DNA of 64,000 bases from Bdellovibrionia bacterium (lineage in GTDB: Bacteria > Bdellovibrionota > Bdellovibrionia > Bdellovibrionales > JAGQZY01). The stretch is taken from contig JAUICP010000003.1 in the NCBI GenBank assembly GCA_030427805.1, positions 443,758 to 507,757 of the forward strand, in the 5' to 3' direction. The position numbers and the translations under genes were made by a program. Positions 1 through 64,000 of this stretch are shown piece after piece. The notes beneath the pieces are model-generated. The model was not told the DNA's origin. It was given only the letters and a program-made list of their open reading frames with translations, and did not search any database. The stretch's first letter is position 1; every line of letters starts with the position of its first letter.

Positions 1-236
1 AAAACCTGGGACCACTTCATGAGGGAAGAAAAGCAAACATCACCCTGGTCGATATGAATAAAGAAAGAGTCATTGAAGACTCTTGGATTGCTAGCCGCTC
101 TGGATGGACCCCCTACCACAATTGGAAGACTCGAGGCTGGCCCGTTTACACGGTCATCAATGGACAAATTGCCATGAAAGATTTCGAAGCTGCAAACTCT
201 CACCTTGGGCAAGCCACACTTTTCGATTTTGAATAG
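1..236 (+). CDS. Dihydroorotase / amidohydrolase, C-terminal part (cut by window edge)
   Basis: The frame is open from base 3, upstream of the first ATG (54), so this is the 3' end of a gene that begins outside the window. The visible 77 residues begin NLGPLHEGRKANITLVD, which matches the tail of cyclic amidohydrolases (G-x-i-x-x-G-x-x-A-d-i-x-l-v-D), followed by SGWTPYHNWKTRGWPVYT, the segment typical of the multifunctional-complex type of dihydroorotase where the chain returns to the small beta-sandwich. Dihydroorotase closes carbamoyl-aspartate to dihydroorotate in pyrimidine synthesis. The metal ligands lie upstream and cannot be checked. Hydantoinase-type relatives share this tail, so the exact substrate is inferred. 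Confidence 0.72.
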   Translation, partial: NLGPLHEGRKANITLVDMNKERVIEDSWIASRSGWTPYHNWKTRGWPVYTVINGQIAMKDFEAANSHLGQATLFDFE

Positions 237-260
237 ATGGAAAAATAGATGAAAAACTGG

Positions 261-289
261 AGAGTCTGATGAAGAAAAGTTCAGACTCT
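261..289. terminator. Hairpin between convergent genes
   Basis: A perfect 9-bp inverted repeat (AGAGTCTGA / TCAGACTCT) with an 11-nt loop sits between the end of the dihydroorotase gene and the end of the converging lipoprotein-like gene. There is no long T-run directly after the stem on either strand, so it is a weak intrinsic terminator or a transcript-end structure serving both genes. Confidence 0.4.
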
Positions 290-299
290 ATAGTAACCC

Positions 300-908
300 T
301 TAGATATCACAAGACTGAAGCTGAGAATTAATCTTCACCTTGCCACCCTCGTAGCAAACAACGTCGCAGCTCCCTTGAGCTTTCTCAATAAAACATCTTC
401 CAGATCCTGAGGCTAACTCCTGAGTGAGCTGATCATCGACAACTTTAGCAAGTGGAGCACATCGCCTTTTGATGATGATACTATCTACAGCCTTGGCCCC
501 TAAAGAGGCTTCGAGCAGGTACTCTTCTCCACAATTCAGTTTTCCTAGGTCACTGAGTTCTAATTGAAAACCACCAAGGTCACAGGGAACTCTTCCTTTA
601 TCCATAACGAAACCATCTTCATTTAAAACGACCCAACCTAATTGGGCCTCTCTGTTTTTAGAGTCACATAGACCATCAAAGGCCATTTCACTGGCATCGT
701 CCTTAAACTCGACGAAGTCTTCAACGAATGAAACTTTAAAACTTGATTGGGGATCTATAATGCTAACTGGGGAGCCCTCATCGACAGGAATAAAATCCTC
801 AGAATCGAGGTGAGCGCTTTGGCTTTGGGCACAGTTTTGGTATTTTGTAACGAGAATAAAACTAAACAACACAAGCGAACTGACACTAATCCACTTTCTA
901 TAGTTCAT
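300..908 (-). CDS. Exported lipoprotein-like protein of unknown function
   Basis: I place the start at the ATG at 908, which has GGAGG a few bases upstream and opens with MNYRKWISVSSLVLFSFIL, a signal-like hydrophobic stretch running into KYQNCA. The longer frame starting at 1025 adds 39 residues without a ribosome site. The short Lys-Tyr-Gln-Asn-Cys ending resembles signal regions common in Bdellovibrio secreted proteins, where the Cys could be lipidated although the residues before it are not a classic lipobox. The remaining ~180 residues hold about eight cysteines, consistent with disulfides in the envelope. No family recognised. It lies downstream of the RNA methyltransferase gene on the same strand, about 180 bp away. 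Confidence 0.6.
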   Translation of the reverse strand: MNYRKWISVSSLVLFSFILVTKYQNCAQSQSAHLDSEDFIPVDEGSPVSIIDPQSSFKVSFVEDFVEFKDDASEMAFDGLCDSKNREAQLGWVVLNEDGFVMDKGRVPCDLGGFQLELSDLGKLNCGEEYLLEASLGAKAVDSIIIKRRCAPLAKVVDDQLTQELASGSGRCFIEKAQGSCDVVCYEGGKVKINSQLQSCDI

Positions 909-1091
909 CCAACCTCCAACAGATGTATCCTTATCGGACGGATCAGGACGATCATCCAGTCCACAAAGACAAATTGTCGAACTTTTTAGATCGCCCTGAT
1001 TTGATTTGGAGCTCATATCCAGCAAAGGGAAAGCAACTGTCTCATTTTAGGATTGATGATTTACCCATGCAGCCGAGATGGAGGCTTCCAA

Positions 1092-1967
1092 TTACTCTCT
1101 TTTGCGAAGGAGGCTCCAATAGAGTGGGCCGAAAGAGTAGGTTCCTCCCGGCAAAATCTGGCGACCGAATTCGGTTTCCTGTGAAAAAGGGTCTTCATCG
1201 AGGCTCAGTAACTCAAGATCAGCCCCTTTTTTATCGAGGAGCCTCCCAATGACCCCATCGTTTTCAAGTGGAGAAATTGAACAGGTTGAATAAAGAATCG
1301 AAGCTCCAGGCCGAGCCGCCAACAAGGCCGAAGTCAAAAGACCATACTGACGTTTCGCTAAACGTTTTGTTCTCTGGGGCGTCCATTCACTGATTTCACT
1401 GGGGGTATTTATGAGATGCCTTTCACCCGAACAAGGGGCATCGACTAGAATCGCATCAAAAGTTTCTGGGTATTTTAATCCAATTTTTGCTCCGTCGTGC
1501 CCCTTCAAGAACAACCCCTCCCTCTGCTCCCTTGGAATATGAGATCGAAGCACTATTTTTAAGCGATTCCGACGTTTTTCTGAGAACTCATTAGAAATTA
1601 ACTCCCCTCGGTTATCCATAGCTTGCCAAAGAACTAAAGTTTTTCCTCCTGGAGCAGCACACATATCGAGAACTCGCTGTCCCGGCTGGGGCTTAAGGGC
1701 GCGCGCCGCAATGACCGACGCTAAATCCATTTCGTAATAACATGCAATTCCCCTTGCATCCTGCTTTTCATGCCCCGAAGTCAGAGAAAGAAAACAATCG
1801 TCATAATGAATTGTCTCACCCGATAAATTGCACTCTGCAAATGAGTTCCCGCGAAAGATTTTCTGATCATTTTCTTTGAGAGAGGCAAATAGCTGGGACC
1901 AACTCTCCTTATAAATTTCCCCATAAAAATCCGTAAAGACCTGAAGGCCACGCTCTTTCTTTGCCAT
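1092..1967 (-). CDS. RNA (cytosine-5) methyltransferase, NSUN/RsmB family
   Basis: The 291-residue protein has the S-adenosylmethionine motif LDMCAAPGGKT (about residue 98), motif IV DAPCSGERH (Cys about 177) and motif VI YSTCSISPLEND (Cys about 227). Two cysteines, one in Pro-Cys and one in Thr-Cys, are the pair used by RNA m5C methyltransferases for attack on C6 and for product release. The form PCSGERH and the short N-terminus look more like the mitochondrial NSUN3/NSUN4 type than full RsmB, because no NusB-like N-terminal domain is present. The likely target is rRNA or tRNA. The ribosome site is weak. The gene follows the metalloprotease gene but is separated from it by a strong terminator. 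Confidence 0.85.
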   Translation of the reverse strand: MAKKERGLQVFTDFYGEIYKESWSQLFASLKENDQKIFRGNSFAECNLSGETIHYDDCFLSLTSGHEKQDARGIACYYEMDLASVIAARALKPQPGQRVLDMCAAPGGKTLVLWQAMDNRGELISNEFSEKRRNRLKIVLRSHIPREQREGLFLKGHDGAKIGLKYPETFDAILVDAPCSGERHLINTPSEISEWTPQRTKRLAKRQYGLLTSALLAARPGASILYSTCSISPLENDGVIGRLLDKKGADLELLSLDEDPFSQETEFGRQILPGGTYSFGPLYWSLLRKRE

Positions 1968-1994
1968 GACTGTTCATACCAAATCTTCGGGCAT

Positions 1995-2022
1995 AAAAAA
2001 AGGCTTCTCATAGGAGAAGCCT
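1995..2022 (-). terminator. Intrinsic terminator of the metalloprotease operon
   Basis: Perfect 9-bp stem AGGCTTCTC / GAGAAGCCT with a 4-nt loop. On the minus strand it is followed by seven T, so it ends transcription coming from the large protease gene just upstream (stop at 2052). Confidence 0.88.
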
Positions 2023-2051
2023 TTCGCAAAACAATCCGAGTCCCTAAGCGA

Positions 2052-5000
2052 CTATTCTTGTTCAAAAAGTCTCATAAACCTTCTAATGAAGTAGATATTT
2101 GACTCTTCATACTCAAGGTCATCAGTAATTTCTTGGATTTGCGCATCAAGTTGCCCTGATTTAACGGCGGCCATTAAGCCCGCAGTCTGCTGAATCACTT
2201 CTACATAACCATTGAAACCGCGAATCACAGCGAGAATGGCCTCACGCTCTTCATCACTAATTGCCGGCTCCTCTTGATTTTGCTCAGGAGCAGAAAATTC
2301 GCCCAATTGCCCGGGAACCGATCCCACGACTTGATTTGTCGCCTCTTCGGTAGCCATTTGCTGGAAGTTCTCACCGAGTTTCCCTTGAGCCACTTCATTA
2401 ATCTTCTCCGCAGACTCTTGAAGCATCTTACTCATAATACCAATGATCTGATTCATTTGATCCGGAGAAACCTTATCAAAATTATCCTTAAGGGTGATTG
2501 TCAGCATCCACAGACTCTCGGCCCCTTCGGAGTTATCAGTCAGCGTTCCGGCGAGGTCGGCCAATTCTGGAACTTTTAGAAGCGCTTCGTGAAGAGCCAA
2601 TCGAGCCTGCTCTCCTTGGGTTAAGACTTCGCCCACTTTTTCGGGAGTGTTTTCTCTCACATCGAGGATCTCATCACGTTGCTGAGAAAGCTGAACAGCC
2701 TGTCTCACCATATTAAAGGCAATCGACTCGCCATTAACATTTTTAGAAACAGTAAATGTATTGAGACCATCAGCTGATGTGAAGCTCACTTTTTCAGTAT
2801 CAATTTTATCAGAGCTACAGCCCGCTTCGCTATTAGCGCAAATTTTCAATTGCGAAACAATGGAGCGTTCGCTCTCTGAAGCAAAGTTAGCTAGTCCCGT
2901 GATAATCATCATCAAATCCATATTTGACGGATAGGCTGCAGGAACGAGTACGTTCTCGGCTACCGTACCATCCCCTTTAAGCACATTACTGGCAGAAATA
3001 AATGGATTCTCTGAAATAACCGAGTTTGCCAAGTTCATGACCAAATCACGCGACTGAGGAAGTAGATAAGCATTCGCTTGGAATCCTCTTTGTCTATACT
3101 TTTGAACGCCCACGTCTCGAACGGAAAGAGCCGAAATCGCTAAGTACTTGTCGATACCGTAACCGACTCTTTGAAGCTTATACATTTCGCCTTCATACCT
3201 CTCGTAGTATGAGAGAAACTTAGCGCGTCCGCCTCGATTCATGAAAACCAAATTCTTTTTGTTTTCGGCAACGAAGGCATCAACCTGATCCGGACTCATA
3301 TCTTGAAGGCTAGCAATTGTTCTTAAAAGTTGCTCTCCCTCAGCCTGTACTTGAGCCGTCGACTTGGCTGTAAAACCACTTCCCTGACTATCTCTAGATA
3401 GAGCCGGAAGAGGCGTGATAATTGGAATCACCTGAGTCGGTGAAACCTGTACTTCTCGGTACAAATAGTGGCCTGGCTCAGGAGCCGATATAATATTTTG
3501 AAAGAAGTTATTCGCCAATTGGTTAGCAAAAAGGAGGTCAGCCATTTTGTTCGGCGTATACTCCCAAAAGTTTTTATAGGGTTGGTTTGTCTCTGGGTTT
3601 ACTAAAGCTCGCGACCAGTCCTTAATATCCCAACCAGAAAGACCCCATTGCCCAGCTGTCTGAGGGTCACAGACGTTACCCATTTCACCAGCTTCAATTG
3701 AATCCTGTTGAAAATCAAAGGCACAAGTGCCAGCGCTCAACTGAGTAATGTCAAAGTCGTCTCCGGGTATGAGATTAAAAATCATTTCATCGTAGACCTG
3801 ACGAACATTGACGAAACTTCGCATTGATCGCCCAGCAGCTCCACCCATGGTAAAGTCAAAAGTAGCTCGATCTCTTCTAAAGTGAGAACGAAGATATCTG
3901 GCTTCGTAGTTTTCAATTTCTGCGAGAGTAATAAGGGTCGCATTCCATCCACGATCAAATCGTCGGCACGTAATATCTTCACCCACGCGCTGATCCGTAC
4001 AGAACATATAGTTAGCCTGAACAATTGGATCTGCCATTTTCTTGGCGCGACTGTTAGAAGCACATCTCTCAGCATCACCTTTTAGATTTTCATCGCAAGG
4101 GAAACCGTAGTAAGCGTATTTAATCGCCGCTTTATCGTACTTACCGAGGCCACCAATGCCTTGGAAGTAGAAAAGATCACCGTAGTCCATGACAGAACTA
4201 AAGGCGTACTCTTCGAGGTCTTCAAATTTAACAGAGTCATCCCCTGCCATAAATTTTTTGTAACGCTCCTGGAACTCATCGTGAAAGTTAGGTCGATCGG
4301 CACTTCCGGCAAAGTTGTGACGAAGTCCGAGGGCGTGCCCCATTTCGTGGGCGGCCAACATACGGAAAAGATTCTGTTCAATCTCTTGCTTAACGAGCTT
4401 TCTCACTTCGCTAAATGGCTTGTCTCGGTTCTTTCGAATGAGCTTCCTTAAATAGTTATCAACGGCACTGACAGCAAATTCAACGGGCTCAAAGTTGATG
4501 CCGTATTGGCTCGCCATTTCATTCCAACCGGAAAGGTCTTGGCGAACTGAATTATTTTTGAAAGATCGCAATGCCTGTCCAGGGTGAAGGAAAGGCTGAA
4601 CCGCTTGAAGTACCTCATTGAGTTCAGGATCCAAATCACTACCAAGAAGGTCTTGGGCACTGGCTTTTAATCCCGAAACCACAGGGGACTGAAGCTTAGC
4701 AATACCGAAGTCAAAAACTTGTGGTTGAAGCTTAATAGCCTTCTTAAAAGGCTCTACCGCAGCTTCGGCACTTGGTGCGTAGGCTTCTTCGGCAAAAGTC
4801 CCTCTAAGACTTCCAGGGTTCATTGCGAAATAATTTTGTTTTACTGAATTCGTTTGAATGGGCTGCATTGTTTTTAAATGATTGACCCATTTATCAGAAA
4901 TAAACTGAGCACCTGGATCGAAGCCCGCAACTTGGCCAGCCGCTTTAGTTCGAGCGAAGGCTTTAAAACCTTGGGTTACTGGGTTCAACTTCGCAAGGTT

Positions 5001-6287
5001 CTCACCAGGTCTTCTGGCAAAACTCTCGACAAACTCAGGATCTTTTTCAAGTTGGTCGAGTAGATCATCCATATAGCCAATAGTGTATTGAACACCATCG
5101 GTGTACATAATGGCTCGAGCCGCAATAATTTCACCAGTTCGAGGGTCGGTAACCGTTTGGCCGAGACCGAGAGGACCCGCTAAATTTTCAGGCGAATACA
5201 CGACCAAGACGTTCTTGCGAGGATCAGACATATTAGCGCGCTCTGATTCATCGAGAACAACCACGTCATCCTGCCGCCCTAAAGCCTCTTTAAAAGCTTG
5301 GTTCCACATACCAACAACTTCACGAATTGAGTCGAGGTAATGATCATCGAATTCTTTATTGAGGAACCAAACGATTTGGTTCGTTGAACAGCTTGCTGCC
5401 GTTCCATCAGAACGTGTTCTACCTGGCTCACAAACATTGTGACGATTGGCCATGTAAAGAACGTCATCGTCAAGAACACCTTTACCATAGGTTTTTTGCG
5501 TTCTTCTTGTTCTAAAATAACCGAAACGAGCAAATTCAGTGTCATCATAAGCAAGGGGCTCGTAATCAGAGTCTTTAACAGGCATTAAGTGAGTTCGGGT
5601 TCTCACAGTAAAACCTTGGTGGGAGTCAGAACCAAAGAACATGTCATAAATGACCTGGTAGCTCCAAGTCCACTCATAGCCCAAGTTTTCTTCGACATAG
5701 AAAGACATGTGACCATCATCTTCGATCTTAAAGTTCTCTAGGATCTTGACGTTTTGTTGGCTTAGGGATTGCCCCGTCCAAAGGTCATTTTCAACCTTAA
5801 ACGATGACTTATTGGGCTTTTCCCAATTCACACGCATGTATTTTCTTCGGTACCAAGGGCGATCCTCAGTATCCTCTATAATATCGTTTGTAACTTCACC
5901 GTAGTCGTTATCTCCACGCTGAATATCGAAATGCTTTTCGATCGGATAAGAGGCTATGACGATCCTAACATCATCCCTACGAGGGTTGGCCGGATACACC
6001 TCAACGAACTGAAGTTCGTCTTCTGTAATGACCGTCTCGACGATACCAAAATCTCGAAGCATCCCCGGAACCGCTCCGACACGGTTTTTAGAGGAAGCCT
6101 CTTCAACACCGCGAACGAGCTGAAAATGTTTTCCTTTAATGGCCTTTGACTCTATATCATTGGTAAATGTACCAAAGGAGGTCTTAGCCAAGTAAGGTTC
6201 TTTTTTCACGTGATTGTCTAGGACTTGCTTCTTGGTGCAAGCCGCAAAGACGAATAGCAAGAGTGTCATCATGACGATCTTTTTCAT
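2052..6287 (-). CDS. Very large zinc metalloprotease lipoprotein (metzincin-like, DUF4953/DUF5117-type)
   Basis: The start at 6287 follows GGGGAAAG and gives MKKIVMMTLLLFVFAACTKK, a clear lipoprotein signal with Cys after Ala-Ala. The earlier ATG at 6314 adds nine residues before the signal. About residue 647 is HEMGHALGLRHNF, the metzincin zinc site HExxHxxGxxH, and some 50 residues later SSVMDY, the Met-turn. Together with the size (1411 residues) this resembles the zinc-dependent proteases with DUF4953/5117/5118 regions known from Bacteroidetes, though those have about 800 residues; here about 700 residues follow the catalytic region and are rich in coil and helix. It is expected on the outer membrane or periplasmic face. 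It lies 44 bp downstream of a beta-barrel gene, probably one operon, and ends in its own terminator. Confidence 0.85.
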   Translation of the reverse strand: MKKIVMMTLLLFVFAACTKKQVLDNHVKKEPYLAKTSFGTFTNDIESKAIKGKHFQLVRGVEEASSKNRVGAVPGMLRDFGIVETVITEDELQFVEVYPANPRRDDVRIVIASYPIEKHFDIQRGDNDYGEVTNDIIEDTEDRPWYRRKYMRVNWEKPNKSSFKVENDLWTGQSLSQQNVKILENFKIEDDGHMSFYVEENLGYEWTWSYQVIYDMFFGSDSHQGFTVRTRTHLMPVKDSDYEPLAYDDTEFARFGYFRTRRTQKTYGKGVLDDDVLYMANRHNVCEPGRTRSDGTAASCSTNQIVWFLNKEFDDHYLDSIREVVGMWNQAFKEALGRQDDVVVLDESERANMSDPRKNVLVVYSPENLAGPLGLGQTVTDPRTGEIIAARAIMYTDGVQYTIGYMDDLLDQLEKDPEFVESFARRPGENLAKLNPVTQGFKAFARTKAAGQVAGFDPGAQFISDKWVNHLKTMQPIQTNSVKQNYFAMNPGSLRGTFAEEAYAPSAEAAVEPFKKAIKLQPQVFDFGIAKLQSPVVSGLKASAQDLLGSDLDPELNEVLQAVQPFLHPGQALRSFKNNSVRQDLSGWNEMASQYGINFEPVEFAVSAVDNYLRKLIRKNRDKPFSEVRKLVKQEIEQNLFRMLAAHEMGHALGLRHNFAGSADRPNFHDEFQERYKKFMAGDDSVKFEDLEEYAFSSVMDYGDLFYFQGIGGLGKYDKAAIKYAYYGFPCDENLKGDAERCASNSRAKKMADPIVQANYMFCTDQRVGEDITCRRFDRGWNATLITLAEIENYEARYLRSHFRRDRATFDFTMGGAAGRSMRSFVNVRQVYDEMIFNLIPGDDFDITQLSAGTCAFDFQQDSIEAGEMGNVCDPQTAGQWGLSGWDIKDWSRALVNPETNQPYKNFWEYTPNKMADLLFANQLANNFFQNIISAPEPGHYLYREVQVSPTQVIPIITPLPALSRDSQGSGFTAKSTAQVQAEGEQLLRTIASLQDMSPDQVDAFVAENKKNLVFMNRGGRAKFLSYYERYEGEMYKLQRVGYGIDKYLAISALSVRDVGVQKYRQRGFQANAYLLPQSRDLVMNLANSVISENPFISASNVLKGDGTVAENVLVPAAYPSNMDLMMIITGLANFASESERSIVSQLKICANSEAGCSSDKIDTEKVSFTSADGLNTFTVSKNVNGESIAFNMVRQAVQLSQQRDEILDVRENTPEKVGEVLTQGEQARLALHEALLKVPELADLAGTLTDNSEGAESLWMLTITLKDNFDKVSPDQMNQIIGIMSKMLQESAEKINEVAQGKLGENFQQMATEEATNQVVGSVPGQLGEFSAPEQNQEEPAISDEEREAILAVIRGFNGYVEVIQQTAGLMAAVKSGQLDAQIQEITDDLEYEESNIYFIRRFMRLFEQE

Positions 6288-6331
6288 TTTACTTTCCCCG
6301 AAAAAGTTAAACATTTCATTCCCCCGTCAAT

Positions 6332-7336
6332 CTAAATAGATGCACTTAGGTTGACGTATACAACAGCCTTTCTTGGATCTAAGAGATCAACCTCGGTCCG
6401 TTGTCCTGATGGATCGAGAGTTAAGGTCGAAGATGAAAAACCAAGACTGGCTGAAAAGCGTTTTAGAAAAGAGTAAGTCGTGGACAAATTGAGGCTCGCA
6501 ACGGTTCGAGTGACGTCCTGAAAACTTACGGTATTTTGAAAGCTCATGGTACCACCAACAGAAAGGCTCTTAAGCACCGAGTAGCGTGCTCCCGTGCTCA
6601 TTCCGTAAACATGAGGTGAATTCACACTACCAGCAATTGTCATGTCGTACTCATAAAAGCGGTAGGTGTAGAAAAACGATTGGCTTAGGTTCCACTTGCC
6701 AATGCTCTTAGAAACGTAGATTGAAGGTCCCATTGACCCTCTAAAAGAGGCCTGGGCCGACTCTTTAGAAGTTCCTAGGACTCCATCGAATCCCACACTT
6801 GAGTAGGAGAAAAAAGGAAGCTTAATCTGCCGACTGACAGATCCCGAAAGGTTCCCCAATCGAGTCGAGCGGCCGTTTGTCGGTTCATAGGTCAACTCTT
6901 GAGCTAGAGATGTTCTCAGGCTCAATGTCGTTTTGGATTGTGCATGGGTCGCCGTACCAGAAACGGAAATACCGAGTTCTTGATCGTAGAGATCTGTTTC
7001 AAGAGGCTTATTTATTTCAGAGGAGACTGTGGTACTCAGGCGTCCTTGATAGGACCAATCGCCATCGATTTTCTTCTCAATGGTCTCGCCCGTAATCGGG
7101 TCGATTTCGTAGACGACCCCTTCTTTTTTACCCTTGCCCTTGCCCTTTCCCTTTACCGAATTGACTTCATCGGCCTGAACATCAGAAAGGCCTAAGGATA
7201 GAGCAATGATCAAAGCCATGGACATTTGACCCACTAATTTCGAGATAATATTTTTTTTGAAGCGTCCAATACTGTAAGAGAAGAGTCCCCTTCTTCTCAC
7301 AAGTGTTAGAGTCACTTCCTTAGATTCTAACATCAT
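6332..7336 (-). CDS. Outer-membrane beta-barrel-like protein
   Basis: After a basic N-terminus and a hydrophobic stretch (SMALIIALSLGLSDVQA) that reads as a long signal peptide, the protein has a lysine-glycine repeat, an acidic linker, and then about 240 residues of alternating polar/hydrophobic strands rich in Ser, Thr and aromatic residues, ending VVYVNLSASI. This is the pattern of a small outer-membrane barrel of perhaps 10-12 strands. No family recognised. GGGGA lies upstream of the ATG at 7336. The gene is directly upstream of the giant metalloprotease lipoprotein on the same strand, so the barrel may anchor or export it; that link is inference from position. Confidence 0.6.
   Translation of the reverse strand: MMLESKEVTLTLVRRRGLFSYSIGRFKKNIISKLVGQMSMALIIALSLGLSDVQADEVNSVKGKGKGKGKKEGVVYEIDPITGETIEKKIDGDWSYQGRLSTTVSSEINKPLETDLYDQELGISVSGTATHAQSKTTLSLRTSLAQELTYEPTNGRSTRLGNLSGSVSRQIKLPFFSYSSVGFDGVLGTSKESAQASFRGSMGPSIYVSKSIGKWNLSQSFFYTYRFYEYDMTIAGSVNSPHVYGMSTGARYSVLKSLSVGGTMSFQNTVSFQDVTRTVASLNLSTTYSFLKRFSASLGFSSSTLTLDPSGQRTEVDLLDPRKAVVYVNLSASI
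7131..7154. repeat. In-frame 6-bp tandem repeat (Lys-Gly codons)
   Basis: Four copies of a hexamer (CCCTTG twice, then CCCTTT twice, plus-strand sense) encode alternating Gly-Lys residues in the barrel protein just after the signal peptide. Gain or loss of a unit would not shift the frame but would change the length of the basic linker. Confidence 0.8.
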
Positions 7337-7750
7337 TAAATTTAATCCCCTTTTTCACTCTGTATTCAGAGTCCCCTCTAAAAAGGATTCACCAATCAGA
7401 TCATGTCCTGGTCTTTTGTCACGAAAATATTAAGGCTCAACCTGGACTTAAGTGAGGACTTCGACATAAAACACTAAAATTACTAATGAATAGGAACTTT
7501 TTTAGAACCTTAAAAATTCTTAAACACCTAGACCAGGTGCAAACTGCTACCGAGATTGTCTTATATATAACAAAACCCAATATTATACTTTAACCAAAAA
7601 CTTTATAATAAATTCTAAAGTGAAACTTCTTGCCTACTAATAAAGTCTCCTTCTCTTTTCCACTCAATGCCTAATAGAGGCGGATTAGAGAAAATTAAAG
7701 CTCCAAAGAAACTCAAAACAGAAGGTTTTGAAATCACCCAGGAGGGGGAC
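7337..7750. other. Long AT-rich divergent intergenic region
   Basis: About 410 bp between the barrel gene (minus) and the serine protease gene (plus). It is strongly AT-rich from about 7480 to 7650. I see a direct repeat GGACTT (7444-7449 and 7456-7461) and a small inverted repeat CACCT-N5-AGGTG (7525-7539), but no convincing -35/-10 pair and no small gene with a ribosome site. The room fits two divergent promoters with regulatory sites. Confidence 0.4.
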
Positions 7751-8683
7751 ATGTTGAGAAGAATTCAACTGCGGGGACTGATCACACTTTTACTTTCGCT
7801 TTTTCTATTGAGTGCCTGTGAACCTTGGCAGGATCAGAAGTTAAAAATTAGAAAGCCCGTCGCCGATAATGCCAGCGAAGAAGTCATCTACGGCGATGAT
7901 AATAGAAAAGACCTCTATGAAGTCAGTAACAACCTCTATCTTCACTTGGCCCGCTCTACAGTTGCCCTCGTCTCCCAAAGTGACCTTATTCCCTCTAATC
8001 AGGGCGATTGGTATGATCACCCCCTACTGAGTTTTAAAGACTCCTATGGCCTTTGCCCGAGTGAACCATTTAACAGTCAAAATTCCTTGGCCTTTTGCTC
8101 GGGAACACTCATTGCTCCCAATCAAATCCTGACCGCTGGTCATTGCATCACTTCTCAATCAAGTTGCGATGATACCAAATTTGTTTTCGACTTTGCTATT
8201 CACAACCAGGGACAACACCCCAGGGGCAGCCATAAAGATGATGTTTATCAATGTACGCGCATCCTTCACCGAGCCCTTGATTCTTTTGGCCCTGACTTCG
8301 CCATCGTTGAAATCGATCGACCTGTCACTGACCGCTTCCCCGTCCACCTCGGCAAAAGAAATCAGGTTCAGGCAGGTAGCCCCCTTGTCGTCATTGGACA
8401 CCCTTCTGGAATCCCCACTAAAGTAGCCGATGGGGCTCGAATACGAACGATGACAGGCAAAGGTTTTTTCGTAGCTAACCTTGATACCTACGGTGGCAAC
8501 TCAGGAAGTGGTGTTTTTGACTCTGTTAGTGGCGACCTCGTTGGAGTTTTAGTGCGCGGAGAAACTGACTTTGTCTACGATAGAAATCAAGGTTGCACTC
8601 GATCCAACAAGTGCGCAGAGAATTCTTGCCGTGGTGAGGATGTTACGGATCTAGATCCCATCTTGGGAGCTCTCGGTCTCTAG
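7751..8683 (+). CDS. Trypsin-like (S1/V8-type) serine protease, lipoprotein
   Basis: I choose the ATG at 7751 because GGAGGGGGAC precedes it and the product begins MLRRIQLRGLITLLLSLFLL then SAC, a lipoprotein signal; the longer frame from 7667 has neither. The triad is visible: LTAGHC (His about 131), DFAIVE (Asp about 182) and GGNSGSG (Ser about 251). Asn instead of Asp before the catalytic Ser, and Ser-Gly instead of Gly-Pro after it, resemble the glutamyl-endopeptidase/V8 group more than trypsin. Several cysteines near the C-terminus may form disulfides. It opens the cluster of exported hydrolytic proteins and is convergent with the next gene. Confidence 0.85.
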   Translation: MLRRIQLRGLITLLLSLFLLSACEPWQDQKLKIRKPVADNASEEVIYGDDNRKDLYEVSNNLYLHLARSTVALVSQSDLIPSNQGDWYDHPLLSFKDSYGLCPSEPFNSQNSLAFCSGTLIAPNQILTAGHCITSQSSCDDTKFVFDFAIHNQGQHPRGSHKDDVYQCTRILHRALDSFGPDFAIVEIDRPVTDRFPVHLGKRNQVQAGSPLVVIGHPSGIPTKVADGARIRTMTGKGFFVANLDTYGGNSGSGVFDSVSGDLVGVLVRGETDFVYDRNQGCTRSNKCAENSCRGEDVTDLDPILGALGL

Positions 8684-8689
8684 GAAACA

Positions 8690-8719
8690 AAAAAGACTCT
8701 CGGTTTAGTCGCCGAGAGT
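8690..8719 (-). terminator. Intrinsic terminator between convergent protease and hydrolase genes
   Basis: Stem ACTCTCGG / CCGAGAGT with an 8-nt loop, followed on the minus strand by a run of six T. It overlaps the stop codon of the alpha/beta hydrolase gene (8705) and so ends that transcript; for the plus strand it is only a hairpin. Confidence 0.75.
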
Positions 8720-10537
8720 TCTCCACTGAATAGTACTCGGCAAATCAGTCGTTGAATAAGCCCATTCGCCATAATCATTAGCCAGTATGATATTCGAATT
8801 CGCCCATCTAGTTTTTTCTTGGGCTTCCGCTAAATTCCTAGCAGGGGCCCGAATGGGACGAGGTAAATCTCGATTCGAAATTTGCGCCCACGTTTGTCGA
8901 AAGCAGCGTTTTTTAGTCGATCGTCGCCCTTCTTCTTGGCAACCTCTTCTCGTTCGATCGAGGAGTTTTAGATAGAGTGTTGCTTTGGCCGACATTGGTT
9001 GAATTTCCCAGCGACCGCTAATAAAAATTTCACCCGGATTGAGATGGTAATTTCGACTCTTTTTAAAATACTTAAGGGAACTGCTATAGTCCCGGTAATT
9101 TCTCAATAACTCTGGTGAGTTTCGAAGGACGAAACTTCGCATTAATGAAGAGACTGTCTTCCATCCATAACCAACGTTTAAAGCACAGTGATTCCCCTTA
9201 TCCACATTGAGCATTTCAATACTTGAAACCCCCGGATTTTCACTAAGAAGGTCCACTAGTTTTTGCGTATTATCTTTAAACAATACAAACCAATCATCAC
9301 GATTACCACTGACCAAAACAGGTGTGCTTTTTACCTTCAAGGCATCTTTTTCAAAATTGTTGTAATCAAGGAGCTGATCGCCATCATTAATTTTTGGAGA
9401 CCGATAGGGCTCCATACTCCACAATTTCGTCTTGTCTTTCAAAAAGTCGGCAGCCGCTACGGCAATTCGACTGGGGAGTTCCGACGTGGCGAGAACCTTC
9501 CCATCTTGATTGGTGAAAATTGGAATCACATCGGGAAAAATTGGACCAATCTCACTGAGAAAGTGTTTAAAAACCCTTCGCATAACACTTCCATTCACTG
9601 TTGTTTGAAAAAGATGATTCAAGGAAGAACGAAGATCTACAACCGGACATATTGCAAAAATACTATCAAATGCCCGGTCTCCGCTTTGCACGAGATTGTA
9701 TTCGTTAAATAAACTGGTAAAAAGTGATGTGTGTCCACCGAGACTAAAACCGGCGAGGTGAACGCTCGAAATGACTTTTGCAAGGGGCCCCGTTTTCAGC
9801 CACTTCGAGATGCGAATCATCAAGGTCCCTTCCTCGAAACCGCCGATGCCAATTCGCTCATTGTCGGCGATAAATTCGTTACCGGTGAAGTTACCCAACA
9901 AAAGAACGTGAAAAGGTGCTGTGTCAAAGGTTTGAGTCATCAATCCGCGAGTCGTTCCATCTCCAGAATCACAGTAAGCTCCACATTTGAGAATCAGTAA
10001 TGGTTTCTTGGTCGATCCTGGCTTTAATCCCAGATAGCCACGTAGCTTGTAGAAGGGGGCTATCTTAAAGTGAATCTTTCTTACGCCTGGGTGGCTGCAA
10101 ATATCGTAGCGCGAAGAAACTAACTGCAAAAGCCCTTGTGTCGGACCTGGCCAATTACTCTCCCACTCGGACTGACAGGTTTTAAAGTGAAATCGAGCTT
10201 TTTCAGAAAACTCGGCGTGATTGTTCGTACTGAGCAAATGTCGCTCGAGCTTTTCAGGCAAACAGCTCAAACTCGTCTCGAAGCGATTGAGACCGTTAGG
10301 TGTCCATTCTCCGATGGACTGACTTTCTTCCTCTTGCCTTTGCATTATTGAAAAACGTGGAAGGGATGGATTTTCAAAATCGACTTCTATAGAAGACCTT
10401 TTACACTGCTCTTGGCTTAAGACTTTGTTACCTTGATTTTGAAAGTCGAGAAAAAGTTGGTCGACATTCCAAGCAGCACCCCGGCTTGAAAATAAAAAGA
10501 ATGTCATCACCATCAGGAAATGAAGAACTCTCAGCAT
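8705..10537 (-). CDS. Exported alpha/beta hydrolase, about 610 aa (paralog of the gene at 18158)
   Basis: The N-terminus MLRVLHFLMVMTFFLFSSRGA is a signal peptide, so the enzyme is exported. Mid-protein it has the nucleophile elbow GFSLGGH (Ser about 265), then GNRDDW and DKGNHCALN near residues 430-470, which fit the acid and histidine of an alpha/beta hydrolase triad. The front 170 and last 120 residues are not recognised; the tail carries Cys-rich and basic stretches and ends with a WAYS-T-LPS-I-WR segment shared with its paralog. The two proteins align along nearly their whole length. Substrate unknown; an ester or lipid is a guess. Possible control through the TGACA/TGTCA repeat just upstream. 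Confidence 0.7.
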   Translation of the reverse strand: MLRVLHFLMVMTFFLFSSRGAAWNVDQLFLDFQNQGNKVLSQEQCKRSSIEVDFENPSLPRFSIMQRQEEESQSIGEWTPNGLNRFETSLSCLPEKLERHLLSTNNHAEFSEKARFHFKTCQSEWESNWPGPTQGLLQLVSSRYDICSHPGVRKIHFKIAPFYKLRGYLGLKPGSTKKPLLILKCGAYCDSGDGTTRGLMTQTFDTAPFHVLLLGNFTGNEFIADNERIGIGGFEEGTLMIRISKWLKTGPLAKVISSVHLAGFSLGGHTSLFTSLFNEYNLVQSGDRAFDSIFAICPVVDLRSSLNHLFQTTVNGSVMRRVFKHFLSEIGPIFPDVIPIFTNQDGKVLATSELPSRIAVAAADFLKDKTKLWSMEPYRSPKINDGDQLLDYNNFEKDALKVKSTPVLVSGNRDDWFVLFKDNTQKLVDLLSENPGVSSIEMLNVDKGNHCALNVGYGWKTVSSLMRSFVLRNSPELLRNYRDYSSSLKYFKKSRNYHLNPGEIFISGRWEIQPMSAKATLYLKLLDRTRRGCQEEGRRSTKKRCFRQTWAQISNRDLPRPIRAPARNLAEAQEKTRWANSNIILANDYGEWAYSTTDLPSTIQWRTLGD

Positions 10538-10564
10538 AAAATCCCCCCCATCAAATACTCTAAC

Positions 10565-10585
10565 TGACAGATGAGAGCTTTGTCA
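10565..10585. promoter_or_regulatory. Candidate operator: TGACA-N11-TGTCA
   Basis: An inverted repeat lies 28 bp upstream of the ATG of the 8705-10537 hydrolase gene. Read towards that gene it is TGACAAA, nine bases, TGTCA. The paralogous hydrolase gene at 18158 has TGACAAA, thirteen bases, TGTCA upstream of its own start, so both copies may answer to one regulator. Confidence 0.35.
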
Positions 10586-10601
10586 TTGTCTTGACCTTAA
10601 T

Positions 10602-11753
10602 CTAACCGAGTTTGTGCTTAAGAAAATGTTCAACCATATAACGGCTCGGTTGACCGCCTGGACCATTTAGATTGAATTCGAATCCATGGGTTGTGTAATC
10701 AAAAATCAAGTTGTAATGGTCGACATCTTCTTCTCGGAGCTTCTTTGCTAGACTTTCAGCCTGGTTCCATGAAACCATCGGGTCAATTTTTCCGTGGAGA
10801 CTTAAAGTGGGCACCGCCTGAACGCCGTCAGACCGACTTTCTAATTTTTTTTGCACGTAAAAGGTGGGACTCGCTTCGAGATAGGCTTCTTGAGACTCCT
10901 GTGGATTCGAACCGAGAAGTTCCTTTAAAAGGTTTGGAGTGTCCAAAATATCGCCCGGGCTCCCCTCCTGCCAAAACTGGTTCATATCTGTTATTCCATA
11001 GAAGTTGATGATTCCTTTAATATTAGGAATGACCTGGCGGTAGGCTGCCAACAGTGCTAAATGCCCTCCCGCTGAACGCCCACTAATAACAATCTTTGAA
11101 CTATCAAACTTCAATTCGTCTTTTCTTTTGAGGAGGTCCCGCATTACAAATTGAACATCATTAAAATGTGTTGGCCACTTGTATTCAGGAAGCAATCGGT
11201 AACTAATTGTCGCAACGTTGTAGTTCAAACTGCACAACCATCGATTATAGGCATCCACCTGGGTCCTCGTACCGTGCTTCCAAGCACCTCCGTGAATATT
11301 TACTATGAGAGGCCGATTTCCTTCTTCAGCGAAAAGAAAATCAACAAGGAGTTCGACACCCTCTTCAGGATTCACTTGATAGGTCTTACGCTTACAGGGA
11401 AAGGCTGAAGAAAACGAAAACAATCCCAGCCAATTAATACGAAAATTAGGTTGCTCTAAAAAATAGGGCGGATTTTTTTTGAGTCGACTCTGCCACTTGA
11501 GCAACTCTCGAGTTGGCTTTGAAACTTGAACCAGAGAAAATAAATTTAATAAGAGAATTGAATAGCCTAAAACACTCCCGTCAAAGGAGAACACTGTCAG
11601 TACAGTTGAAAAAATCAGAGCCAGCAAAAAGAAAACTGAGAACTCGGTGATTAAAATATGGCACCACCAAAAAAAACGATACTGGGGCACTCGAATATAA
11701 AGTAGCGACAAAAGAAATATTACTACACTGAGTAGAAACAATAGAGTCATCAT
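10602..11753 (-). CDS. Membrane-anchored alpha/beta hydrolase (esterase/lipase, BD-FAE/HSL-like)
   Basis: The first ~85 residues form two or three hydrophobic membrane segments (start MMTLLFLLSVVIFLLSLLYI). The rest is a carboxylesterase fold: oxyanion motif NIHGGAWKHG (about 150-160), nucleophile GRSAGGH (Ser about 227), GKIDPMVSW with the acid, and THGFEF with the histidine. HGG plus GxSAGG is the signature of the hormone-sensitive-lipase and feruloyl/acetyl esterase group, which cuts short acyl esters. The catalytic domain probably sits on one face of the inner membrane. The gene lies 64 bp upstream of the large hydrolase on the same strand, in the exported-enzyme cluster, so the two may be co-transcribed. 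Confidence 0.82.
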   Translation of the reverse strand: MMTLLFLLSVVIFLLSLLYIRVPQYRFFWWCHILITEFSVFFLLALIFSTVLTVFSFDGSVLGYSILLLNLFSLVQVSKPTRELLKWQSRLKKNPPYFLEQPNFRINWLGLFSFSSAFPCKRKTYQVNPEEGVELLVDFLFAEEGNRPLIVNIHGGAWKHGTRTQVDAYNRWLCSLNYNVATISYRLLPEYKWPTHFNDVQFVMRDLLKRKDELKFDSSKIVISGRSAGGHLALLAAYRQVIPNIKGIINFYGITDMNQFWQEGSPGDILDTPNLLKELLGSNPQESQEAYLEASPTFYVQKKLESRSDGVQAVPTLSLHGKIDPMVSWNQAESLAKKLREEDVDHYNLIFDYTTHGFEFNLNGPGGQPSRYMVEHFLKHKLG

Positions 11754-11769
11754 AGGGCGAATTCCTCAC

Positions 11770-11799
11770 AAAAAAATCGGCGCTCTATTTGGCGCCGAT
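11770..11799 (-). terminator. Intrinsic terminator
   Basis: Perfect 8-bp stem ATCGGCGC / GCGCCGAT, loop of eight, with a T-run of seven on the minus strand. It ends the transcript of the histidine-rich protein gene at 11829-13256. Confidence 0.85.
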
Positions 11800-11828
11800 T
11801 TGAAACTATCTCAGTTTTGTGTTCGCGA

Positions 11829-13256
11829 CTAGTCTTGACTAAGAACAGCAGCTTCCTCATCCAGTTTTGAAAGCCAGAAATCACGAATGATTTCAAAGGC
11901 CTCATTGAGATCATTGGTCAAAGTCTTAAATCTCCACGGGGTTTCACCACCGATCCACTCCATGAAGAATAGCTGCTGAGATGTGAAATTGACCTTCTTT
12001 TCGCTCTTGAAAACCGAAGGAACCAATGGAAAGCCCTGCTCATGGTGAATATTAAAGGCCAGGCGTCGAGCTGTCTTACGAATTTGTGGATCTTCAATGG
12101 CAAGGAGGTGTTCTTTGAGTTCCACCTGCCACATATCAGATGCCTCAGAAAGCCTTGCCCACTGCTGCTCTGAAATCTCAAGATTCTTTATCCATTCCCG
12201 TTGCTTATGCCACATGAGAGCCGAATGCATATAATCGTGAATTAGAAATAGCCCCGAAGGTCGTAGAAAACCATCGGCTCTAATCGGCGTATCTGTAAGT
12301 CCAAGAAGGTAGATATCTTTCGTCATTAAGAATTGGAAAATGTCGATGCCGAAGTGACCATGGCTCGGGACAAGGATATAGGGAAGCTCATCCATATCAT
12401 AGGCCGCATTATAGGCCCCTTCAAAAGTAGATCGTGAGTTTTGGTAACTCTTAAGAAAACTTGTACGTGTGACAAATTCATAGCTTCGTCCCCGTAAGTT
12501 TTCGAGTTCAGTTTCCATATCAAATCGTCTGTAACCTTGAATTCGACGCTCTAGAACTAAAAACATGCGATCCTGAAAACCCATATTGAAAATATCAAAA
12601 AATCCCATCACTCGAACGTAATAGTGGCCTAGAGCTATGAACTCGTCGTAGGCGACGCGACCGTCTTCGGCATGATCTTCCAAAATATCATTGAGTTCGT
12701 TGAGGTACTGAATGGCCGTATCAAACTCGGAACGCAATTTAGAGGGAAAGAAAACATCTCGCAATCGGGGCACTTCACCACCTGTAAAAAGCGAACGCAT
12801 CTGACCAGTAAAAGTTGTCAGTCTTTCTTTTTTCGATTCAAACTCCTTAATTTTCCCTTGGAGTTTTTCGATCATAATCGGGATTTCAATCATTCCGACT
12901 TCACTAAAATCGAAATTGAGAGGAGCGCCAGGGTCGACTTCCTTTTGCGCGCGAAAGCGAGCATTGATTTCCGCCTTAAAGGCATCGGGATCTTTAACGA
13001 CATCTGCAACTTCAGAATTAATCCTAGCGAAGTGCTGGCCCCAAAGCTGAGTGGCTGACCGGTCATTGGCCCGTAAAAAATCTGAAGTTAAACCAAACCC
13101 CGATAGGGTCATCTCGCATCGGATATGCTTAGGACGACTGTTACTTAGAAACTTATTCTCAGCGTGAACACTTTCGAGATGGATCAACGTGCTGACGAGT
13201 ACAGTTACAACGAAAGCCACAAATTTTCTGTAATCCCAATTCTTCACTAATTTCAT
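11829..13256 (-). CDS. Exported histidine-rich protein of unknown family (copy 1)
   Basis: The ATG at 13256 has GAGG upstream and starts MKLVKNWDYRKFVAFVVTVL, a signal peptide ending at VHA-EN; the frame from 13289 adds eleven residues only. The mature protein of about 440 residues begins with a conserved Cys (HIRCEM), has a coiled helical middle, and then three conserved histidine clusters: PSHGHFGIDIFQ, HDYMHSALMWH and NIHHEQGFP. Such clusters suggest a metal site or an enzyme centre but I recognise no family. It is aligned along its full length by the next gene (13445-14884), a tandem duplicate in which all these histidines are kept. Each copy has its own terminator, so they are separate transcripts. 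Confidence 0.65.
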   Translation of the reverse strand: MKLVKNWDYRKFVAFVVTVLVSTLIHLESVHAENKFLSNSRPKHIRCEMTLSGFGLTSDFLRANDRSATQLWGQHFARINSEVADVVKDPDAFKAEINARFRAQKEVDPGAPLNFDFSEVGMIEIPIMIEKLQGKIKEFESKKERLTTFTGQMRSLFTGGEVPRLRDVFFPSKLRSEFDTAIQYLNELNDILEDHAEDGRVAYDEFIALGHYYVRVMGFFDIFNMGFQDRMFLVLERRIQGYRRFDMETELENLRGRSYEFVTRTSFLKSYQNSRSTFEGAYNAAYDMDELPYILVPSHGHFGIDIFQFLMTKDIYLLGLTDTPIRADGFLRPSGLFLIHDYMHSALMWHKQREWIKNLEISEQQWARLSEASDMWQVELKEHLLAIEDPQIRKTARRLAFNIHHEQGFPLVPSVFKSEKKVNFTSQQLFFMEWIGGETPWRFKTLTNDLNEAFEIIRDFWLSKLDEEAAVLSQD

Positions 13257-13386
13257 TCCAAACCTCGCAAATATTGAAGACTTATCCATATCTCAATACT
13301 CACTAATGCGCCATGTCATAGATCAGCCGTGAAATCATTTCTAATTTTTAAGAAATCCAGCGTAATTCGTCACCCCAGCTATGGGC

Positions 13387-13414
13387 AAAAAAAACGGCGC
13401 TCCTAGAAACGCCG
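13387..13414 (-). terminator. Intrinsic terminator
   Basis: A CGGCG / CGCCG stem with a ten-base loop is followed by eight T on the minus strand. It ends the transcript of copy 2 and separates the tandem paralogs. Confidence 0.75.
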
Positions 13415-13444
13415 ATATTTAATCGCAGATTTATTAAGTTGAGC

Positions 13445-14884
13445 CTACTCTTGCTCGAGGATCGCTCTTTCTTCATCGAGTTTAGAGAGCCAAAAGTCTT
13501 TAACAATTTCAAAGGCTTCGTCTAACTCTCGCACCATTGTTTTGTAAGTCCAAGGTGTTTCCCCGCCGATCCACTCCATGAAGTAAAGCTGGCGCGTTGT
13601 GAAATTAACCTTTGTTTCTGTTAAAAACACGGAGGGTATCATTGGAAATCCCTGCTCGTGGTGAATATTAAAAGCCAAGCGGCGTGCTGTTCTACGCATC
13701 TGCGGGTCTTGGATGGCAAAGAGGTGCTCTTTGAGCTGTACTTGCCACATATCAGAGGCTTGAGAAAGTCTTGCCCACTGTTCTTCGGTGATTCCGTTTT
13801 CTTGCTTCCACTTACTTTGCCAATGCCACATAAGGGCTGAATGCATGTAATCGTGAAGCATGAAAAGTCCTGCAGGTCTTAAGAATCCATCAGCCCTAAT
13901 TGGCTCGTCAGTCATTCCGAGAAGGTAGATATCTTTAGACATTAAAAACTGGAAGATATCGATACCAAAGTGACCGTGACTGGGTACTAAAATATACGGA
14001 AGCTCATCCATCTGCTGAGGCGCATAGTAGGCACCTTCGAAGCCCGCTCGAGACTCTTGATAACTCTCTAAAAAGCTGTCTCTGTTTACAAACTCAAAAT
14101 TGCGACCACGAAAATTATCGAGTTCCGTTCGCATATCAAAATCTTTATAACCTTGGATACGTCGCTCGAGAATTAAGGAAGCTCGGTCTTGAAAACTCAT
14201 CTCAAAAGTATCGAAGAGCCCCATTACCCGCGCATAGTAGTGTGAAAGAGCGATGAATTCATCATAGGCAACTCTGCCATCAGCGGCGTGTCTCTCTAAA
14301 ATATCATTCATTTCTCTTAAATATTGGATGGCCAACTCAAACTCTCTTCGCAATTTTGAAGGAAAGAAGATATCTCGCAAACGAGGAACTTCAGTGCCTC
14401 CAAAGATCGCGCGCATTTGACCAGTAAAAGTTGTCAGCCTCGCTTTTTTATCTTCAAAAACTTCAATCTTCTTTGCGATTTTCTCTAGCATCACCGGAAT
14501 TTCAATCATTCCGATTTCACTAAAGTCAAAAGCCAGGGGAGCGCTTGGGTGCGCTTCTTTTTGCTGGCGAAACCTTCGATTGATTTCTGCTTTAAAGGCG
14601 TCTGGGTTATTAACAACAAATTCTACTTCAGGGTTGATTCTCGTAAAATATTGTCCCCAAAGCTCAGTCGCAGAAAGACCTTTTTCTTTTAAGAACACCG
14701 ATGTTAAGTGGATATCCAACATCGTCATCTCGCAGCGATACTGCACCGGACGATTTTTGATGAGCATATCGGTAGGCTGAGCATTTGCCTGCTGAGCACT
14801 TACGCTCTCAACCTGAACAACCGAAAAAATAACTAAGGCTACTAGCCAATAACCAATAGATTTAAAGTCCCATAATCTTTTCAT
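13445..14884 (-). CDS. Exported histidine-rich protein of unknown family (copy 2)
   Basis: Start taken at the ATG at 14884, which is about eight bases after GGGAAG; the GTG at 14893 lies too close to that site. The signal peptide MKRLWDFKSIGYWLVALVIF ends near VSA-QQ. The mature protein matches copy 1 from its Cys (YRCEM) through helical repeats, DELPYILVPSHGHFGIDIF, HDYMHSALMWH and NIHHEQGFP to the acidic tail. Differences cluster in the N-terminal linker and in the helical loops, as expected for an old tandem duplication under selection. Function unknown. It is divergent from the PlsC-like gene pair. Confidence 0.65.
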   Translation of the reverse strand: MKRLWDFKSIGYWLVALVIFSVVQVESVSAQQANAQPTDMLIKNRPVQYRCEMTMLDIHLTSVFLKEKGLSATELWGQYFTRINPEVEFVVNNPDAFKAEINRRFRQQKEAHPSAPLAFDFSEIGMIEIPVMLEKIAKKIEVFEDKKARLTTFTGQMRAIFGGTEVPRLRDIFFPSKLRREFELAIQYLREMNDILERHAADGRVAYDEFIALSHYYARVMGLFDTFEMSFQDRASLILERRIQGYKDFDMRTELDNFRGRNFEFVNRDSFLESYQESRAGFEGAYYAPQQMDELPYILVPSHGHFGIDIFQFLMSKDIYLLGMTDEPIRADGFLRPAGLFMLHDYMHSALMWHWQSKWKQENGITEEQWARLSQASDMWQVQLKEHLFAIQDPQMRRTARRLAFNIHHEQGFPMIPSVFLTETKVNFTTRQLYFMEWIGGETPWTYKTMVRELDEAFEIVKDFWLSKLDEERAILEQE

Positions 14885-14982
14885 AATCTTCACTTCCCAA
14901 TAAATTTGAAATTAATTCACACCTTATAACGCATTGTATTATTTTTATCTAGTGTTATCTTTGCCCAAAAATTGGCAGTTTC

Positions 14983-15003
14983 GGGGCCTTTAGCCCCTTT
15001 TTT
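14983..15003 (+). terminator. Orphan intrinsic terminator in a divergent intergenic region
   Basis: GGGGC-CTTTA-GCCCC followed by six T on the plus strand. No plus-strand gene lies just upstream: the flanking genes run away from each other. It may end a short unannotated RNA or stop antisense transcription. Confidence 0.55.
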
Positions 15004-15157
15004 AGGCCTTGCCTTCGATTTGGTGTAATTTCTGGATGAAAAAAGATCCCATCCTAATATTTGCGCCTATTTTTCATAGTTTAGCTCCACCCGAGCAAAC
15101 CGAGGCAGCTCCATATCCATGAAATTTATTTAGGAAATTTGCAGCAATAACTTATTT

Positions 15158-15189
15158 TTGACTTTAAATAGGAGGGAACCTCCTATATT
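15158..15189 (+). promoter_or_regulatory. Candidate promoter with palindromic operator for the PlsC-like pair
   Basis: TTGACT (15158-15163) and TATATT (15184-15189) are good -35 and -10 boxes but lie 20 bp apart, longer than ideal. The spacer is largely filled by a perfect 7-bp inverted repeat, TAGGAGG-GAA-CCTCCTA (15169-15185), which overlaps the -10 box. Such a layout fits a regulator that represses, or twists the DNA to activate. The gene starts 30 bp downstream. Confidence 0.45.
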
Positions 15190-15218
15190 ATGCACCGCAT
15201 TAATAAGACGGAGCCTTC

Positions 15219-16604
15219 ATGCTACTGAAAGATTCAAAAACGATTTTGATCAGAATTGTCCTTATACTTGGAGTGCTCACCCATTCCTTGAGTTCAGTGG
15301 CACAATCAACCTCAAGTACTCATGGTTCAAATAATCGACCCGAAGAATCACAAACTCTTTTTGAACAGAAAATCCGAGTTTACCAAGAAACCTTACTCAG
15401 ACAAAAAGACATTTTTCTCAGTGAACTGGATCAGGTCAATGACTTGAGTGAATTTGACAGAAATTACGTGGCAAAATCAGCAGATGATTTTTTTTCGACA
15501 CTTATTCCTCAATTTTCAGAATTCATAGAAGCGTACTCTCGAATGCTTACCGGAGCCGAAAGTGCTTCGAGCATTGCCGACCGAGAATACAACCTCAGAA
15601 TAGCTTCCGACTACGGAATGCAAGCCCTTCATAAAATTCTGCTCGATCTCGATGCCGGCAATCGAATCAACGAAATTACTATGTTACATGTTTTAACAGA
15701 CATGACCCATGAAATGCGCACGCAAGGTGCCGTCGAGAGTCGCCCCAAACTCGATCTCAATAATATTTCGGTCTTAAACAGAACATTTCTTGAAATGTGC
15801 CGTGGTCTACTCGGATGTATTCCATTTACTTCATTTGACTTTCTAATGCGGAATTTCGACTTAAGTAATTTTCTACACCATGACGAAGACCGAATTATTT
15901 ACAACTTAAGTAATGATTTAACTCAACAAAGTGACGGACCTGAGGTCCATGTTCTATCGCTCAACCACGAGTACCCCTTGGTTGACACCATTGTCGGCCA
16001 TCGAGTGGCTAAGCTTCTTGGGGCCGACGAATCCATCTTTGTTCTCGGCGCTGGAGCTTGGCCTCAGTACAGCGTTCTCAATCGAAAATCCAATGATGTT
16101 GTTCTCACGGGAGAAGGAGTTAATGTCCTTCAAGAAATGAGTGATAAGGTCGATCAAGCTCTTGCTCGAGGTAAAAAGAAAATTTTTGTGGTCATTAACC
16201 CACAGGGGCAATTCCCGAGTTTTGCCGCGCAAATGCCTTTAGTTGCCAAGGCTGGAGCCTTTGTTTTTGCCAGAAAAATTTCCAACCGATTAAAGGGCCA
16301 AGCCAGAGTGTATTTAAAAACTGGCTATACTAATTTTATCGAACATATTTCTCGGCGCGGAGAAGAAAGGGCGGTTGTAAATATGAATCGAGCTCTTCTC
16401 GTCCCAGACTCTAAAGTATCGAGAGGTGATTCTTGGATCGAAGAACAAAGGTTAAAATTCGAAACAAATGCAAATAGAAAACTCGGCTTATCAGGAATCG
16501 ATTTAATAGATCGCGAAGAAGAGAGCGGTCACCCCAATTATAATTATCTGAATAGTTACGAAATAAGGAGAGTGCGCTGTGAACAGTCTTTTGTCCTCCT
16601 TTAA
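15219..16604 (+). CDS. Exported PlsC-like (LPLAT-related) protein with degenerate motifs (copy 1)
   Basis: GGAG lies eight bases upstream of the ATG. The signal peptide (ILIRIVLILGVLTHSLSSVA-QS) makes it an exported protein. About residues 245-350 resemble the lysophospholipid acyltransferase core: LNHEYPLVD at the place of the NHxxxxD motif but with five residues between His and Asp, and INPQGQFPSF at the place of the PEGT motif, where Glu has become Gln. LVAKAGAFVFARK follows, as in its downstream paralog. The first 200 residues are helical and not recognised. Loss of Glu suggests altered or lost catalysis. It overlaps the next gene by 26 bp, so the two are translated together. Confidence 0.5.
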   Translation: MLLKDSKTILIRIVLILGVLTHSLSSVAQSTSSTHGSNNRPEESQTLFEQKIRVYQETLLRQKDIFLSELDQVNDLSEFDRNYVAKSADDFFSTLIPQFSEFIEAYSRMLTGAESASSIADREYNLRIASDYGMQALHKILLDLDAGNRINEITMLHVLTDMTHEMRTQGAVESRPKLDLNNISVLNRTFLEMCRGLLGCIPFTSFDFLMRNFDLSNFLHHDEDRIIYNLSNDLTQQSDGPEVHVLSLNHEYPLVDTIVGHRVAKLLGADESIFVLGAGAWPQYSVLNRKSNDVVLTGEGVNVLQEMSDKVDQALARGKKKIFVVINPQGQFPSFAAQMPLVAKAGAFVFARKISNRLKGQARVYLKTGYTNFIEHISRRGEERAVVNMNRALLVPDSKVSRGDSWIEEQRLKFETNANRKLGLSGIDLIDREEESGHPNYNYLNSYEIRRVRCEQSFVLL

Positions 16605-17976
16605 ATTTATGAGAACCACAGTATTTAGTGGGCTGCTCTTAGTTAGTATTCTTCTATCCTCATTCGCCTATGGCCAGGTAGCTGATTCTGGCCGTGCAAC
16701 AATAAGTAATCAGCAAGAAATTGTTTATCTCGATAAGCTCACACAATTTGCAAAAAATATGAACTTCATGATCGATCGGGTTATCATCCCGAAATTAATG
16801 GAAAGCCACAGATCTTGCCCCCAGGGCTTGTGCGCCGAAGTTCTCAAAGAAATCGAGCGGTTTCGAACCAACTTCTCTTCTCAAATTGCAAAAATTCGCG
16901 AAGAGTATCGTGTTAACTTCTTAACTGAAGTCGCCCAAAGAAACAGAGCACGAGTTTTAACAAGACTCGAATATACGATGACTTCAGCCATGCAAGCCTT
17001 TCTCTACAAGTCGCGATCGGCCCTTAAAAGAAGATGGTTCTTCAAAAATAGAAACCTTCGTTCATTCACCCGTCGACTGACAAAAATTAACGAACACTTA
17101 GAAGCTAATGAGTATGTTCCCCTTGGTATGGCTATCGATTTAGCAAATCTCTCTCCAGTTCCTTTCGGAATTTTTTATGGAGCCTGGGAATACATTAAGG
17201 CCCGGTTTTTATACAACCGAACTATTACCGACATCGCCGAACGAATCCGCCCCGGCGGCTACCTACCCAACAACGACCAAGTCCAGTATCGGGGTTGGAA
17301 TGCTGACGGCGAATTAAAATTCCCAGAAGATTCCGTTGTCATCGTTGCGATCAATCACGACGCTGGTGCCCTCGACGGCATGTTGGCGCTGGCAATTAAT
17401 AAGCGCAATGGTGTCGAAAACAATCTCTTTTTAACAACAACGGTTGCTTACCCCGCACTCACTGCGATCTTCGACCACCAAGACCCTGATGTTTTCTTTA
17501 GAGAAAGTCGAATGTGGCCGCGAGCTATGATTCGCAAGATAGAAGAGTCAGATGAAGCCGTCGGATTTTTTACTGGTCCCGAGGGAACATTATCAACTCC
17601 AGGGGTGCAAGCTCCCTTGGTCGCTAAAAGGGGAACCTTCTGGATGGCTCGCCAACTTGCCAGGCGAATTGATAAAAAAGTCTATATCGTTCATGCGATG
17701 ACAAACGCTCTCGACTATTTCACCGACCCGGCAACAACAGATTTTGTAGTCAATATCTTCGAACCAGAGCTGGTTCCGAGTGGCCCCATTACACGCCCCA
17801 GGGACTCTTGGTCCGAAGAGCAACGCTTTCTTTTTGAAAACAGAGCCAATCGGGCCCGAGCGACTCGACTCATCGATGTTAATGCTCGCGAGAGTATTGA
17901 AGGACTTGCTATTCCTAAGGTCGTAAACCACTCTCAGCAATATGCCTGTGAATATGGTTTTTACCGAATCAACTAG
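16579..17976 (+). CDS. Exported PlsC-like (LPLAT-related) acyltransferase-like protein (copy 2)
   Basis: The start is GTG at 16579, nine bases after AGGAG and inside the end of copy 1; the ATG at 16609 has no ribosome site. The signal peptide ends near FAYG-QV. The motif INHDAGALDG (His and Asp separated by five) and FFTGPEGTLSTPG, followed by PLVAKRGTFWMARQLA, match the core of glycerolipid acyltransferases, with PEGT intact. Known family members work on the cytoplasmic face with acyl-CoA or acyl-ACP, so an exported version would need another acyl donor, such as a phospholipid. Copy 2 looks catalytically able while copy 1 is degenerate. A cytoplasmic role would require that the N-terminus stays as a membrane anchor. 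Confidence 0.52.
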   Translation: MNSLLSSFKFMRTTVFSGLLLVSILLSSFAYGQVADSGRATISNQQEIVYLDKLTQFAKNMNFMIDRVIIPKLMESHRSCPQGLCAEVLKEIERFRTNFSSQIAKIREEYRVNFLTEVAQRNRARVLTRLEYTMTSAMQAFLYKSRSALKRRWFFKNRNLRSFTRRLTKINEHLEANEYVPLGMAIDLANLSPVPFGIFYGAWEYIKARFLYNRTITDIAERIRPGGYLPNNDQVQYRGWNADGELKFPEDSVVIVAINHDAGALDGMLALAINKRNGVENNLFLTTTVAYPALTAIFDHQDPDVFFRESRMWPRAMIRKIEESDEAVGFFTGPEGTLSTPGVQAPLVAKRGTFWMARQLARRIDKKVYIVHAMTNALDYFTDPATTDFVVNIFEPELVPSGPITRPRDSWSEEQRFLFENRANRARATRLIDVNARESIEGLAIPKVVNHSQQYACEYGFYRIN

Positions 17977-18090
17977 TTAGTTTTCGGCCCCAATCCTTAA
18001 GTAAATCATTAGAATATATCCATATTTTAGCGCACAGCAAAATAACTGCGTAGTTCTGCTTTCAGCTGACAGAGCGTCATTCAGCATTAG

Positions 18091-18115
18091 TGACAAAATA
18101 CGGCTAAATTTGTCA
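18091..18115. promoter_or_regulatory. Candidate operator: TGACAAA-N11-TTTGTCA
   Basis: A perfect 7-bp inverted repeat centred about 55 bp upstream of the start at 18158. Another GCTGA-N11-TCAGC repeat lies at 18065-18085, and CTGACAGA (18066-18073) also occurs upstream of the paralog at 10564-10571. These shared elements suggest common control of the two hydrolase genes. Confidence 0.4.
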
Positions 18116-18157
18116 AATAATAGGGTGATACGAACGTCTTCGGAGGGAGGACTCATC

Positions 18158-19999
18158 ATGCTACGACATATCTATATAATTATCTTCTTCAACTTTTTCG
18201 CACTCACAAGTATTCAAGCTTTCGAAGTGAAAGAACTTTTCGCTGACTTTGAAAAGCAAGGGAACACCATTCTCACGAATGAGCAATGCAAAACCCCCTC
18301 GCTTCAAATTCGCTTTGATGACCCGTCTCAACCACAGGTTCATACGGGAAATAATCTCAATGATGCTTTAGATCCGGCATTGGGTTTTATTGAGTGGACT
18401 CCAACGGGCCTCAACGAGTACGAAACCAGCCTCACCTGTCACCCCGATCGCTTTGAGAAAAAACTATTGCGAACTAACAGTCACCGCGAGTTTTCAGAAG
18501 TGGCGCGAAACCACTATACAACCTGTCGTTCTGAACTGGAACGACACTGGCCGGGATCACCCCAGGGACTCATCCAAATGGTCTCTATTAAATACGACTT
18601 CTGTGATCACCCCTATGTTAAAAAAGTTCACTTTAATCTCCCACCATTTTATAAACTGCGTGGCTACCTCGGCCTGAAGCCGGGCAAAGAAAAGAAGCCT
18701 TTACTCATTTTAAAGTGTGGCGCCTATTGTGATGCTGGTGATCGATCGACCGTTTCACTAATGACTCATACTTATGATACGTCACCCTTCCACGTTCTTC
18801 TTCTCGGCAATTTCACTGGAACTGAATTTGTTTCGGACAACCAAAGAGTTGGAATTGGTGGCTTCGAAGAGGGCACCAAAGTGGTTCGCCTCGCCCAGTG
18901 GTTAAAAGAGGGCCCACTCGGTAAAGCCATTTCAAGTGTTCACTTGGCGGCACTGAGCCTCGGTGGTCATGCAGCGCTCTACAGTGGCTTCTATAACGAC
19001 TATAATTACGATAAATTTGGTGAAAAACCTCTAAACAGTGTCTTTGCTCTTTGCCCCGTGGTGGATTTGAAACAAAGTCTTTCCCGCCTCTTTAAAAAGG
19101 ACCTTAATGGTACTGTCATGAGAGTCATGTTTAGAAGTAACATCGCCAGTGTCGGCAGAATCTTTCCTGGAATCGATAAAATCTTTAAGAATGAAGATGG
19201 AAAAATTATCTCTAATCCGGAACTCCCAAATAAAATCGCCCAGGCGACAGTAAATTTTCTTAAAGATAAAGTCTCTCAGTGGAGTATGGCTCCTTATCTC
19301 AATCCAGTGATGACCGACGGAGAATCTTGGTTTCAAAACAACGATTTCCTCAAGGATGCTTTAGGCCTACAACAGACTCCTCTTCTAATGAGTGGTAACA
19401 GAGATGACTGGGTCGTATCTTATGACGACAACACCAGACTTCTTGAAAATCTTCTTAAGGAAAACCCCGGGGTTTCGAGTATTGAAATGCTCAATGTCGA
19501 TAAAGGAAACCACTGCGCCATGAATGTCGGTTATGGTTGGAAAACCATGTCTTCGCTCATGCGTAGCTTCGTTCTTAAAAATGCCCCTGAATTTTCTTCT
19601 CAGTTCGTCATGCAAAAAAGCCCGCTAAAGTTCTACCGCAAGGGCCGAAACTTCAAACTTAATGAGGGCGAACTTTTCATTGGGACTCGATGGGAAGTTT
19701 TACCAAACAGAGCGAAGGCTGATGTTTATTTTAAAATCCTCAATCGTAGTATCAAAGGCTGTGAAGACGAAACTCGAAAGTCCACAAAGAGTAAATGTTT
19801 TAGAAGTGTTTGGGCACAGGTCTCAAATCGACATCTACCCGACCCCTTGAAAACGCCGGCTTTGAACAAAGTTCAAGCAGAGCAGATGACAAGATGGGCA
19901 AATACTAACATCATTCCCGTCAATGATTTTGGGGAATGGGCCTACTCTGGATCGAGCCTGCCCAGTGCCATTTCATGGAGAGGCTTTAACAACAATTAA
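18158..19999 (+). CDS. Exported alpha/beta hydrolase, about 613 aa (paralog of the gene at 8705)
   Basis: The ATG at 18158 follows GGAGGGAGG and starts the signal peptide MLRHIYIIIFFNFFALTSIQA; the frame from 18110 adds 16 residues with no ribosome site. The nucleophile elbow is ALSLGGH (Ser about 267), with Ala where the paralog and most of the fold have Gly. GNRDDW and DKGNHCAMN follow as in the paralog, and the last 130 residues are also conserved. The two proteins align end to end, so this is a duplicated gene that now lies about 8 kb away in the opposite direction, bracketing the exported-protein cluster. Substrate unknown. The gene is followed by a bidirectional terminator. Confidence 0.7.
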   Translation: MLRHIYIIIFFNFFALTSIQAFEVKELFADFEKQGNTILTNEQCKTPSLQIRFDDPSQPQVHTGNNLNDALDPALGFIEWTPTGLNEYETSLTCHPDRFEKKLLRTNSHREFSEVARNHYTTCRSELERHWPGSPQGLIQMVSIKYDFCDHPYVKKVHFNLPPFYKLRGYLGLKPGKEKKPLLILKCGAYCDAGDRSTVSLMTHTYDTSPFHVLLLGNFTGTEFVSDNQRVGIGGFEEGTKVVRLAQWLKEGPLGKAISSVHLAALSLGGHAALYSGFYNDYNYDKFGEKPLNSVFALCPVVDLKQSLSRLFKKDLNGTVMRVMFRSNIASVGRIFPGIDKIFKNEDGKIISNPELPNKIAQATVNFLKDKVSQWSMAPYLNPVMTDGESWFQNNDFLKDALGLQQTPLLMSGNRDDWVVSYDDNTRLLENLLKENPGVSSIEMLNVDKGNHCAMNVGYGWKTMSSLMRSFVLKNAPEFSSQFVMQKSPLKFYRKGRNFKLNEGELFIGTRWEVLPNRAKADVYFKILNRSIKGCEDETRKSTKSKCFRSVWAQVSNRHLPDPLKTPALNKVQAEQMTRWANTNIIPVNDFGEWAYSGSSLPSAISWRGFNNN

Positions 20000-20025
20000 A
20001 TAAATTTAACATTAGAGACAAAAGT

Positions 20026-20056
20026 AAAAGAGCGGGTTATTCACCCGCTCTTTTTT
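20026..20056. terminator. Bidirectional intrinsic terminator
   Basis: Stem GAGCGGGT / ACCCGCTC with a 5-nt loop, flanked by A on the left and six T on the right, so it works on both strands. It lies between the hydrolase gene and the converging DUF1854 gene, and touches the stop codon of the latter. Confidence 0.9.
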
Positions 20057-20573
20057 ATTCGTCTAAGAAGGCCCAAACCTTCTCTTGCGCTTTTTTACTC
20101 AAGGCTTTGAGATCTCTAATCAAGTAGACATCACCATTAACATCCTTCACAAGAAGACTGCCACTCCCGAGTTCTCTCGGCCATGAGTTCAATGGTGTTT
20201 GAAAGTCACGATCGCCAAAGGTGGTCCTTACGTTCCACACACGAAGCTCAAACTCTTCGCGAACATCGTAAACATCGATGACTTCAAAAACAAACTGCTC
20301 TTCAAGCATGGTTTTCAAAAGCGCATCTCGCGAATCATGATCAAGATCCATCAGGTTGCTAACGAGATGAACCTCTTTTAGATCAGAATTCTTGAGCGAT
20401 AAAAACCGATCCGCTCCTGACCACGGAAAACAAAGCTGAACACTGACACTAATCTCTTCTTCGCCAGCTTTCTTAAACAAGAGTAAACCAGACTCTGAGC
20501 GCCTTAGACTCACTTTATTTTCGGGCGAGGATACAATCCTCACCCGCCTTTTGTTTGCATCTTGTCCTAACAT
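20055..20573 (-). CDS. DUF1854 family protein, partner of the ABC transporter
   Basis: The 172-residue protein has the DUF1854 course: FPWSGADRFLSLKNSDLKEV, then SNLMDLDHDSRDALLKTML, EEFELRVWNVRTTFGDRDF and finally DVNGDVYLIRDLKALS. Proteins of this family are cytosolic, lack a known activity, and are usually encoded just after an ABC exporter of the type found here; in other bacteria the pair is named after cyanophycin metabolism. The start is four bases after the ABC stop codon, so the two are one operon. No cyanophycin synthetase or cyanophycinase is in this window, so that role should not be assumed. Confidence 0.82.
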   Translation of the reverse strand: MLGQDANKRRVRIVSSPENKVSLRRSESGLLLFKKAGEEEISVSVQLCFPWSGADRFLSLKNSDLKEVHLVSNLMDLDHDSRDALLKTMLEEQFVFEVIDVYDVREEFELRVWNVRTTFGDRDFQTPLNSWPRELGSGSLLVKDVNGDVYLIRDLKALSKKAQEKVWAFLDE

Positions 20574-20577
20574 TACA

Positions 20578-22896
20578 TTACTCCCTTAAAAACTGACTCC
20601 CACTGAGTCTTTGCTGGGTTTCAAACAACTTTCGGTACACGCCACCTTCGATTCGCAATAACTCCTCATGACTTCCCGTCTCCACCAGTCGACCATCTTT
20701 CATGACAAGGAGACGATCGGCAGCCGTTAAAGTCGAAAGCCTATGGGCAATGGCGAAAACAGTTCGACCCTTACAAAGAGTATCCAAGGCATCTTGGATT
20801 TTCTTTTCGGTCTCACTATCCACGGCGCTGGTCGCCTCATCGAGGATGAGAATTCGTGGATCGACCAAAATCGCCCGCGCAATCGACAGTCTCTGTCTTT
20901 CACCACCCGATAGGGTGTGCCCACGCTCTCCAACCATGGTGTCGTAGGCCTGGGGAAGCTTAATAATGAAATCATGGGCATTGGCCGCTTTAGCCGCCTG
21001 AATAATTTCATCAAGACTCGCTTCTGGCTTTGCATACCTAATGTTCTCTAGGATTGTCCCGTGGAACAAATAAGGGTCTTGCAAGACCATTCCCAACTGC
21101 TTTCGATAGTGACCCGATTCAAGATCACGGAGATCCACTCCATCGACAAGAATTTGGCCAGAACCCACATCAAAAAATCGAGCGAGCAAATTAACCAAAG
21201 TTGTTTTACCACTACCACTCGGACCAACGAGACCAATCATCTCACCTGGTGAAACATCGAAGCTCACCGCTTTTAACGTTTGCCGAACACCGTCGTAACT
21301 AAAGCTGACTTGCTTAAATTCCACTCGGCCTTCTACGGGTTCCAGTTTTACTGCTGATCCCTGATCCTTAATTTGCGGCTTCGTATCTAAAACCTCAAAT
21401 ACTCGGTGCGCAGAACTTGTCGCTCTATTAACCATTCGAGCCATTTGCCCAATAATTTCAATGGGCTGAATAAACATGGTCAAATAAAGTACGAAACTGA
21501 CAAAAGTACCAGCACTCAAGGCAGTGACTTCTTCACCAGGACTGAGAACTCGCGGTACACCAAAAATCCAAACCGAAAGAATAATCGCCTGAATACTCAG
21601 CATTAAAAGCGGCCAAAAACTAGTCCAAGCTTTGTGAATACGATTAAACTCGCCAAGGACACTATCGTTTCGTTTTTCAAAACGACTCACCTCATACTCT
21701 TCACGATTAAAGGCTTTCACTACCTTAATCCCAGGGATGGTATCCGAGAGACAGTCCGTTAATGCGGACCACTTTCTCCATGCCCGCAAGAAGAGACTTT
21801 GCATCTTCTCGCCATGTCGAAAGATCATGTAGAGAATCAATGGCAGTGGAACCACAACCAAGAGCCCTAGGCGCCAGTCCAAGTACAAGAGGACACTTCC
21901 AAGACCGATGAGCATGATAATTGAGGTCGTCACTTCAACGACTCCAAAAGCTATAAAATCCCAAATACGATCGGTATCTGAACCCACCCGCGAAATTATG
22001 CTTCCCGTTTGCTTACTCGAAAAGTAATTCAAACTTAGCTTTTGCAAATGGGAATAGACATGATCGCGCAGATCCTTTGCCACATATTCCCCGAGATAGG
22101 CCATCTTACTCAATCGCAAGTAGGCAAAAAACTCTCGAAATATATATGTCAGTGCCAAACCAGCAATCGTATAGATACTGATTTGTATAGCTTCTTCATA
22201 ACTCATTGCCCCAGTTTGAAAGGGTTTAATAACCGAATCGATTAAGTAACCCGTTATAAACGGTGGCAATAGGGCCATGGCAGTCATTAATAGTGCTCCA
22301 CCCATACCAATGGCTACGCTCAACTTATAGGGCGCCAAATAACTTAGGAGACGAAAAACAACAGCAAATTTATTTTTCGCTACCGACGCTTGGGCCTCTT
22401 TAATAGAATGCAGCATGCTCTCCTGGTAAATCTCATCCGAAGAAACCTTATTTGAAGTTTCTCCGTTGAAGGATTTATTTCCAGCCTGTTGGTCTAAAAC
22501 AAAAGCAATATTACTGACGGCTCGTCTTTGGCGATGGCTATATCGCAAAACGAGATGGGGAGCCTCTATATCTCCACTCAATAAAACGAGTCTTGTATAA
22601 CTGAGACCAGGAATCTCCTGAACTCCGGTTATTAACTTTCTGTCTATATACTTAAAAGTATAGGACTCTCCGTCTCTTTTGACATAAGCAATTTCTTTAG
22701 CACCTAAAACGAGCCACTGCTCTTGGCTTTTAAATTGAGGATTCAAATCCACGTAGGCGTAAAGAATGACGGCTTGTCCGTTCCAGGCTTTTTCGACCTG
22801 ACCCCTTACTTCCACCGGAAGTTGAGAAGCCTGAGAGTAATAGTGCTCAAGCATCTCGTTCATCCTCAAGTGATGTTTTTCTCTTTGTAATCTCAT
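20578..22896 (-). CDS. ABC exporter, fused membrane and ATPase domains, with PH-like N-terminal extension
   Basis: The 772-residue chain starts with about 170 soluble residues containing WLVLGAKEIAYVKRDGESYTF, a small beta domain seen in exporters that travel with DUF1854. The membrane domain has six segments (about 195-480), and the ATPase has Walker A GPSGSGKTT, signature LSGGERQRL, Walker B ILILDEATSA and the switch IAHRLS. It is a half-transporter and should dimerise in the inner membrane. Start ATG lies nine bases after AGGAGG and overlaps the stop of the small gene upstream by one base (TAATG). The cargo is not evident; the partner genes make a peptide or polyamide-linked substrate possible. 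Confidence 0.9.
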   Translation of the reverse strand: MRLQREKHHLRMNEMLEHYYSQASQLPVEVRGQVEKAWNGQAVILYAYVDLNPQFKSQEQWLVLGAKEIAYVKRDGESYTFKYIDRKLITGVQEIPGLSYTRLVLLSGDIEAPHLVLRYSHRQRRAVSNIAFVLDQQAGNKSFNGETSNKVSSDEIYQESMLHSIKEAQASVAKNKFAVVFRLLSYLAPYKLSVAIGMGGALLMTAMALLPPFITGYLIDSVIKPFQTGAMSYEEAIQISIYTIAGLALTYIFREFFAYLRLSKMAYLGEYVAKDLRDHVYSHLQKLSLNYFSSKQTGSIISRVGSDTDRIWDFIAFGVVEVTTSIIMLIGLGSVLLYLDWRLGLLVVVPLPLILYMIFRHGEKMQSLFLRAWRKWSALTDCLSDTIPGIKVVKAFNREEYEVSRFEKRNDSVLGEFNRIHKAWTSFWPLLMLSIQAIILSVWIFGVPRVLSPGEEVTALSAGTFVSFVLYLTMFIQPIEIIGQMARMVNRATSSAHRVFEVLDTKPQIKDQGSAVKLEPVEGRVEFKQVSFSYDGVRQTLKAVSFDVSPGEMIGLVGPSGSGKTTLVNLLARFFDVGSGQILVDGVDLRDLESGHYRKQLGMVLQDPYLFHGTILENIRYAKPEASLDEIIQAAKAANAHDFIIKLPQAYDTMVGERGHTLSGGERQRLSIARAILVDPRILILDEATSAVDSETEKKIQDALDTLCKGRTVFAIAHRLSTLTAADRLLVMKDGRLVETGSHEELLRIEGGVYRKLFETQQRLSGSQFLRE

Positions 22897-23120
22897 TAGA
22901 ATAATCCTCCTCTATAATAATTTGCGTTGGCTTCGGGCTTCTCAAACTCGTAGCGAGCCAAGGGCCGTTTCTTTGGACCGACGAGAAGCTTTAACTCTCC
23001 CCCACGGATAAAGATCCAACGTAATTTTTCGATTAATAAATTCACTTTCTTTCGCCAAGGTTTCGCCTTGGCCCGCCTGCCTTTCCACAGACGGATCTCA
23101 TAAACTTCAATAGCTTTCAT
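22896..23120 (-). CDS. Small basic protein of the ABC/DUF1854 operon
   Basis: The ATG at 23120 follows GGGAG and is preferred to the TTG at 23126. The 74-residue product is very basic in its first half (KGRRAKAKPWRKK, then KLRWIFIRGGELKLL) and ends in an Asn/Tyr/Gly-rich tail. It has no signal peptide, no clear membrane segment and no family I recognise. Its start overlaps the stop of the preceding small frame (ATGA) and its stop overlaps the ABC start (TAATG), so translation appears to run from gene to gene. It could be a nucleic-acid or membrane-surface binding accessory, or the substrate of the exporter. Both ideas are inference. Confidence 0.6.
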   Translation of the reverse strand: MKAIEVYEIRLWKGRRAKAKPWRKKVNLLIEKLRWIFIRGGELKLLVGPKKRPLARYEFEKPEANANYYRGGLF

Positions 23121-23485
23121 TTCCAACTCCCTACTTTTGGATATAGCTGTGCCCGATCTGATTTTTCGAAAACCAAATAGAACAAATTAAAAAATTGATT
23201 TAAAAATTGGGTTCTGAAAAATTCCCAAATAAGGTTTTTTCCAGATAAAGACAAAGTCCATTTTTGCGGGTTAAATAGGCCAAATGACAATAGTGCCAAA
23301 AGACAAATAAACCAGCTCCAGACGTTGTCTCGAGCGCTAACTCTATTTAATTGTTTAGGAAATTTAAATCGTCAGTGGAGATCGAGTCGATCATAAAGCG
23401 ATGGTATTCCCATATCAGAGATAGCGCAGACTGTCTGAAAGTTCATTCCAGGGACCTTGATGATGTTTTGAATTGTAATAACCAT
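23117..23485 (-). pseudogene. Small membrane-protein gene split by an in-frame TGA (122-codon frame)
   Basis: A strong AAAGGAGG stands before ATG at 23485. The frame runs 37 codons (MVITIQNIIKVPGMNFQTV to LYDRLDLH), meets TGA at 23374-23372, and then stays open in the same frame for 84 more codons, ending in a TGA that overlaps the next start (ATGA at 23120). The second part has one membrane segment (WSWFICLLALLSFGLF). No ribosome site lies in front of any start codon in the second part. The simplest reading is a CGA to TGA change that broke the gene, or a sequencing error. Recoding or a leader peptide are other options. The tight joins to neighbours on both sides argue that the whole frame was once one real gene of this operon. 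Confidence 0.5.
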
Positions 23486-23526
23486 TGGCTACCTCCTTTC
23501 AATGGGATAATTAAGTATTAACTACA

Positions 23527-23557
23527 TTGTATAAAAAAGGAAAGCTTTTTTTTACAA
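23527..23557 (-). promoter_or_regulatory. Candidate promoter overlapped by a 13-bp inverted repeat
   Basis: On the minus strand TTGTAA (23557-23552) and TATACA (23533-23528) are 18 bp apart and point to the small-gene/ABC operon. The same bases form a near-perfect inverted repeat: TTGTATAAAAAAG, five bases, CTTTTTTTTACAA, with one mismatch in 13. The repeat covers the whole promoter and lies in the gap shared with the divergent ferredoxin gene, so it may be an operator for one or both directions. Confidence 0.4.
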
Positions 23558-23607
23558 TATCTCATAATTTATTTTGAACGGACTCGATCAGTACAAAAGG
23601 AGTAAGC

Positions 23608-23919
23608 TTGAAGGAGCGCGAACATTCAACTGAATTGCAATTTTTTATCTGCTGTAATGATAAACCAAAAGGTGAGTGCTGCTCCCCGAAAGGCGCTCTG
23701 GAGCTGCGTTCCCAGCTCAAGGACTGGGCGAAACAAAATAATCTTCACCCAAAAATTCGCATTACTGCCTCGAAATGCTTGGGCTTTTGCTCCGAAGGAA
23801 TAGCTGCAGTTATGCACCCTCAAAATAAAACTTATGTGAATATCGATGGAAAACACCTCGACGAAATAAAGAAACTTCTCCTCGAAGAATCACGAAAGCT
23901 CGAAAAACAAGATGATTAA
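23608..23919 (+). CDS. Thioredoxin-fold [2Fe-2S] ferredoxin
   Basis: The start is a TTG at 23608, five bases after AAAAGGAG. The 103-residue protein has FFICCNDKPKGECCSPKGA and, 40 residues on, ASKCLGFCSEGIAAVMHP. The pattern of paired cysteines at the front and C-x3-C later is that of thioredoxin-like ferredoxins and of the NuoE-type fold. They carry electrons in the cytosol; no specific partner can be named. The gene overlaps the uracil-DNA glycosylase gene by 8 bp, so both are made from one transcript. The link may be simple expression sharing, or the ferredoxin might help maintain the iron-sulfur cluster of the glycosylase, which is speculation. Confidence 0.8.
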   Translation: MKEREHSTELQFFICCNDKPKGECCSPKGALELRSQLKDWAKQNNLHPKIRITASKCLGFCSEGIAAVMHPQNKTYVNIDGKHLDEIKKLLLEESRKLEKQDD

Positions 23920-24610
23920 TCCCCATACTTACTATGAAAAGAAAAAATTACACCCCATTGATATCGACATTAGTAATTGCAAGCGCTGCAAACGACTCAT
24001 CAATTATTGTTCGAAGGTTGCCCAAGAAAAGCGAAAGTCTTTTGAAGATTGGGATTACTGGGGCAAACCCGTTCCCAATTTCGGAGATTACAGAGCGAAG
24101 TTAATAATCTTAGGATTGGCCCCGGCAGCCCATGGAGCGAATCGCACCGGACAAATGTTTACGGGTGACAACAGCGGGCTCTGGCTTTTTCGAGCCCTCC
24201 ATCGCGCTGGTTTTGCAAACAAAGAAAATGCGAAAAGTTTAAAGGACAATTTAAAACTCAAGAATGCATTGATCACTTCGGTCTGCCATTGTGCTCCCCC
24301 TGCCAATAAACCTACAGCTAAAGAAATCGCAAACTGCGCAAGTTATCTTAAAGAAAGTCTCGAAGTCACAAAACCCAAAGTATTTCTCGCCCTGGGCGGA
24401 ATCGCGTGGAAAGAGCTCTTTCGTTTTTTAAAAAACGAAGGCCTGTGGACCCAAGCCTATCCGAAGTTTGCTCACAACTCAGTGGTAAAGCTAAATAAAA
24501 ATCAAATCGCTCTTAGCAGTTATCATCCAAGCCAACACAACACATTTACCGGGCGTCTCACTGAAGACATGTTTGATGAAGTTTTCGCAACGGCCAAGAA
24601 ACATATTTGA
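23912..24610 (+). CDS. udgB: Type-5 uracil-DNA glycosylase (UdgB)
   Basis: The 232-residue protein has four front cysteines in the CKRCKRL...C pattern plus later Cys (CHCAPP), typical of the [4Fe-4S] glycosylases. Motif A reads LGLAPAAHGANRTGQMFTGD, the hallmark of family 5 as opposed to family 4 (GEAPG), and motif B is SYHPSQHNTFTGRL. It removes uracil, and in known members also hypoxanthine and other deaminated bases, from DNA at the start of base-excision repair. Its ATG lies inside the end of the ferredoxin gene. It ends two bases before the stop of the converging RND gene, so there is no room for a terminator between them. Confidence 0.9.
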   Translation: MINPHTYYEKKKLHPIDIDISNCKRCKRLINYCSKVAQEKRKSFEDWDYWGKPVPNFGDYRAKLIILGLAPAAHGANRTGQMFTGDNSGLWLFRALHRAGFANKENAKSLKDNLKLKNALITSVCHCAPPANKPTAKEIANCASYLKESLEVTKPKVFLALGGIAWKELFRFLKNEGLWTQAYPKFAHNSVVKLNKNQIALSSYHPSQHNTFTGRLTEDMFDEVFATAKKHI

Positions 24611-24612
24611 CC

Positions 24613-27600
24613 CTAGGACTTAACTCCCAGGGCCAATTTTTCCTCGTCACTCAATTCACCGGTCTCTTCTTTAGCTCTACCCACCACAACTCCAAAAATT
24701 CCAAGAATATCGTCGAGAATGGCAATGGCCACTGGTATTACAAAAACAGTCATAAACGCGCCGAAGAAAATTCCCCAGCCCAGAGCTAAGGCGACTGGGA
24801 CTACGAACGGATCAAGTCCGCCAAGGCCATAGGCCGTCGGCAAAAGACCGCAAACCGTCGTGATCGTCGTCAGAAAAATGGGCCTTATTCGCATGCGAGC
24901 GGCATCAATAATACTCTGAACGAGATCCACACCTTCTTTTCTCTCCTGGTTAACGAAATCAACAAAAACGATTGCGTTGTTTACAACAACCCCTGAAAGG
25001 GCAACAGCCCCCAATAAAGCCATAAAGCTCAAAGGCTCACCGTGAAAAAAGAACGTCCAGACAACACCACAAAGTCCCAGTGGAACTGAGACCAAGACTA
25101 AGAATGGCTGAAAGACATTCTTAAAGAGGAGAATCAAAAGAAAGTAAATCATCATGATCGCTAAAACGAAGGCTCGAAAGAGACTCATCATACTTTCTTG
25201 GGTGTCAAAATCTTCTCCACCAAAAGAAACACTCAACTCAGGGAACTTTTCTTTAAACTGAGCAAGATTCTTTTTAATTGCTTCAGAAATCTGGGTCGCA
25301 GTCGATACTTCAGTATCGACCTCACCCGTAATACGGATCTCTCGTTTATTATTCTCATGGGTCAATCGCTCAATACCCTGACTTTTTTCAAACTTAGCAA
25401 TGCTTGAAAGTGAAACCAAGTTCCCCACGCGGTTGGGTATCTTTAAATTACTGAGTGAATCAACTTTATTTCGATCCCCTTTTTCAAGAAGGACTCTTAC
25501 GTCGATTTCTTCATCGAGTTGAGTAATACTCGTAGCAACAATCCCCTCAAAGGCCGCTCGAACCGTATTTCCAATTTCCGCGACACTCAAACCCGCAGCA
25601 CTGGCCTCAACACTATTGACCCGAACAACAACCTCTTCCTTACCAAGCGAATAACTGTCCGTTAAATCAGAGACTCCATCGAGACCAGAGATAAAGCTCT
25701 TCATTTCTTCAGAACCGGCCAATATATTTTCGTAAGACTCACCTTGAATTCCCACACTAATTGGCTTACCCACCGGAGGCCCTGGATTGATTCTTTGAAA
25801 GACAACTTTCAAGGGCGCAGTATCTCCAATATTGGTTCTAATTTCTTCGAGAATTTCTTTTGCTTCTCGCTCTCGATCGACTTCTGGCGTGAGAAAAACC
25901 ATAATCTGGGCGTATTGACTTCCTCTTTTGGTATTTGGGTCGTCTACACTCTGCTGCTGAATACCAATCGTCGTCACAAAACTCTCAAGTTCAGACTTTT
26001 TAACTCTTTCTGTAACAACTTTTTCTAGGGGCTTCATCAAACGAGCCGTTTCATTGAGACCCGTTCCCACGGGCGCTTCGGCCTTGATCATAAAAGCTTC
26101 TACACCATCAGGAGGAAAGAGAATGAACTTAACCTTAGTAACTGCAAGGACCCCAGTCACAACGATAAAGGCGAGTACGCCAACGACCATGACATATCTA
26201 AAACGGATCAACTTTTCCAAGACGGTCAGGTAATTACCAACAACATACTTCTTCCATAGGGCATCAGTCTTATGGGTCAGCTTATTACTTATCTCTAGGG
26301 TACCTTCTTCGGTTTTGCGCGGGCGAATCCATCGTCCAATATGGTAGGGCAAGATAAAGAAACATTCAGCCAAGCTAAAAAGAAGGGCCATAATAACGGC
26401 GTAGGGGATGTAGCGAATAAATTTTCCAAAAATCCCTGTCATTATCATCAGAGGGTAAAAGGCCATAACCGTCGTCAGTACTGAAGCAAGGACCGCCGGC
26501 CAAATTTGCTGTGTTCCCAAGGTCGCAGCCTTAAGCGGACTAATGCCCTTTTCCATGTAGCGGACGGAGTTCTCCATGACGACCACGGCATCATCCACCA
26601 GCATACCTATGACGATGATTAGCCCCATCATCGTTATCAGGTTCAGTCCCGCCCCCTCCGTATAGAAATAAAAGAGCGTTGCAAAAAAGGCGAATGGAAT
26701 TCCGATGGCGGTAACAGCCGCGACCCGAAACGGCAGAAAGAAAGACAGAAACAGAAGCACGAGTCCAAGACCGATAATTAAATTATTGGTCAAAACTCCA
26801 AGTCTCCGTCGAATGAAATTAGAGAGATCATTAACGTATGAAATCTCCATTCGCGAATCGAGAGTTTTCTTGTATTCGTCGACTTCTTCTTTAACTTTAT
26901 CAACGAGCCTAACGGCATCGCCGCGCTCTTTTTTGAGTACGGTCAGGCGAATCGATCTCTTCGCATTTGTATTATTGTACAAAGTTGCTTTTTCTAGCTG
27001 CAAACTCACCGTGGCAACATCACCAATTCGGACCGCTTCTCCCAAGTCGTTGGCCCGAACCACAGTACTCTCCACACCGCGAACATCTTCAAAGTCACCG
27101 ACAGTCCTCACAATCAAGTCGCTCGAAAGTTGGGCTTCGGTTGACTCCCTTTCAATAACTCCACCGGGAATCGAAATGTTTTGCCCTTGCAGGGCTAAAA
27201 TTAAGTCATTAAGGGATAACTGATATCTCGAAAGCTTCTCCGGCAGAGCCTCAACTTTTATTTCAAAGTCCCGCAAACCACTATAAGAAACCCGCGCAAC
27301 ATCGGGTAAAGCTTCAATAATCTTCTCTAATTTTTTTGCCTCAGCACGGATTTTCTCTTCAGAGACTTCACCGCCAATGGCGACCTCGATAATAGGTACG
27401 AGGCTTGAGTCAATGGCATTAACATCAGGATCTTCTGCGCCCTCGGGAACATCAAATCGATCGACGACTTCATCGACATCGACTTTTGCTTCTTCTTGGG
27501 AAGTCACATCGGGGTCGAGTTGCAAGACTATATAGGAACGACTCTCCTGGCTCGTCGAGGTCATTTTTTTAATGCCATCAATCTCTTTAAGGTCACGTTC

Positions 27601-27804
27601 AATGGGGTTCGTTATTAGTTTTTCAGTTTCCTCAGCAGTGGCTCCCGGAAAAATTGTGGAGACGACAATAATGTCGTAGTCCACATTCGGAAAGACTTCT
27701 CTGCGAATCAAGATTGCAGCGGCAATTCCGACGATCAAAACGAAGACCGTCGCTAGGTCTGCAAAAACACCCTCTTTAGTAAAAAAAGCAATTATCTTAC
27801 TCAC
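24613..27804 (-). CDS. RND-family efflux transporter (AcrB/HAE-like inner-membrane subunit)
   Basis: At 1063 residues it has the usual RND length and two-fold layout: a membrane helix, porter region, helices 2-6, then the same again. The first half has FPGATAEETEKLITNPIE and GMLVDDAVVVMENSV, with the two Asp of helix 4 that carry protons. In helix 10 the sequence is SGVVVNNAIVFVDFVN, with Asn where AcrB has its Lys, as in many MdtB/C-type relatives. It pumps a substrate outward using the proton gradient; small hydrophobic compounds are likely but not proven. The start overlaps the TolC-like gene by 8 bp. No periplasmic adaptor gene is next to it. Confidence 0.92.
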   Translation of the reverse strand: MSKIIAFFTKEGVFADLATVFVLIVGIAAAILIRREVFPNVDYDIIVVSTIFPGATAEETEKLITNPIERDLKEIDGIKKMTSTSQESRSYIVLQLDPDVTSQEEAKVDVDEVVDRFDVPEGAEDPDVNAIDSSLVPIIEVAIGGEVSEEKIRAEAKKLEKIIEALPDVARVSYSGLRDFEIKVEALPEKLSRYQLSLNDLILALQGQNISIPGGVIERESTEAQLSSDLIVRTVGDFEDVRGVESTVVRANDLGEAVRIGDVATVSLQLEKATLYNNTNAKRSIRLTVLKKERGDAVRLVDKVKEEVDEYKKTLDSRMEISYVNDLSNFIRRRLGVLTNNLIIGLGLVLLFLSFFLPFRVAAVTAIGIPFAFFATLFYFYTEGAGLNLITMMGLIIVIGMLVDDAVVVMENSVRYMEKGISPLKAATLGTQQIWPAVLASVLTTVMAFYPLMIMTGIFGKFIRYIPYAVIMALLFSLAECFFILPYHIGRWIRPRKTEEGTLEISNKLTHKTDALWKKYVVGNYLTVLEKLIRFRYVMVVGVLAFIVVTGVLAVTKVKFILFPPDGVEAFMIKAEAPVGTGLNETARLMKPLEKVVTERVKKSELESFVTTIGIQQQSVDDPNTKRGSQYAQIMVFLTPEVDREREAKEILEEIRTNIGDTAPLKVVFQRINPGPPVGKPISVGIQGESYENILAGSEEMKSFISGLDGVSDLTDSYSLGKEEVVVRVNSVEASAAGLSVAEIGNTVRAAFEGIVATSITQLDEEIDVRVLLEKGDRNKVDSLSNLKIPNRVGNLVSLSSIAKFEKSQGIERLTHENNKREIRITGEVDTEVSTATQISEAIKKNLAQFKEKFPELSVSFGGEDFDTQESMMSLFRAFVLAIMMIYFLLILLFKNVFQPFLVLVSVPLGLCGVVWTFFFHGEPLSFMALLGAVALSGVVVNNAIVFVDFVNQERKEGVDLVQSIIDAARMRIRPIFLTTITTVCGLLPTAYGLGGLDPFVVPVALALGWGIFFGAFMTVFVIPVAIAILDDILGIFGVVVGRAKEETGELSDEEKLALGVKS

Positions 27805-29365
27805 CCGCTTGCTCCTTAAGGGTTTGCATAACGTAATTTTCTAAATTCCCAGCGAGAGCCTTAATCTCCCACGCGACTTTTCTCACTTCTGCTAAACCAT
27901 TTCGATAGGTCAATTCAGCAAAAACCAAGTCATTCTGCGCCTGAATCACATTAAAAGCGGGGATTCTTCCTACACCAAATCGTCGCTCTTCAAGTTTCGC
28001 TCTCTGCTGTTGGTGAAGCATCGCTTGTTTAAGACTTTTAATATTTCTTTCGATGCGAAATAGGTTTTTACACGCATTGATCCAATCAATATTTTGATTC
28101 GATGACGATTGCTCATAAAGAGTTTGCGCTCGCATATTGTTCGCCTTAGCTCTTTGCAGGTCGGCTCTCTCTTTGAAGGATTCAATATTCCACTTCATAC
28201 TCAAACCGACAGTCAGTCCGGGAGTGCGAACTTTCGTGAATTCTTCAAAACTTTCGGCTCGGTCAGGATCAACACCATTGGATGTTCCAATAAATTGAAA
28301 CTGGAGTTGAGGATTGTGGTAGTTGCTCGCTCGCTGAAGAATCTTTTCACTAGCAAGAGCCTGCCTCTTAAGTTTGACGAGGCCCGCTCGGGTCAAGGGA
28401 GCCGGATTTAACTGAGATTCGCTTCCACACAATCTTTTCGAGTCTTGAACGGGCTCGTCGAGAGCCAATGGAATCTTAGCAGGATCAATATCGAGCCAGG
28501 TCTCTGGAAATTTCAGAGATGTAGCAAGGGCTCTCCATATATTGGCAAGGTCTTGTCTGGCTTGGGAGACTTCATTCTCAGCATTGATTGCCGAACTCTT
28601 AATCTGTAAGAAATCCGGTCTCTCGGTAGTTCCTCGATTGAGCTTTTTGCGACTAATTCGCAGGAGTCGTTGATTGGCTTCAAGGTTTTTTTGAGTTGCG
28701 ACCAACCGAGCTTGAGAAACCCAAGCTTGGTAATAGAGTTGATTCAGTTGAATGACAAACTCTGTTGCCCCTTCTAGAAACTGGGCTTCAAGGGCTTTTT
28801 TCTGCAATTCTCCGGCATCCAACAAGAGGTCCGTAGATCGTCCCAAAAAGTCCTGCAATAAATCCTGGGCTAGAGTAATTTGCCCGCGACTCTCATTGTA
28901 TTCACTGGCCGGAAACACGCCAAACTGAACATCTCCATCTGTATTTTGAAATTCAAAACTTAATGAGGTTCCCGTCGAAAAGTACTTTGAGATTCCCACC
29001 TTGTATTGTTCCGTTTGAATTCGCGTGGTCGAAAGAGCATTTAATGGCTCTGAACGATCATCGTGAACCCCAAGGCTGGCATCAAAAGTCCAATCAAGTA
29101 ATTGAAGACTCTCAAAATAGACAGCGTCTTTCTCAATTTGGTCGGCCGTGATAATTTTAAATTGATCCGAAACGCCAATGGCTCTCTTTAATATGAGATC
29201 CATATTAATTCGCTGCTGGGGAAGCGAAGTAATTAAGGCTGCTGCATCCTTAGGAACGCTATTCAAAATTTTCTTATCGGCCTTTACATTGACCCGTTCT
29301 TTTTCTGTGATGGCCAGGGATTGGAGAGAAAAAACTAGGATTATCAAAAAAAGCCAAGCTTTCAT
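27797..29365 (-). CDS. TolC-family outer-membrane efflux protein
   Basis: A signal peptide (MKAWLFLIILVFSLQSLA-IT) is followed by about 500 residues with two similar long helical coiled halves and strand segments, the TolC layout. Stretches such as LEANQRLLRISRKKLNRGTTERPDFLQIKSS and the second-half ERRFGVGRIPAFNVIQAQNDL (quoted in parts: KLNRGTTERPDFLQ, RRFGVGRIPAFNVIQAQ) are the repeated helix-turn region typical of the family. It would form the trimeric exit tunnel for the RND pump whose gene it overlaps. GGGGGAC precedes the ATG. It lies 79 bp after the pstS gene on the same strand, perhaps the same transcript. Confidence 0.9.
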   Translation of the reverse strand: MKAWLFLIILVFSLQSLAITEKERVNVKADKKILNSVPKDAAALITSLPQQRINMDLILKRAIGVSDQFKIITADQIEKDAVYFESLQLLDWTFDASLGVHDDRSEPLNALSTTRIQTEQYKVGISKYFSTGTSLSFEFQNTDGDVQFGVFPASEYNESRGQITLAQDLLQDFLGRSTDLLLDAGELQKKALEAQFLEGATEFVIQLNQLYYQAWVSQARLVATQKNLEANQRLLRISRKKLNRGTTERPDFLQIKSSAINAENEVSQARQDLANIWRALATSLKFPETWLDIDPAKIPLALDEPVQDSKRLCGSESQLNPAPLTRAGLVKLKRQALASEKILQRASNYHNPQLQFQFIGTSNGVDPDRAESFEEFTKVRTPGLTVGLSMKWNIESFKERADLQRAKANNMRAQTLYEQSSSNQNIDWINACKNLFRIERNIKSLKQAMLHQQQRAKLEERRFGVGRIPAFNVIQAQNDLVFAELTYRNGLAEVRKVAWEIKALAGNLENYVMQTLKEQAGE

Positions 29366-29444
29366 TATGTCCCCCTTTGAGGATGAAAAACTTGGCCATC
29401 TTAGCGCCAGAAGGGCTATTTAACAAATACCCAATTGTTTTAAA

Positions 29445-30488
29445 TTATTGAAGACTTGCCGTCTTTATTGGCTTCTCATTAACGCCATTAATTTTCGCCT
29501 TCACTTTCTCAACGAGAGCCTTAGGGAGCGGCGCATAAGAAAGCTGGCTGGCCATCTTTTGCCCCTCGTCCATGGCCCAAACAAGAAAGTCTCTGAGAAC
29601 TATTGCTTTCTCTTTAGGCATATCCTTGTAAATCAAAATATAAGTAAATGCTGAGATGGGATAGGCTCCCTTGCCAGCGGGCTCAGTGATTGAAACACGG
29701 AAGTCCTCAGGCATGGTCTTTACAAAGGACTCGGCGGCCATGGACACAGACTGAGTGCTTGGCGCGATGAATTCTCCTGCGGCATTTTTGATCGCAGCAA
29801 CAGCCAATTTATTCTGAGCCGCGTAGTTGTATTCAATATATCCGATCGATCCAGGGGTATTGGCTATTTGGCCTGCCACTCCAGGGTTTCCTTTTCCACC
29901 GAGGCCCGTTGGCCATCTGACGGCTTTGGCTGTTCCAACAGTCTTTTTCCATCGTGGACTGACCTTGGCTAAATAGTCTGTAAAGACATAGGTCGTCCCA
30001 CTGGAATCTGATCTGCGGACGACAACGATAGATTTTTGCGGAAGCTTCGCGCTTTTATTCAAGGCCTGAATTTCAGCGTGGTTCCACTCTTTAATTTCGC
30101 CCATGAAGATTTTGGCAAGAACAGCTCCATCTAACTTAAGAGATTCTTTCAAGCCGGGAACATTGTAACTGACCACAACAGAACCTAGAACAGTCGGAAT
30201 ATGGATGATTGGCGATTGGCTTTTTTTGAGTTCACGCTCTCTCATTGGAGCATCACTGGCTCCAAAATCTACGGTCTTAGCGAGAAGCTGTCGAATTCCC
30301 CCACCACTGCCGATCATTTGGTAATTGATTTCAACATCAGGGTTTTTCTTATTATACTCAGCAAACCATTTTGAATAGATCGGATACGGGAAACTCGCAC
30401 CAGCCCCAGTTAGCATTTTGGTATCAGCTGAAGCAGAAACCGAAATAAGCAAGGTAAAGAGAACCTTAATAATTAGAGAACTTTTCAT
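29445..30488 (-). CDS. pstS: Phosphate-binding protein PstS
   Basis: The signal peptide MKSSLIIKVLFTLLISVSASA precedes TKMLTGAGASFPYPIYSKW, then MIGSGGGIRQL, DFGASDAPM and RRSDSSGTTYVFTDYL, the phosphate-contact loops of PstS. At 347 residues it is full length. It binds phosphate in the periplasm for the PstCAB importer. The pstCAB and phoU genes are not adjacent, so this copy stands apart from its transporter. AAAGGGG lies before the ATG. The gene is divergent from ppx, with a possible Pho box between, and the neighbours downstream of ppx make and split polyphosphate. Confidence 0.92.
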   Translation of the reverse strand: MKSSLIIKVLFTLLISVSASADTKMLTGAGASFPYPIYSKWFAEYNKKNPDVEINYQMIGSGGGIRQLLAKTVDFGASDAPMRERELKKSQSPIIHIPTVLGSVVVSYNVPGLKESLKLDGAVLAKIFMGEIKEWNHAEIQALNKSAKLPQKSIVVVRRSDSSGTTYVFTDYLAKVSPRWKKTVGTAKAVRWPTGLGGKGNPGVAGQIANTPGSIGYIEYNYAAQNKLAVAAIKNAAGEFIAPSTQSVSMAAESFVKTMPEDFRVSITEPAGKGAYPISAFTYILIYKDMPKEKAIVLRDFLVWAMDEGQKMASQLSYAPLPKALVEKVKAKINGVNEKPIKTASLQ

Positions 30489-30536
30489 CGAAAACCCCTT
30501 TCTTAAGAAAGATTTACCCCAGTCCGAGCTATTTTC

Positions 30537-30554
30537 ATGTCAGGATTCCGTCAA
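30537..30554 (+). promoter_or_regulatory. Possible Pho box between pstS and ppx
   Basis: GTCA occurs twice with an 11-bp period (30539-30542 and 30550-30553) in the context ATGTCAG-GATT-CCGTCAA. This matches the spacing and core of PhoB sites (two CTGTCAT-like heptamers four bases apart) but not their full consensus. The location, between two phosphate-metabolism genes, is the main support. Confidence 0.3.
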
Positions 30555-30632
30555 GATCCCAATATTCCCGATCTGGACTGACTCAAGTCATCATGATTGA
30601 ATGACGGAACGTATAGTGCTTTAATGAACTAG

Positions 30633-31598
30633 ATGAAAGTCGCTGCTATTGATGCTGGCTCAAATGCTGTCCGGCTCCTTATCGGAGAACGGGACGCTCT
30701 AGGTGGCATCCATATAATAGACAAATACCGAGAACCGATTCGCCTTGGGAAAGACGTTTTTTCTAAGGGAGAGATTCGCAAAAAGACGATTGATCGGCTC
30801 CTGACTGCCTTTAAGAAGTTCCGCAAGGTCATAGATAGCGAACAGGTAGATTTGGTCTATGCCGTTGCCACTTCAGCCATGCGTGAAGCTCAAAATAACA
30901 AGAAAATTTGCGAACTATTGCTCGAAGAAACCGGCATTCAACTCAAAATTATTTCTGGTGACCAAGAGGCTCAGCTCGTTCATGCGGCCATTGCCTCTAA
31001 CCGTGATGTCAGCAAAGATCCCATGGGTCTGATCGATATCGGTGGGGGCTCTGTCGAAGTGGGGTTTTCACAAAACTCAAAATTACTTGCCCGCAAAAGT
31101 TTTCCCTTTGGAACCGTTCGACTCCTGCAATTAATGAACGAAAACAACCTTAAAGAGAGTGATATTGGTAAGTATCTCGACAAGAATGCAGGGAATATTG
31201 AAACCTATATAGAAGACGAAGCCCCTGGCAAGCCAATAGAAATGGTCGTTGGCACTGGTGGAAATATGGAATGTATGGGACGACTTCGGGTTGTACTTTT
31301 GCAAAAAAGTTCCATGTACGAAATTTATTACGATGAACTTAAAGAACTACAAAAGTCCATTGTAGAAATGTCAGTAAAAGATCGCATTCAATATCTTCGT
31401 CTCCGTGCGGACCGAGCCGACGTCATATACCCTGCAATTATGGTAACTCTAAAAATTATGAAACACATGGGAGCTAAGAAACTCTGCCTCCCTAACGTTG
31501 GACTTAAAGAAGGGCTTCTTCTGGACGCCTTTAATAGCCTGAGTAGCGAGTTTGGCTCTGAAACCTACTCTGGAAGAGAAGCACTTCACTACCAATAA
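30633..31598 (+). CDS. ppx: Exopolyphosphatase / guanosine pentaphosphatase (Ppx/GppA family)
   Basis: The 321-residue protein has the ASKHA-fold motifs of the family: AAIDAGSNAVRLLIGE at the N-terminus, VATSAMREAQN around residue 90, GLIDIGGGSVEVGF around 135 and VGTGGNMECMGR around 210. It stops where the catalytic core of Ppx/GppA ends and lacks the C-terminal HD-like half of long enzymes. The expected reaction is release of phosphate from the end of polyphosphate, or from pppGpp. A TATAGT box lies about 16 bp upstream of the ATG and the ribosome site is weak. The converging genes encode SixA and Ppk1. Confidence 0.9.
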   Translation: MKVAAIDAGSNAVRLLIGERDALGGIHIIDKYREPIRLGKDVFSKGEIRKKTIDRLLTAFKKFRKVIDSEQVDLVYAVATSAMREAQNNKKICELLLEETGIQLKIISGDQEAQLVHAAIASNRDVSKDPMGLIDIGGGSVEVGFSQNSKLLARKSFPFGTVRLLQLMNENNLKESDIGKYLDKNAGNIETYIEDEAPGKPIEMVVGTGGNMECMGRLRVVLLQKSSMYEIYYDELKELQKSIVEMSVKDRIQYLRLRADRADVIYPAIMVTLKIMKHMGAKKLCLPNVGLKEGLLLDAFNSLSSEFGSETYSGREALHYQ

Positions 31599-31650
31599 TG
31601 AGCTGACCCAGAAGAGCTAAAGCTAATTTCTTTTTAATTAAGAGATTTTT

Positions 31651-32187
31651 TCAGTCGTCTCTCTTTGGGCGCTCGGCAAGATTACGCAACTGCCTTGGAC
31701 GCAATAACCACTCTAACTGAAAGTGAGTCTTTTCGAGGGGATTATAACTTTGAAAACAAGCCGCTCCTGCCTTTTTAAAGGTAAATAGGGCCCGTTCCTC
31801 GCCGGTCAAAAGATAACCCGAGAGTAAACTCAAATGGGGTTCATGCCCCACAAAGCAAACTTCGAAATCATCAGGATCTTCACAATCAATTTGCTTTAAA
31901 TAATCAATGAAACTTTCATAGGGACTCGTCGGTCGCATCACTTCACTGACTTTGTAGTCGGCCTTTGGAAAAACTTCCCGCAAAAAATCCGCCGTTTGAA
32001 CAGCTCTCACCAAGGGGGATGTTACGATCAAATCGAGTTTAGGTTCGATTTTCCTTAAAGCGAGAGCCGCCCGCGCCATTCGATTCCGCCCCTTTTCGAC
32101 TAAAGGTCTCTCGTCATCATTTTTACTATGTCTTGCGAATTCCAATCGATCCATGGCAATACCATGGCGAAAAAGCATAACTCTCAC
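31651..32187 (-). CDS. sixA: SixA-type phosphohistidine phosphatase
   Basis: The protein begins MRVMLFRHGIAMDR, with the catalytic RHG of the histidine phosphatase superfamily, continues with ERPLVEKGRNRM and VTSPLVRAVQTADFL, and has the second histidine in FVGHEPHLSLL. The 178 residues are in the short SixA class. Known SixA proteins remove phosphate from histidine on signalling or phosphotransfer proteins. The ATG overlaps the stop of the polyphosphate kinase gene (ATGA), so the two are coupled. Because Ppk1 works through a phosphohistidine, the kinase itself or its product pathway is a possible target; this is inference from position. Confidence 0.9.
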   Translation of the reverse strand: MRVMLFRHGIAMDRLEFARHSKNDDERPLVEKGRNRMARAALALRKIEPKLDLIVTSPLVRAVQTADFLREVFPKADYKVSEVMRPTSPYESFIDYLKQIDCEDPDDFEVCFVGHEPHLSLLSGYLLTGEERALFTFKKAGAACFQSYNPLEKTHFQLEWLLRPRQLRNLAERPKRDD

Positions 32188-34376
32188 TGGTGCTGATCTC
32201 CATCTAAATGACTGGGCTTATTGAGTCGTAGGATTTCGCTCATGAGTCGAATATGACTCCCCTTTGAATCATCACCCTTGAGCTGTTCATAGGTTCCATC
32301 ACTGGCCATCAACCACGACTGCCTGGTATCGCTGAGATGAACATCGATACTATCTTGAATCTTTTCTTTGAGGATCGGATCAAGAATGGGGGTAATAACT
32401 TCGACTCGATCATGAAGATTTCTAAACATCCAATCGGCTGAACCGATGTAGTACTCACCGTCAATAATGTTTTGCCCACCATTTCTAAAATAAAAAACAC
32501 GGGAGTGCTCAAGAAATCGTCCGATGATCGATCTCACTTCAATGTTTTCGCTCATTCCCTTAACTCCCGGGCGCAGACAGCAAAATCCACGAACAATGAG
32601 TTGGATTTTCACTTTGGCCTGAGATGCTTTATAAAGGGCCCGAATAATATCAGAATCTTCCAAGCTGTTAAACTTGGCAACAATCTGGGCGGGTTTACCC
32701 GCACGGACATTATCTATTTCCCTTTGGATCATGGAGAGAAAGTTGTCTTTCATATTAATCGGAGCAACAAGTAGCTTTTTGTAGTCCGACTTCAAAGAGC
32801 GACCGGTCAGGTAGTGAAAAAGCTCGACCACTTCCTGGGTGATTTCAGGCCGACAAGTAAACAATCCAAAATCCGTATACAGGTTCGCCGTTCCTCTATG
32901 GTAATTACCGGTACCAATGTGAACATAGGCTTTAACACTGTCTTCTTCTTGGCGAACAACTAACAAGGTTTTTGAGTGAGTTTTTAAACCAACGACTCCG
33001 TACACAACGTGAACACCGGAATTTTCCAGTTCCTGGGCCCATTGAATATTTCGTTCTTCATCAAAACGGGCTTTTAATTCGACAAGTACGACCACTTGTT
33101 TGCCCATATCCGCAGCCTTGATGAGCAAAGGAACGATACGACTGTTGTCCCCCGTTCGGTAGAGGGTCATTTTTATACCCAAAACTTTTGAGTCCTCAGC
33201 CGCATTTTGAATAAAACGCTCCACCGAGTGTGAAAAACTCTCATAGGGATGATGAACAAGAATGTCGTGTTGCTGAATGATGGGAAACATTGGACCATCT
33301 TCAATAAGAGAAATCGGCACCGTTGGTGACCATTTCTCAAATTCTAGGTGGGATAACTTTAAATCGAGAATAGGCTTTACGTCTGTGTAGTCGAGAAGTT
33401 CTGCTACTTCGTAAATATCCCCTGAATGAAGATCCAACTCCTCTTTCAAAAGGTTGAGCATCCACTTATCGGGATTCGGACCGTGTTCGAGGCGGACACA
33501 GTTTGCAAACCGCCTTTGTTTCAACTCTTCTTCAATCATCTCTAAAAGATCTTCGGCGTCCTCTTCATCCCTTTCGATATCGGCGTTTCTGGTGATTCGA
33601 AATGGCATCACACTTAAAACTTTCATCGCAGGAAATAGATCATCGAGATGGTGAATGATAATATCAATCAACGAAACAAATCGATAGCTTGTTCCTTCAA
33701 TACTGACACGAACCCATTGTGGAAATATTTTAGGCACCTTGACCCTGGCAAATAACTTCTCGTCCCGCTCAGGGTGTCGCAAAGTTATGGCAAGGGAAGT
33801 CGACAAGTTAGAAATAAACGGAAAAGGATGCCCCGGATCCACCGACAAAGGAGTCAATACAGGGAAGACATGGGAGCGAAAGTAATTTTTAGTCTCTTCC
33901 TTTTCTGATTCAGATAAGTCCTTCCACTTCAGTACAAAAATATTTTCTTTTTCTAGGGCTGGTATAATTTGATTTCGATAAATCGTGGCTTGCTCTTTTT
34001 GTAGAGGAATCACATATTTCTCAATGGCCTTGAGTTGCTTTCCCGCAGTCAGTCCGTCTAAACTGAGATTGCGAATTCCCAAAGTCACCTGGCGCTTGAG
34101 CCCGCCCACTCTTTTCATAAAAAATTCATCTAAATTAGAAGAAAATATGGATAAAAAGCGAAGTCTCTCTAAAAGAGGAGTTCTTTCATCAGCCGCCTCG
34201 TGAAGAACGCGCCTATTAAATTCAAGCCAGGAAATTTCCCGATTAAGAAACTCCTCAGAAGTGCCTCTTCGAGGTTTCTTACCTTGAATTCCTACTGATT
34301 TTGATTCGCTCTGAACGGTTTTTTCACGACCTGACACTTCATTCACCTCAACTTGTGATAACTCTAAAAAAGCCAC
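32184..34376 (-). CDS. ppk1: Polyphosphate kinase Ppk1
   Basis: The 730-residue chain has the N-domain FLNREISWLEFNRRVLHEA and SNLDEFFMKRVGGL, the middle IPVTPLSVDPGHPF-like segment, KMTLYRTGDNSRIV, HIGTGNYHRGTANLYTDFG carrying the phosphorylated His region, RGFCCLRPGVKG and FLEHSRVFYF with the second His. It reversibly moves the gamma phosphate of ATP onto a polyphosphate chain. The longest frame starts with GTG at 34376 but has no ribosome site; a GTG at 34337 lies eight bases after GAGG and may be the true start, giving 717 residues. The sixA gene overlaps its end. Confidence 0.95.
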   Translation of the reverse strand: MAFLELSQVEVNEVSGREKTVQSESKSVGIQGKKPRRGTSEEFLNREISWLEFNRRVLHEAADERTPLLERLRFLSIFSSNLDEFFMKRVGGLKRQVTLGIRNLSLDGLTAGKQLKAIEKYVIPLQKEQATIYRNQIIPALEKENIFVLKWKDLSESEKEETKNYFRSHVFPVLTPLSVDPGHPFPFISNLSTSLAITLRHPERDEKLFARVKVPKIFPQWVRVSIEGTSYRFVSLIDIIIHHLDDLFPAMKVLSVMPFRITRNADIERDEEDAEDLLEMIEEELKQRRFANCVRLEHGPNPDKWMLNLLKEELDLHSGDIYEVAELLDYTDVKPILDLKLSHLEFEKWSPTVPISLIEDGPMFPIIQQHDILVHHPYESFSHSVERFIQNAAEDSKVLGIKMTLYRTGDNSRIVPLLIKAADMGKQVVVLVELKARFDEERNIQWAQELENSGVHVVYGVVGLKTHSKTLLVVRQEEDSVKAYVHIGTGNYHRGTANLYTDFGLFTCRPEITQEVVELFHYLTGRSLKSDYKKLLVAPINMKDNFLSMIQREIDNVRAGKPAQIVAKFNSLEDSDIIRALYKASQAKVKIQLIVRGFCCLRPGVKGMSENIEVRSIIGRFLEHSRVFYFRNGGQNIIDGEYYIGSADWMFRNLHDRVEVITPILDPILKEKIQDSIDVHLSDTRQSWLMASDGTYEQLKGDDSKGSHIRLMSEILRLNKPSHLDGDQHQ

Positions 34377-34580
34377 GTTTATAATGCTTCTGGGCCTTTA
34401 GAAATGCAATCCTTAAGCCTATTTGTAGGCCTTATGCGAGTAGTTCTTTCAAGCTTTGGTTATTTTTGACACCGAGACCGGGCCATTCGCAAATTCGACT
34501 CACTCTAAGTCGAGGGCTTGTGAGTACCAAATAGCTTTAAGGGATGCTTCGCATTCCCGAAAGGTACTTGGTACCTGGAA
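34377..34580. other. Intergenic region upstream of ppk1 with two hairpins
   Basis: It holds the hairpin GGGATGC-TTC-GCATTCCC (34541-34558, one bulged T) and GGTAC-TTG-GTACC (34563-34575). Neither has a T-run. They could shape the leader of the ppk1 transcript or the end of the hsp20 transcript. No gene is seen. Confidence 0.4.
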
Positions 34581-34609
34581 AAAAAGAAGCCCCAGCACAG
34601 GCTGGGGCT
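34581..34609 (-). terminator. Intrinsic terminator of hsp20
   Basis: Perfect 9-bp stem AGCCCCAGC / GCTGGGGCT with a 4-nt loop; on the minus strand it is followed by TTCTTTTTTT. It lies about 60 bp after the hsp20 stop codon. Confidence 0.88.
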
Positions 34610-34667
34610 AGGCAAAGGTTGAACTTAGTGGAGTGGGGTTTAAGGAAAGGTAATTAGGGTAGGTCTA

Positions 34668-35129
34668 CTATTTAGTTCCACCAAGTAGCTTCTTAAAGAA
34701 GCGGTTGGGTCCCGATTGGATTTTAATTGTTTTAGCTTCTTCCTTTTCTTTTTTGGGAAGTGCTAATTGAAGAATTCCATCTTCAAGATGAGCTTCCAGT
34801 GCTCCCTCATCGACGTTTTCAGGTAAGGTCCATCTACGAGAATAGGTCTGTAGGGTTCTTCTCTCAGACTCTTCATCTGCAAAGTGATCCTTGCGAGTTG
34901 CCTTTAAATTGAGAACCCTTCCATCTATGGAAAGCTCTAAATCTTCAGATTTAACTCCTGGCATATCTACACTGATCAAAAAAGCATCATCAGTTTCTTT
35001 AAATTGTGTTTCTCTCATTCGACTTTCTTCATTCACCACAGGGCGAGCAAAGTCTTCGAACATTCGGTCGATATCGAAAAAGAGGTTTTGGCTGGGAAAC
35101 GATGAATTCCATAATCTCATTTTGTTCAT
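34668..35129 (-). CDS. Small heat-shock protein, Hsp20/alpha-crystallin family
   Basis: The 153 residues contain the full alpha-crystallin domain (about 45-140): FKETDDAFLISVDMPGVKSEDLEL in family positions, with the conserved motifs VDMPGVK, DGRVLNLKATRK, RRWTLPENVD and the A-x-x-x-n-G-v-L-like EAHLEDGILQLALPKK. The N-terminal arm has WNSSFPSQNLFFDIDRMF and the tail ends with a short basic segment that lacks a clear I-x-I, although IKIQSG may serve. It is an ATP-independent holdase of the cytosol. AGGAGG stands five bases before the ATG. It sits alone behind two candidate promoters and before its own terminator. Confidence 0.93.
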   Translation of the reverse strand: MNKMRLWNSSFPSQNLFFDIDRMFEDFARPVVNEESRMRETQFKETDDAFLISVDMPGVKSEDLELSIDGRVLNLKATRKDHFADEESERRTLQTYSRRWTLPENVDEGALEAHLEDGILQLALPKKEKEEAKTIKIQSGPNRFFKKLLGGTK

Positions 35130-35165
35130 TTCAATCCTCCTTTATAGTTTTCATCCTTACGCTAA

Positions 35166-35281
35166 AAAGATGAGATCCGAAAAAGGATTGTCAAGCCAGC
35201 AAAGCTAAATAAATATTTGATTTTATTAGGGAATTTTAAAGACACACATATTAAATATGGTTCTTATTTTGAACCTGTCAA
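35166..35281 (-). promoter_or_regulatory. Two tandem candidate promoters of hsp20, each with an inverted repeat in the spacer
   Basis: On the minus strand GGCTTGACA occurs twice, 87 bp apart. The distal one (TTGACA at 35281-35276) has a 17-bp spacer and ATATTT at 35258-35253; its spacer holds GGTTC-N7-GAACC. The proximal one (35194-35189) has a 17-bp spacer and ATCTTT (35171-35166); its spacer holds ATCC-N6-GGAT. The shared layout suggests either a heat-shock sigma factor variant or regulated standard promoters. Confidence 0.42.
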
Positions 35282-35307
35282 GCCGGCCCTACTTCAGGTT
35301 TTACAAA

Positions 35308-35538
35308 CTAGCCGTCTTCGCCAATGGCTTCAACAGGGCAGCCTTCTAGAGCTTCTTTGCAAAGCTCTTCTTCTTCTTCTGTATCCGGCTGTTTGATGAC
35401 AAAGGCATGGCCATCGTCCTCATCCATATTAAAATGATCGGGAGCTGCAATCACACAGGCGTCGCAAGCAATACAGGACCGATCCACGTAGTACTTGCCT
35501 TCAATATTTTCATCGTATTTATCGTTCTTATCAGCCAT
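35308..35538 (-). CDS. Single-cluster [4Fe-4S] ferredoxin
   Basis: The 76-residue acidic protein has YVDRSCIACDACVIAAPDHF near the front and EGCPVEAI near the end, i.e. C-x2-C-x2-C and a distant C-P, the ligands of one [4Fe-4S] cluster as in the Desulfovibrio- and Thermotoga-type ferredoxins. The second cluster's cysteines are absent. It carries single electrons in the cytosol. It lies 29 bp after the DUF6580 membrane protein gene on the same strand and is probably co-transcribed with it; no redox partner is obvious nearby. Confidence 0.88.
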   Translation of the reverse strand: MADKNDKYDENIEGKYYVDRSCIACDACVIAAPDHFNMDEDDGHAFVIKQPDTEEEEELCKEALEGCPVEAIGEDG

Positions 35539-35567
35539 GGGGTTTCCCGAGTTTATTGTACAGGAAA

Positions 35568-36110
35568 CTAATTTTTAACTAGAGTCCCTGCCGAATTGGC
35601 CAATTGATAACGGCTGGCTATCACTTGCCAAATCTTAAAAATCACTACCGTGAAGATAAGTGAACTTATTAGACTATTATGGAAAAAAGGCAAGCCTGCA
35701 ATATAACTCTGTAAAAGTCCTTCAAAACCGGGTGCATAATGGGCACTGGACATCCAAACCCCAGCATTAGTGATTAAAAAGAAGAGTAACGAACCCGCAA
35801 AACTTCCCGTAATTGCGGCGCTATATGAAAACTTCTTGAAAAAGACTCGACCTAGTACCGCACAAAGGGCAATCGAAGCGTAGACAAAAACCATGAGACC
35901 GTGAAATCCAAGGATGAAATCAGAGACCAGCATGGCGACTAAGGCGGCTACGGCGGCCCAATGGGTGTTTTTTAGTTGGGCGCCAGCAAAAAGAGCAACG
36001 GCAATAACAGGAGAAAAGTTGGGAGGAAGAGGTAATAGGCGGAGAAAAATCGTCGCCACGACTAAAGCAAATATTAACACTACTCCTAAACTCTCTTTCG
36101 ATAAGCTCAC
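35568..36110 (-). CDS. DUF6580 family membrane protein
   Basis: The protein of 180 residues has five or six hydrophobic segments. Near the front it has LRLLPLPPNFSPVIAVALFAGAQL, shown here in two parts as RLLPLPPNFSPVIAVALF and AGAQL, which is the signature of the DUF6580 proteins thought to be related to the substrate-binding (S) units of ECF vitamin importers. SDFILGFHGLMVFVY is also characteristic. The substrate is unknown and no ECF ATPase gene is next to it. It is followed by the ferredoxin gene. The ribosome site is weak. Confidence 0.78.
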   Translation of the reverse strand: MSLSKESLGVVLIFALVVATIFLRLLPLPPNFSPVIAVALFAGAQLKNTHWAAVAALVAMLVSDFILGFHGLMVFVYASIALCAVLGRVFFKKFSYSAAITGSFAGSLLFFLITNAGVWMSSAHYAPGFEGLLQSYIAGLPFFHNSLISSLIFTVVIFKIWQVIASRYQLANSAGTLVKN

Positions 36111-36171
36111 GCTAAACTCCTTCTCGCAAGTTATTCCCTATTTAAACCCTTTAATGGGCCCATTGTAAACC

Positions 36172-39100
36172 CTATTGCTGGGGGAACTTTTCCATAAACT
36201 CTGAAAAGTCAGGTTTCTGTGGCGGGCTCTTCTTATGGCGCTGAACAACCTCTTCGATGGCTCGGTCTAGCTGACTATCTCGACGAGCTGTTTCATCTTC
36301 TGGCGTATTTTCAACGACAATATCGGGGTCGGTTCCATAATTTTCAACGTTCCACCCCACGTCCTTAAACCAAAAGGCAAACTCAGGCTGTGTCGTTCCA
36401 CCGCCATCTAAAAGTTCGTAGGCTGGCCAAATTCCAATAACACCACCCCATGTTCTCTTTCCGACCAAGGGGCCCAGCTCCATGAGCTTAAACGAGTGTG
36501 AAAAGATATCACCATCGGAGCCGGCAAATTCATTTGTCAGAGCGACCATGGGTCCGTCAGGTGCAGAGTCCGGATAAGGGTCTATTCCCGACCATCTCGA
36601 CTTACCATATCCAATTCTTTTTCGCGATAGCTTCTCGAGCAAGAGACCCGAAACGTGCCCCCCTCCATTAAAGCGCACATCCACGATTAAGCCCTCTCGA
36701 TCGACTTCTTGTAGAAAGGACTTATGGAATTCAGAGTATCCCCATGAAACCATATCGGGAACGTGTATATAGCCAATCTTCCCATCGGTCTTATCGTGAA
36801 CATACTTTCTGTTTCTCTCGACCCACTGGCGATAGAGAAGGTCTTTTTCTGAGGTCAAAGTTTTAACATTGTATTCTTTTTGCTGATCTCCCGACTTGAC
36901 TCGAATACGAACTTCTTTTCCTCCAAGACTACTAAGAACTTTTTCTGGCCCCATCGATTCTGTCAGAAGGCGATCGTTGATCGAGAGCAAAAAATCACCC
37001 GGAGCCAATTGAATTCCCGGTCTTAACAATGGAGAAGACTCACTCTTCGACCATGAACAACCCGAAAAGATTTCTTTGATCTCGTAGGCTCCCTCTCCTG
37101 AATTCCAAAGAAACCGGGCTCCAAGAAAACCTTGCCGATAATGGGGGCCGCGACGCAATTCTCCGCCCCGGGTATAGGCATGGGAAGCCCCAAGCTCCCC
37201 TTGCATCTCCCATAACAAGTCATTCAGCTCACGCCGACAGGAAATCCGCTCGAGGAGAGGAAGGTAATTATCATAAACCTTATCCCATCCAATATCAGCC
37301 ATATCGGGCTTCCAAAAATGGTCGCGCTGTAAGCGCCAGGCTTCGCGAAACATTTGCTTCCAATCATCGCGCGGATTGACCTCCATTTGAATTCTAGAGA
37401 AGTCAAAATAGCCCGACTGGGGGCCTGGCCCCGATTCCTTTTCTTCTGGCTTTTCTGACGTACTGATAAAGCGAACACTTGATTCCCTATAAATGATGAT
37501 TTGTTTGCGATCCGTAGTTATTTCAAAACCAGAAATACCTTCAGTCCACGTATCATCTTTTTGTTTTTTGAGATCAAAACTCTCTAACCATGAGCAATCA
37601 GTTGCTTCCCCTGCATCTAAGGTCCCCAAAACCGGTGACAACCCAAAGAACACGCGATCCTTAGTTGCGGCGATTCCAAAGTAACGACCATCGTCGACAG
37701 GAAAAGCCTCTTGCCTATGGAAGATTCCATCGAAGTCGATGTCGATTTTTAATTCCTCTTTTTCTTCTGAAGTCTCGTCATCGACATCAGCGTCTTTGCC
37801 TTCTTCTTTTTTATTCTCGAGACCGCTTTTCTTTTCAGAAGCATCTACTTTCTCTTCAGTACTGTCTTCCGTACTGTCTTCCGTACTGTCTTCGTCTTTG
37901 CCATCTTTATCTTCTTTTTCAGCCTCTTCAATTTTCATCAATTGGTAGTCACTTCCAAAAAGGGAAGGAACTTCTTTTTGTAGGGTCAACACATAGGGTT
38001 TTCCTCCACGGGGAAAGCCCAAGTCAAAATGAAGACTATCGTAAACCGGATTGAATTCTTTGTAGGAGATAAAGTAGAGGTACTTTCCGTCGGGGCCAAA
38101 ATGGGGATCTTTGTCGGTTCCAAGATTAGGAGTCACCTTATAGGATTTTTTTTCTTCGACAGAGTAAATCCAAATCGAACCATTCATATTGTTTGTTCGC
38201 TTGGTGTAGGCAAGCCAGCGACCATCGGGCGAAAGATCGATCGCCTCGACTCGCATGTATTCTTCACGATCGATGTACTGGGATTCACCAGATTCTAAAT
38301 TGAGTTCCCAGATTTCGTTTTTATGGTTAGTAAAATAAACTACGGGTGCTTTAAGATGAGGTACGAGCTCATTGATCTTACCAAAACTCTTTTGCAGTCG
38401 CTTCTCAGCTCCATCTTTGTCTAAATTTCGGTACTCAATGTATTCTTCACCGTCGAGATCAACCACGTAACAAAGTATTTTCCCCGAGTTCACGTAGCAG
38501 GGAAGACGATGTCGTTCCCCTTTGTTAATATCGACATGCTCGACCGCTCCAAACCACAAAGGCAAATTAAAGATCCGACTTCTCGACGCCAAAGCCAGTT
38601 TTTGCGATTTCGGCTCAAAACTAAGACTCTCAAAATTTTTCTCGGCACTGATAAAACGTCGGTTTGTCTGGGTTCTCGGACTTCGGTAGTCGATCTCAAC
38701 CTTTCGCGACTGATCCGATTTCAAATCGTGAACAAAAATATCAGCACCCAAATGATAAACTAATTGAGACCCACATGAATTAATATTTCGGACGTAGTAC
38801 TTATCTGAATGGGTGTGCTTTTTGAGGTCCTGTCCTTGGAGATCACAGCTATAAATATTTCCCACATTTTCGTGATCAGAAATAAAGTAGATGCGTTCTT
38901 CGATCCAGAGGGGGCGAGAAAGATTTCCCTGCAAAGAAATCAAGCGCGTAAACGTATCCTTCTCACTTCGACGAATCCAAAGATCTCCAGCCGTTCCTCC
39001 TCGATATCGCTTCCAATAGGACGGCTCTGTATCGACGGTATTAAAACCCAGACGATTAATAACCACCTGACCATTTTTTGCGCCCAGACTCGCAAAGGAG

Positions 39101-39498
39101 CCGTGCCCCCAGTCACAGGGTTTAAAGTTTCCACTCTCCGGGTCCATTTGGTAAAAATATTTGTCGCCGTGAAATCCACTGTCGTGGTCACTGGAGAAAT
39201 AAATCCCCGAATCGAGCCAATGAAGGCCTGTGGGTTCAGAATCAAAATAAGTAAGGCGCTCTACCTCTCCTCCCAAGGCATTCATTTTATAAATTTGCGA
39301 GGGCCCTTCCTCCGAACTCAAAAAGCAGATTTCACTTCCATCGGGAGAAAATTGTGGAAAACGACAAACTCCGAGGCCCGAGGTCAAACGAAAGGGTCGC
39401 CCCCCATCTAAGGGAACACTCCAAAGGTCTTCTTCGCTGACGAAGACGATTTCGCGATCGCTCAGACAAGCTTGAGTGTAATAACCCTGATTATTCAT
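36172..39498 (-). CDS. Tricorn-type protease (beta-propellers, PDZ, S41 core)
   Basis: Start at the ATG 39498, after GGGGGT; a GTG at 39513 would add five residues. The 1108 residues show the tricorn order: repeated propeller blades with FSPDGSEICF, LSPDGRWLAYT and FGPDGKYLYF; a helical part (DDWKQMFREAWRLQRDHFW); a PDZ domain with APGDFLLSINDRLL; and the S41 core VDVRFNGGGHVSG and EFAGSDGDIFSH, where Ser about 994 is the nucleophile. Tricorn shortens peptides from larger proteases in the cytosol. No signal peptide is visible. Between the two propellers is an acidic low-complexity insert (about 515-580) with a DSTE tandem repeat, not part of the classic enzyme. Confidence 0.92.
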   Translation of the reverse strand: MNNQGYYTQACLSDREIVFVSEEDLWSVPLDGGRPFRLTSGLGVCRFPQFSPDGSEICFLSSEEGPSQIYKMNALGGEVERLTYFDSEPTGLHWLDSGIYFSSDHDSGFHGDKYFYQMDPESGNFKPCDWGHGSFASLGAKNGQVVINRLGFNTVDTEPSYWKRYRGGTAGDLWIRRSEKDTFTRLISLQGNLSRPLWIEERIYFISDHENVGNIYSCDLQGQDLKKHTHSDKYYVRNINSCGSQLVYHLGADIFVHDLKSDQSRKVEIDYRSPRTQTNRRFISAEKNFESLSFEPKSQKLALASRSRIFNLPLWFGAVEHVDINKGERHRLPCYVNSGKILCYVVDLDGEEYIEYRNLDKDGAEKRLQKSFGKINELVPHLKAPVVYFTNHKNEIWELNLESGESQYIDREEYMRVEAIDLSPDGRWLAYTKRTNNMNGSIWIYSVEEKKSYKVTPNLGTDKDPHFGPDGKYLYFISYKEFNPVYDSLHFDLGFPRGGKPYVLTLQKEVPSLFGSDYQLMKIEEAEKEDKDGKDEDSTEDSTEDSTEEKVDASEKKSGLENKKEEGKDADVDDETSEEKEELKIDIDFDGIFHRQEAFPVDDGRYFGIAATKDRVFFGLSPVLGTLDAGEATDCSWLESFDLKKQKDDTWTEGISGFEITTDRKQIIIYRESSVRFISTSEKPEEKESGPGPQSGYFDFSRIQMEVNPRDDWKQMFREAWRLQRDHFWKPDMADIGWDKVYDNYLPLLERISCRRELNDLLWEMQGELGASHAYTRGGELRRGPHYRQGFLGARFLWNSGEGAYEIKEIFSGCSWSKSESSPLLRPGIQLAPGDFLLSINDRLLTESMGPEKVLSSLGGKEVRIRVKSGDQQKEYNVKTLTSEKDLLYRQWVERNRKYVHDKTDGKIGYIHVPDMVSWGYSEFHKSFLQEVDREGLIVDVRFNGGGHVSGLLLEKLSRKRIGYGKSRWSGIDPYPDSAPDGPMVALTNEFAGSDGDIFSHSFKLMELGPLVGKRTWGGVIGIWPAYELLDGGGTTQPEFAFWFKDVGWNVENYGTDPDIVVENTPEDETARRDSQLDRAIEEVVQRHKKSPPQKPDFSEFMEKFPQQ
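37859..37894. repeat. 12-bp tandem repeat inside the tricorn gene
   Basis: Three copies of a 12-bp unit (GTACTGTCTTCC on the plus strand; the last copy differs in its final base) encode repeated Asp-Ser-Thr-Glu in the acidic linker. Copy number can change without frameshift. Confidence 0.85.
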
Positions 39499-39554
39499 TC
39501 TGACCCCCTGCACCTGACTCGACAGAGCGAATTTGATTTTCTAGACTAAGACCA

Positions 39555-40706
39555 ATGAGTGAAGTTGGTCGTTGGCTTATATTTTTGTCGCTTGTCGTAA
39601 GCTTGGTTGTAACCTCAATCACAGTAGGGGTTCAACATCTGATTAAAAAAGAAATCAGCCCCTTGGTTCAAGCTCAACAGTCTATTCTAGTGCGTCATCT
39701 GAATCAATTTGAACGAGATAGTGAAGCGATCGCAAAAATGGAGTTTTTAAAGAGTGGGCCCAAAGAAAAAAATGCGGGCCCCTTAATGGCCCAAGTCCTG
39801 GCCTGGGGTCTTCGACTGGGTTCAGATCGAAGTATACGATCTCTGCCTGAAAAAACTGAAATTGCCGAAAAATTGAGCTATCTCGGAAAAGAATGGTTGA
39901 GTAAACACCGTCTCCTGCGGACCGATGACACCGACCTGGGATTTTTACGGGATCTCATGAACTACGACCATTGGGACCTGCTCGATAACACCCCTTTGGC
40001 GAAAATGGTAAGTAGCGATCAGTTTCTCCATCCCGCCCAGATTCCACTTCCCAATGCCGGACGCCTGATCATGATTGCAAAGCTTCGCCTTGTGCAGGGA
40101 CTGAATAACGACACTCTTTACGAAGCCCTTGTTGAAACCAGGCACCTCGGAAAAATTCTGATTCGGAGTCAAAACCTCATATTAGCCGCAACAGGAATCT
40201 CAGTTCTTCACTCTGAAAGAGATGCCTATGAGTTCAATTTGAAAAACAAAAAACATCACCAACAACTCGCCGATTATGAAGCTCTTTCTCGAGAGGACCT
40301 TACTGTGGCTCGACGCTACCTCTGGGCCCTGCGAGGTTATTTTAGAATCTGGAGCCCCATAGAACTCATGGAGCGCGTCGTGAAAATGAGCCAATCCCAC
40401 TGGGGCGTCTGCGCGGCTCTCAACGAAGCAATTCCCTTTGCCATGAGCTTTAAGCCCTACTTAAAAAGTCGCTTCCCCTTCGAAATGGATTTTTCAAAGC
40501 AATACCGTTTCTTTGAGGGACTTGCGGACCAGTTTCAATATCAATGTCGCTTTGATTACGTCAGACACTCCATCGCGAAGAGTCCGAAATCGATGACCGA
40601 AAAAACCTCGTTCTTTCATCTCCTCCCCTTCTTTCGCCGACTCGTGGGACTCAAACTCAATCTCGTCCCCCGGGCGGATTTTGAGGCCTATGAAAACATC
40701 AACTGA
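39555..40706 (+). CDS. Membrane-anchored protein of unknown function
   Basis: One N-terminal membrane segment (WLIFLSLVVSLVVTSITVGV) is followed by about 350 mostly helical residues that should lie in the periplasm. The composition (many Leu, Arg and His; single scattered Cys) fits a helical repeat-like domain, but I recognise no family. The gene overlaps the glycosyltransferase gene by 17 bp and so is probably made with it. A role in envelope polysaccharide handling is possible from that link only. It is divergent from the tricorn gene, with only 56 bp between the two starts. Confidence 0.6.
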   Translation: MSEVGRWLIFLSLVVSLVVTSITVGVQHLIKKEISPLVQAQQSILVRHLNQFERDSEAIAKMEFLKSGPKEKNAGPLMAQVLAWGLRLGSDRSIRSLPEKTEIAEKLSYLGKEWLSKHRLLRTDDTDLGFLRDLMNYDHWDLLDNTPLAKMVSSDQFLHPAQIPLPNAGRLIMIAKLRLVQGLNNDTLYEALVETRHLGKILIRSQNLILAATGISVLHSERDAYEFNLKNKKHHQQLADYEALSREDLTVARRYLWALRGYFRIWSPIELMERVVKMSQSHWGVCAALNEAIPFAMSFKPYLKSRFPFEMDFSKQYRFFEGLADQFQYQCRFDYVRHSIAKSPKSMTEKTSFFHLLPFFRRLVGLKLNLVPRADFEAYENIN

Positions 40707-41820
40707 AGTCAAAAAACCGAGCGTCGTTCACCTGTGTCTCTCAAAAGCTTGGGGGGGCCTTGAAATGCAAAGCCTTTGGTGGACCGAACATTTTACAAAC
40801 CGTGGAGTCACTTCCTATTGCTTCTGCGCCAAGGGATCCCCTCTCGAAAAAAAATGTCGCGAAAGAGGCGTGAAATATATTTCACTCAAACCGGGAACGT
40901 ATTTCTCTCTCAGCTCGAGTTTAGAGATTCGAAGGGCTTTGCAAAAAGTTGAATGTAGCCACATTATTAGTCATCACCTCAAAGATCTTTGGTTGTTAGT
41001 TCCTGCTCTGTGGTGGACACAAAAACCCAAAATAATTGGCTACGCTCGTATGTTCCTAAAGAAGCATACAAAAAAAGACGTTCTACACACTTACCTCTAC
41101 TCACATTTAGAAAAAATGATTCACATTTCAAAGAATCAAAAGAAGGGGCTTGTTCACTGCCTGCCAATTGACTCCAATAGGTATGAGTTTATTCCCAACG
41201 GTGTGGACATCGAAAAGTTCAATCCAAAAAATAGAAGCCTACTTTTTCGCAAAACAATGGGTCTAAAACAGGACGACGTCGCCATCGGTATTGTCGGTAG
41301 AATCGACCAACAAAAAGGCCAAGCCGAACTTATTGAAGCCTTTCAAAGAGTTCGCGGGCAAGTTTCAGTAAAAACAAAACTGATCATTGTCGGCGAACCA
41401 ACCCAGGGTGAGAGCGAACTGTACACCGAAGAACTCCGTCGCAAAACTCAAGAAGACAAAGAAAGTATTCTTTGGCTCGGTTACCGCGAAGATATTCCCG
41501 AGATAATGGCGAGTCTCGATATTTTTGTTCTGGCTTCCTATGAAGAGACTTTTGGCAATGTTGTGCTCGAAAGCATGGCCTCTGGGGCCGCAACACTAGT
41601 TACGCAATCAGGTGGTGCCCAAGAAATCATAATTGAAGGCGAATCGGGCTTGTACATTCAACCCCGTGACAGCGAGAGTATTTTTAAAGTTCTCAAAAAG
41701 CTCCTAGAGGACGTATCTCTTCGGCAAAAGCTACAATTCAATGGACGAAAGCGGGCAGAGGAATTCTACGATATCGAAAAGATAAAAGATCAGGTTCTCG
41801 AATTAACCTTAGCTCCCTGA
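40690..41820 (+). CDS. Glycosyltransferase family 4 (GT-B fold)
   Basis: I take the ATG at 40690 rather than the TTG at 40681. The N-domain has WGGLEMQSLWWTEHF, a short form of the usual GG-x-E acceptor loop. The C-domain has FIPNGVDIEKFNPKN, IGIVGRIDQQKGQAELIEAF, LWLGYREDIPEIMASLDIFVL (in parts) and ASYEETFGNVVLESMASGA, where the EEtFGnvvlEsMA segment binds the nucleotide-sugar. These are GT4 retaining enzymes that add sugars to lipopolysaccharide, capsule or glycolipids on the cytoplasmic side. Acceptor and sugar cannot be told. About 376 residues is normal. It overlaps the unknown anchored protein gene upstream. Confidence 0.9.
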   Translation: MKTSTEVKKPSVVHLCLSKAWGGLEMQSLWWTEHFTNRGVTSYCFCAKGSPLEKKCRERGVKYISLKPGTYFSLSSSLEIRRALQKVECSHIISHHLKDLWLLVPALWWTQKPKIIGYARMFLKKHTKKDVLHTYLYSHLEKMIHISKNQKKGLVHCLPIDSNRYEFIPNGVDIEKFNPKNRSLLFRKTMGLKQDDVAIGIVGRIDQQKGQAELIEAFQRVRGQVSVKTKLIIVGEPTQGESELYTEELRRKTQEDKESILWLGYREDIPEIMASLDIFVLASYEETFGNVVLESMASGAATLVTQSGGAQEIIIEGESGLYIQPRDSESIFKVLKKLLEDVSLRQKLQFNGRKRAEEFYDIEKIKDQVLELTLAP

Positions 41821-41833
41821 ATCGGCCAATCAA

Positions 41834-42574
41834 TCACTGACTCTCATCGCGCCAGGACTGGGGCGCTACTTGCTTAAACCCTTCAAAATAACCTCCCTCG
41901 TAACCAATAAATTCTTCGCAAAGTTCTATAAGATCTTTGGTTTCGCCATTGGCAAATAAATCCTTAACTGCACGGTCGAATTTGCGAAAGAAAGTCGGGT
42001 TCACCCTTTTAAGACGGCGAGGTACAGCTTTGCCTCGCGCCGACCAAAAGCCCTGGCTTCTAAAGAAATAATCGCAAAACAAGGGATAGAATCGAGCCAT
42101 AGAGGCAAAGAGCTCATGCCTCGGAATCTTTTCTCTCATATCGTCAAGGACCTCTGAAATACGATAGAGAGCCAAGTTTTTTTCTTCGTCGGTCAGGGGT
42201 GGCGGTCCCTCCTCGAAAAGGCTACGAGCTAACTCTTGAAATTCTTGAGCTTGAGGATTGGGTTCAGGAAGAATTACAGCTTCCATCAACATTTGATGGA
42301 GCTCGGGAAGCCCCTGCTTGCGATCAACCTCTTTGAGAAAGTAACTCAAAGTTTGTGGGTCATGAACATAGGTCTCTACGGGCCACTTTTTGTAGTAGAA
42401 AGACTCACGAAAGGCCGTCTCTACAGAATTATAAACAAGGATTAGATCAATATCAGAATGACTGGAAGCTTCTCCTCGAACAACAGAACCGGCAAAAAAG
42501 GCGTACTGAGCGTCAGAAAATTTCTCTTTGATTAAAGATTTCGCAACAAAAAGTGGGGATTTTCTATCGGGCAC
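41834..42574 (-). CDS. Nucleotidyltransferase-domain protein
   Basis: The first 80 residues form a minimal nucleotidyltransferase: FAGSVVRGEASSHSDIDLILVY has the G-S-x-x-x-G and the D-x-D of the metal site, and ETYVH follows at the place of the third carboxylate. The remaining ~160 residues are helical with an HEPN-like or antibiotic-adenylyltransferase-like look, ending with acidic residues. It should move a nucleotide to a small molecule or protein; the target is unknown. The gene starts 12 bp after the stop of the hydrolase-like gene at 42587, so the two form an operon. It converges with the glycosyltransferase gene, 13 bp away. Confidence 0.75.
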   Translation of the reverse strand: MPDRKSPLFVAKSLIKEKFSDAQYAFFAGSVVRGEASSHSDIDLILVYNSVETAFRESFYYKKWPVETYVHDPQTLSYFLKEVDRKQGLPELHQMLMEAVILPEPNPQAQEFQELARSLFEEGPPPLTDEEKNLALYRISEVLDDMREKIPRHELFASMARFYPLFCDYFFRSQGFWSARGKAVPRRLKRVNPTFFRKFDRAVKDLFANGETKDLIELCEEFIGYEGGYFEGFKQVAPQSWRDESQ

Positions 42575-42586
42575 TTCGACTTCCTA

Positions 42587-43633
42587 CTAAGAAAAGCCAT
42601 GGGTTTCTAATTCAAAAAGGGCTTTGTCTTTGAGCTCCTTATGGGGCCGTTCCATCTTTTTTTCAACCTGCTCAGCAACAAAACACAGAATTTTAGAAAT
42701 GCTCCTCAAGCAGTCTTTTCTGCGTAAGAAATAGTCAGTGTTCCAGATGGGATAATTCAATCCCGGCTGAACCATTGAGTCCCAGCTCAGACTCACACCA
42801 TCATTGGGCCCAAACTTTTCAAGCTCCTTAAAGTTTCTGCGCAAACTCGGGTGAATGCTCTCCGAGCGCGGAATCCCAAAAAGATTAACAATATGCATAT
42901 GATTCGGATAATTAGTCCTTCGCTTCCAAAGAGGATATTCACTCGACAATTCTTGAAGACCGTTAATATTGACCCCAGAAAACTGCCCAAGAAGACTGAG
43001 CCACTTTCTCCGCCACGTATTTGAAAAAATATTGGCGTAGAGTTGAGAGCCTCCAACCAATCCCGATAAATTGATCCAAGCCTTAACCTTTCTCAACTCA
43101 TCTCGACCCGCCATTTTCTCAAAAACCATGCGCGCCTCAGCGGAGCCACGACCATAGGTCATAAGGATGATTGATGGCTCAGGGGTTTTCTCGATCCGCT
43201 CCCAAAGCTCACGGGCATTCGTCGACACAGACTGGGAGTCATCGGTCTCTAGAGCCTCACTTGAAAACAGGGCATCATCAGCCAAATTGGCTAAAAAGCG
43301 ACTGCGTGACCCCCGAGAAACCTCGAGTCCAAAACAACGGCCACCCTGGACCATGACATGGTGTCGCTGGTTTTCATCGCGGTGAGTCCGTGAGTAATTG
43401 GATATCTCAGTAATGAAGGGCCCGTGGAGACGGCTCTGCAAAATGGACCTATAGAGCACCATCGAAGCCAGATCGGCCCCAAAGCGGTAACTCATTAGAG
43501 CCAACTCACCCTTAGTGGGAATGCGCGGACTCAATTCTTTGACTATAAAATCGGCACGGAAGGCTAACTCGGCCTCAGTATGAGGTTTGTTTTGAAAGTA
43601 GCTCGCAGGCTGGTCGTAAAACTGAATGTCCAT
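42587..43633 (-). CDS. Putative alpha/beta-hydrolase-like protein
   Basis: GGAGG stands before the ATG. The 348-residue cytosolic protein has SIILMTYGRGSAEARMVFEKM at the place expected for a nucleophile elbow (G-R-G-S-A-E) and later LSGLVGGSQLYAN and FGPNDGVSLSWDSMVQPG, a segment like the Asp-containing loop of PGAP1-like and lipase-like hydrolases (s-N-D-G-v-v). The C-terminus is helical and basic. The match to the hydrolase fold is moderate, and the final histidine is not certain. It is co-oriented with the nucleotidyltransferase gene 12 bp downstream. Confidence 0.45.
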   Translation of the reverse strand: MDIQFYDQPASYFQNKPHTEAELAFRADFIVKELSPRIPTKGELALMSYRFGADLASMVLYRSILQSRLHGPFITEISNYSRTHRDENQRHHVMVQGGRCFGLEVSRGSRSRFLANLADDALFSSEALETDDSQSVSTNARELWERIEKTPEPSIILMTYGRGSAEARMVFEKMAGRDELRKVKAWINLSGLVGGSQLYANIFSNTWRRKWLSLLGQFSGVNINGLQELSSEYPLWKRRTNYPNHMHIVNLFGIPRSESIHPSLRRNFKELEKFGPNDGVSLSWDSMVQPGLNYPIWNTDYFLRRKDCLRSISKILCFVAEQVEKKMERPHKELKDKALFELETHGFS

Positions 43634-43763
43634 CGGGCCTCCCCTGCTACTATGCTATCCCCAGTTATGGATTATTCAAAAAAATTAAGGGATGACTGCC
43701 TGCGAAAATATTTAGTGCCAGGGGACTTTCTATTCATTAGATCTAATGGAATAATTTTTGGAT

Positions 43764-44498
43764 ATGGATTTTTCTGGAAAAAAGCTGCTAATTGTCGATG
43801 ATGAGCCCGATTTGAGAGAAATGATTTCTTTTGAGTTTGATTTACTCAATTTTGAAGTCAAAGAAGCCAGCTCAGGAAGTGAAGCCATTGATCTTCTCAA
43901 AGAGAATGGAGCGGCTTTCGATGCGATCATTAGTGATATTCGCATGCCCAATGGAGATGGACTCAGCCTCCTTAAGTATTTATCGAGCCAGAAAAATCGA
44001 TGTCCTCTGGTTTTTATTTCTGGCTTTGCTGATCTAGGCCCCGAAGAAGCCTACTCCTTTGGTGCGCAAAGTATTTTCTCTAAGCCCTTTGATTTACAAA
44101 ACCTGGTTAATGCTATTTCGTACTACTTAAGCGACTATAAAACGCGCCTTTCTGGTGGAGTCGAAACTCTTTCAAAAGTTGTCGAACTCGATGACCTTTC
44201 ATTTTCTGAGATGAATGACAGTTTTGGACTGACCGCCTTTGGTTTTTACTTTAGGCAAGAAGACCGTTTGAGCTCAGGAGAAAAGTTCAATTTCAAATTT
44301 ACCGACGAAAGCTCGAACACAATTGAAGGTACTGCCAGGGCACTGTGGACGAGAAAAGAGTCAGAGGGTGGCACGCACTATATCATTGGTGCCGAAATCA
44401 TTGGTTTAACTCCTGAGTCTTTGAGTTTTATAGAGGCAAATAAAGATACTGAGGCCTATACCTCACCTTTTATTCCTAGCCCAAAAAGTTTTTCTTAA
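43764..44498 (+). CDS. Response regulator with PilZ-like C-terminal domain
   Basis: I use the ATG at 43764 (the frame opens with TTG at 43758). The receiver domain (1-120) has LLIVDDEPDLRE, phospho-acceptor Asp in ISDIRMPNGDG, Ser in FISGFAD and Lys in FSKPF. Residues about 140-235 have FGFYFRQEDRLSSGEKFNF and GTARALWTRKESEGGTHYIIGAEIIGL, the strand pattern seen in receiver-PilZ proteins of Bdellovibrio-like bacteria. The RxxxR and D/NxSxxG c-di-GMP motifs are not evident, so the domain may not bind c-di-GMP. It stands alone with no kinase next to it. Its stop codon overlaps that of the converging sugar transferase-like gene. Confidence 0.78.
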   Translation: MDFSGKKLLIVDDEPDLREMISFEFDLLNFEVKEASSGSEAIDLLKENGAAFDAIISDIRMPNGDGLSLLKYLSSQKNRCPLVFISGFADLGPEEAYSFGAQSIFSKPFDLQNLVNAISYYLSDYKTRLSGGVETLSKVVELDDLSFSEMNDSFGLTAFGFYFRQEDRLSSGEKFNFKFTDESSNTIEGTARALWTRKESEGGTHYIIGAEIIGLTPESLSFIEANKDTEAYTSPFIPSPKSFS

Positions 44499-45445
44499 GC
44501 ATTCAACTTAGCAGAGAATTTTCTCCAGTTCTGAGAACATAGATCAGAGATATCTCGTTTAATACTTGGAAAGAGAAGTCTGTGGATTTTGTCTTGATGC
44601 TCAACTTCATTCCAGTGAAAAACCCCTGGACGAGTTATCAAAAATAATTTTTCTTTCATTGGAGATTTTTTAGAACTTAAATCTCGAACTTGCCACTGGG
44701 GCCCTATGAGTGCGAAGTCACCAGAGATGATGAGCTGAATTTGTTCAAAGAAATTAATCAAACTGTAGATCCCGCCAGTCTGCCCTTTTAAATTTGAATA
44801 TTGAATCAGATCGATATTTCGGTCCCATTGACCACGAATATTGATTACATTTTTTTGAATATTCAAAAGTCTCAGCTGAACCGCCAGCATTATGAGAAGG
44901 TAGGGCACGAGAAATAATAATAGAATTAAGCTGAGTACTGCAAACTCAAGGGCCGATCTCATTCCCTTGTACAAACTGGTGTATCGGTGCAAAACAAGAG
45001 TCGGCAAAAAGGTACAATGATCCAAATCTATCTTGTTTTTTAGTTCGAGGACCAGGGGCTCAAAGGTAAATAGATCTTTGCCTGCCAACTTTTCTTGCAC
45101 AACGATTTCAAAGTGACTCGCCCTATCTTCATTTTTAATGAGAATCCCCTGGTAACTTCCATCAGGGTCTTTAAGATATTTCAGGTGGGAGTCCAAATGA
45201 ATTTCATGGAGAAGACTGTTCAACTTCTGCAGATCCTTTTCGGGGACCAAACTCTTGATAGCGTAACCTTTAAAAGCTTCGGCTCTTTCACTTCTTCTTT
45301 GATAAAAGAGATACGCAAGAAGTGACAGTGGTACGAGTCTAAAGAAAGCGTCGGCGCCTCCTTCAAGAAGACTCTCCTGGGCCCAGGATTGCTCAGTTCC
45401 CAAAAAAATGGCCAATAAAAAGAAGAACGAGTAGAGATCCATCAT
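44495..45445 (-). CDS. Bacterial sugar transferase-like membrane protein, divergent
   Basis: Two membrane segments frame a soluble part: an N-terminal stretch (LYSFFFLLAIFLG) and KGMRSALEFAVLSLILLLFL, after which comes FFEQIQLIISGDFALIGPQ and LITRPGVFHW. The last two match the LPQLWNVLKGDMSLVGPRP and VRPGITG segments of the polyprenyl-phosphate sugar transferases (PglC/WcaJ group), which start O-antigen or capsule units on undecaprenyl phosphate. The catalytic Asp-Glu pair before L-P-Q is not kept: the place reads Phe-Phe-Glu or Phe-Glu. The gene starts immediately after the stop of the epimerase-like gene (TAAATG). Confidence 0.62.
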   Translation of the reverse strand: MMDLYSFFFLLAIFLGTEQSWAQESLLEGGADAFFRLVPLSLLAYLFYQRRSERAEAFKGYAIKSLVPEKDLQKLNSLLHEIHLDSHLKYLKDPDGSYQGILIKNEDRASHFEIVVQEKLAGKDLFTFEPLVLELKNKIDLDHCTFLPTLVLHRYTSLYKGMRSALEFAVLSLILLLFLVPYLLIMLAVQLRLLNIQKNVINIRGQWDRNIDLIQYSNLKGQTGGIYSLINFFEQIQLIISGDFALIGPQWQVRDLSSKKSPMKEKLFLITRPGVFHWNEVEHQDKIHRLLFPSIKRDISDLCSQNWRKFSAKLNA

Positions 45446-46453
45446 TTAAGTTATGACCCCTCTTCGCAGCATATGTAAATTTGAAGACTCCTGAATATTA
45501 TGACTCATATCTTCTTTCATAGAGTCTAGAACATCTCTTAAGGTATCAACTGGTGACCAATTCAAAAGCTCTCTCGCCTGACCGATATCCGCCACTAAAA
45601 AATCGAGACTATCATAGTGAGCTGGATAATATTTCAATGGAATTTCCTTGGAATAAAGCTCTCGCATCATCCGAAACAAATCGTGACTAGACACAGAAAT
45701 TCCCGATGCGATATTCAAGGCCTGACCCTTAAATTTCTTGGAGTCTGAGTTAAGGCAATATGTAAAGGCCCTAACAACATCGTAACTCGACACAAAGTCA
45801 TGGGCCTGACTTCCTCGACCGTAGATATGAATGGGATTTTCATAGAAAAACGCCTGAAAATATCGAGAAACAATATCTTCAGAGTTCAGTAAGTTAACCT
45901 GTTCTTTTGGATACACCGAGAAGAGACGTAGACTAAGCCCCCTCAATCCAAAATTATTACAATAGAGATTAACAGCTTCCTCAGCAGCTTTCTTTTGCGC
46001 TGCAATCATCGAATTACTTTGAGGGAGCTTGCGACTTTCATTGAGACCGATTTGCGCGTAGGGAAACTGCTGCCCATAGACTACGGAACTACTCGCCATA
46101 AAAATGGGCGTCTGACTTCCACTATTTAAAATTTTATCTTTGATGAGATCGAGAATGAGAGTGGTGCCAAAAACATTGGTTGAATAGCTTTCACCGGGGT
46201 CTTGAGTACAAACAGATTCTTTGGAAATCGCCGCTAGATGAATGATTTGATCAGCCCACTGTACATGGGGGCGCAAACTACTTTCGTCGCGAATATCTCC
46301 CATGACAGACTCATAGGCGAAACTCGTTTGCCCCGGTGATTTACGATCGTAAGATCGAACCTTAAATCCATATTTCACCAAATGGGGAATCAAACTTTGA
46401 CCGAGAGATCCCTCACCACCTGTTACGAGTATTCGCTTTTCCTTAAAATCCAT
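45446..46453 (-). CDS. NAD-dependent epimerase/dehydratase-like protein lacking the catalytic Tyr
   Basis: The ATG at 46453 follows AGGAG by seven bases; the TTG at 46468 adds five residues. The Rossmann motif is VTGGEGSLGQSL, Asp 35-like SYDR, then IIHLAAISKES and ASSSVVYG, all typical of extended short-chain dehydrogenases that change nucleotide-sugars. The usual YxxxK site is SMIAAQKKAAEE: Lys is kept but Tyr is Ile, so normal hydride chemistry is doubtful. The C-terminus (RLFSVYPKEQ, SYDVVRAF, LNIASG) is full length. It is co-transcribed with the sugar transferase-like gene. Confidence 0.82.
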   Translation of the reverse strand: MDFKEKRILVTGGEGSLGQSLIPHLVKYGFKVRSYDRKSPGQTSFAYESVMGDIRDESSLRPHVQWADQIIHLAAISKESVCTQDPGESYSTNVFGTTLILDLIKDKILNSGSQTPIFMASSSVVYGQQFPYAQIGLNESRKLPQSNSMIAAQKKAAEEAVNLYCNNFGLRGLSLRLFSVYPKEQVNLLNSEDIVSRYFQAFFYENPIHIYGRGSQAHDFVSSYDVVRAFTYCLNSDSKKFKGQALNIASGISVSSHDLFRMMRELYSKEIPLKYYPAHYDSLDFLVADIGQARELLNWSPVDTLRDVLDSMKEDMSHNIQESSNLHMLRRGVIT

Positions 46454-46615
46454 CTCTGGGCTCCTCAATCAACTCTCCTTAATTTAAGGAGCAAGTGAAG
46501 TGCCAGAAAAAAGGGTATTGAAGCGGATGGGCCGCCCTGAGCCCCAGCCCAAGTGGATGTAAGCTCGAACGACAGTTCCATGACATTTTCTGCCTGCGAT
46601 TGTAAAGATCTTAAA

Positions 46616-46648
46616 CAAAAAAAACGGCCCGAGGGGCCGTTTTTATAT
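46616..46648. terminator. Strong bidirectional intrinsic terminator
   Basis: Stem AAAACGGCCC / GGGCCGTTTT with a 3-nt loop, flanked by A and T runs. It ends the minus-strand transcript of the lipoprotein gene at 46673. A 63-codon frame that spans it (46465-46656) is not a gene. Confidence 0.92.
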
Positions 46649-46672
46649 CGATTCAACTGGTAATGAGTTGAA

Positions 46673-47245
46673 TTAGTTATTCGCTTTTTTTGCTTTGTAT
46701 TCCTTTGCTCGCACTTCGGCTTCGCAAATTTCTACTTTTTCACGATACTCATCTTCACGTTTTTGCAAAATCTTTTTGTATCCAACAAAACGTTTAATTC
46801 GATCTTTCAAAAACTCTTCAGAAACACCTGCAATTTTGTCATTTTCATCGATACCGATTTTAAATTCATCTTCTTTATCGGTCACTCTATCAATCGGCTC
46901 TGTCCACATTAGTTTTCCATCGCCACCGAGCTCTGGTGAGCTCAACTTAAGACGACAGGCCTTGAGGCTTCCGTACATCCCTTGGGATCCAAACTTACGA
47001 CTGCCATAGACTTTATCTTCGAGACCGTAAACTTCGTATTGAAGTCTTCTGAGCTCTTCAGCCATATTTACTTTTTTCTGAAAAACTAAGTTTCCATCTT
47101 TGACTCCAACAGCACTGTTGCCGCTGACTGTTCCTTTGTTGTTGATATTCGTGTCGATCTTTTCTGCTTTATGCGGATTCGAAGAACACGCAATTCCCAA
47201 TATGAGTAACGAGGACAATAGCAGTTTGTTGATAATCATCTTCAT
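46673..47245 (-). CDS. Lipoprotein of unknown function
   Basis: The ATG at 47245 lies seven bases after GGAGG and opens MKMIINKLLLSSLLILGIACSSN, a lipoprotein signal with the box Leu-Gly-Ile-Ala-Cys (first four residues of the longer frame dropped). The mature ~170 residues have an Asn-rich linker, a helical charged stretch (MAEELRRLQYEVYGLEDKVYG), a central pair of Cys and a long acidic-basic coiled C-terminus ending in Lys-rich residues. No family recognised; it is probably held in the outer membrane with a coiled domain in the periplasm. Its strong terminator isolates it as a single-gene transcript. Confidence 0.72.
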   Translation of the reverse strand: MKMIINKLLLSSLLILGIACSSNPHKAEKIDTNINNKGTVSGNSAVGVKDGNLVFQKKVNMAEELRRLQYEVYGLEDKVYGSRKFGSQGMYGSLKACRLKLSSPELGGDGKLMWTEPIDRVTDKEDEFKIGIDENDKIAGVSEEFLKDRIKRFVGYKKILQKREDEYREKVEICEAEVRAKEYKAKKANN

Positions 47246-47534
47246 GGCAGCCTCCATCTATTTAGTTAAAGGTACGACACTCCTGGTTCACTCTCCAACC
47301 ACTGTCGCAAAGCAATACGATTTCTGCCTGTAATCCCATCACTTCAGATTCAATAGTGAAGAAGTTGGGGGCAAAATACAAATTATTTTGGCCCGAAACC
47401 GAGTCTCTTTGCTCCATCTTTGGAACGCTGAAGATGTCTCAGAAAGGGATTCTAAGCACCTGAAACTACTAATTTATTTCGAAATTACCGATACCATAAA
47501 TAAGGACGAAATCGAATCAACTAAGGAATGAAAC

Positions 47535-48275
47535 ATGAAGTCTTTATACATTATTCCCCTACTGTTCGTTTTTATGACTTTCTGGACCCCCGATTCACTG
47601 GCTCAATATCGATTCAATCCTGGTGAAAAGTCGGCAAAAAAAGAAATGTCCCGCTGGAGCCTCTCACAGTGGCTCGAACAAAAAAACAATATCAAACTCA
47701 TGGACTATTGGTTGAGTTTCAATTCTCCAAGCCCCTATGAGTTCTATTTAATTGGTGGTCACGCGGATAACAAAATTAAATTTGAAGGACTATCGAATTA
47801 CGAAGAAAACCGGGACCGTATCAACTACGGCTTTGGCGCTTTTGCCCATATCGTGGGCATCGAAGGAGAGTTTGCAGATCGAGGCAAGGGTTTTACGGAT
47901 TGGACCGCTCAGTTTACTCTTAAACTCCTCGGGCATTCAATTCAAGGAACCCATTTAAACCTTCATTATGGAGTAAAGAACTTTCACGGTGGAGGAGACA
48001 AGGTCAGCAATCAGTATGCAGCGGCTAGTCTCAGCCTTTACCTTCTCAAGTTCTTTGGCATCAAAGGTAACTACCGACAGTATTTTGAGGCTGAAAGCGA
48101 TAGCCAGAGTAAAGTGAAAGGCGATCGCGTAGAAGGCGGTGGTTTTATCGACTTTAGCTTCATCCGTCTTTATGGAAACTGGTACCAGGAGAACATCGAA
48201 ACCGTCATCATCACATCGGACAAAACAGAGCGCACTGATGAGGGGATTCAGTTTGGATTACAGCTCTTTTTCTAA
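47535..48275 (+). CDS. Outer-membrane beta-barrel protein
   Basis: After a signal peptide (PLLFVFMTFWTPDSLA-QY) come about 220 residues with eight to ten amphipathic strands rich in Gly, Tyr and Phe, such as YGFGAFAHIVGIEGEF and GGGFIDFSFIRLYGNWY, ending FGLQLFF with the C-terminal aromatic residue needed for barrel insertion. No family recognised. AAGGAA lies eight bases before the ATG. It is divergent from the lipoprotein gene with about 280 bp between the two, and a minus-strand terminator touches its stop codon from the other side. Confidence 0.65.
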   Translation: MKSLYIIPLLFVFMTFWTPDSLAQYRFNPGEKSAKKEMSRWSLSQWLEQKNNIKLMDYWLSFNSPSPYEFYLIGGHADNKIKFEGLSNYEENRDRINYGFGAFAHIVGIEGEFADRGKGFTDWTAQFTLKLLGHSIQGTHLNLHYGVKNFHGGGDKVSNQYAAASLSLYLLKFFGIKGNYRQYFEAESDSQSKVKGDRVEGGGFIDFSFIRLYGNWYQENIETVIITSDKTERTDEGIQFGLQLFF

Positions 48276-48308
48276 AAAAAAAACCCGGCTTCTGAGATTG
48301 AAACCGGG
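48274..48308 (-). terminator. Strong minus-strand terminator without a minus-strand gene
   Basis: On the minus strand CCCGGTTTC, seven bases, GAAGCCGGG (one G-T pair) is followed by ten T. It overlaps the stop codon of the plus-strand barrel gene, so it cannot serve that gene. It most likely ends a small RNA coming from 48300-48400. Confidence 0.8.
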
Positions 48309-48366
48309 CACAAGCGAGAGTGATACTACCTACACATCCTGAGTAGGTTAAGCCTTATGAGACTTA
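48274..48366 (-). ncRNA. Candidate small RNA, about 90 nt
   Basis: Support comes from the strong terminator at its 3' end and, on the same strand, an extended -10 box TGC-TAGACT (TAGACT at 48377-48372) with TTGCCA 15 bp further up, giving a start near 48365. The intervening sequence holds a hairpin CCTAC-N9-GTAGG and no open frame of note. No known RNA family is recognised. Confidence 0.3.
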
Positions 48367-48595
48367 AGACTAGTCTAGCATGATTCAAAAAATGGCAAAG
48401 AAGAAGCTGAGGAAGAATTGCCAGGGTGATTCTAGAGGATTTCAATTATCAAATTGAGACACCCATTGGTCGAATCAACGAGGGACAATTTTTGTTGGGG
48501 GTGTTTAACAGTTTACTTTTGTGATCCCGCCAATTGAAACCTATTCCTCTTGGCCAGAAACTGGGGCGGCATAGGCCTTGCTCATATGTCTTATT

Positions 48596-49171
48596 ATGAG
48601 ACAGATCGCATTCTTCTCCTTATTAACGTTAAGCCTCGTGAGTTTTACTCTCGCCGCCTGTTCTCCGCCCAATAATAGCGTTGAATTACTTCCTGAAGAG
48701 GAGTTTGAAGGTCCCGGAGTTGTGACTCTTGCTCGACAGATCACTAACAATCTTATGTCTGTTAGTGTTTACAATGATAGGAAGTCATCTGGTTACTATT
48801 CTTTCTTCGGATATGCTGGAGATCAAACTCGGGTTGAAATCCAAGACGGAAAAATTTATACAATTGTCGCCGAACGCGACTACTACAAAGGGTGCTTAAC
48901 CCCTTCACAGCTTCAAGACTTCAAAGCCATGCTCGACGAGGTTCAGCTCTGTGATTACCCTGGCGCCTACGCCGAAGAAGAGTTTCCAATTTGCTCTCAA
49001 GTCATAACTGCCCCGTGGGTGACTCTCAGGTACCCCGAAGGAATTGAATCACTGGGCGGAACTAATGATAGCTGTGGTCAAAAAATTGATTTCTGTGATC
49101 CAGAGCGCATCAAAGACTTCCTCAGCGAAGTTGAGTCAAATTTTTCTGCTGCCAATGAAAATTGCAACTAG
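48596..49171 (+). CDS. Lipoprotein of unknown function, cysteine-containing
   Basis: The product from ATG 48596 begins MRQIAFFSLLTLSLVSFTLA then ACSPP, a lipoprotein signal; the TTG at 48578 would add six residues. I see no ribosome site before either start, so translation may be weak or leaderless. The mature ~165 residues have seven more Cys (GCL, LCDYP, ICSQ, SCGQ, FCDPE, ENCN), a likely set of disulfides, and a strand-rich fold with WVTLRYPEG. It may be an inhibitor- or binding-type periplasmic protein, but no family is recognised. It lies 76 bp before lysC on the same strand. Confidence 0.62.
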   Translation: MRQIAFFSLLTLSLVSFTLAACSPPNNSVELLPEEEFEGPGVVTLARQITNNLMSVSVYNDRKSSGYYSFFGYAGDQTRVEIQDGKIYTIVAERDYYKGCLTPSQLQDFKAMLDEVQLCDYPGAYAEEEFPICSQVITAPWVTLRYPEGIESLGGTNDSCGQKIDFCDPERIKDFLSEVESNFSAANENCN

Positions 49172-49247
49172 AAGTCCCAATTAGCCTTGATAAATCGTGC
49201 AAAAATCCATAGAACAAAAGCTAGGTCCTTCATTTAAGGTGCGTATA

Positions 49248-50468
49248 ATGAGTAAATCTGAAATTGTGGTAAAAAAATTTGGTGGAACAAGCGTCGGCTC
49301 CCTTGAACGAATTGATATGGTCGCTGAGCGAATTTTTGAAGATGCAAAGAAAGGGCAAAAGCCCATCATCGTTGCTTCCGCCATGTCTGGAGAAACCAAT
49401 CGATTGGTCGAATTGGCCAACCGCATGTCTCCAGATTATAGAGGCCCCGCCTACGATATGCTCGTAGCCTCGGGGGAGCAGGTTTCAATTTCTCTTCTCA
49501 CCATGGCTTTGGCTAAAAGAGGTCTGGCGGCACAGCCCCTCCTCGCCTATCAATTGGGAATTAAAACCGACTCGATCTACTCCAAAGCGAAAATTCTCGA
49601 TGTGAATGGCAAAAAGCTCACTGACCTCGCTGAAAAAAACATTATTCCTGTGGTCGCAGGCTTCCAAGGAATTGATGAAGAAACTAATGTAACAACCCTC
49701 GGAAGAGGAGGCTCTGATACAACGGCTGTAGCCCTCGCCGCCTCTATTCAATCCGATGTTTGTGAAATATACACCGACGTGCCCGCCGTTTTCAGTGCGG
49801 ACCCGCGGCTCGTAAAAAAGGCACGTGAAATCCCCGCCCTTTCCTACGAAGAAATGATGGAAATGGCCTCCCTAGGCTCAAAGGTACTTCACATTCGAAG
49901 TGTAGAAATGGCTGTAAAGTACGGAGTCAAAGTTCACTTGCGTTCAACATTCGAAAAAAGAGAAGGTACTTGGATTGTACCTGAAGGAGAAGTTGTGGAA
50001 AAACCCCTCGTATCCAGTGTCACCCACGATGCATCAACCCTCGTTGTTAAACTCTTCCCCGTTCCAAAAGGGCCTGAGTTCCTGAGTCAGCTCTTTGATC
50101 AGCTTTCTGCGAAAGGAGTCGTGGTGGATATCATTACCCAAAGCCAGAACGAAGAAGGTCAACGTCTTGCTTTTTCTATTAACAAAGAAGACCTTGCTAA
50201 CACCAGAAGCGTCCTCAAAGAACTCCTTCCCCCAGGGATTGAAGCCATTGAAATGGATCATATGGCTAAGATTTCCGTCGTAGGGGTCGGAATGAGAACC
50301 CATTCCGGAGTCGCTGCGAAGTTTTTTAAGGTTTTTGCCGAAAACAAAATTCCGATTCACCTTGTGACGACTTCTGAAATTAAAATTAGTGCGGTTATCG
50401 ACAATGATAATCTAAAAACAGCTGCTGAAATTCTTCACCAAAAATTCGATTTAGACACCCAGGCTTAA
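49248..50468 (+). CDS. lysC: Aspartate kinase
   Basis: The ATG at 49248 is eight bases after AAGGTG and starts MSKSEIVVKKFGGTSVGSLE; the frame from 49197 adds 17 unlikely residues. The kinase domain has KFGGTSVG, ASGEQVS and LGRGGSDTTAVALAA, and the last ~150 residues hold two ACT domains (SVTHDASTLVVKLF, AKISVVGVGMRTHSG) that usually bind lysine or threonine as feedback signals. It phosphorylates aspartate, the first step towards lysine, diaminopimelate, methionine and threonine. The lysA start follows one base after its stop, so the pair is an operon for lysine and peptidoglycan precursor synthesis. Confidence 0.97.
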   Translation: MSKSEIVVKKFGGTSVGSLERIDMVAERIFEDAKKGQKPIIVASAMSGETNRLVELANRMSPDYRGPAYDMLVASGEQVSISLLTMALAKRGLAAQPLLAYQLGIKTDSIYSKAKILDVNGKKLTDLAEKNIIPVVAGFQGIDEETNVTTLGRGGSDTTAVALAASIQSDVCEIYTDVPAVFSADPRLVKKAREIPALSYEEMMEMASLGSKVLHIRSVEMAVKYGVKVHLRSTFEKREGTWIVPEGEVVEKPLVSSVTHDASTLVVKLFPVPKGPEFLSQLFDQLSAKGVVVDIITQSQNEEGQRLAFSINKEDLANTRSVLKELLPPGIEAIEMDHMAKISVVGVGMRTHSGVAAKFFKVFAENKIPIHLVTTSEIKISAVIDNDNLKTAAEILHQKFDLDTQA

Positions 50469-50469
50469 A

Positions 50470-51678
50470 ATGGCATTTTTTTATAAAGATCATTCCCTGC
50501 ATATTGGAAACGATTCGAACTCACTCGATCTCCAATCTTTTTCGCGATCAAAAGAGCATCCGTTCTACATTTACGACTTAGATATGGTTGAGGAGAATTT
50601 TAAAATCATGGATCAAGGGCTCAACTTTGACCATAAGATTCACTTCGCCGTTAAAGCGAACAGTCATCCAAAGATACTCGCGCACCTTGCACGTCTCGGT
50701 GCTGGCGCCGATGTCGTGAGCCAGGGAGAAATAGAACTGGCCTTAAAAGCGGGCTTCCTCGCGGATACGATCATTTTTTCAGGTGTTGGAAAAACCAAGC
50801 GTGAATTAGAATTTGCCATACAAACAAATATCAAACAAATTAATGTCGAGTCGGCCCCCGAACTGAAAAGAATCGCCGAACTCAGCGTAAAACTAAACAC
50901 AAAGACGAAAGTAGCTTTGCGCTTTAACCCAGATGTTAACCCGGTCACGCACCCCTACATAACTACTGGATTTAAAGAAAATAAATTCGGAATGGACTGG
51001 CAACAGGTCGAAGAATGTCTTGAAGTCATTAAAGGTCACTCCCATTTAGAACTCATGGGATTGACTTTGCACATAGGCTCCCAACTTCTTGATCTTCAGT
51101 CCCTTGAAGATGCCATTTTAAAAACCCTTGAAGTCGAAAAAGAAATTAGAGAGCTCGGATACCAATTAGGTCGCTTTGATGTCGGCGGCGGAGTTGGGGT
51201 CTTCTACGACCGTGAAGATATCAAATCCGATCACGAACTTCTTCGCAATTACCTGGATCTTCTCAATAGGCTTCTCAAAGACTACGAAGGACAAGTTCAG
51301 CTAGAACCCGGAAGATCCATCGTGGCTCGATCGGGACTTCTCATTAGTGAAATTCAATACGTCAAAGAGACTTCTGCAAAAACCTTCGCTATTTTAAGTG
51401 CGGGCATGAATCATTTTATGCGCCCTTCACTTTACCAAGCCTTTCACCGACTCCTTCCTCTGACCCAGAAGGATCGCCCTAAAAAGCTCTACGATGTTGT
51501 TGGCCCAATCTGTGAATCCTCGGATTGCTTTGGAAAGGACCGCCTCTTACCCGAACTCGAAGAGGGCGATTTTATGGCCATTGCCGACACCGGGGCCTAT
51601 GGTTCTGTTATGGCCAATACTTACAATGCCCATCCCTTACCCGAAGAGTTTGTTTACTATCGGGGCGACTTGATATAG
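50470..51678 (+). CDS. lysA: Diaminopimelate decarboxylase
   Basis: The PLP lysine sits in HFAVKANSHP; other marks are HIGSQLLDLQ, FDVGGGVGVFYD (phosphate grip), QLEPGRSIVARSG and GPICESSDCFGKDR, the Cys and Glu that reach over from the partner subunit, then DTGAYGSVMANTYNAHPLPEE. At 402 residues it is full length. It removes CO2 from meso-diaminopimelate to give L-lysine as a homodimer in the cytosol. It begins one base after lysC, and no ribosome site is needed beyond the end of that gene, so coupling is likely. Confidence 0.97.
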   Translation: MAFFYKDHSLHIGNDSNSLDLQSFSRSKEHPFYIYDLDMVEENFKIMDQGLNFDHKIHFAVKANSHPKILAHLARLGAGADVVSQGEIELALKAGFLADTIIFSGVGKTKRELEFAIQTNIKQINVESAPELKRIAELSVKLNTKTKVALRFNPDVNPVTHPYITTGFKENKFGMDWQQVEECLEVIKGHSHLELMGLTLHIGSQLLDLQSLEDAILKTLEVEKEIRELGYQLGRFDVGGGVGVFYDREDIKSDHELLRNYLDLLNRLLKDYEGQVQLEPGRSIVARSGLLISEIQYVKETSAKTFAILSAGMNHFMRPSLYQAFHRLLPLTQKDRPKKLYDVVGPICESSDCFGKDRLLPELEEGDFMAIADTGAYGSVMANTYNAHPLPEEFVYYRGDLI

Positions 51679-51755
51679 CGCATCATCAAACTCTTGAACC
51701 AGAGTTTTTGACAGGCTGTCGAAGCTGTTAGAGAACTGCTGCACAAGGAGGCCCT

Positions 51756-52442
51756 ATGCGCATACTAGCCATTCTAATATTCACTATTACTAGCTTAGTA
51801 ACCCTGAACCTGATGAGCGCTCGCGGTGAACACACCTACCCTAAAGCTTGGTTTAAAGAGGTCCCCAAAGCCGAAGGCAAGTGGTGGGAGATTCTTCCTC
51901 AAGAAGCCAAAAACGGAGAAGTCATTCTCTCAAAGAGAACTGAACTCGGAGTTTTTTCGAATTTTGCCGAAACACCCGTTGAAATTGACGGTGTTAAATA
52001 CAAGAGTCTTGAAGGTTTTTGGCAGATGATGAAGTACCCCGAAGGCAAAGAAGATCCTCGAAACAAAGCTGGCATTCAATGGGACTTTACTCGGGATCAG
52101 GTCGCGCAGATGACCTCGTTTGAAGCTAAGAAGGCTGGAGATTTGGGCTCAAAAAATATGAAGGCCCTTGGGATCAACTGGGTGAGCTACCAGGGCCGGC
52201 GAATGGATTATCGAAGCAGCGATAAGGGAGAACACTACAATTTGATCTACCGAGCCATGTGGGAAAAGCTCAAACAGAACCCAAAAGTTCTCAGTCTCCT
52301 TTTAAAAACCGGCGATCTAAAATTGCGTCCGGACCACAAGCAGGGAAAAAACCCACCTCCGGCTTGGAAATATCACGAAATTTACATGGAAATGCGGGCT
52401 AAATTGCGGAAAGACCCGAGCCTCATTCAAAGTAGCCTCTAA
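51756..52442 (+). CDS. NADAR-domain protein with N-terminal export signal
   Basis: AAGGAGG lies four bases before the ATG. The N-terminus MRILAILIFTITSLVTLNLM then SARGE reads as a signal peptide or membrane anchor. The body has ELGVFSNFAETPVEIDGVKYKSLEGFWQMMKYPEG, quoted here as GVFSNFAETPVEIDGVKY and KSLEGFWQMMK, which matches the NADAR/YbiA fold (l-S-N-F-x-x-x-P-i-x-i-d-g-x-x-Y-x-s-x-E-x-x-x-Q-x-x-K). Known NADAR proteins act in the cytosol on ADP-ribose or riboflavin-type N-glycosides. Export would put it in the periplasm, where such substrates are not expected. It may be a standalone enzyme acting on external NAD or ADP-ribosylated nucleic acid. Confidence 0.78.
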   Translation: MRILAILIFTITSLVTLNLMSARGEHTYPKAWFKEVPKAEGKWWEILPQEAKNGEVILSKRTELGVFSNFAETPVEIDGVKYKSLEGFWQMMKYPEGKEDPRNKAGIQWDFTRDQVAQMTSFEAKKAGDLGSKNMKALGINWVSYQGRRMDYRSSDKGEHYNLIYRAMWEKLKQNPKVLSLLLKTGDLKLRPDHKQGKNPPPAWKYHEIYMEMRAKLRKDPSLIQSSL

Positions 52443-52443
52443 A

Positions 52444-52486
52444 AGTGCCAATATGGCTTATATGTGGCTTTACAACCAATGGCACT
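52444..52486. promoter_or_regulatory. Inverted repeat upstream of fadD
   Basis: AGTGCCA (52444-52450) and TGGCACT (52480-52486) form a perfect 7-bp repeat 29 bp apart, ending 40 bp before the fadD start. It may be an operator or a transcript-end stem for the NADAR gene; no T-run follows. Confidence 0.25.
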
Positions 52487-52525
52487 CAGGTACTATCAAA
52501 TTGCTATTTAAACGGGGGAACATAA

Positions 52526-54187
52526 ATGGAAACAAAGTGGTTCGAAAACTACTCTAAAGGCGTACCTAAAGAAATCGACATGAGTGCATATACTTCAGCA
52601 CTCGATGTATTCAACAAGTCGGTTGAAAAGTATTACAACAAACCGTGCTTTACCAACTTTGGTGTGACTTTAACCTATGGGGATCTCGATCGCCTGACCG
52701 ATTATTTCGCTGCTTTTTTACAGAAAAAATTGGGTTTGCAAAAAGGAGATCGCATTGCGATTCAAATGCCTAACCTATTACAATTTCCCATTGCCATGTT
52801 TGGCGCAATGAAAGCGGGACTCATTGTCGTTAACACCAACCCTCTTTATACCGCTCGCGAAATGCAGCATCAATTCAAAGACAGCGGCGCAAAAGCAGTT
52901 GTTATACTTGCTAACTCCGCTCACCACCTCCAAGAAATTATCGGTGAAACTGACATTAAGAATGTTGTCGTCACGGAGATTGGTGATCTTCTCGGCTTTC
53001 CAAAGAAATATATAATCAACGCCGTTATTAAATACGTTAAAAAAATGGTTCCATCTTATAGCTTACCCGGGGCTTTTTCATTCAATGAAGTTCTCGAAAT
53101 TGGCAAAGGCCTCTCTAGAGATCCCGTAGAACTTAGCTATGATGACACTTGCTTCTTTCAATACACAGGCGGAACGACTGGTGTTTCAAAAGGTGCGGTT
53201 CTGACCCACAGAAACGTCTGCGCCAACATGTTGCAAATTTCTGAATGGATGAAGCCAGTTCTTAAAGAGGGTGAGGAATCTGTAATTACTCCTCTACCGC
53301 TTTACCATATTTTTTCATTAACGGTGAACTGTATGACTCTGATGTCCTACGGAGCCCATAATATTTTGATTACCAACCCTCGAGACATTCCAGCCTTTCT
53401 CAAAGAAATGTCTAAGTGGGATTTCACACTACTTACAGGTCTTAATACTCTATTCAATGCAATGATGAATCACCCTGACTTTAAAAAGGTCAGTTTTGAT
53501 AAATGTCGTTTTTCTGTAGCTGGAGGAATGGCATTGCAAGACGCAGTCGCCTTGCGATGGAAGGAACTGACCGGAACTCCCATCCTTCAGGGTTATGGTT
53601 TAACAGAGACATCACCTGTTGTTACCTGTAATCCGATCGACGGCGGCGATAAGCTTGGAACCATCGGACTTCCCGTACCGAGTACTATGGTAAAAATCAT
53701 AAAAGACGACGGCACTGAAGCCAGCATCGGTGAAGAGGGTGAGCTTCTTTGTAAAGGCCCCCAGGTCATGGAAGGTTATTGGCAAAAACCCGATGAAACG
53801 GCAAAGGTTATGACCGAAGATGGCTGGCTTAAAACCGGTGACGTCGCTCGAATGGACGAAGAGGGTTTCTTTAAAATTGTCGATCGCAAGAAGGATATGA
53901 TTCTCGTCTCGGGCTTTAACGTTTATCCCAACGAAGTCGAGGATGTAATTGTTAAGCATCCGGCAGTTCTCGAGGTCGCCGCTATTGGTAAGCCCGACGA
54001 AAATTCAGGTGAGGTTGTTAAAATCTTCGTCGTAAAAAAAGGGGATGTGACCGAACAGGAACTCATTGGCTTTGCCAGAGAAAACCTCACGGCCTACAAA
54101 GTCCCCAAAGCGGTGGAGTTTAGAGATGAACTTCCTAAGACTAACGTGGGTAAAATCCTCCGCAGAGCTCTAAGAGACGCTCCCTAA
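52526..54187 (+). CDS. fadD: Long-chain fatty acid-CoA ligase
   Basis: The AMP-forming motifs are complete: YTGGTTGVSKGAVLTHRN (P-loop), QGYGLTETSPVV, DGWLKTGDVARMDEEGFF, and VDRKKDMILVSGFNVYPNEVE, with the catalytic Lys in GKILRRALRD near the end. N-terminal SYDDTCFFQ and IPLPLYHIF-like TPLPLYHIFSL are typical of FadD. At 553 residues it is normal. It activates fatty acids with ATP and CoA for beta-oxidation or lipid building, at the inner face of the membrane. GGGGGAAC precedes the ATG. It has its own transcription space on both sides. Confidence 0.95.
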   Translation: METKWFENYSKGVPKEIDMSAYTSALDVFNKSVEKYYNKPCFTNFGVTLTYGDLDRLTDYFAAFLQKKLGLQKGDRIAIQMPNLLQFPIAMFGAMKAGLIVVNTNPLYTAREMQHQFKDSGAKAVVILANSAHHLQEIIGETDIKNVVVTEIGDLLGFPKKYIINAVIKYVKKMVPSYSLPGAFSFNEVLEIGKGLSRDPVELSYDDTCFFQYTGGTTGVSKGAVLTHRNVCANMLQISEWMKPVLKEGEESVITPLPLYHIFSLTVNCMTLMSYGAHNILITNPRDIPAFLKEMSKWDFTLLTGLNTLFNAMMNHPDFKKVSFDKCRFSVAGGMALQDAVALRWKELTGTPILQGYGLTETSPVVTCNPIDGGDKLGTIGLPVPSTMVKIIKDDGTEASIGEEGELLCKGPQVMEGYWQKPDETAKVMTEDGWLKTGDVARMDEEGFFKIVDRKKDMILVSGFNVYPNEVEDVIVKHPAVLEVAAIGKPDENSGEVVKIFVVKKGDVTEQELIGFARENLTAYKVPKAVEFRDELPKTNVGKILRRALRDAP

Positions 54188-54216
54188 AATAAAATATGAC
54201 ACTCGACCATTATCCT

Positions 54217-54254
54217 GTTCTCGGCTTGAGACTTTTAGTCAAAATGCCGAGAAC
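54217..54254 (+). promoter_or_regulatory. Long hairpin next to the start of the ankyrin gene
   Basis: GTTCTCGGC (54217-54225) and GCCGAGAAC (54246-54254) form a perfect 9-bp stem, with an inner GACT-TTT-AGTC hairpin in the loop. Its 3' arm ends five bases before the ATG at 54260 and covers the place of the ribosome site (GAGAAC). It could control translation or act as an end for fadD; no T-run follows. Confidence 0.35.
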
Positions 54255-54259
54255 ACTAT

Positions 54260-55066
54260 ATGGAAGAGAGAGACAATCCCCCTGGACCTCACTGGTTATG
54301 GATTCACATCGTTCAAATACCGAGCTTAGCAAGCTTATTCTTTATGCTCGGCTTCGTGGTCAGTCTCGAACCTGAAAACCGACAATTACCTGAAGCGACT
54401 CAACTGATCGAAGCAGCCCAGAGAGGTCACATCGATCAAGTCAAAGACCTTCTTCGGAAGGGTATTTATGTCGATTCCCTGCACGACCTCAAAGAAGTCA
54501 ACGCCCTCTACGTGGTCGCGGCCAAAGGACATTTCGATATCGCCCGCCTCCTTCTTGCCGAAGGCGCATTGCCTAACTTTTTTTCTAAATCTGCCTGCGA
54601 TACGAGTCTTCTTTCTTCGATTCGAAATAAAAACTTTAAAATGACCAAACTCCTCATTGAAAAGGGAGCTGACTTTCAGAGAAGCTACGAAGATGGCAGC
54701 TGTAAAACACTTCTACCCATCACTACTGCTAGTCTTTATGGAAATTACGAAGCCGTAGAATACCTCCTACATAAGGGCGCCGAGCTCAGGGAAGAAAGTG
54801 GCCAATATCAACTACTGCCCATACAGGCCGCGGTTTTTGGTGGTCATAAAAAGGTCTTAGAGTTAATTGTGAAAAATGACCCTCAAGGCATTGAAGTCAG
54901 TCAATCTCGAGGAGCTTCTTTATTAACAGCCGCCGAGATTTCAAACCAATTTGGTATCTTCCAGTTTTTATTACAAAACGGAAGTCGTCTTCAGGATTTA
55001 AAAGAACAGCGGGATCTACGAACCCCGGCCTCGATTAACCAAAGGCTCTTAGAAAAAGAATTTTAA
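54260..55066 (+). CDS. Membrane-anchored ankyrin-repeat protein
   Basis: An N-terminal hydrophobic segment (IVQIPSLASLFFMLGFVVS) should anchor the protein, after which five or so ankyrin repeats follow (about residues 45-260), such as EAAQRGHIDQVKDLLRKGI, VVAAKGHFDIARLLLAEGA and TASLYGNYEAVEYLLHKGA. Ankyrin repeats bind other proteins, and bacterial anchored or exported versions act in the periplasm or in contact with other cells. No enzyme domain is present. Its start has a poor ribosome site hidden in a hairpin. The last 18 bp overlap the 3' end of the converging barrel gene. Confidence 0.8.
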   Translation: MEERDNPPGPHWLWIHIVQIPSLASLFFMLGFVVSLEPENRQLPEATQLIEAAQRGHIDQVKDLLRKGIYVDSLHDLKEVNALYVVAAKGHFDIARLLLAEGALPNFFSKSACDTSLLSSIRNKNFKMTKLLIEKGADFQRSYEDGSCKTLLPITTASLYGNYEAVEYLLHKGAELREESGQYQLLPIQAAVFGGHKKVLELIVKNDPQGIEVSQSRGASLLTAAEISNQFGIFQFLLQNGSRLQDLKEQRDLRTPASINQRLLEKEF

Positions 55067-56479
55067 TCGAAGGTCAATTGTTGAATTCAGAAGATTCAAA
55101 GACGTATCACGACTCACACCCGACTCCTCTTGAACGACTTCAAAGTCCACATATTGTCCGTACCAATTGAAGCCAAGTGCGATCAGGTCACTGAATCGAT
55201 ATTGGACCTCTAGCCCCCCAGCAAAACTGAGAGCTGAATCAATGGTAAAGATCTCTCCCGACAAAATGGGGTAGAGATACTCTACATGAAGTGCATAAGA
55301 AAATTTATTCTCCCAAGGAGAAGCGATTCTCGCGCCAAATCCGATAAAACCAACTCCGTTGGCTTCGACCTCTACGACATTGGTAGAAACCCTCGTCAAA
55401 AATGGAAGCGACTGATAGTGAAAAGATGCCCCAAAGCCAAGAGTTCCCAGTCCGAATTTTAAAGCCTCCGGCTGATAACTCACTCTCCCGTATCCTCGAA
55501 TCCAACTAAACTCAGACTCTCGAACCACCAGAGACGACCCATCTTCGGCCTCTGCTGTACCCGGTAGTAAACTTCCACCACCCTCTAGAAAAATATTTCC
55601 CAACTTAAACTGAAGATCTCCGTGTAGGGATAGAAATTCAAAACTGGCAAAGTCTAAATCGGCATTTACGCTCTCAATTTCCTCCGTGAAACTGACGTAA
55701 CTCATACCCGTACCAAGTCCCAGAGAAAAGGTTTTCGGAGTAAAACTCTTACTTGTGATCGTTGTCTTTTTGACAACCTCAACTTGCTCTTGCTCCATGA
55801 CCTTTATGGCATCATCTGCGGTCATTTCTTTGCCTGAAGGACTCTTATCTTGTGCGACGGGAGTGGAATCACCTTCCGTGGGCACGGGCAAACCTTTTCT
55901 TTTGTAATAACGTCTCTTCAACTCTGCCATTGTGGCATCGAACTGATTCGCCTGAATCACATAGACTTTACGGTTCGTGACTTTAAAGCTAAAAATAGTT
56001 TTACTGATCGCCCCATTGGGTGCTTTAACCTGCACCGGAATCTGCACAACTCGCCTCGGCAGAATCAATTGCATAATAAATCGTCCCGAATTATCCGCCT
56101 TGACCGGAAGAAGAGCTTTATCTCGTGCGGAAATTTTGTAAAGTCTCGACTTACCAGAGTTATAATACGTTAAAACCGTATCTTGAGAGAGACTGACCTC
56201 TGATCCTGGTCGAGTCATTCCCGAAATTAAGACGAGCTTTAAAGATTTATACTTTAACTTACGCGGAGAGAGTTGTGGTTCTTCCCATTTAATATCAACA
56301 AAATCTCCGATAGTGGCCGAGTCCTCTTCCATGACTGAGTCTTCTTGCAAAGAATCGTCTCCAGTGGAGCTTGACTCGATATCTTCTGAAAGATCTTCGT
56401 ATTCGTCTTGAGCATTGACGGGATTGATTGAAAACGAAACAAGTGTGATAACTGCAAAGATGAAAAAAATTCGTTTCAT
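55049..56479 (-). CDS. Outer-membrane protein with acidic linker and C-terminal barrel
   Basis: The signal peptide MKRIFFIFAVITLVSFSINPVNAQD is here split as VITLVSFSINPVNA-QD. A Ser/Asp/Glu-rich linker (about 25-60) is followed by a beta-rich domain (about 70-165, GMTRPGSEVSLSQDTVLTYY) with a carbohydrate- or Ig-like look, then a helical basic segment, and from about 250 a barrel with repeated G-x-G-x-s-Y strands, ending LRLKFFF. The GMTRPG-SxVSLS pattern resembles Ig-like domains that add valine-rich adhesion units. Function unknown. It lies 23 bp upstream-to-downstream from the STAS gene on the same strand, so both may be one transcript. Confidence 0.6.
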   Translation of the reverse strand: MKRIFFIFAVITLVSFSINPVNAQDEYEDLSEDIESSSTGDDSLQEDSVMEEDSATIGDFVDIKWEEPQLSPRKLKYKSLKLVLISGMTRPGSEVSLSQDTVLTYYNSGKSRLYKISARDKALLPVKADNSGRFIMQLILPRRVVQIPVQVKAPNGAISKTIFSFKVTNRKVYVIQANQFDATMAELKRRYYKRKGLPVPTEGDSTPVAQDKSPSGKEMTADDAIKVMEQEQVEVVKKTTITSKSFTPKTFSLGLGTGMSYVSFTEEIESVNADLDFASFEFLSLHGDLQFKLGNIFLEGGGSLLPGTAEAEDGSSLVVRESEFSWIRGYGRVSYQPEALKFGLGTLGFGASFHYQSLPFLTRVSTNVVEVEANGVGFIGFGARIASPWENKFSYALHVEYLYPILSGEIFTIDSALSFAGGLEVQYRFSDLIALGFNWYGQYVDFEVVQEESGVSRDTSLNLLNSTIDLRLKFFF

Positions 56480-56502
56480 GGAGGCCCTTTTACTTTAAAA
56501 GT

Positions 56503-56979
56503 TTATTCAGGCTTTAAAAATTTGAAATACTTATTTTCATTAACGTCCATCTCCCAGTCCTCTCCACCGAGGCTCGAAGAATCAAAGTTCACAACAAGGT
56601 TTCCGCCGTCTACAACCACATCTTTTCCTACAAAAAAGTGGGCATCTTTTTCTTCGTCTTGATCTTCAGAATAGAAAGGAACGAAAAGAGATTCGACTCG
56701 ACTGGTCTTTGGCAAAAAGCCTTCCACCATATTCATTTGTAATACGACACTCTTTGGACAGTTTTTAAAAATAAACTGATTCGCTTCTGAAAGAGGTGTA
56801 ATCCATTTCAACCAACTTCGAATACCTACTGAATTGACGGCTTTCACATTCGACATATCGATATAAACATCGCCACCGCTAAGTTGAATTTCTGGAAAGA
56901 CAGCGTCTTCGTCAATATTACCGTTAATTGTCAAAGTTAACTTTCCGTCGACATCTTGCTGAGTAACTTCAAACGCCAT
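56503..56979 (-). CDS. STAS-domain-like protein
   Basis: The first ~100 residues are STAS-like: VDGKLTLTINGNIDEDA, VYIDMSNVKAVNSVGIRSWLKW (the strand-turn-helix that carries the regulated Ser in anti-anti-sigma factors, here N-S-V-G) and FIFKNCPKSVVLQMNMV. The C-terminal ~55 residues are an acidic extension (EDQDEEKDAHFF). It may switch a partner by binding when not phosphorylated, as in partner-switching or chemosensory control, and its neighbours at 57222-60507 are chemosensory in type. No anti-sigma kinase gene is adjacent. The ribosome site is weak (AAAGG). Confidence 0.65.
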   Translation of the reverse strand: MAFEVTQQDVDGKLTLTINGNIDEDAVFPEIQLSGGDVYIDMSNVKAVNSVGIRSWLKWITPLSEANQFIFKNCPKSVVLQMNMVEGFLPKTSRVESLFVPFYSEDQDEEKDAHFFVGKDVVVDGGNLVVNFDSSSLGGEDWEMDVNENKYFKFLKPE

Positions 56980-57221
56980 GTAAAATTGCCTTTCTTAGTA
57001 TTCAAAAAAACACCGGCTACCAAAAAGTCTCTGTGTATTCAGCAGCCAAATGCATCTATATAATACAACAAAAGAAGCTCGTTCGACAAAGAGAGCTTAG
57101 TCTGGATTTAAACCTTACACTGTGCGATATTCACCTACTATGGTCTAGGCATCAGTACTCTCGTCTTTAAAAGATTTTAACATTCGAGTATTTTTAAAAA
57201 GGTGTTCAAAAAGGACGATGT

Positions 57222-57635
57222 GTGTTTCCAAGTAGTACCCGTGTTTTAATTGTCGATGACTCTGATAGCATCAGAGAACTGATCAAAACTTATATGAGAA
57301 GACTCTCTTTCAAAGATATCGATGAGGCTGTCAACGGTGCAGAAGCTTACAGAATGCTTGTCACATCTAAGAATTCGGGAGATATCTACGGCCTTATTCT
57401 ATCGGACTGGAATATGCCAGAAATGAACGGAATGGAGTTCCTAACAAAGGTTCGATCCACCCCTTTTGGCAAAAAAATCCCTTTTATTCTTATGACGACA
57501 GAGTCCGAAAAAGCCAAAGTGGTACAAGCGATCACCTCTGGGGTGAGCAACTACATCGTAAAACCTGTAGATGAAAAAGTTCTTTTAGCCAAATTAACGG
57601 CAACCTACGAGAAATTATTCGGTCAAGAGGCCTAA
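57222..57635 (+). CDS. CheY-like single-domain response regulator
   Basis: GTG start at 57222, nine bases after AAAAGGA. The 137 residues form just the receiver: VLIVDDSDSIRELIK, acceptor Asp in ILSDWNMPEMNGMEF, ILMTTESEKAK (Thr) and YIVKPVDEKVLL (Lys). SDWNMP is the CheY form rather than a DNA-binding regulator. It takes phosphate from a CheA-type kinase and passes the signal to a motor or another target. The kinase-like gene that converges on it shares the stop codons (CTAA), so the two are next to each other but face to face, and this is a likely kinase-regulator pair. Confidence 0.9.
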   Translation: MFPSSTRVLIVDDSDSIRELIKTYMRRLSFKDIDEAVNGAEAYRMLVTSKNSGDIYGLILSDWNMPEMNGMEFLTKVRSTPFGKKIPFILMTTESEKAKVVQAITSGVSNYIVKPVDEKVLLAKLTATYEKLFGQEA

Positions 57636-59569
57636 GCGCTCTGTTTTTCTTTGGGTTGAGCGGACAATTCCCTGACAAGGGGAACCTTAATACTTAGTTT
57701 TGTTCCCATCCCAGCTTCTGATTCAATCCAGGCTTTGCCACCCAACTTTTCCGCTTCAAAGCGAATAGAAGCCATGCCAATTCCTCTGCCCGATGTTTCA
57801 CTCACCTCTTCTGAAGTAGATATTCCGTCTTTAAATATAAGGTCGAGAATCTCTTCGTCCGTCTTGCTCGTTTGTTCTTCTTCAGGAAGTTTGGCCCTTA
57901 GACTCTCGACATCGACCCCTTTGCCGTCATCGGCTATTTCAATATGAAGCCAGCTTGAATCTTCATCTGTCGTTTGGTCGACAGAAATTTGAATATTCCC
58001 CGCTTCTTCCTTGCCGAGTCCGGTCCTTTTATCGGGAAACTCGAGTCCATGATCAACGCTATTTCTCACTGAATGGACAAGGGCCGAAAATAGCCCCGAG
58101 TAGTGTTCAGGATAAATTTTAACGTCTCCACCTTTTATCTCCACAGGAGCTAGAAATTTACCAGTCGTTCGCGCTACTCGCTCTGCTTCAGCACATAAAT
58201 AACTCAAGGAGTCTTCAATTCTCACGCACAGGTATTCATCCCGTAAGAGCTTAGCAAATGCCTGACTCTGCTCGTGCAAAATGAGGCTTTCATACCATTT
58301 TTGAATGTCAGAAACAGAAAGAATGATCTTTCGCTCTTCTTCTAAATCTGGCATCTGTAACCAGAGACGAACTGTATTTACCGTCTCATTGAGAGTGTTT
58401 TCCAGGATCTTGACGTTTCTGACTAATCCTTTCAGCTGAAAATCATCCAGATGAGCACAGTCTAACTCTGTCAAATTCTCCTCTAAAGAGTGAGTTTCGT
58501 GCTCCAAATCATAGAGTCTAAAACTAGCAGCTCCACCTTTTACAGTATGCAGCTGCCTCATAAGAGTGATTCCCGCATCTTTGGTGATATAGTCAGGGTC
58601 CTCTTGAGCCTGTTTGAAAAACTCCTGTGATTCATGAACAAAGCTTTGAAACTGATTTCTGTGTTCTAGAACTTTAGTTAACATCTGCGCAAAGCTCTTC
58701 TCACGATCTAATTCACTGATTATTCGTTTTTGTTCTGTTATGTCCTCGGCAACAACAACGAGCCCTTCGAGATTGGAGTCCTGTGAACTCATCGAATAAA
58801 AGTTAAACTTTATGTCGACATCGCCAATTCGAATTTCATCTATTGGACAGAGCCCTACAACATCTTCAAAAGGAATCAGATCTTGAAATACGGCATCGAT
58901 CCAAGTTGTCACTTCTGTTCTTTTAGTTTCATCTTCTAGTCCAATAAAATCGCTAAACGTCTTTTCTGCAAAATGATCGCCAAACCATGACTTACAGATT
59001 GAAGAGTACTGATCCATAACACGATTGTCTGCTTTTAAAATAAAGAAACCTTGTTTCACCGAATTGAGCATGGCCGATTGAAGCTTATAGGATTCAGCGA
59101 GTTCTTCTGTTCTTTCTTGGACTTTCTCTTCGAGATTGACCGAGTAGTCCTTGAGTTCTTCCTGAGCCACCTTTAATTGGCTAATGACTTCTTCTTTTTT
59201 GTCAATTTCACCACGATACTTATTGTGAAGAATCTTTTCTAAGCTAACGTCGCGAACATAAATAATGTGTTCGCCTTCCGATTCGCTGTTTTGCACATGA
59301 AATTGTATGGTTCCCGAATTACCGAGACTACTTTTAAAGTTAACTTCCTTATACATCGATACTTTAGAGTAATCTCTTAGTTTAGATAGATCATTTATAT
59401 CCTCGTCCTCAATGAGAAAAACATCACTGAGAACCTTTGCTGACTTTACTTTTCGAATCGACAAGCCACATAGGTTTGCAAAGGCCTGGTTACAATAAAC
59501 AGCTTTGTAATCATTGTTAACGACTACAACAGAATCCAAGAAGGGGTCGAAAACCTTATAATTCATCAA
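57632..59569 (-). CDS. PAS-PAS-Hpt-HATPase sensor kinase (CheA-related)
   Basis: Order in the 645 residues: PAS domain (1-115, VVVNNDYKAVYCNQAFANLCGL), coiled coil (about 120-165, EEKVQERTEEL), second PAS (about 165-285), then Hpt with LHTVKGGAASF (His about 341), and a CheA-type ATPase from about 490 (HSVRNSVDHGLEF, IADDGKGVD, TSGRGIGMASI). CheA's P5 coupling domain for CheW is missing, and a normal dimer domain is not obvious, so it works outside the chemoreceptor array. The PAS domains would sense a redox or small-molecule signal. No membrane segment. It overlaps the downstream-of-start gene at 59566 by four bases (ATGA). Confidence 0.88.
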   Translation of the reverse strand: MMNYKVFDPFLDSVVVVNNDYKAVYCNQAFANLCGLSIRKVKSAKVLSDVFLIEDEDINDLSKLRDYSKVSMYKEVNFKSSLGNSGTIQFHVQNSESEGEHIIYVRDVSLEKILHNKYRGEIDKKEEVISQLKVAQEELKDYSVNLEEKVQERTEELAESYKLQSAMLNSVKQGFFILKADNRVMDQYSSICKSWFGDHFAEKTFSDFIGLEDETKRTEVTTWIDAVFQDLIPFEDVVGLCPIDEIRIGDVDIKFNFYSMSSQDSNLEGLVVVAEDITEQKRIISELDREKSFAQMLTKVLEHRNQFQSFVHESQEFFKQAQEDPDYITKDAGITLMRQLHTVKGGAASFRLYDLEHETHSLEENLTELDCAHLDDFQLKGLVRNVKILENTLNETVNTVRLWLQMPDLEEERKIILSVSDIQKWYESLILHEQSQAFAKLLRDEYLCVRIEDSLSYLCAEAERVARTTGKFLAPVEIKGGDVKIYPEHYSGLFSALVHSVRNSVDHGLEFPDKRTGLGKEEAGNIQISVDQTTDEDSSWLHIEIADDGKGVDVESLRAKLPEEEQTSKTDEEILDLIFKDGISTSEEVSETSGRGIGMASIRFEAEKLGGKAWIESEAGMGTKLSIKVPLVRELSAQPKEKQSA

Positions 59570-60507
59570 CTGGCCTCCCTATCATAAATATAGAGTCTGC
59601 CTTTGACTTCATTGAGAAAGAACTGAGGGTATCTCGGGTTGGGCTCTTTGTAATACTCCAGAAACAAGGTCTTCAATTTCAATGGAGGCTCAAGGACTCC
59701 AGGTGGAAGTAGAAGGTGAACTAACTCCAAAGAAAAACTGAGCGCCCAGTGTTTAATTCGTTCATCCGAACGATTAGCGCGATCGCCAACAAATTCGACA
59801 TTGATAATCTTTCCAGCGACGGATTTGATCCAAGGGGATACGGCCATTTTGGTGATTAACTTATTCGAGTATTCGAACTTCTCCATGAAGAGTTCAATGT
59901 TTTGCGAGTTGAACTCATCAAACTGCCGGTCGCGCTTTTGCATCTCGAGCATTGAAGCGCCGACAAAGCTGAGGATGGCTGCTAAAATAATTTCTTGTAA
60001 ATCGGCATCGTCGGTATAACCCAGTTCAGCTATAATATAGGCGGCGAGTATTCCCGATTCAATCCCTTGAGCCAATGACAGTGGTAAATCTAAAAGCAAG
60101 GGCTCTAAGTGTGGTGAGATATCTTCTCTCGTCATGATCGTCACCAGTACGGCATAGGCGTGGCACCAAATTTTTTCTAATTCAGGTTTGGCGACGCCTA
60201 AAATGGCAAATTTTTGCTTAGCCTCATATAGTTTCGAAAAGGCTAACTGTCGCTCTTCGGGAGGGATCAAGAAAGATCGTCCCATTGGTGTTTTTGCAAC
60301 CTCAATGGGATAACCGATGAGTTTTTGAAAGTCTTCAATTCTCACATAAAACGACTCTGGAACTTCCTCTTGGCGCGAATGAAATTCACTAATTGGTGCA
60401 CCGGCCTTCATGAAAGCTTTAAATTTGTGATTCTCTTTGATGAAGAGATCCACAGGGATATCTTTGAATGTTTCCAAGGTCTCTTTGGACAGTACAAAAG
60501 TTCTCAT
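59566..60507 (-). CDS. Unknown protein encoded with the CheA-related kinase
   Basis: The 313-residue cytosolic protein begins MRTFVLSKETLETFKDIPVD and has a short barrel-like N-part (about 1-65) like the cNMP/PilZ-type shells or the DUF3391 part of HD-GYP proteins, then a helical part (about 70-310) with an HD-domain-like layout of helices (MTREDISPHLEPLLLDL...LAQGIESGILAAYIIAELG). The HD and GYP motifs are absent, so it would be a non-enzymatic HD-like domain. It lies first in the operon and its stop overlaps the kinase start, so it likely acts as a partner or regulator of that kinase. Confidence 0.55.
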   Translation of the reverse strand: MRTFVLSKETLETFKDIPVDLFIKENHKFKAFMKAGAPISEFHSRQEEVPESFYVRIEDFQKLIGYPIEVAKTPMGRSFLIPPEERQLAFSKLYEAKQKFAILGVAKPELEKIWCHAYAVLVTIMTREDISPHLEPLLLDLPLSLAQGIESGILAAYIIAELGYTDDADLQEIILAAILSFVGASMLEMQKRDRQFDEFNSQNIELFMEKFEYSNKLITKMAVSPWIKSVAGKIINVEFVGDRANRSDERIKHWALSFSLELVHLLLPPGVLEPPLKLKTLFLEYYKEPNPRYPQFFLNEVKGRLYIYDREAS

Positions 60508-60596
60508 AGTCTCAAGTAAATATCGGTAATCACTTAAGTTAAATTAAGACTAGGAATCACGTTGACCCTAGACCTTAAGACTATTAACCTGCGCCA

Positions 60597-61247
60597 ATGT
60601 GTGCTCAATTTTTGATTCGAGATAACCTCGTTAACTTTGCTCGAGAATTCCCAGCCCTTATACCAGAGGACCTCGACTGGAAGAGTCGAGTTTACCCCCG
60701 TTACCAGGCACCCATAGTGGTTCAAAGTGAAAAGGGATATGAAATATTGAATAAGCAGTATTCCCTCATTCCCCATTGGTCTAAAACTGAAAAGCCAAAG
60801 TTTGCGACCTACAATGCCCGACTTGAGTCCATTGATGTCAAACCCACCTGGCGAGATGCTTTTAAATCGTTTCACTGCCTTGTGCCCATGAATGGCTTTG
60901 TCGAGTGGGTGGAAACCGAAGACAAAAAAAAGAAACAAATTTTATTCAAACCAAGAGTTTCTGACGGACTCATGGTAGCGGCAGGAATTTACACCGATTG
61001 GTCATCGCCAGAAGGTGATACCATTCCAAGCTTTGCGATCATCACCAAAGAGCCCAACGATTTCATTCTCGATCACGGCCACGATCGAATGCCGATTTTT
61101 CTAACTAAAGAAAAACAAAAAGAGTGGCTTCAAACCACTTCAAAGGATCCCGAAGAACTCAAGAGAATCTTACTTGAAGAGGAAGAGGATTTTGATTTTA
61201 ATGTTGAAGACCTCCCTTCAAAGGCAAAAAATGGATCAAAAGAATAA
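60597..61247 (+). CDS. SRAP-family protein (abasic-site processing, YedK/HMCES type)
   Basis: The chain starts MCAQFLIR: Cys 2 is the residue that forms the covalent link to abasic DNA in SRAP proteins, though the following residues (usually Gly-Arg) are Ala-Gln. Further marks are KFATYNARLESIDVK with the Asn, VPMNGFVEWV with the Glu and DHGHDRMPIFL with the His. At 216 residues it is full length. The protein shields abasic sites in single-stranded DNA. The Met must be removed for catalysis. It overlaps the Nudix gene by 17 bp; together with UdgB in this window it adds to base-damage repair, although the two are far apart. Confidence 0.9.
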   Translation: MCAQFLIRDNLVNFAREFPALIPEDLDWKSRVYPRYQAPIVVQSEKGYEILNKQYSLIPHWSKTEKPKFATYNARLESIDVKPTWRDAFKSFHCLVPMNGFVEWVETEDKKKKQILFKPRVSDGLMVAAGIYTDWSSPEGDTIPSFAIITKEPNDFILDHGHDRMPIFLTKEKQKEWLQTTSKDPEELKRILLEEEEDFDFNVEDLPSKAKNGSKE

Positions 61248-61716
61248 AAGCTATATCGAAGAACTGAGAACACAAATCGGTTCGCGCCTTATTTTAATGC
61301 CGGGGAGTCGAGTCCTCATCATTAAAGATAATAAACTCCTTTTGCACTTAAGGTCCGACTTTAAAATTTGGGGGCTGCCCGGAGGAACCCCAGAACCCGG
61401 AGAATCAATAGAGGAGTGTATTCGAAGAGAGGCCCTGGAGGAAACGGGCCTAACTCTTGGCGAACTTGAGGCCATTGCCTATTCCTCAAAAGTTCCCAAT
61501 GAAAACCTCACCTATCCCAACGGCGATGAGGTTCAGGGCTTTACTCTCCTATTTTTATGTAAAAGCTTTTCTGGAGATATCATTAAGTCTTCTAATGAGA
61601 GCTTAGATGTGCAATTTTTCCCTATCAGTGCTCTTCCTGAGATGGGAAGAATGGATCAGCGTAGTTTGGAACTCTTTAAAAGGTATGAAGAGTCTAAGAG
61701 GTTTATTTGTGACTAA
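61231..61716 (+). CDS. Nudix hydrolase
   Basis: The ATG at 61231 has AAAGG upstream and lies inside the end of the SRAP gene. The Nudix box is complete: GGTPEPGESIEECIRREALEETGL (given as GGTPEPGESIEE and RREALEETGL), preceded by FKIWGLP. At 161 residues it is a single-domain enzyme that splits nucleoside diphosphates joined to another group. The substrate cannot be told from the motif. The neighbour SRAP gene makes a house-cleaning role for damaged nucleotides plausible. The next gene starts eight bases before its stop. Confidence 0.88.
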   Translation: MDQKNKSYIEELRTQIGSRLILMPGSRVLIIKDNKLLLHLRSDFKIWGLPGGTPEPGESIEECIRREALEETGLTLGELEAIAYSSKVPNENLTYPNGDEVQGFTLLFLCKSFSGDIIKSSNESLDVQFFPISALPEMGRMDQRSLELFKRYEESKRFICD

Positions 61717-62935
61717 AAAATTGGCGTTCATTTCTTTGCTGCTATTATTTTCTATTTCCTGTAGCCATTTTGCAAACAAGTCAGACAATACTATAAGAAT
61801 CGTCCACTACAACATTAAGGAACTGGACTCAGAAAAGATCAAAAAGTTCTCTCAATCCCCCAACTTCGAACAGTTGCGATCTGCCGCGAAAACCTTAAAA
61901 GGACTTGATCCAGACATTCTTTCGATTAACGAAATGCAATATGATCGCCCGGGTGTTCCCACCACTCAATTCCAAACAGAAGGTCAAAACCTCGAGCAAT
62001 TCGCTAAACTCTCAGGACTCTCTCTCCCCTATTATAGCTTTGACCCGGCTAATACTGGTGAAAAAGCAAAAAAGCATGAAAACAACTATTACCCTCCCAT
62101 GGGCTTTCCCAATTGGATCGAATATGCCGATCTCGTCAATTTCGGAATGTTTCCCGGGCAATACTCTTCTGGAGCTCTCAGTAAATACAAAATAAGGAAC
62201 AAAGTCGTCATTTCGAAACTGACCTGGAAACAATTTAATCCGCAGATTGACCTCTCTCAATTTACCGACGCCAAAGGGAATCCTCTCCCCGAAGACATTG
62301 AGCTTTTTGACAAAAATTTTAGTGATATTACTTTAAAAATTCAGGGAAAAGAGGTTCACCTTATTTTATTGCATACGGTTCCCGCCTTCGGCTTTGGCAA
62401 TAAGAAAACTCCTAATTTTTTAAGAAATCGCGACCAACTCGCTTTTTTAAAGTGGTACCTAACAGGGCAACCAGAACGCCCCGATCTAGATATTAAACCT
62501 CTCAACAAAGAAACTCGATTTATCGCCATGGGAGATTGGAATATTGACTATAAAAAGGAGCAAGGTGGGGAAATCATTAGATCCTTGATGACCCAATTTC
62601 AACCTTGGTTAGAACGTCCTGATAGCACCTATATTGGCGACAATTTCTCGCAAAACACTGATTTTTCAGCAACTCTTGATTACATACTTTTAAGTCATCA
62701 TTTTAAGATTTTGAACTCCGGGATTCTGAGCCCGGCCCCGCCATTAATAATTCGAAGTGAAATTTGTGGTAATAGGAGAAATCCTGCAAAGAGACTCGCA
62801 AAAAATAGGTACCGAGTTGATTTCAAAAACTCGAAGAATCTTCACTGCTCTCTTGAGTTGGATGAAAAAAGCTATCGGCTACACACCGGCTCTGATCACC
62901 TTCCTATTTTTGCAGAGGTCATACTGACCAATTGA
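61709..62935 (+). CDS. Endonuclease/exonuclease/phosphatase-fold lipoprotein
   Basis: I choose the GTG at 61709, seven bases after GAGG: it gives a lipoprotein signal (VTKKLAFISLLLLFSISC). The ATG at 61685 is the alternative. The body (about 410 residues) has the EEP order: RIVHYNIKELD, ILSINEMQYDRPG (metal Glu), ILLHTVPAFG, MGDWNIDYK and LDYILLS, ending GSDHLPIFAEV with the catalytic Asp-His. Members cut DNA, RNA, or phospho-sugars; a lipoprotein with this fold would act in the periplasm or at the surface, for example as a nuclease that breaks down external DNA. It is third in an overlapping run with the SRAP and Nudix genes. Confidence 0.82.
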   Translation: MTKKLAFISLLLLFSISCSHFANKSDNTIRIVHYNIKELDSEKIKKFSQSPNFEQLRSAAKTLKGLDPDILSINEMQYDRPGVPTTQFQTEGQNLEQFAKLSGLSLPYYSFDPANTGEKAKKHENNYYPPMGFPNWIEYADLVNFGMFPGQYSSGALSKYKIRNKVVISKLTWKQFNPQIDLSQFTDAKGNPLPEDIELFDKNFSDITLKIQGKEVHLILLHTVPAFGFGNKKTPNFLRNRDQLAFLKWYLTGQPERPDLDIKPLNKETRFIAMGDWNIDYKKEQGGEIIRSLMTQFQPWLERPDSTYIGDNFSQNTDFSATLDYILLSHHFKILNSGILSPAPPLIIRSEICGNRRNPAKRLAKNRYRVDFKNSKNLHCSLELDEKSYRLHTGSDHLPIFAEVILTN

Positions 62936-63039
62936 ATCTGAGATTCCTGAATTTGTGGCTCGGGCTCTGAATTCAAGGATTGAAAAAGAGCTCCATAAAA
63001 ACCAGTGAGAAATAATCCAGCGAGAATTAGAGATTTCAT
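62896..63039 (-). CDS. Small secreted or anchored protein, 47 aa
   Basis: CGGAGG lies five bases before the ATG at 63039. The 47-residue product starts MKSLILAGLFLTGFYGALFQ, a signal peptide or membrane anchor, followed by a polar acidic segment (NSEPEPQIQESQIQ) and ends KIGR. The last 40 bp run antisense to the end of the EEP gene. It is missed by length filters, and the strong ribosome site is its main support. Possible roles are a small envelope protein or a toxin-like peptide. No partner is seen. Confidence 0.5.
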   Translation of the reverse strand: MKSLILAGLFLTGFYGALFQSLNSEPEPQIQESQIQLVSMTSAKIGR

Positions 63040-63137
63040 TTATGCCTCCGTTGCAATAACAACTCAAGGCTAAAGAAAAAAACACCTATTAGACAAATTA
63101 TTACAATTCATCTATACCCATTATTTTTTTTGATGGA

Positions 63138-63527
63138 CTATTTGACGGCGCGAAAACATCTCACTTCGTAGTTGATCGAATCACCCTGGATATAACCATC
63201 GATCATTCTCAAATTGACCACTTCGACTCGATCACTAAAACTTTTACGAAAAATCTCTTCTGAAATTGTCGAGAAATCTTTCTGTTGATCCATAATAAAT
63301 AGGGTCACCGTCCCCCGAGCATCGTATTGATAGAAATCAGCACTAAAAGCCACGGCACCAATTTCTCCGGTCCAAAAAAAGGGGTCCGAAGAAATCGGAC
63401 TGAGCACAACGCTTTCAAATTGATTTGTAACTGGGTTACTCAAAAGCCCTTGGCAGGTAATATCGATGGCGCTGGCCCATGCATTCAGAGAAATGAGAAA
63501 GGAAAATACTAAAACAAGAATCTTCAA
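63138..63527 (-). CDS. Small secreted protein of unknown function
   Basis: The 129 residues begin with the signal peptide MKILVLVFSFLISLNAWASA. The mature ~110 residues contain Cys in DITCQG and in EVRCFRAVK at the ends, a likely disulfide, and beta strands such as AVAFSADFYQYDARGTVTLFIM. No family recognised. It is a periplasmic or secreted beta protein. AGGAGAGC lies just before the ATG. It is not clearly joined to its neighbours; the leucyl aminopeptidase gene upstream ends 74 bp before its start. Confidence 0.6.
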   Translation of the reverse strand: MKILVLVFSFLISLNAWASAIDITCQGLLSNPVTNQFESVVLSPISSDPFFWTGEIGAVAFSADFYQYDARGTVTLFIMDQQKDFSTISEEIFRKSFSDRVEVVNLRMIDGYIQGDSINYEVRCFRAVK

Positions 63528-63601
63528 AAGCTCTCCTCAGTAAAGACGACGACTTTATTTCACTTCGTCAGGAGAGCCTTGTCCAGAACTTATTAAACCG
63601 G

Positions 63602-64000
63602 TTATTTTAGATTGGAGTCTACAAAAAAGCTGAGACTTTGAACTCCCTGACCACTTCCTCCGGACTCCATGCAGCCCCCGCCTGGCTTATCCTTCCAGGC
63701 GTATATGTCTAAGTGAATCCAAGGCAGACTTCCCACAAAATGCTCCAAGAAAAGGGCTGCCGTCACCGCCCCCCCAAAGCCATCGCCACAATTCACCATA
63801 TCAGCTGGAGTTGAATTCAACTGGCTCTTATAGTCGGGAATCAACGGAATTCTCCACAAACGATCTCCACTTTGCTGGGAACTTTTCAGCAATTTCTCTG
63901 CGTCTTTATCACTATTCGAAAATAGACCTCCGACACCAGAGCCAAGGGTTGCTTTAATGGCTCCCGTCAATGTTGCCACATCGACAACGAGACCAGGAGC
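63602..64000 (-). CDS. Leucyl aminopeptidase (M17), C-terminal part (cut by window edge)
   Basis: The frame is open to the last base, so the gene begins beyond 64000. Visible residues begin APGLVVDVATLTGA, the M17 segment around the second metal site, and later have GDRLWRIPLIPDYKSQL, STPADMVNCGDGFGGAVTAALFL and WIHLDIYAW. These match the catalytic domain of PepA-type aminopeptidases, which remove N-terminal leucine and other residues using two zinc or manganese ions. The metal ligands NTDAEGR lie upstream and cannot be seen. The GTG at 63979 is internal, not a start. Confidence 0.9.
   Translation of the reverse strand, partial: APGLVVDVATLTGAIKATLGSGVGGLFSNSDKDAEKLLKSSQQSGDRLWRIPLIPDYKSQLNSTPADMVNCGDGFGGAVTAALFLEHFVGSLPWIHLDIYAWKDKPGGGCMESGGSGQGVQSLSFFVDSNLK

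Follow-up and report, generated by a model that had tools for sequence, protein, structure and literature searches.

Acyltransferases of the PlsC type are normally cytoplasmic and take acyl-ACP or acyl-CoA as the acyl donor. Tafazzin is a CoA-independent transacylase within the AGPAT family (PMC8753187). In a recent study, secreted Lipocone proteins of the CapCone-2 type are predicted to occur in two-gene systems of Bdellovibrionota, together with an alpha/beta hydrolase, a patatin, an acyltransferase or an OMP, and a role in breaching the outer membranes of prey is proposed for them (PMC12419801, 2025). The locus described here lies in a stretch of 64,000 nucleotides from a Bdellovibrionia bacterium (the window; contig JAUICP010000003.1), in a genome of 4.5 Mb in 11 contigs. 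Its eight open reading frames span 7667/7751–19999 in the layout described by the original prediction, which had been made from the window's sequence, and the features are as follows.

7751..8683, + strand: V8/trypsin-like serine protease, with the ORF open from 7667 and a lipoprotein start at 7751; outside the conserved module
8705..10537, - strand: Hyd1, exported alpha/beta hydrolase with a Ser-Asp-His triad; genus-level add-on
10602..11753, - strand: Est, membrane-anchored BD-FAE/Abhydrolase_3 esterase (PF20434); core module
11829..13289, - strand: HDxxH1, exported, with invariant HDxxH and H[DE] motifs; core module
13445..14893, - strand: HDxxH2, tandem paralogue of HDxxH1 (68% identity); core module
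14894..15218, no strand: divergent intergenic region of 325 bp, separating two gene blocks that both start here
15219..16604, + strand: Pls1, exported PlsC-like protein with NHEYPLVD (HX5D) and PEG changed to PQG; core module
16579..17976, + strand: Pls2, exported PlsC-like protein with NHDAGALD (HX5D) and PEGT; core module
18158..19999, + strand: Hyd2, exported alpha/beta hydrolase, paralogue of Hyd1 (ORF opens at 18110)
20026..20054, + strand: terminator-like hairpin of 12 pairs at the cluster end

The three predicted paralogue pairs are present: Hyd1 and Hyd2 share 57% identity over 588 aa, HDxxH1 and HDxxH2 68% over 482 aa, and Pls1 and Pls2 27% over 211 aa (E = 3e-20). The prediction of a V8-like serine protease is borne out by a match to PF13365 (E = 2.7e-17) with TAGHC and GNSGS motifs, and that of a membrane esterase by a match to PF20434 (BD-FAE; E = 5.8e-38, 131 bits against a cut-off of 26.8), the nucleophile serine motif GRSAG and three TM-like segments at the N-terminus. 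Signal peptides had been expected nearly throughout, and hydrophobic N-termini are indeed found in the HDxxH, Pls and Hyd2 proteins and a lipobox-like LSAC, by eye, in the protease; the N-terminus of Hyd1 is signal-like by eye only and falls below a simple hydropathy cut-off. The label ‘histidine-rich’ for the HDxxH pair was dropped, the histidine content being merely 2.5–2.9%, and the two proteins were renamed after their invariant HDxxH motif.

A terminator-like hairpin (14983–14997) lies in the divergent intergenic region, and both cluster edges carry strong terminator-like hairpins, at 8696–8719 and at 20026–20054. The reading frames of Pls1 and Pls2 overlap by 26 bp. Two internal terminator-like sites in the minus-strand block (13395–13414 and 11774–11801) argue against a single simple operon on that strand. 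The region adjoining the cluster (2052–7336) has a gene for a large, 1420-aa DUF4953 met-zincin, preceded by one for an exported 334-aa protein of a possible outer-membrane barrel type.

The recurrence of the gene set was surveyed in a sample of 291 genomes of the phylum. The same layout is found on a congener contig (L093, genome G306) at 79–97% protein identity, and dN/dS values of 0.03–0.26 for the five genes or gene parts that were comparable indicate purifying selection on these genes, with HDxxH1 being 97% identical to its congener copy (dN/dS 0.03). The near-relative contig JAUHWN010000198.1 is itself labelled Bdellovibrionia bacterium. In G065 (L073, 8448–12819) the HDxxH, Pls and Est genes are consecutive and are followed by a patatin gene, and in G263 (L074) Est adjoins Pls with HDxxH 2 kb off, so that with the patatin four genes fall inside 6 kb. 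G277 and G241 encode a fused protein of ~1000 aa, with the PlsC domain as its C-terminal half and an FxxHDxxH motif of its own in the N-terminal half; a separate HDxxH protein of the kind seen in G065 and G263 was not found in either genome. The patatin gene adjoins the fused gene in both; a partial esterase gene, cut by the contig end, adjoins it in G277, and in G241 the esterase lies ~4 kb away. A further genome (G017) has, in tandem, the fused form and another Pls; of the 291 genomes, 14 contain matches to a profile built from the fused HDxxH-PlsC protein. In family f17 (G096, G147 and G240) the fused-type HDxxH domain is a gene of its own, followed by an exported Acyltransf_2/PF01553 protein, and an Abhydrolase_3-type esterase comes next after the acyltransferase in G096 (by Pfam) and G240 (by sequence similarity).

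The recurrence spans separate genera and families at 22–32% identity and takes three arrangements (separate, fused and analogous split). By a rough estimate, a single unique partner has a ~0.2% chance per genome of falling no more than three genes away; this figure, together with the recurrence in separate lineages, makes it far likelier that the three core families work as a unit than that they meet by chance. The original prediction had proposed a search for the same gene set elsewhere in Bdellovibrionota and had held that scattered orthologues would point to a chance cluster of duplicated secreted proteins. Chance clustering does account for the protease and the two hydrolases, which do not recur with the set, and the HDxxH1/HDxxH2 pair is explained by recent tandem duplication; however, linkage of the HDxxH, PlsC-like and esterase genes recurs across separate lineages with low sequence identity, so that for these families chance is largely refuted and as an account of the whole cluster it is improbable. 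As judged from these gene neighbourhoods, five of the eight cluster genes form a conserved module and the other three are local additions; the system they outline comprises three or four functions rather than eight genes. Scans of viral contigs and a plasmid search found no relatives.

The additions can be described in some detail. The alpha/beta hydrolase assignment of the original prediction is upheld by a triad (S267/D417/H452, A8 numbering) that is invariant in 12 sequences and by the match of a relative to PF12146 (Hydrolase_4, E = 1.7e-5), Hyd1 and Hyd2 themselves having no Pfam match. Homologues of Hyd2 occur in 68 of the 291 genomes, in one or two copies, and none of the module families was found in the 1.5-kb flanks of 29 Hyd loci from other genomes; on these grounds Hyd1 and Hyd2 were rejected as module members. 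They belong to a separate family of secreted hydrolases that is widespread and has been added beside the module in this genus. In genus g10, Hyd lies mostly in another recurrent neighbourhood, and the third Hyd copy of the window genome is found ~3 kb from a module-type patatin, a single case. The protease was likewise dropped as a module member, since it shows no consistent linkage to the module. A V8-like protease with 33% identity to that of the window adjoins a Hyd homologue in G272 (L072:3312–4526), the sole protease–Hyd neighbour case among the 29 loci.

The PlsC-like label of the exported pair stands on their relatives rather than on Pls1 and Pls2, which had no match in Pfam when searched themselves. 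Among the C-terminal domains of fused Pls relatives the best match to PF01553 has E = 3.8e-9, and the fused relative of G241 scores 35.3 bits against a cut-off of 23. The Pls family profile also aligns with the PlsC set of the window genome in such a way that the NH..D and PEG motifs coincide (hhalign E = 3.8e-5; the control with reversed sequences gave 0.49). These comparisons support placing the Pls1/Pls2 family, by its sequence, in PlsC/AGPAT (PF01553). The catalytic-type motif HX5D is present in all Pls members except one, where the aspartate is replaced by glutamate, and PEG is kept in every member of the A3/A5 alignments except Pls1, where the glutamate is lost (PQG); the Acyltransf_2 proteins of f17 have PAG at this position. 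Relatives of Pls2 were found in 8 of the 291 genomes. An AlphaFold model of Pls2, built on a thin alignment of two sequences, has a mean pLDDT of 37, and a Foldseek search with this low-confidence model returned no informative match. Profile searches of the PDB with the Pls, fused and HDxxH families gave coiled-coil or chance matches only, except for a weak match to PlsC (5kym, E = 1.9). The window genome also encodes a fused PlsC paralogue ~23 kb before the window (L091:9649–12567; C3 about 420–423 kb); its N-terminal half has lost HDxxH, which leaves the acyltransferase half as the only one that looks intact.

In the HDxxH family alignment the HDxxH motif (347–351), H412 followed by D or E, E257 and D335 are invariant; the protein probably binds metal. 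The family occurs in 16 of the 291 genomes and gave no credible match in Pfam; several further genera have more distant members, in which FxxHDxxH and a later HE are all that is shared. At least eight genomes encode an HDxxH protein but no Pls, so the protein has a separate role as well. Homology between the stand-alone and the fused type of HDxxH domain was considered for their common FxxHDxxH motif and is unsupported (hhalign probability <1%). An AlphaFold model of HDxxH2 (thin alignment of four sequences) has a mean pLDDT of 42, and the Foldseek search with it was empty. A 1293-aa protein of G191 (L134:5992–9873), which has no Pfam matches, contains a segment distantly similar to the family. 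Candidate roles are those of a metal-dependent hydrolase, a head-group enzyme or an oxygenase.

In six genomes (G148, G162, G253, G180, G098 and G039) the neighbour of a stand-alone HDxxH gene encodes an NAD(P)-dependent enzyme, of SDR, NAD-epimerase or ketopantoate-reductase type (L076, L080, L081, L082, L083 and L077); at L083 a patatin gene adjoins the SDR gene. The C-terminal ~140 aa of the G065 HDxxH protein (L073:8448–10412) form a domain that also occurs in a biopterin-dependent aromatic amino acid hydroxylase of G237 (L138:2713–4488; E = 2e-13, 29% identity). These neighbours and this domain, together with HDxxH and H[DE] as possible ligands and the resemblance of the fused-type HDxxH-x11-D to the HDxxH-x11-E of COQ4, would fit a redox reading, with HDxxH as an iron-dependent oxygenase, or an enzyme like COQ4, whose targets are acyl or isoprenoid chains, and with the acyltransferase and esterase to load and unload the substrate. 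However, membership of COQ4 (PF05019) was rejected, the profile comparison not being significant (hhalign probability 0.3–1%) and Pfam giving no match; SDRs are among the commonest enzymes, the neighbours here are of differing types, and the eight genes of the window cluster include no SDR-like partner. We regard the redox reading as doubtful, and the SDR adjacency as a weak lead on function.

The main rival explanation is that the locus encodes predation effectors, with HDxxH as a secreted Lipocone (CapCone-2) that attacks the lipid head groups of prey, and the acyltransferase, hydrolase and patatin breaching or digesting the prey envelope. The partners predicted for CapCone-2 match those at the HDxxH loci (PMC12419801), and this close correspondence means that the study may refer to some of the loci reported here, which lowers any claim to novelty. 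In contrast, the Lipocone models in Pfam gave no match for 13 HDxxH members. With the assignment of an active histidine uncertain, the HDxxH family shows xD at positions -4/-3 of H351, the Lipocone motif being DK or xD four residues before the active histidine, and no conserved glycine at the Lipocone position six residues before it in alignments A1 and A4. The patatin is without an evident signal peptide, and the distribution is patchy (16 of 291 genomes for HDxxH and 14 for the fused profile), both of which argue against effectors of predation. This explanation is unlikely on the present evidence, and a lipid of the cell's own envelope is favoured as the target over that of the prey; the foreign lipids, such as those of prey, that the original prediction envisaged gain no support from these data.

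It is with roughly even odds (a probability of about 0.5) that we read the cluster as a conserved module for acyl remodelling outside the cytoplasm, which carries local duplications and in which the acyltransferase would be tafazzin-like and phospholipid-dependent. An acyltransferase that occurs together with an esterase, and often with a patatin as well, suggests remodelling of acyl chains, and the signal peptides of the acyltransferase and HDxxH proteins place it outside the cytoplasm; the lipid remodelling outside the inner membrane put forward by the original prediction is a reasonable inference. Pls1 and Pls2, as exported proteins of the PlsC fold, would work on the periplasmic side, moving acyl chains to a lipid or to another acceptor with a hydroxyl group. 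The donor would most likely be a phospholipid, as with mitochondrial tafazzin, and this is the simplest assumption because acyl-CoA and acyl-ACP are not expected outside the cytoplasm. Est, and elsewhere also the patatin, may strip acyl chains, supplying lyso-acceptors or clearing by-products, and the exported HDxxH protein would act on the same lipid. The Est proteins in the module loci of G306, G065, G263 and G241 are the best copy of each genome, and in G065, G263, G277 and G241 there is no strong full-length patatin copy besides the one next to the module. Several observations weigh against the acyl-remodelling reading: the loss of the glutamate in Pls1, the occurrence of HDxxH without Pls, the lack of an evident signal peptide on the patatin of other genomes, which may be cytoplasmic, the position of the window genome's patatin ~250 kb from the cluster, the unsupported homology between the two types of HDxxH domain, and the poor models. 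A periplasmic deacylation–reacylation cycle, in which an exported PlsC-fold transacylase would be coupled, and in some lineages fused, to an HDxxH metalloenzyme of an undescribed kind that would alter the lipid after the one step and before the other, is put forward tentatively and is rather improbable.

A conserved gene set that includes an exported enzyme of the PlsC type would mean that acyl groups are exchanged either at the outer membrane or on the outer face of the inner one. The gene set provides a concrete target for the study of lipid handling outside the cytoplasm in Bdellovibrionota, and the HDxxH family, which is without a Pfam entry, now has a genomic context.

Compared with known systems, the Pls proteins resemble PlsC/AGPAT (PF01553) and Acyltransf_2 (PF19576) in the order of NH..D followed by PEG, with relatives above the Pfam threshold; they differ in carrying a signal peptide and, towards the N-terminus, a long helical region, and in having HX5D where the four best PlsC proteins of this genome have HX4D. 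The likeness to tafazzin, a PlsC-type acyltransferase without need of acyl-CoA, is an analogy only, tafazzin being eukaryotic, unlike the Pls proteins. The HDxxH domains share with COQ4 the motif spacing of the fused type, and differ from it in being exported as well as in the profile and Pfam comparisons given above. A parallel in the same phylum is with the predicted CapCone-2 systems, in which a secreted protein with a conserved histidine likewise stands beside an acyltransferase, a patatin or an alpha/beta hydrolase (PMC12419801); the HDxxH loci differ from these two-gene systems in having up to four components and a fused form, and their HDxxH proteins are candidate Lipocones only.
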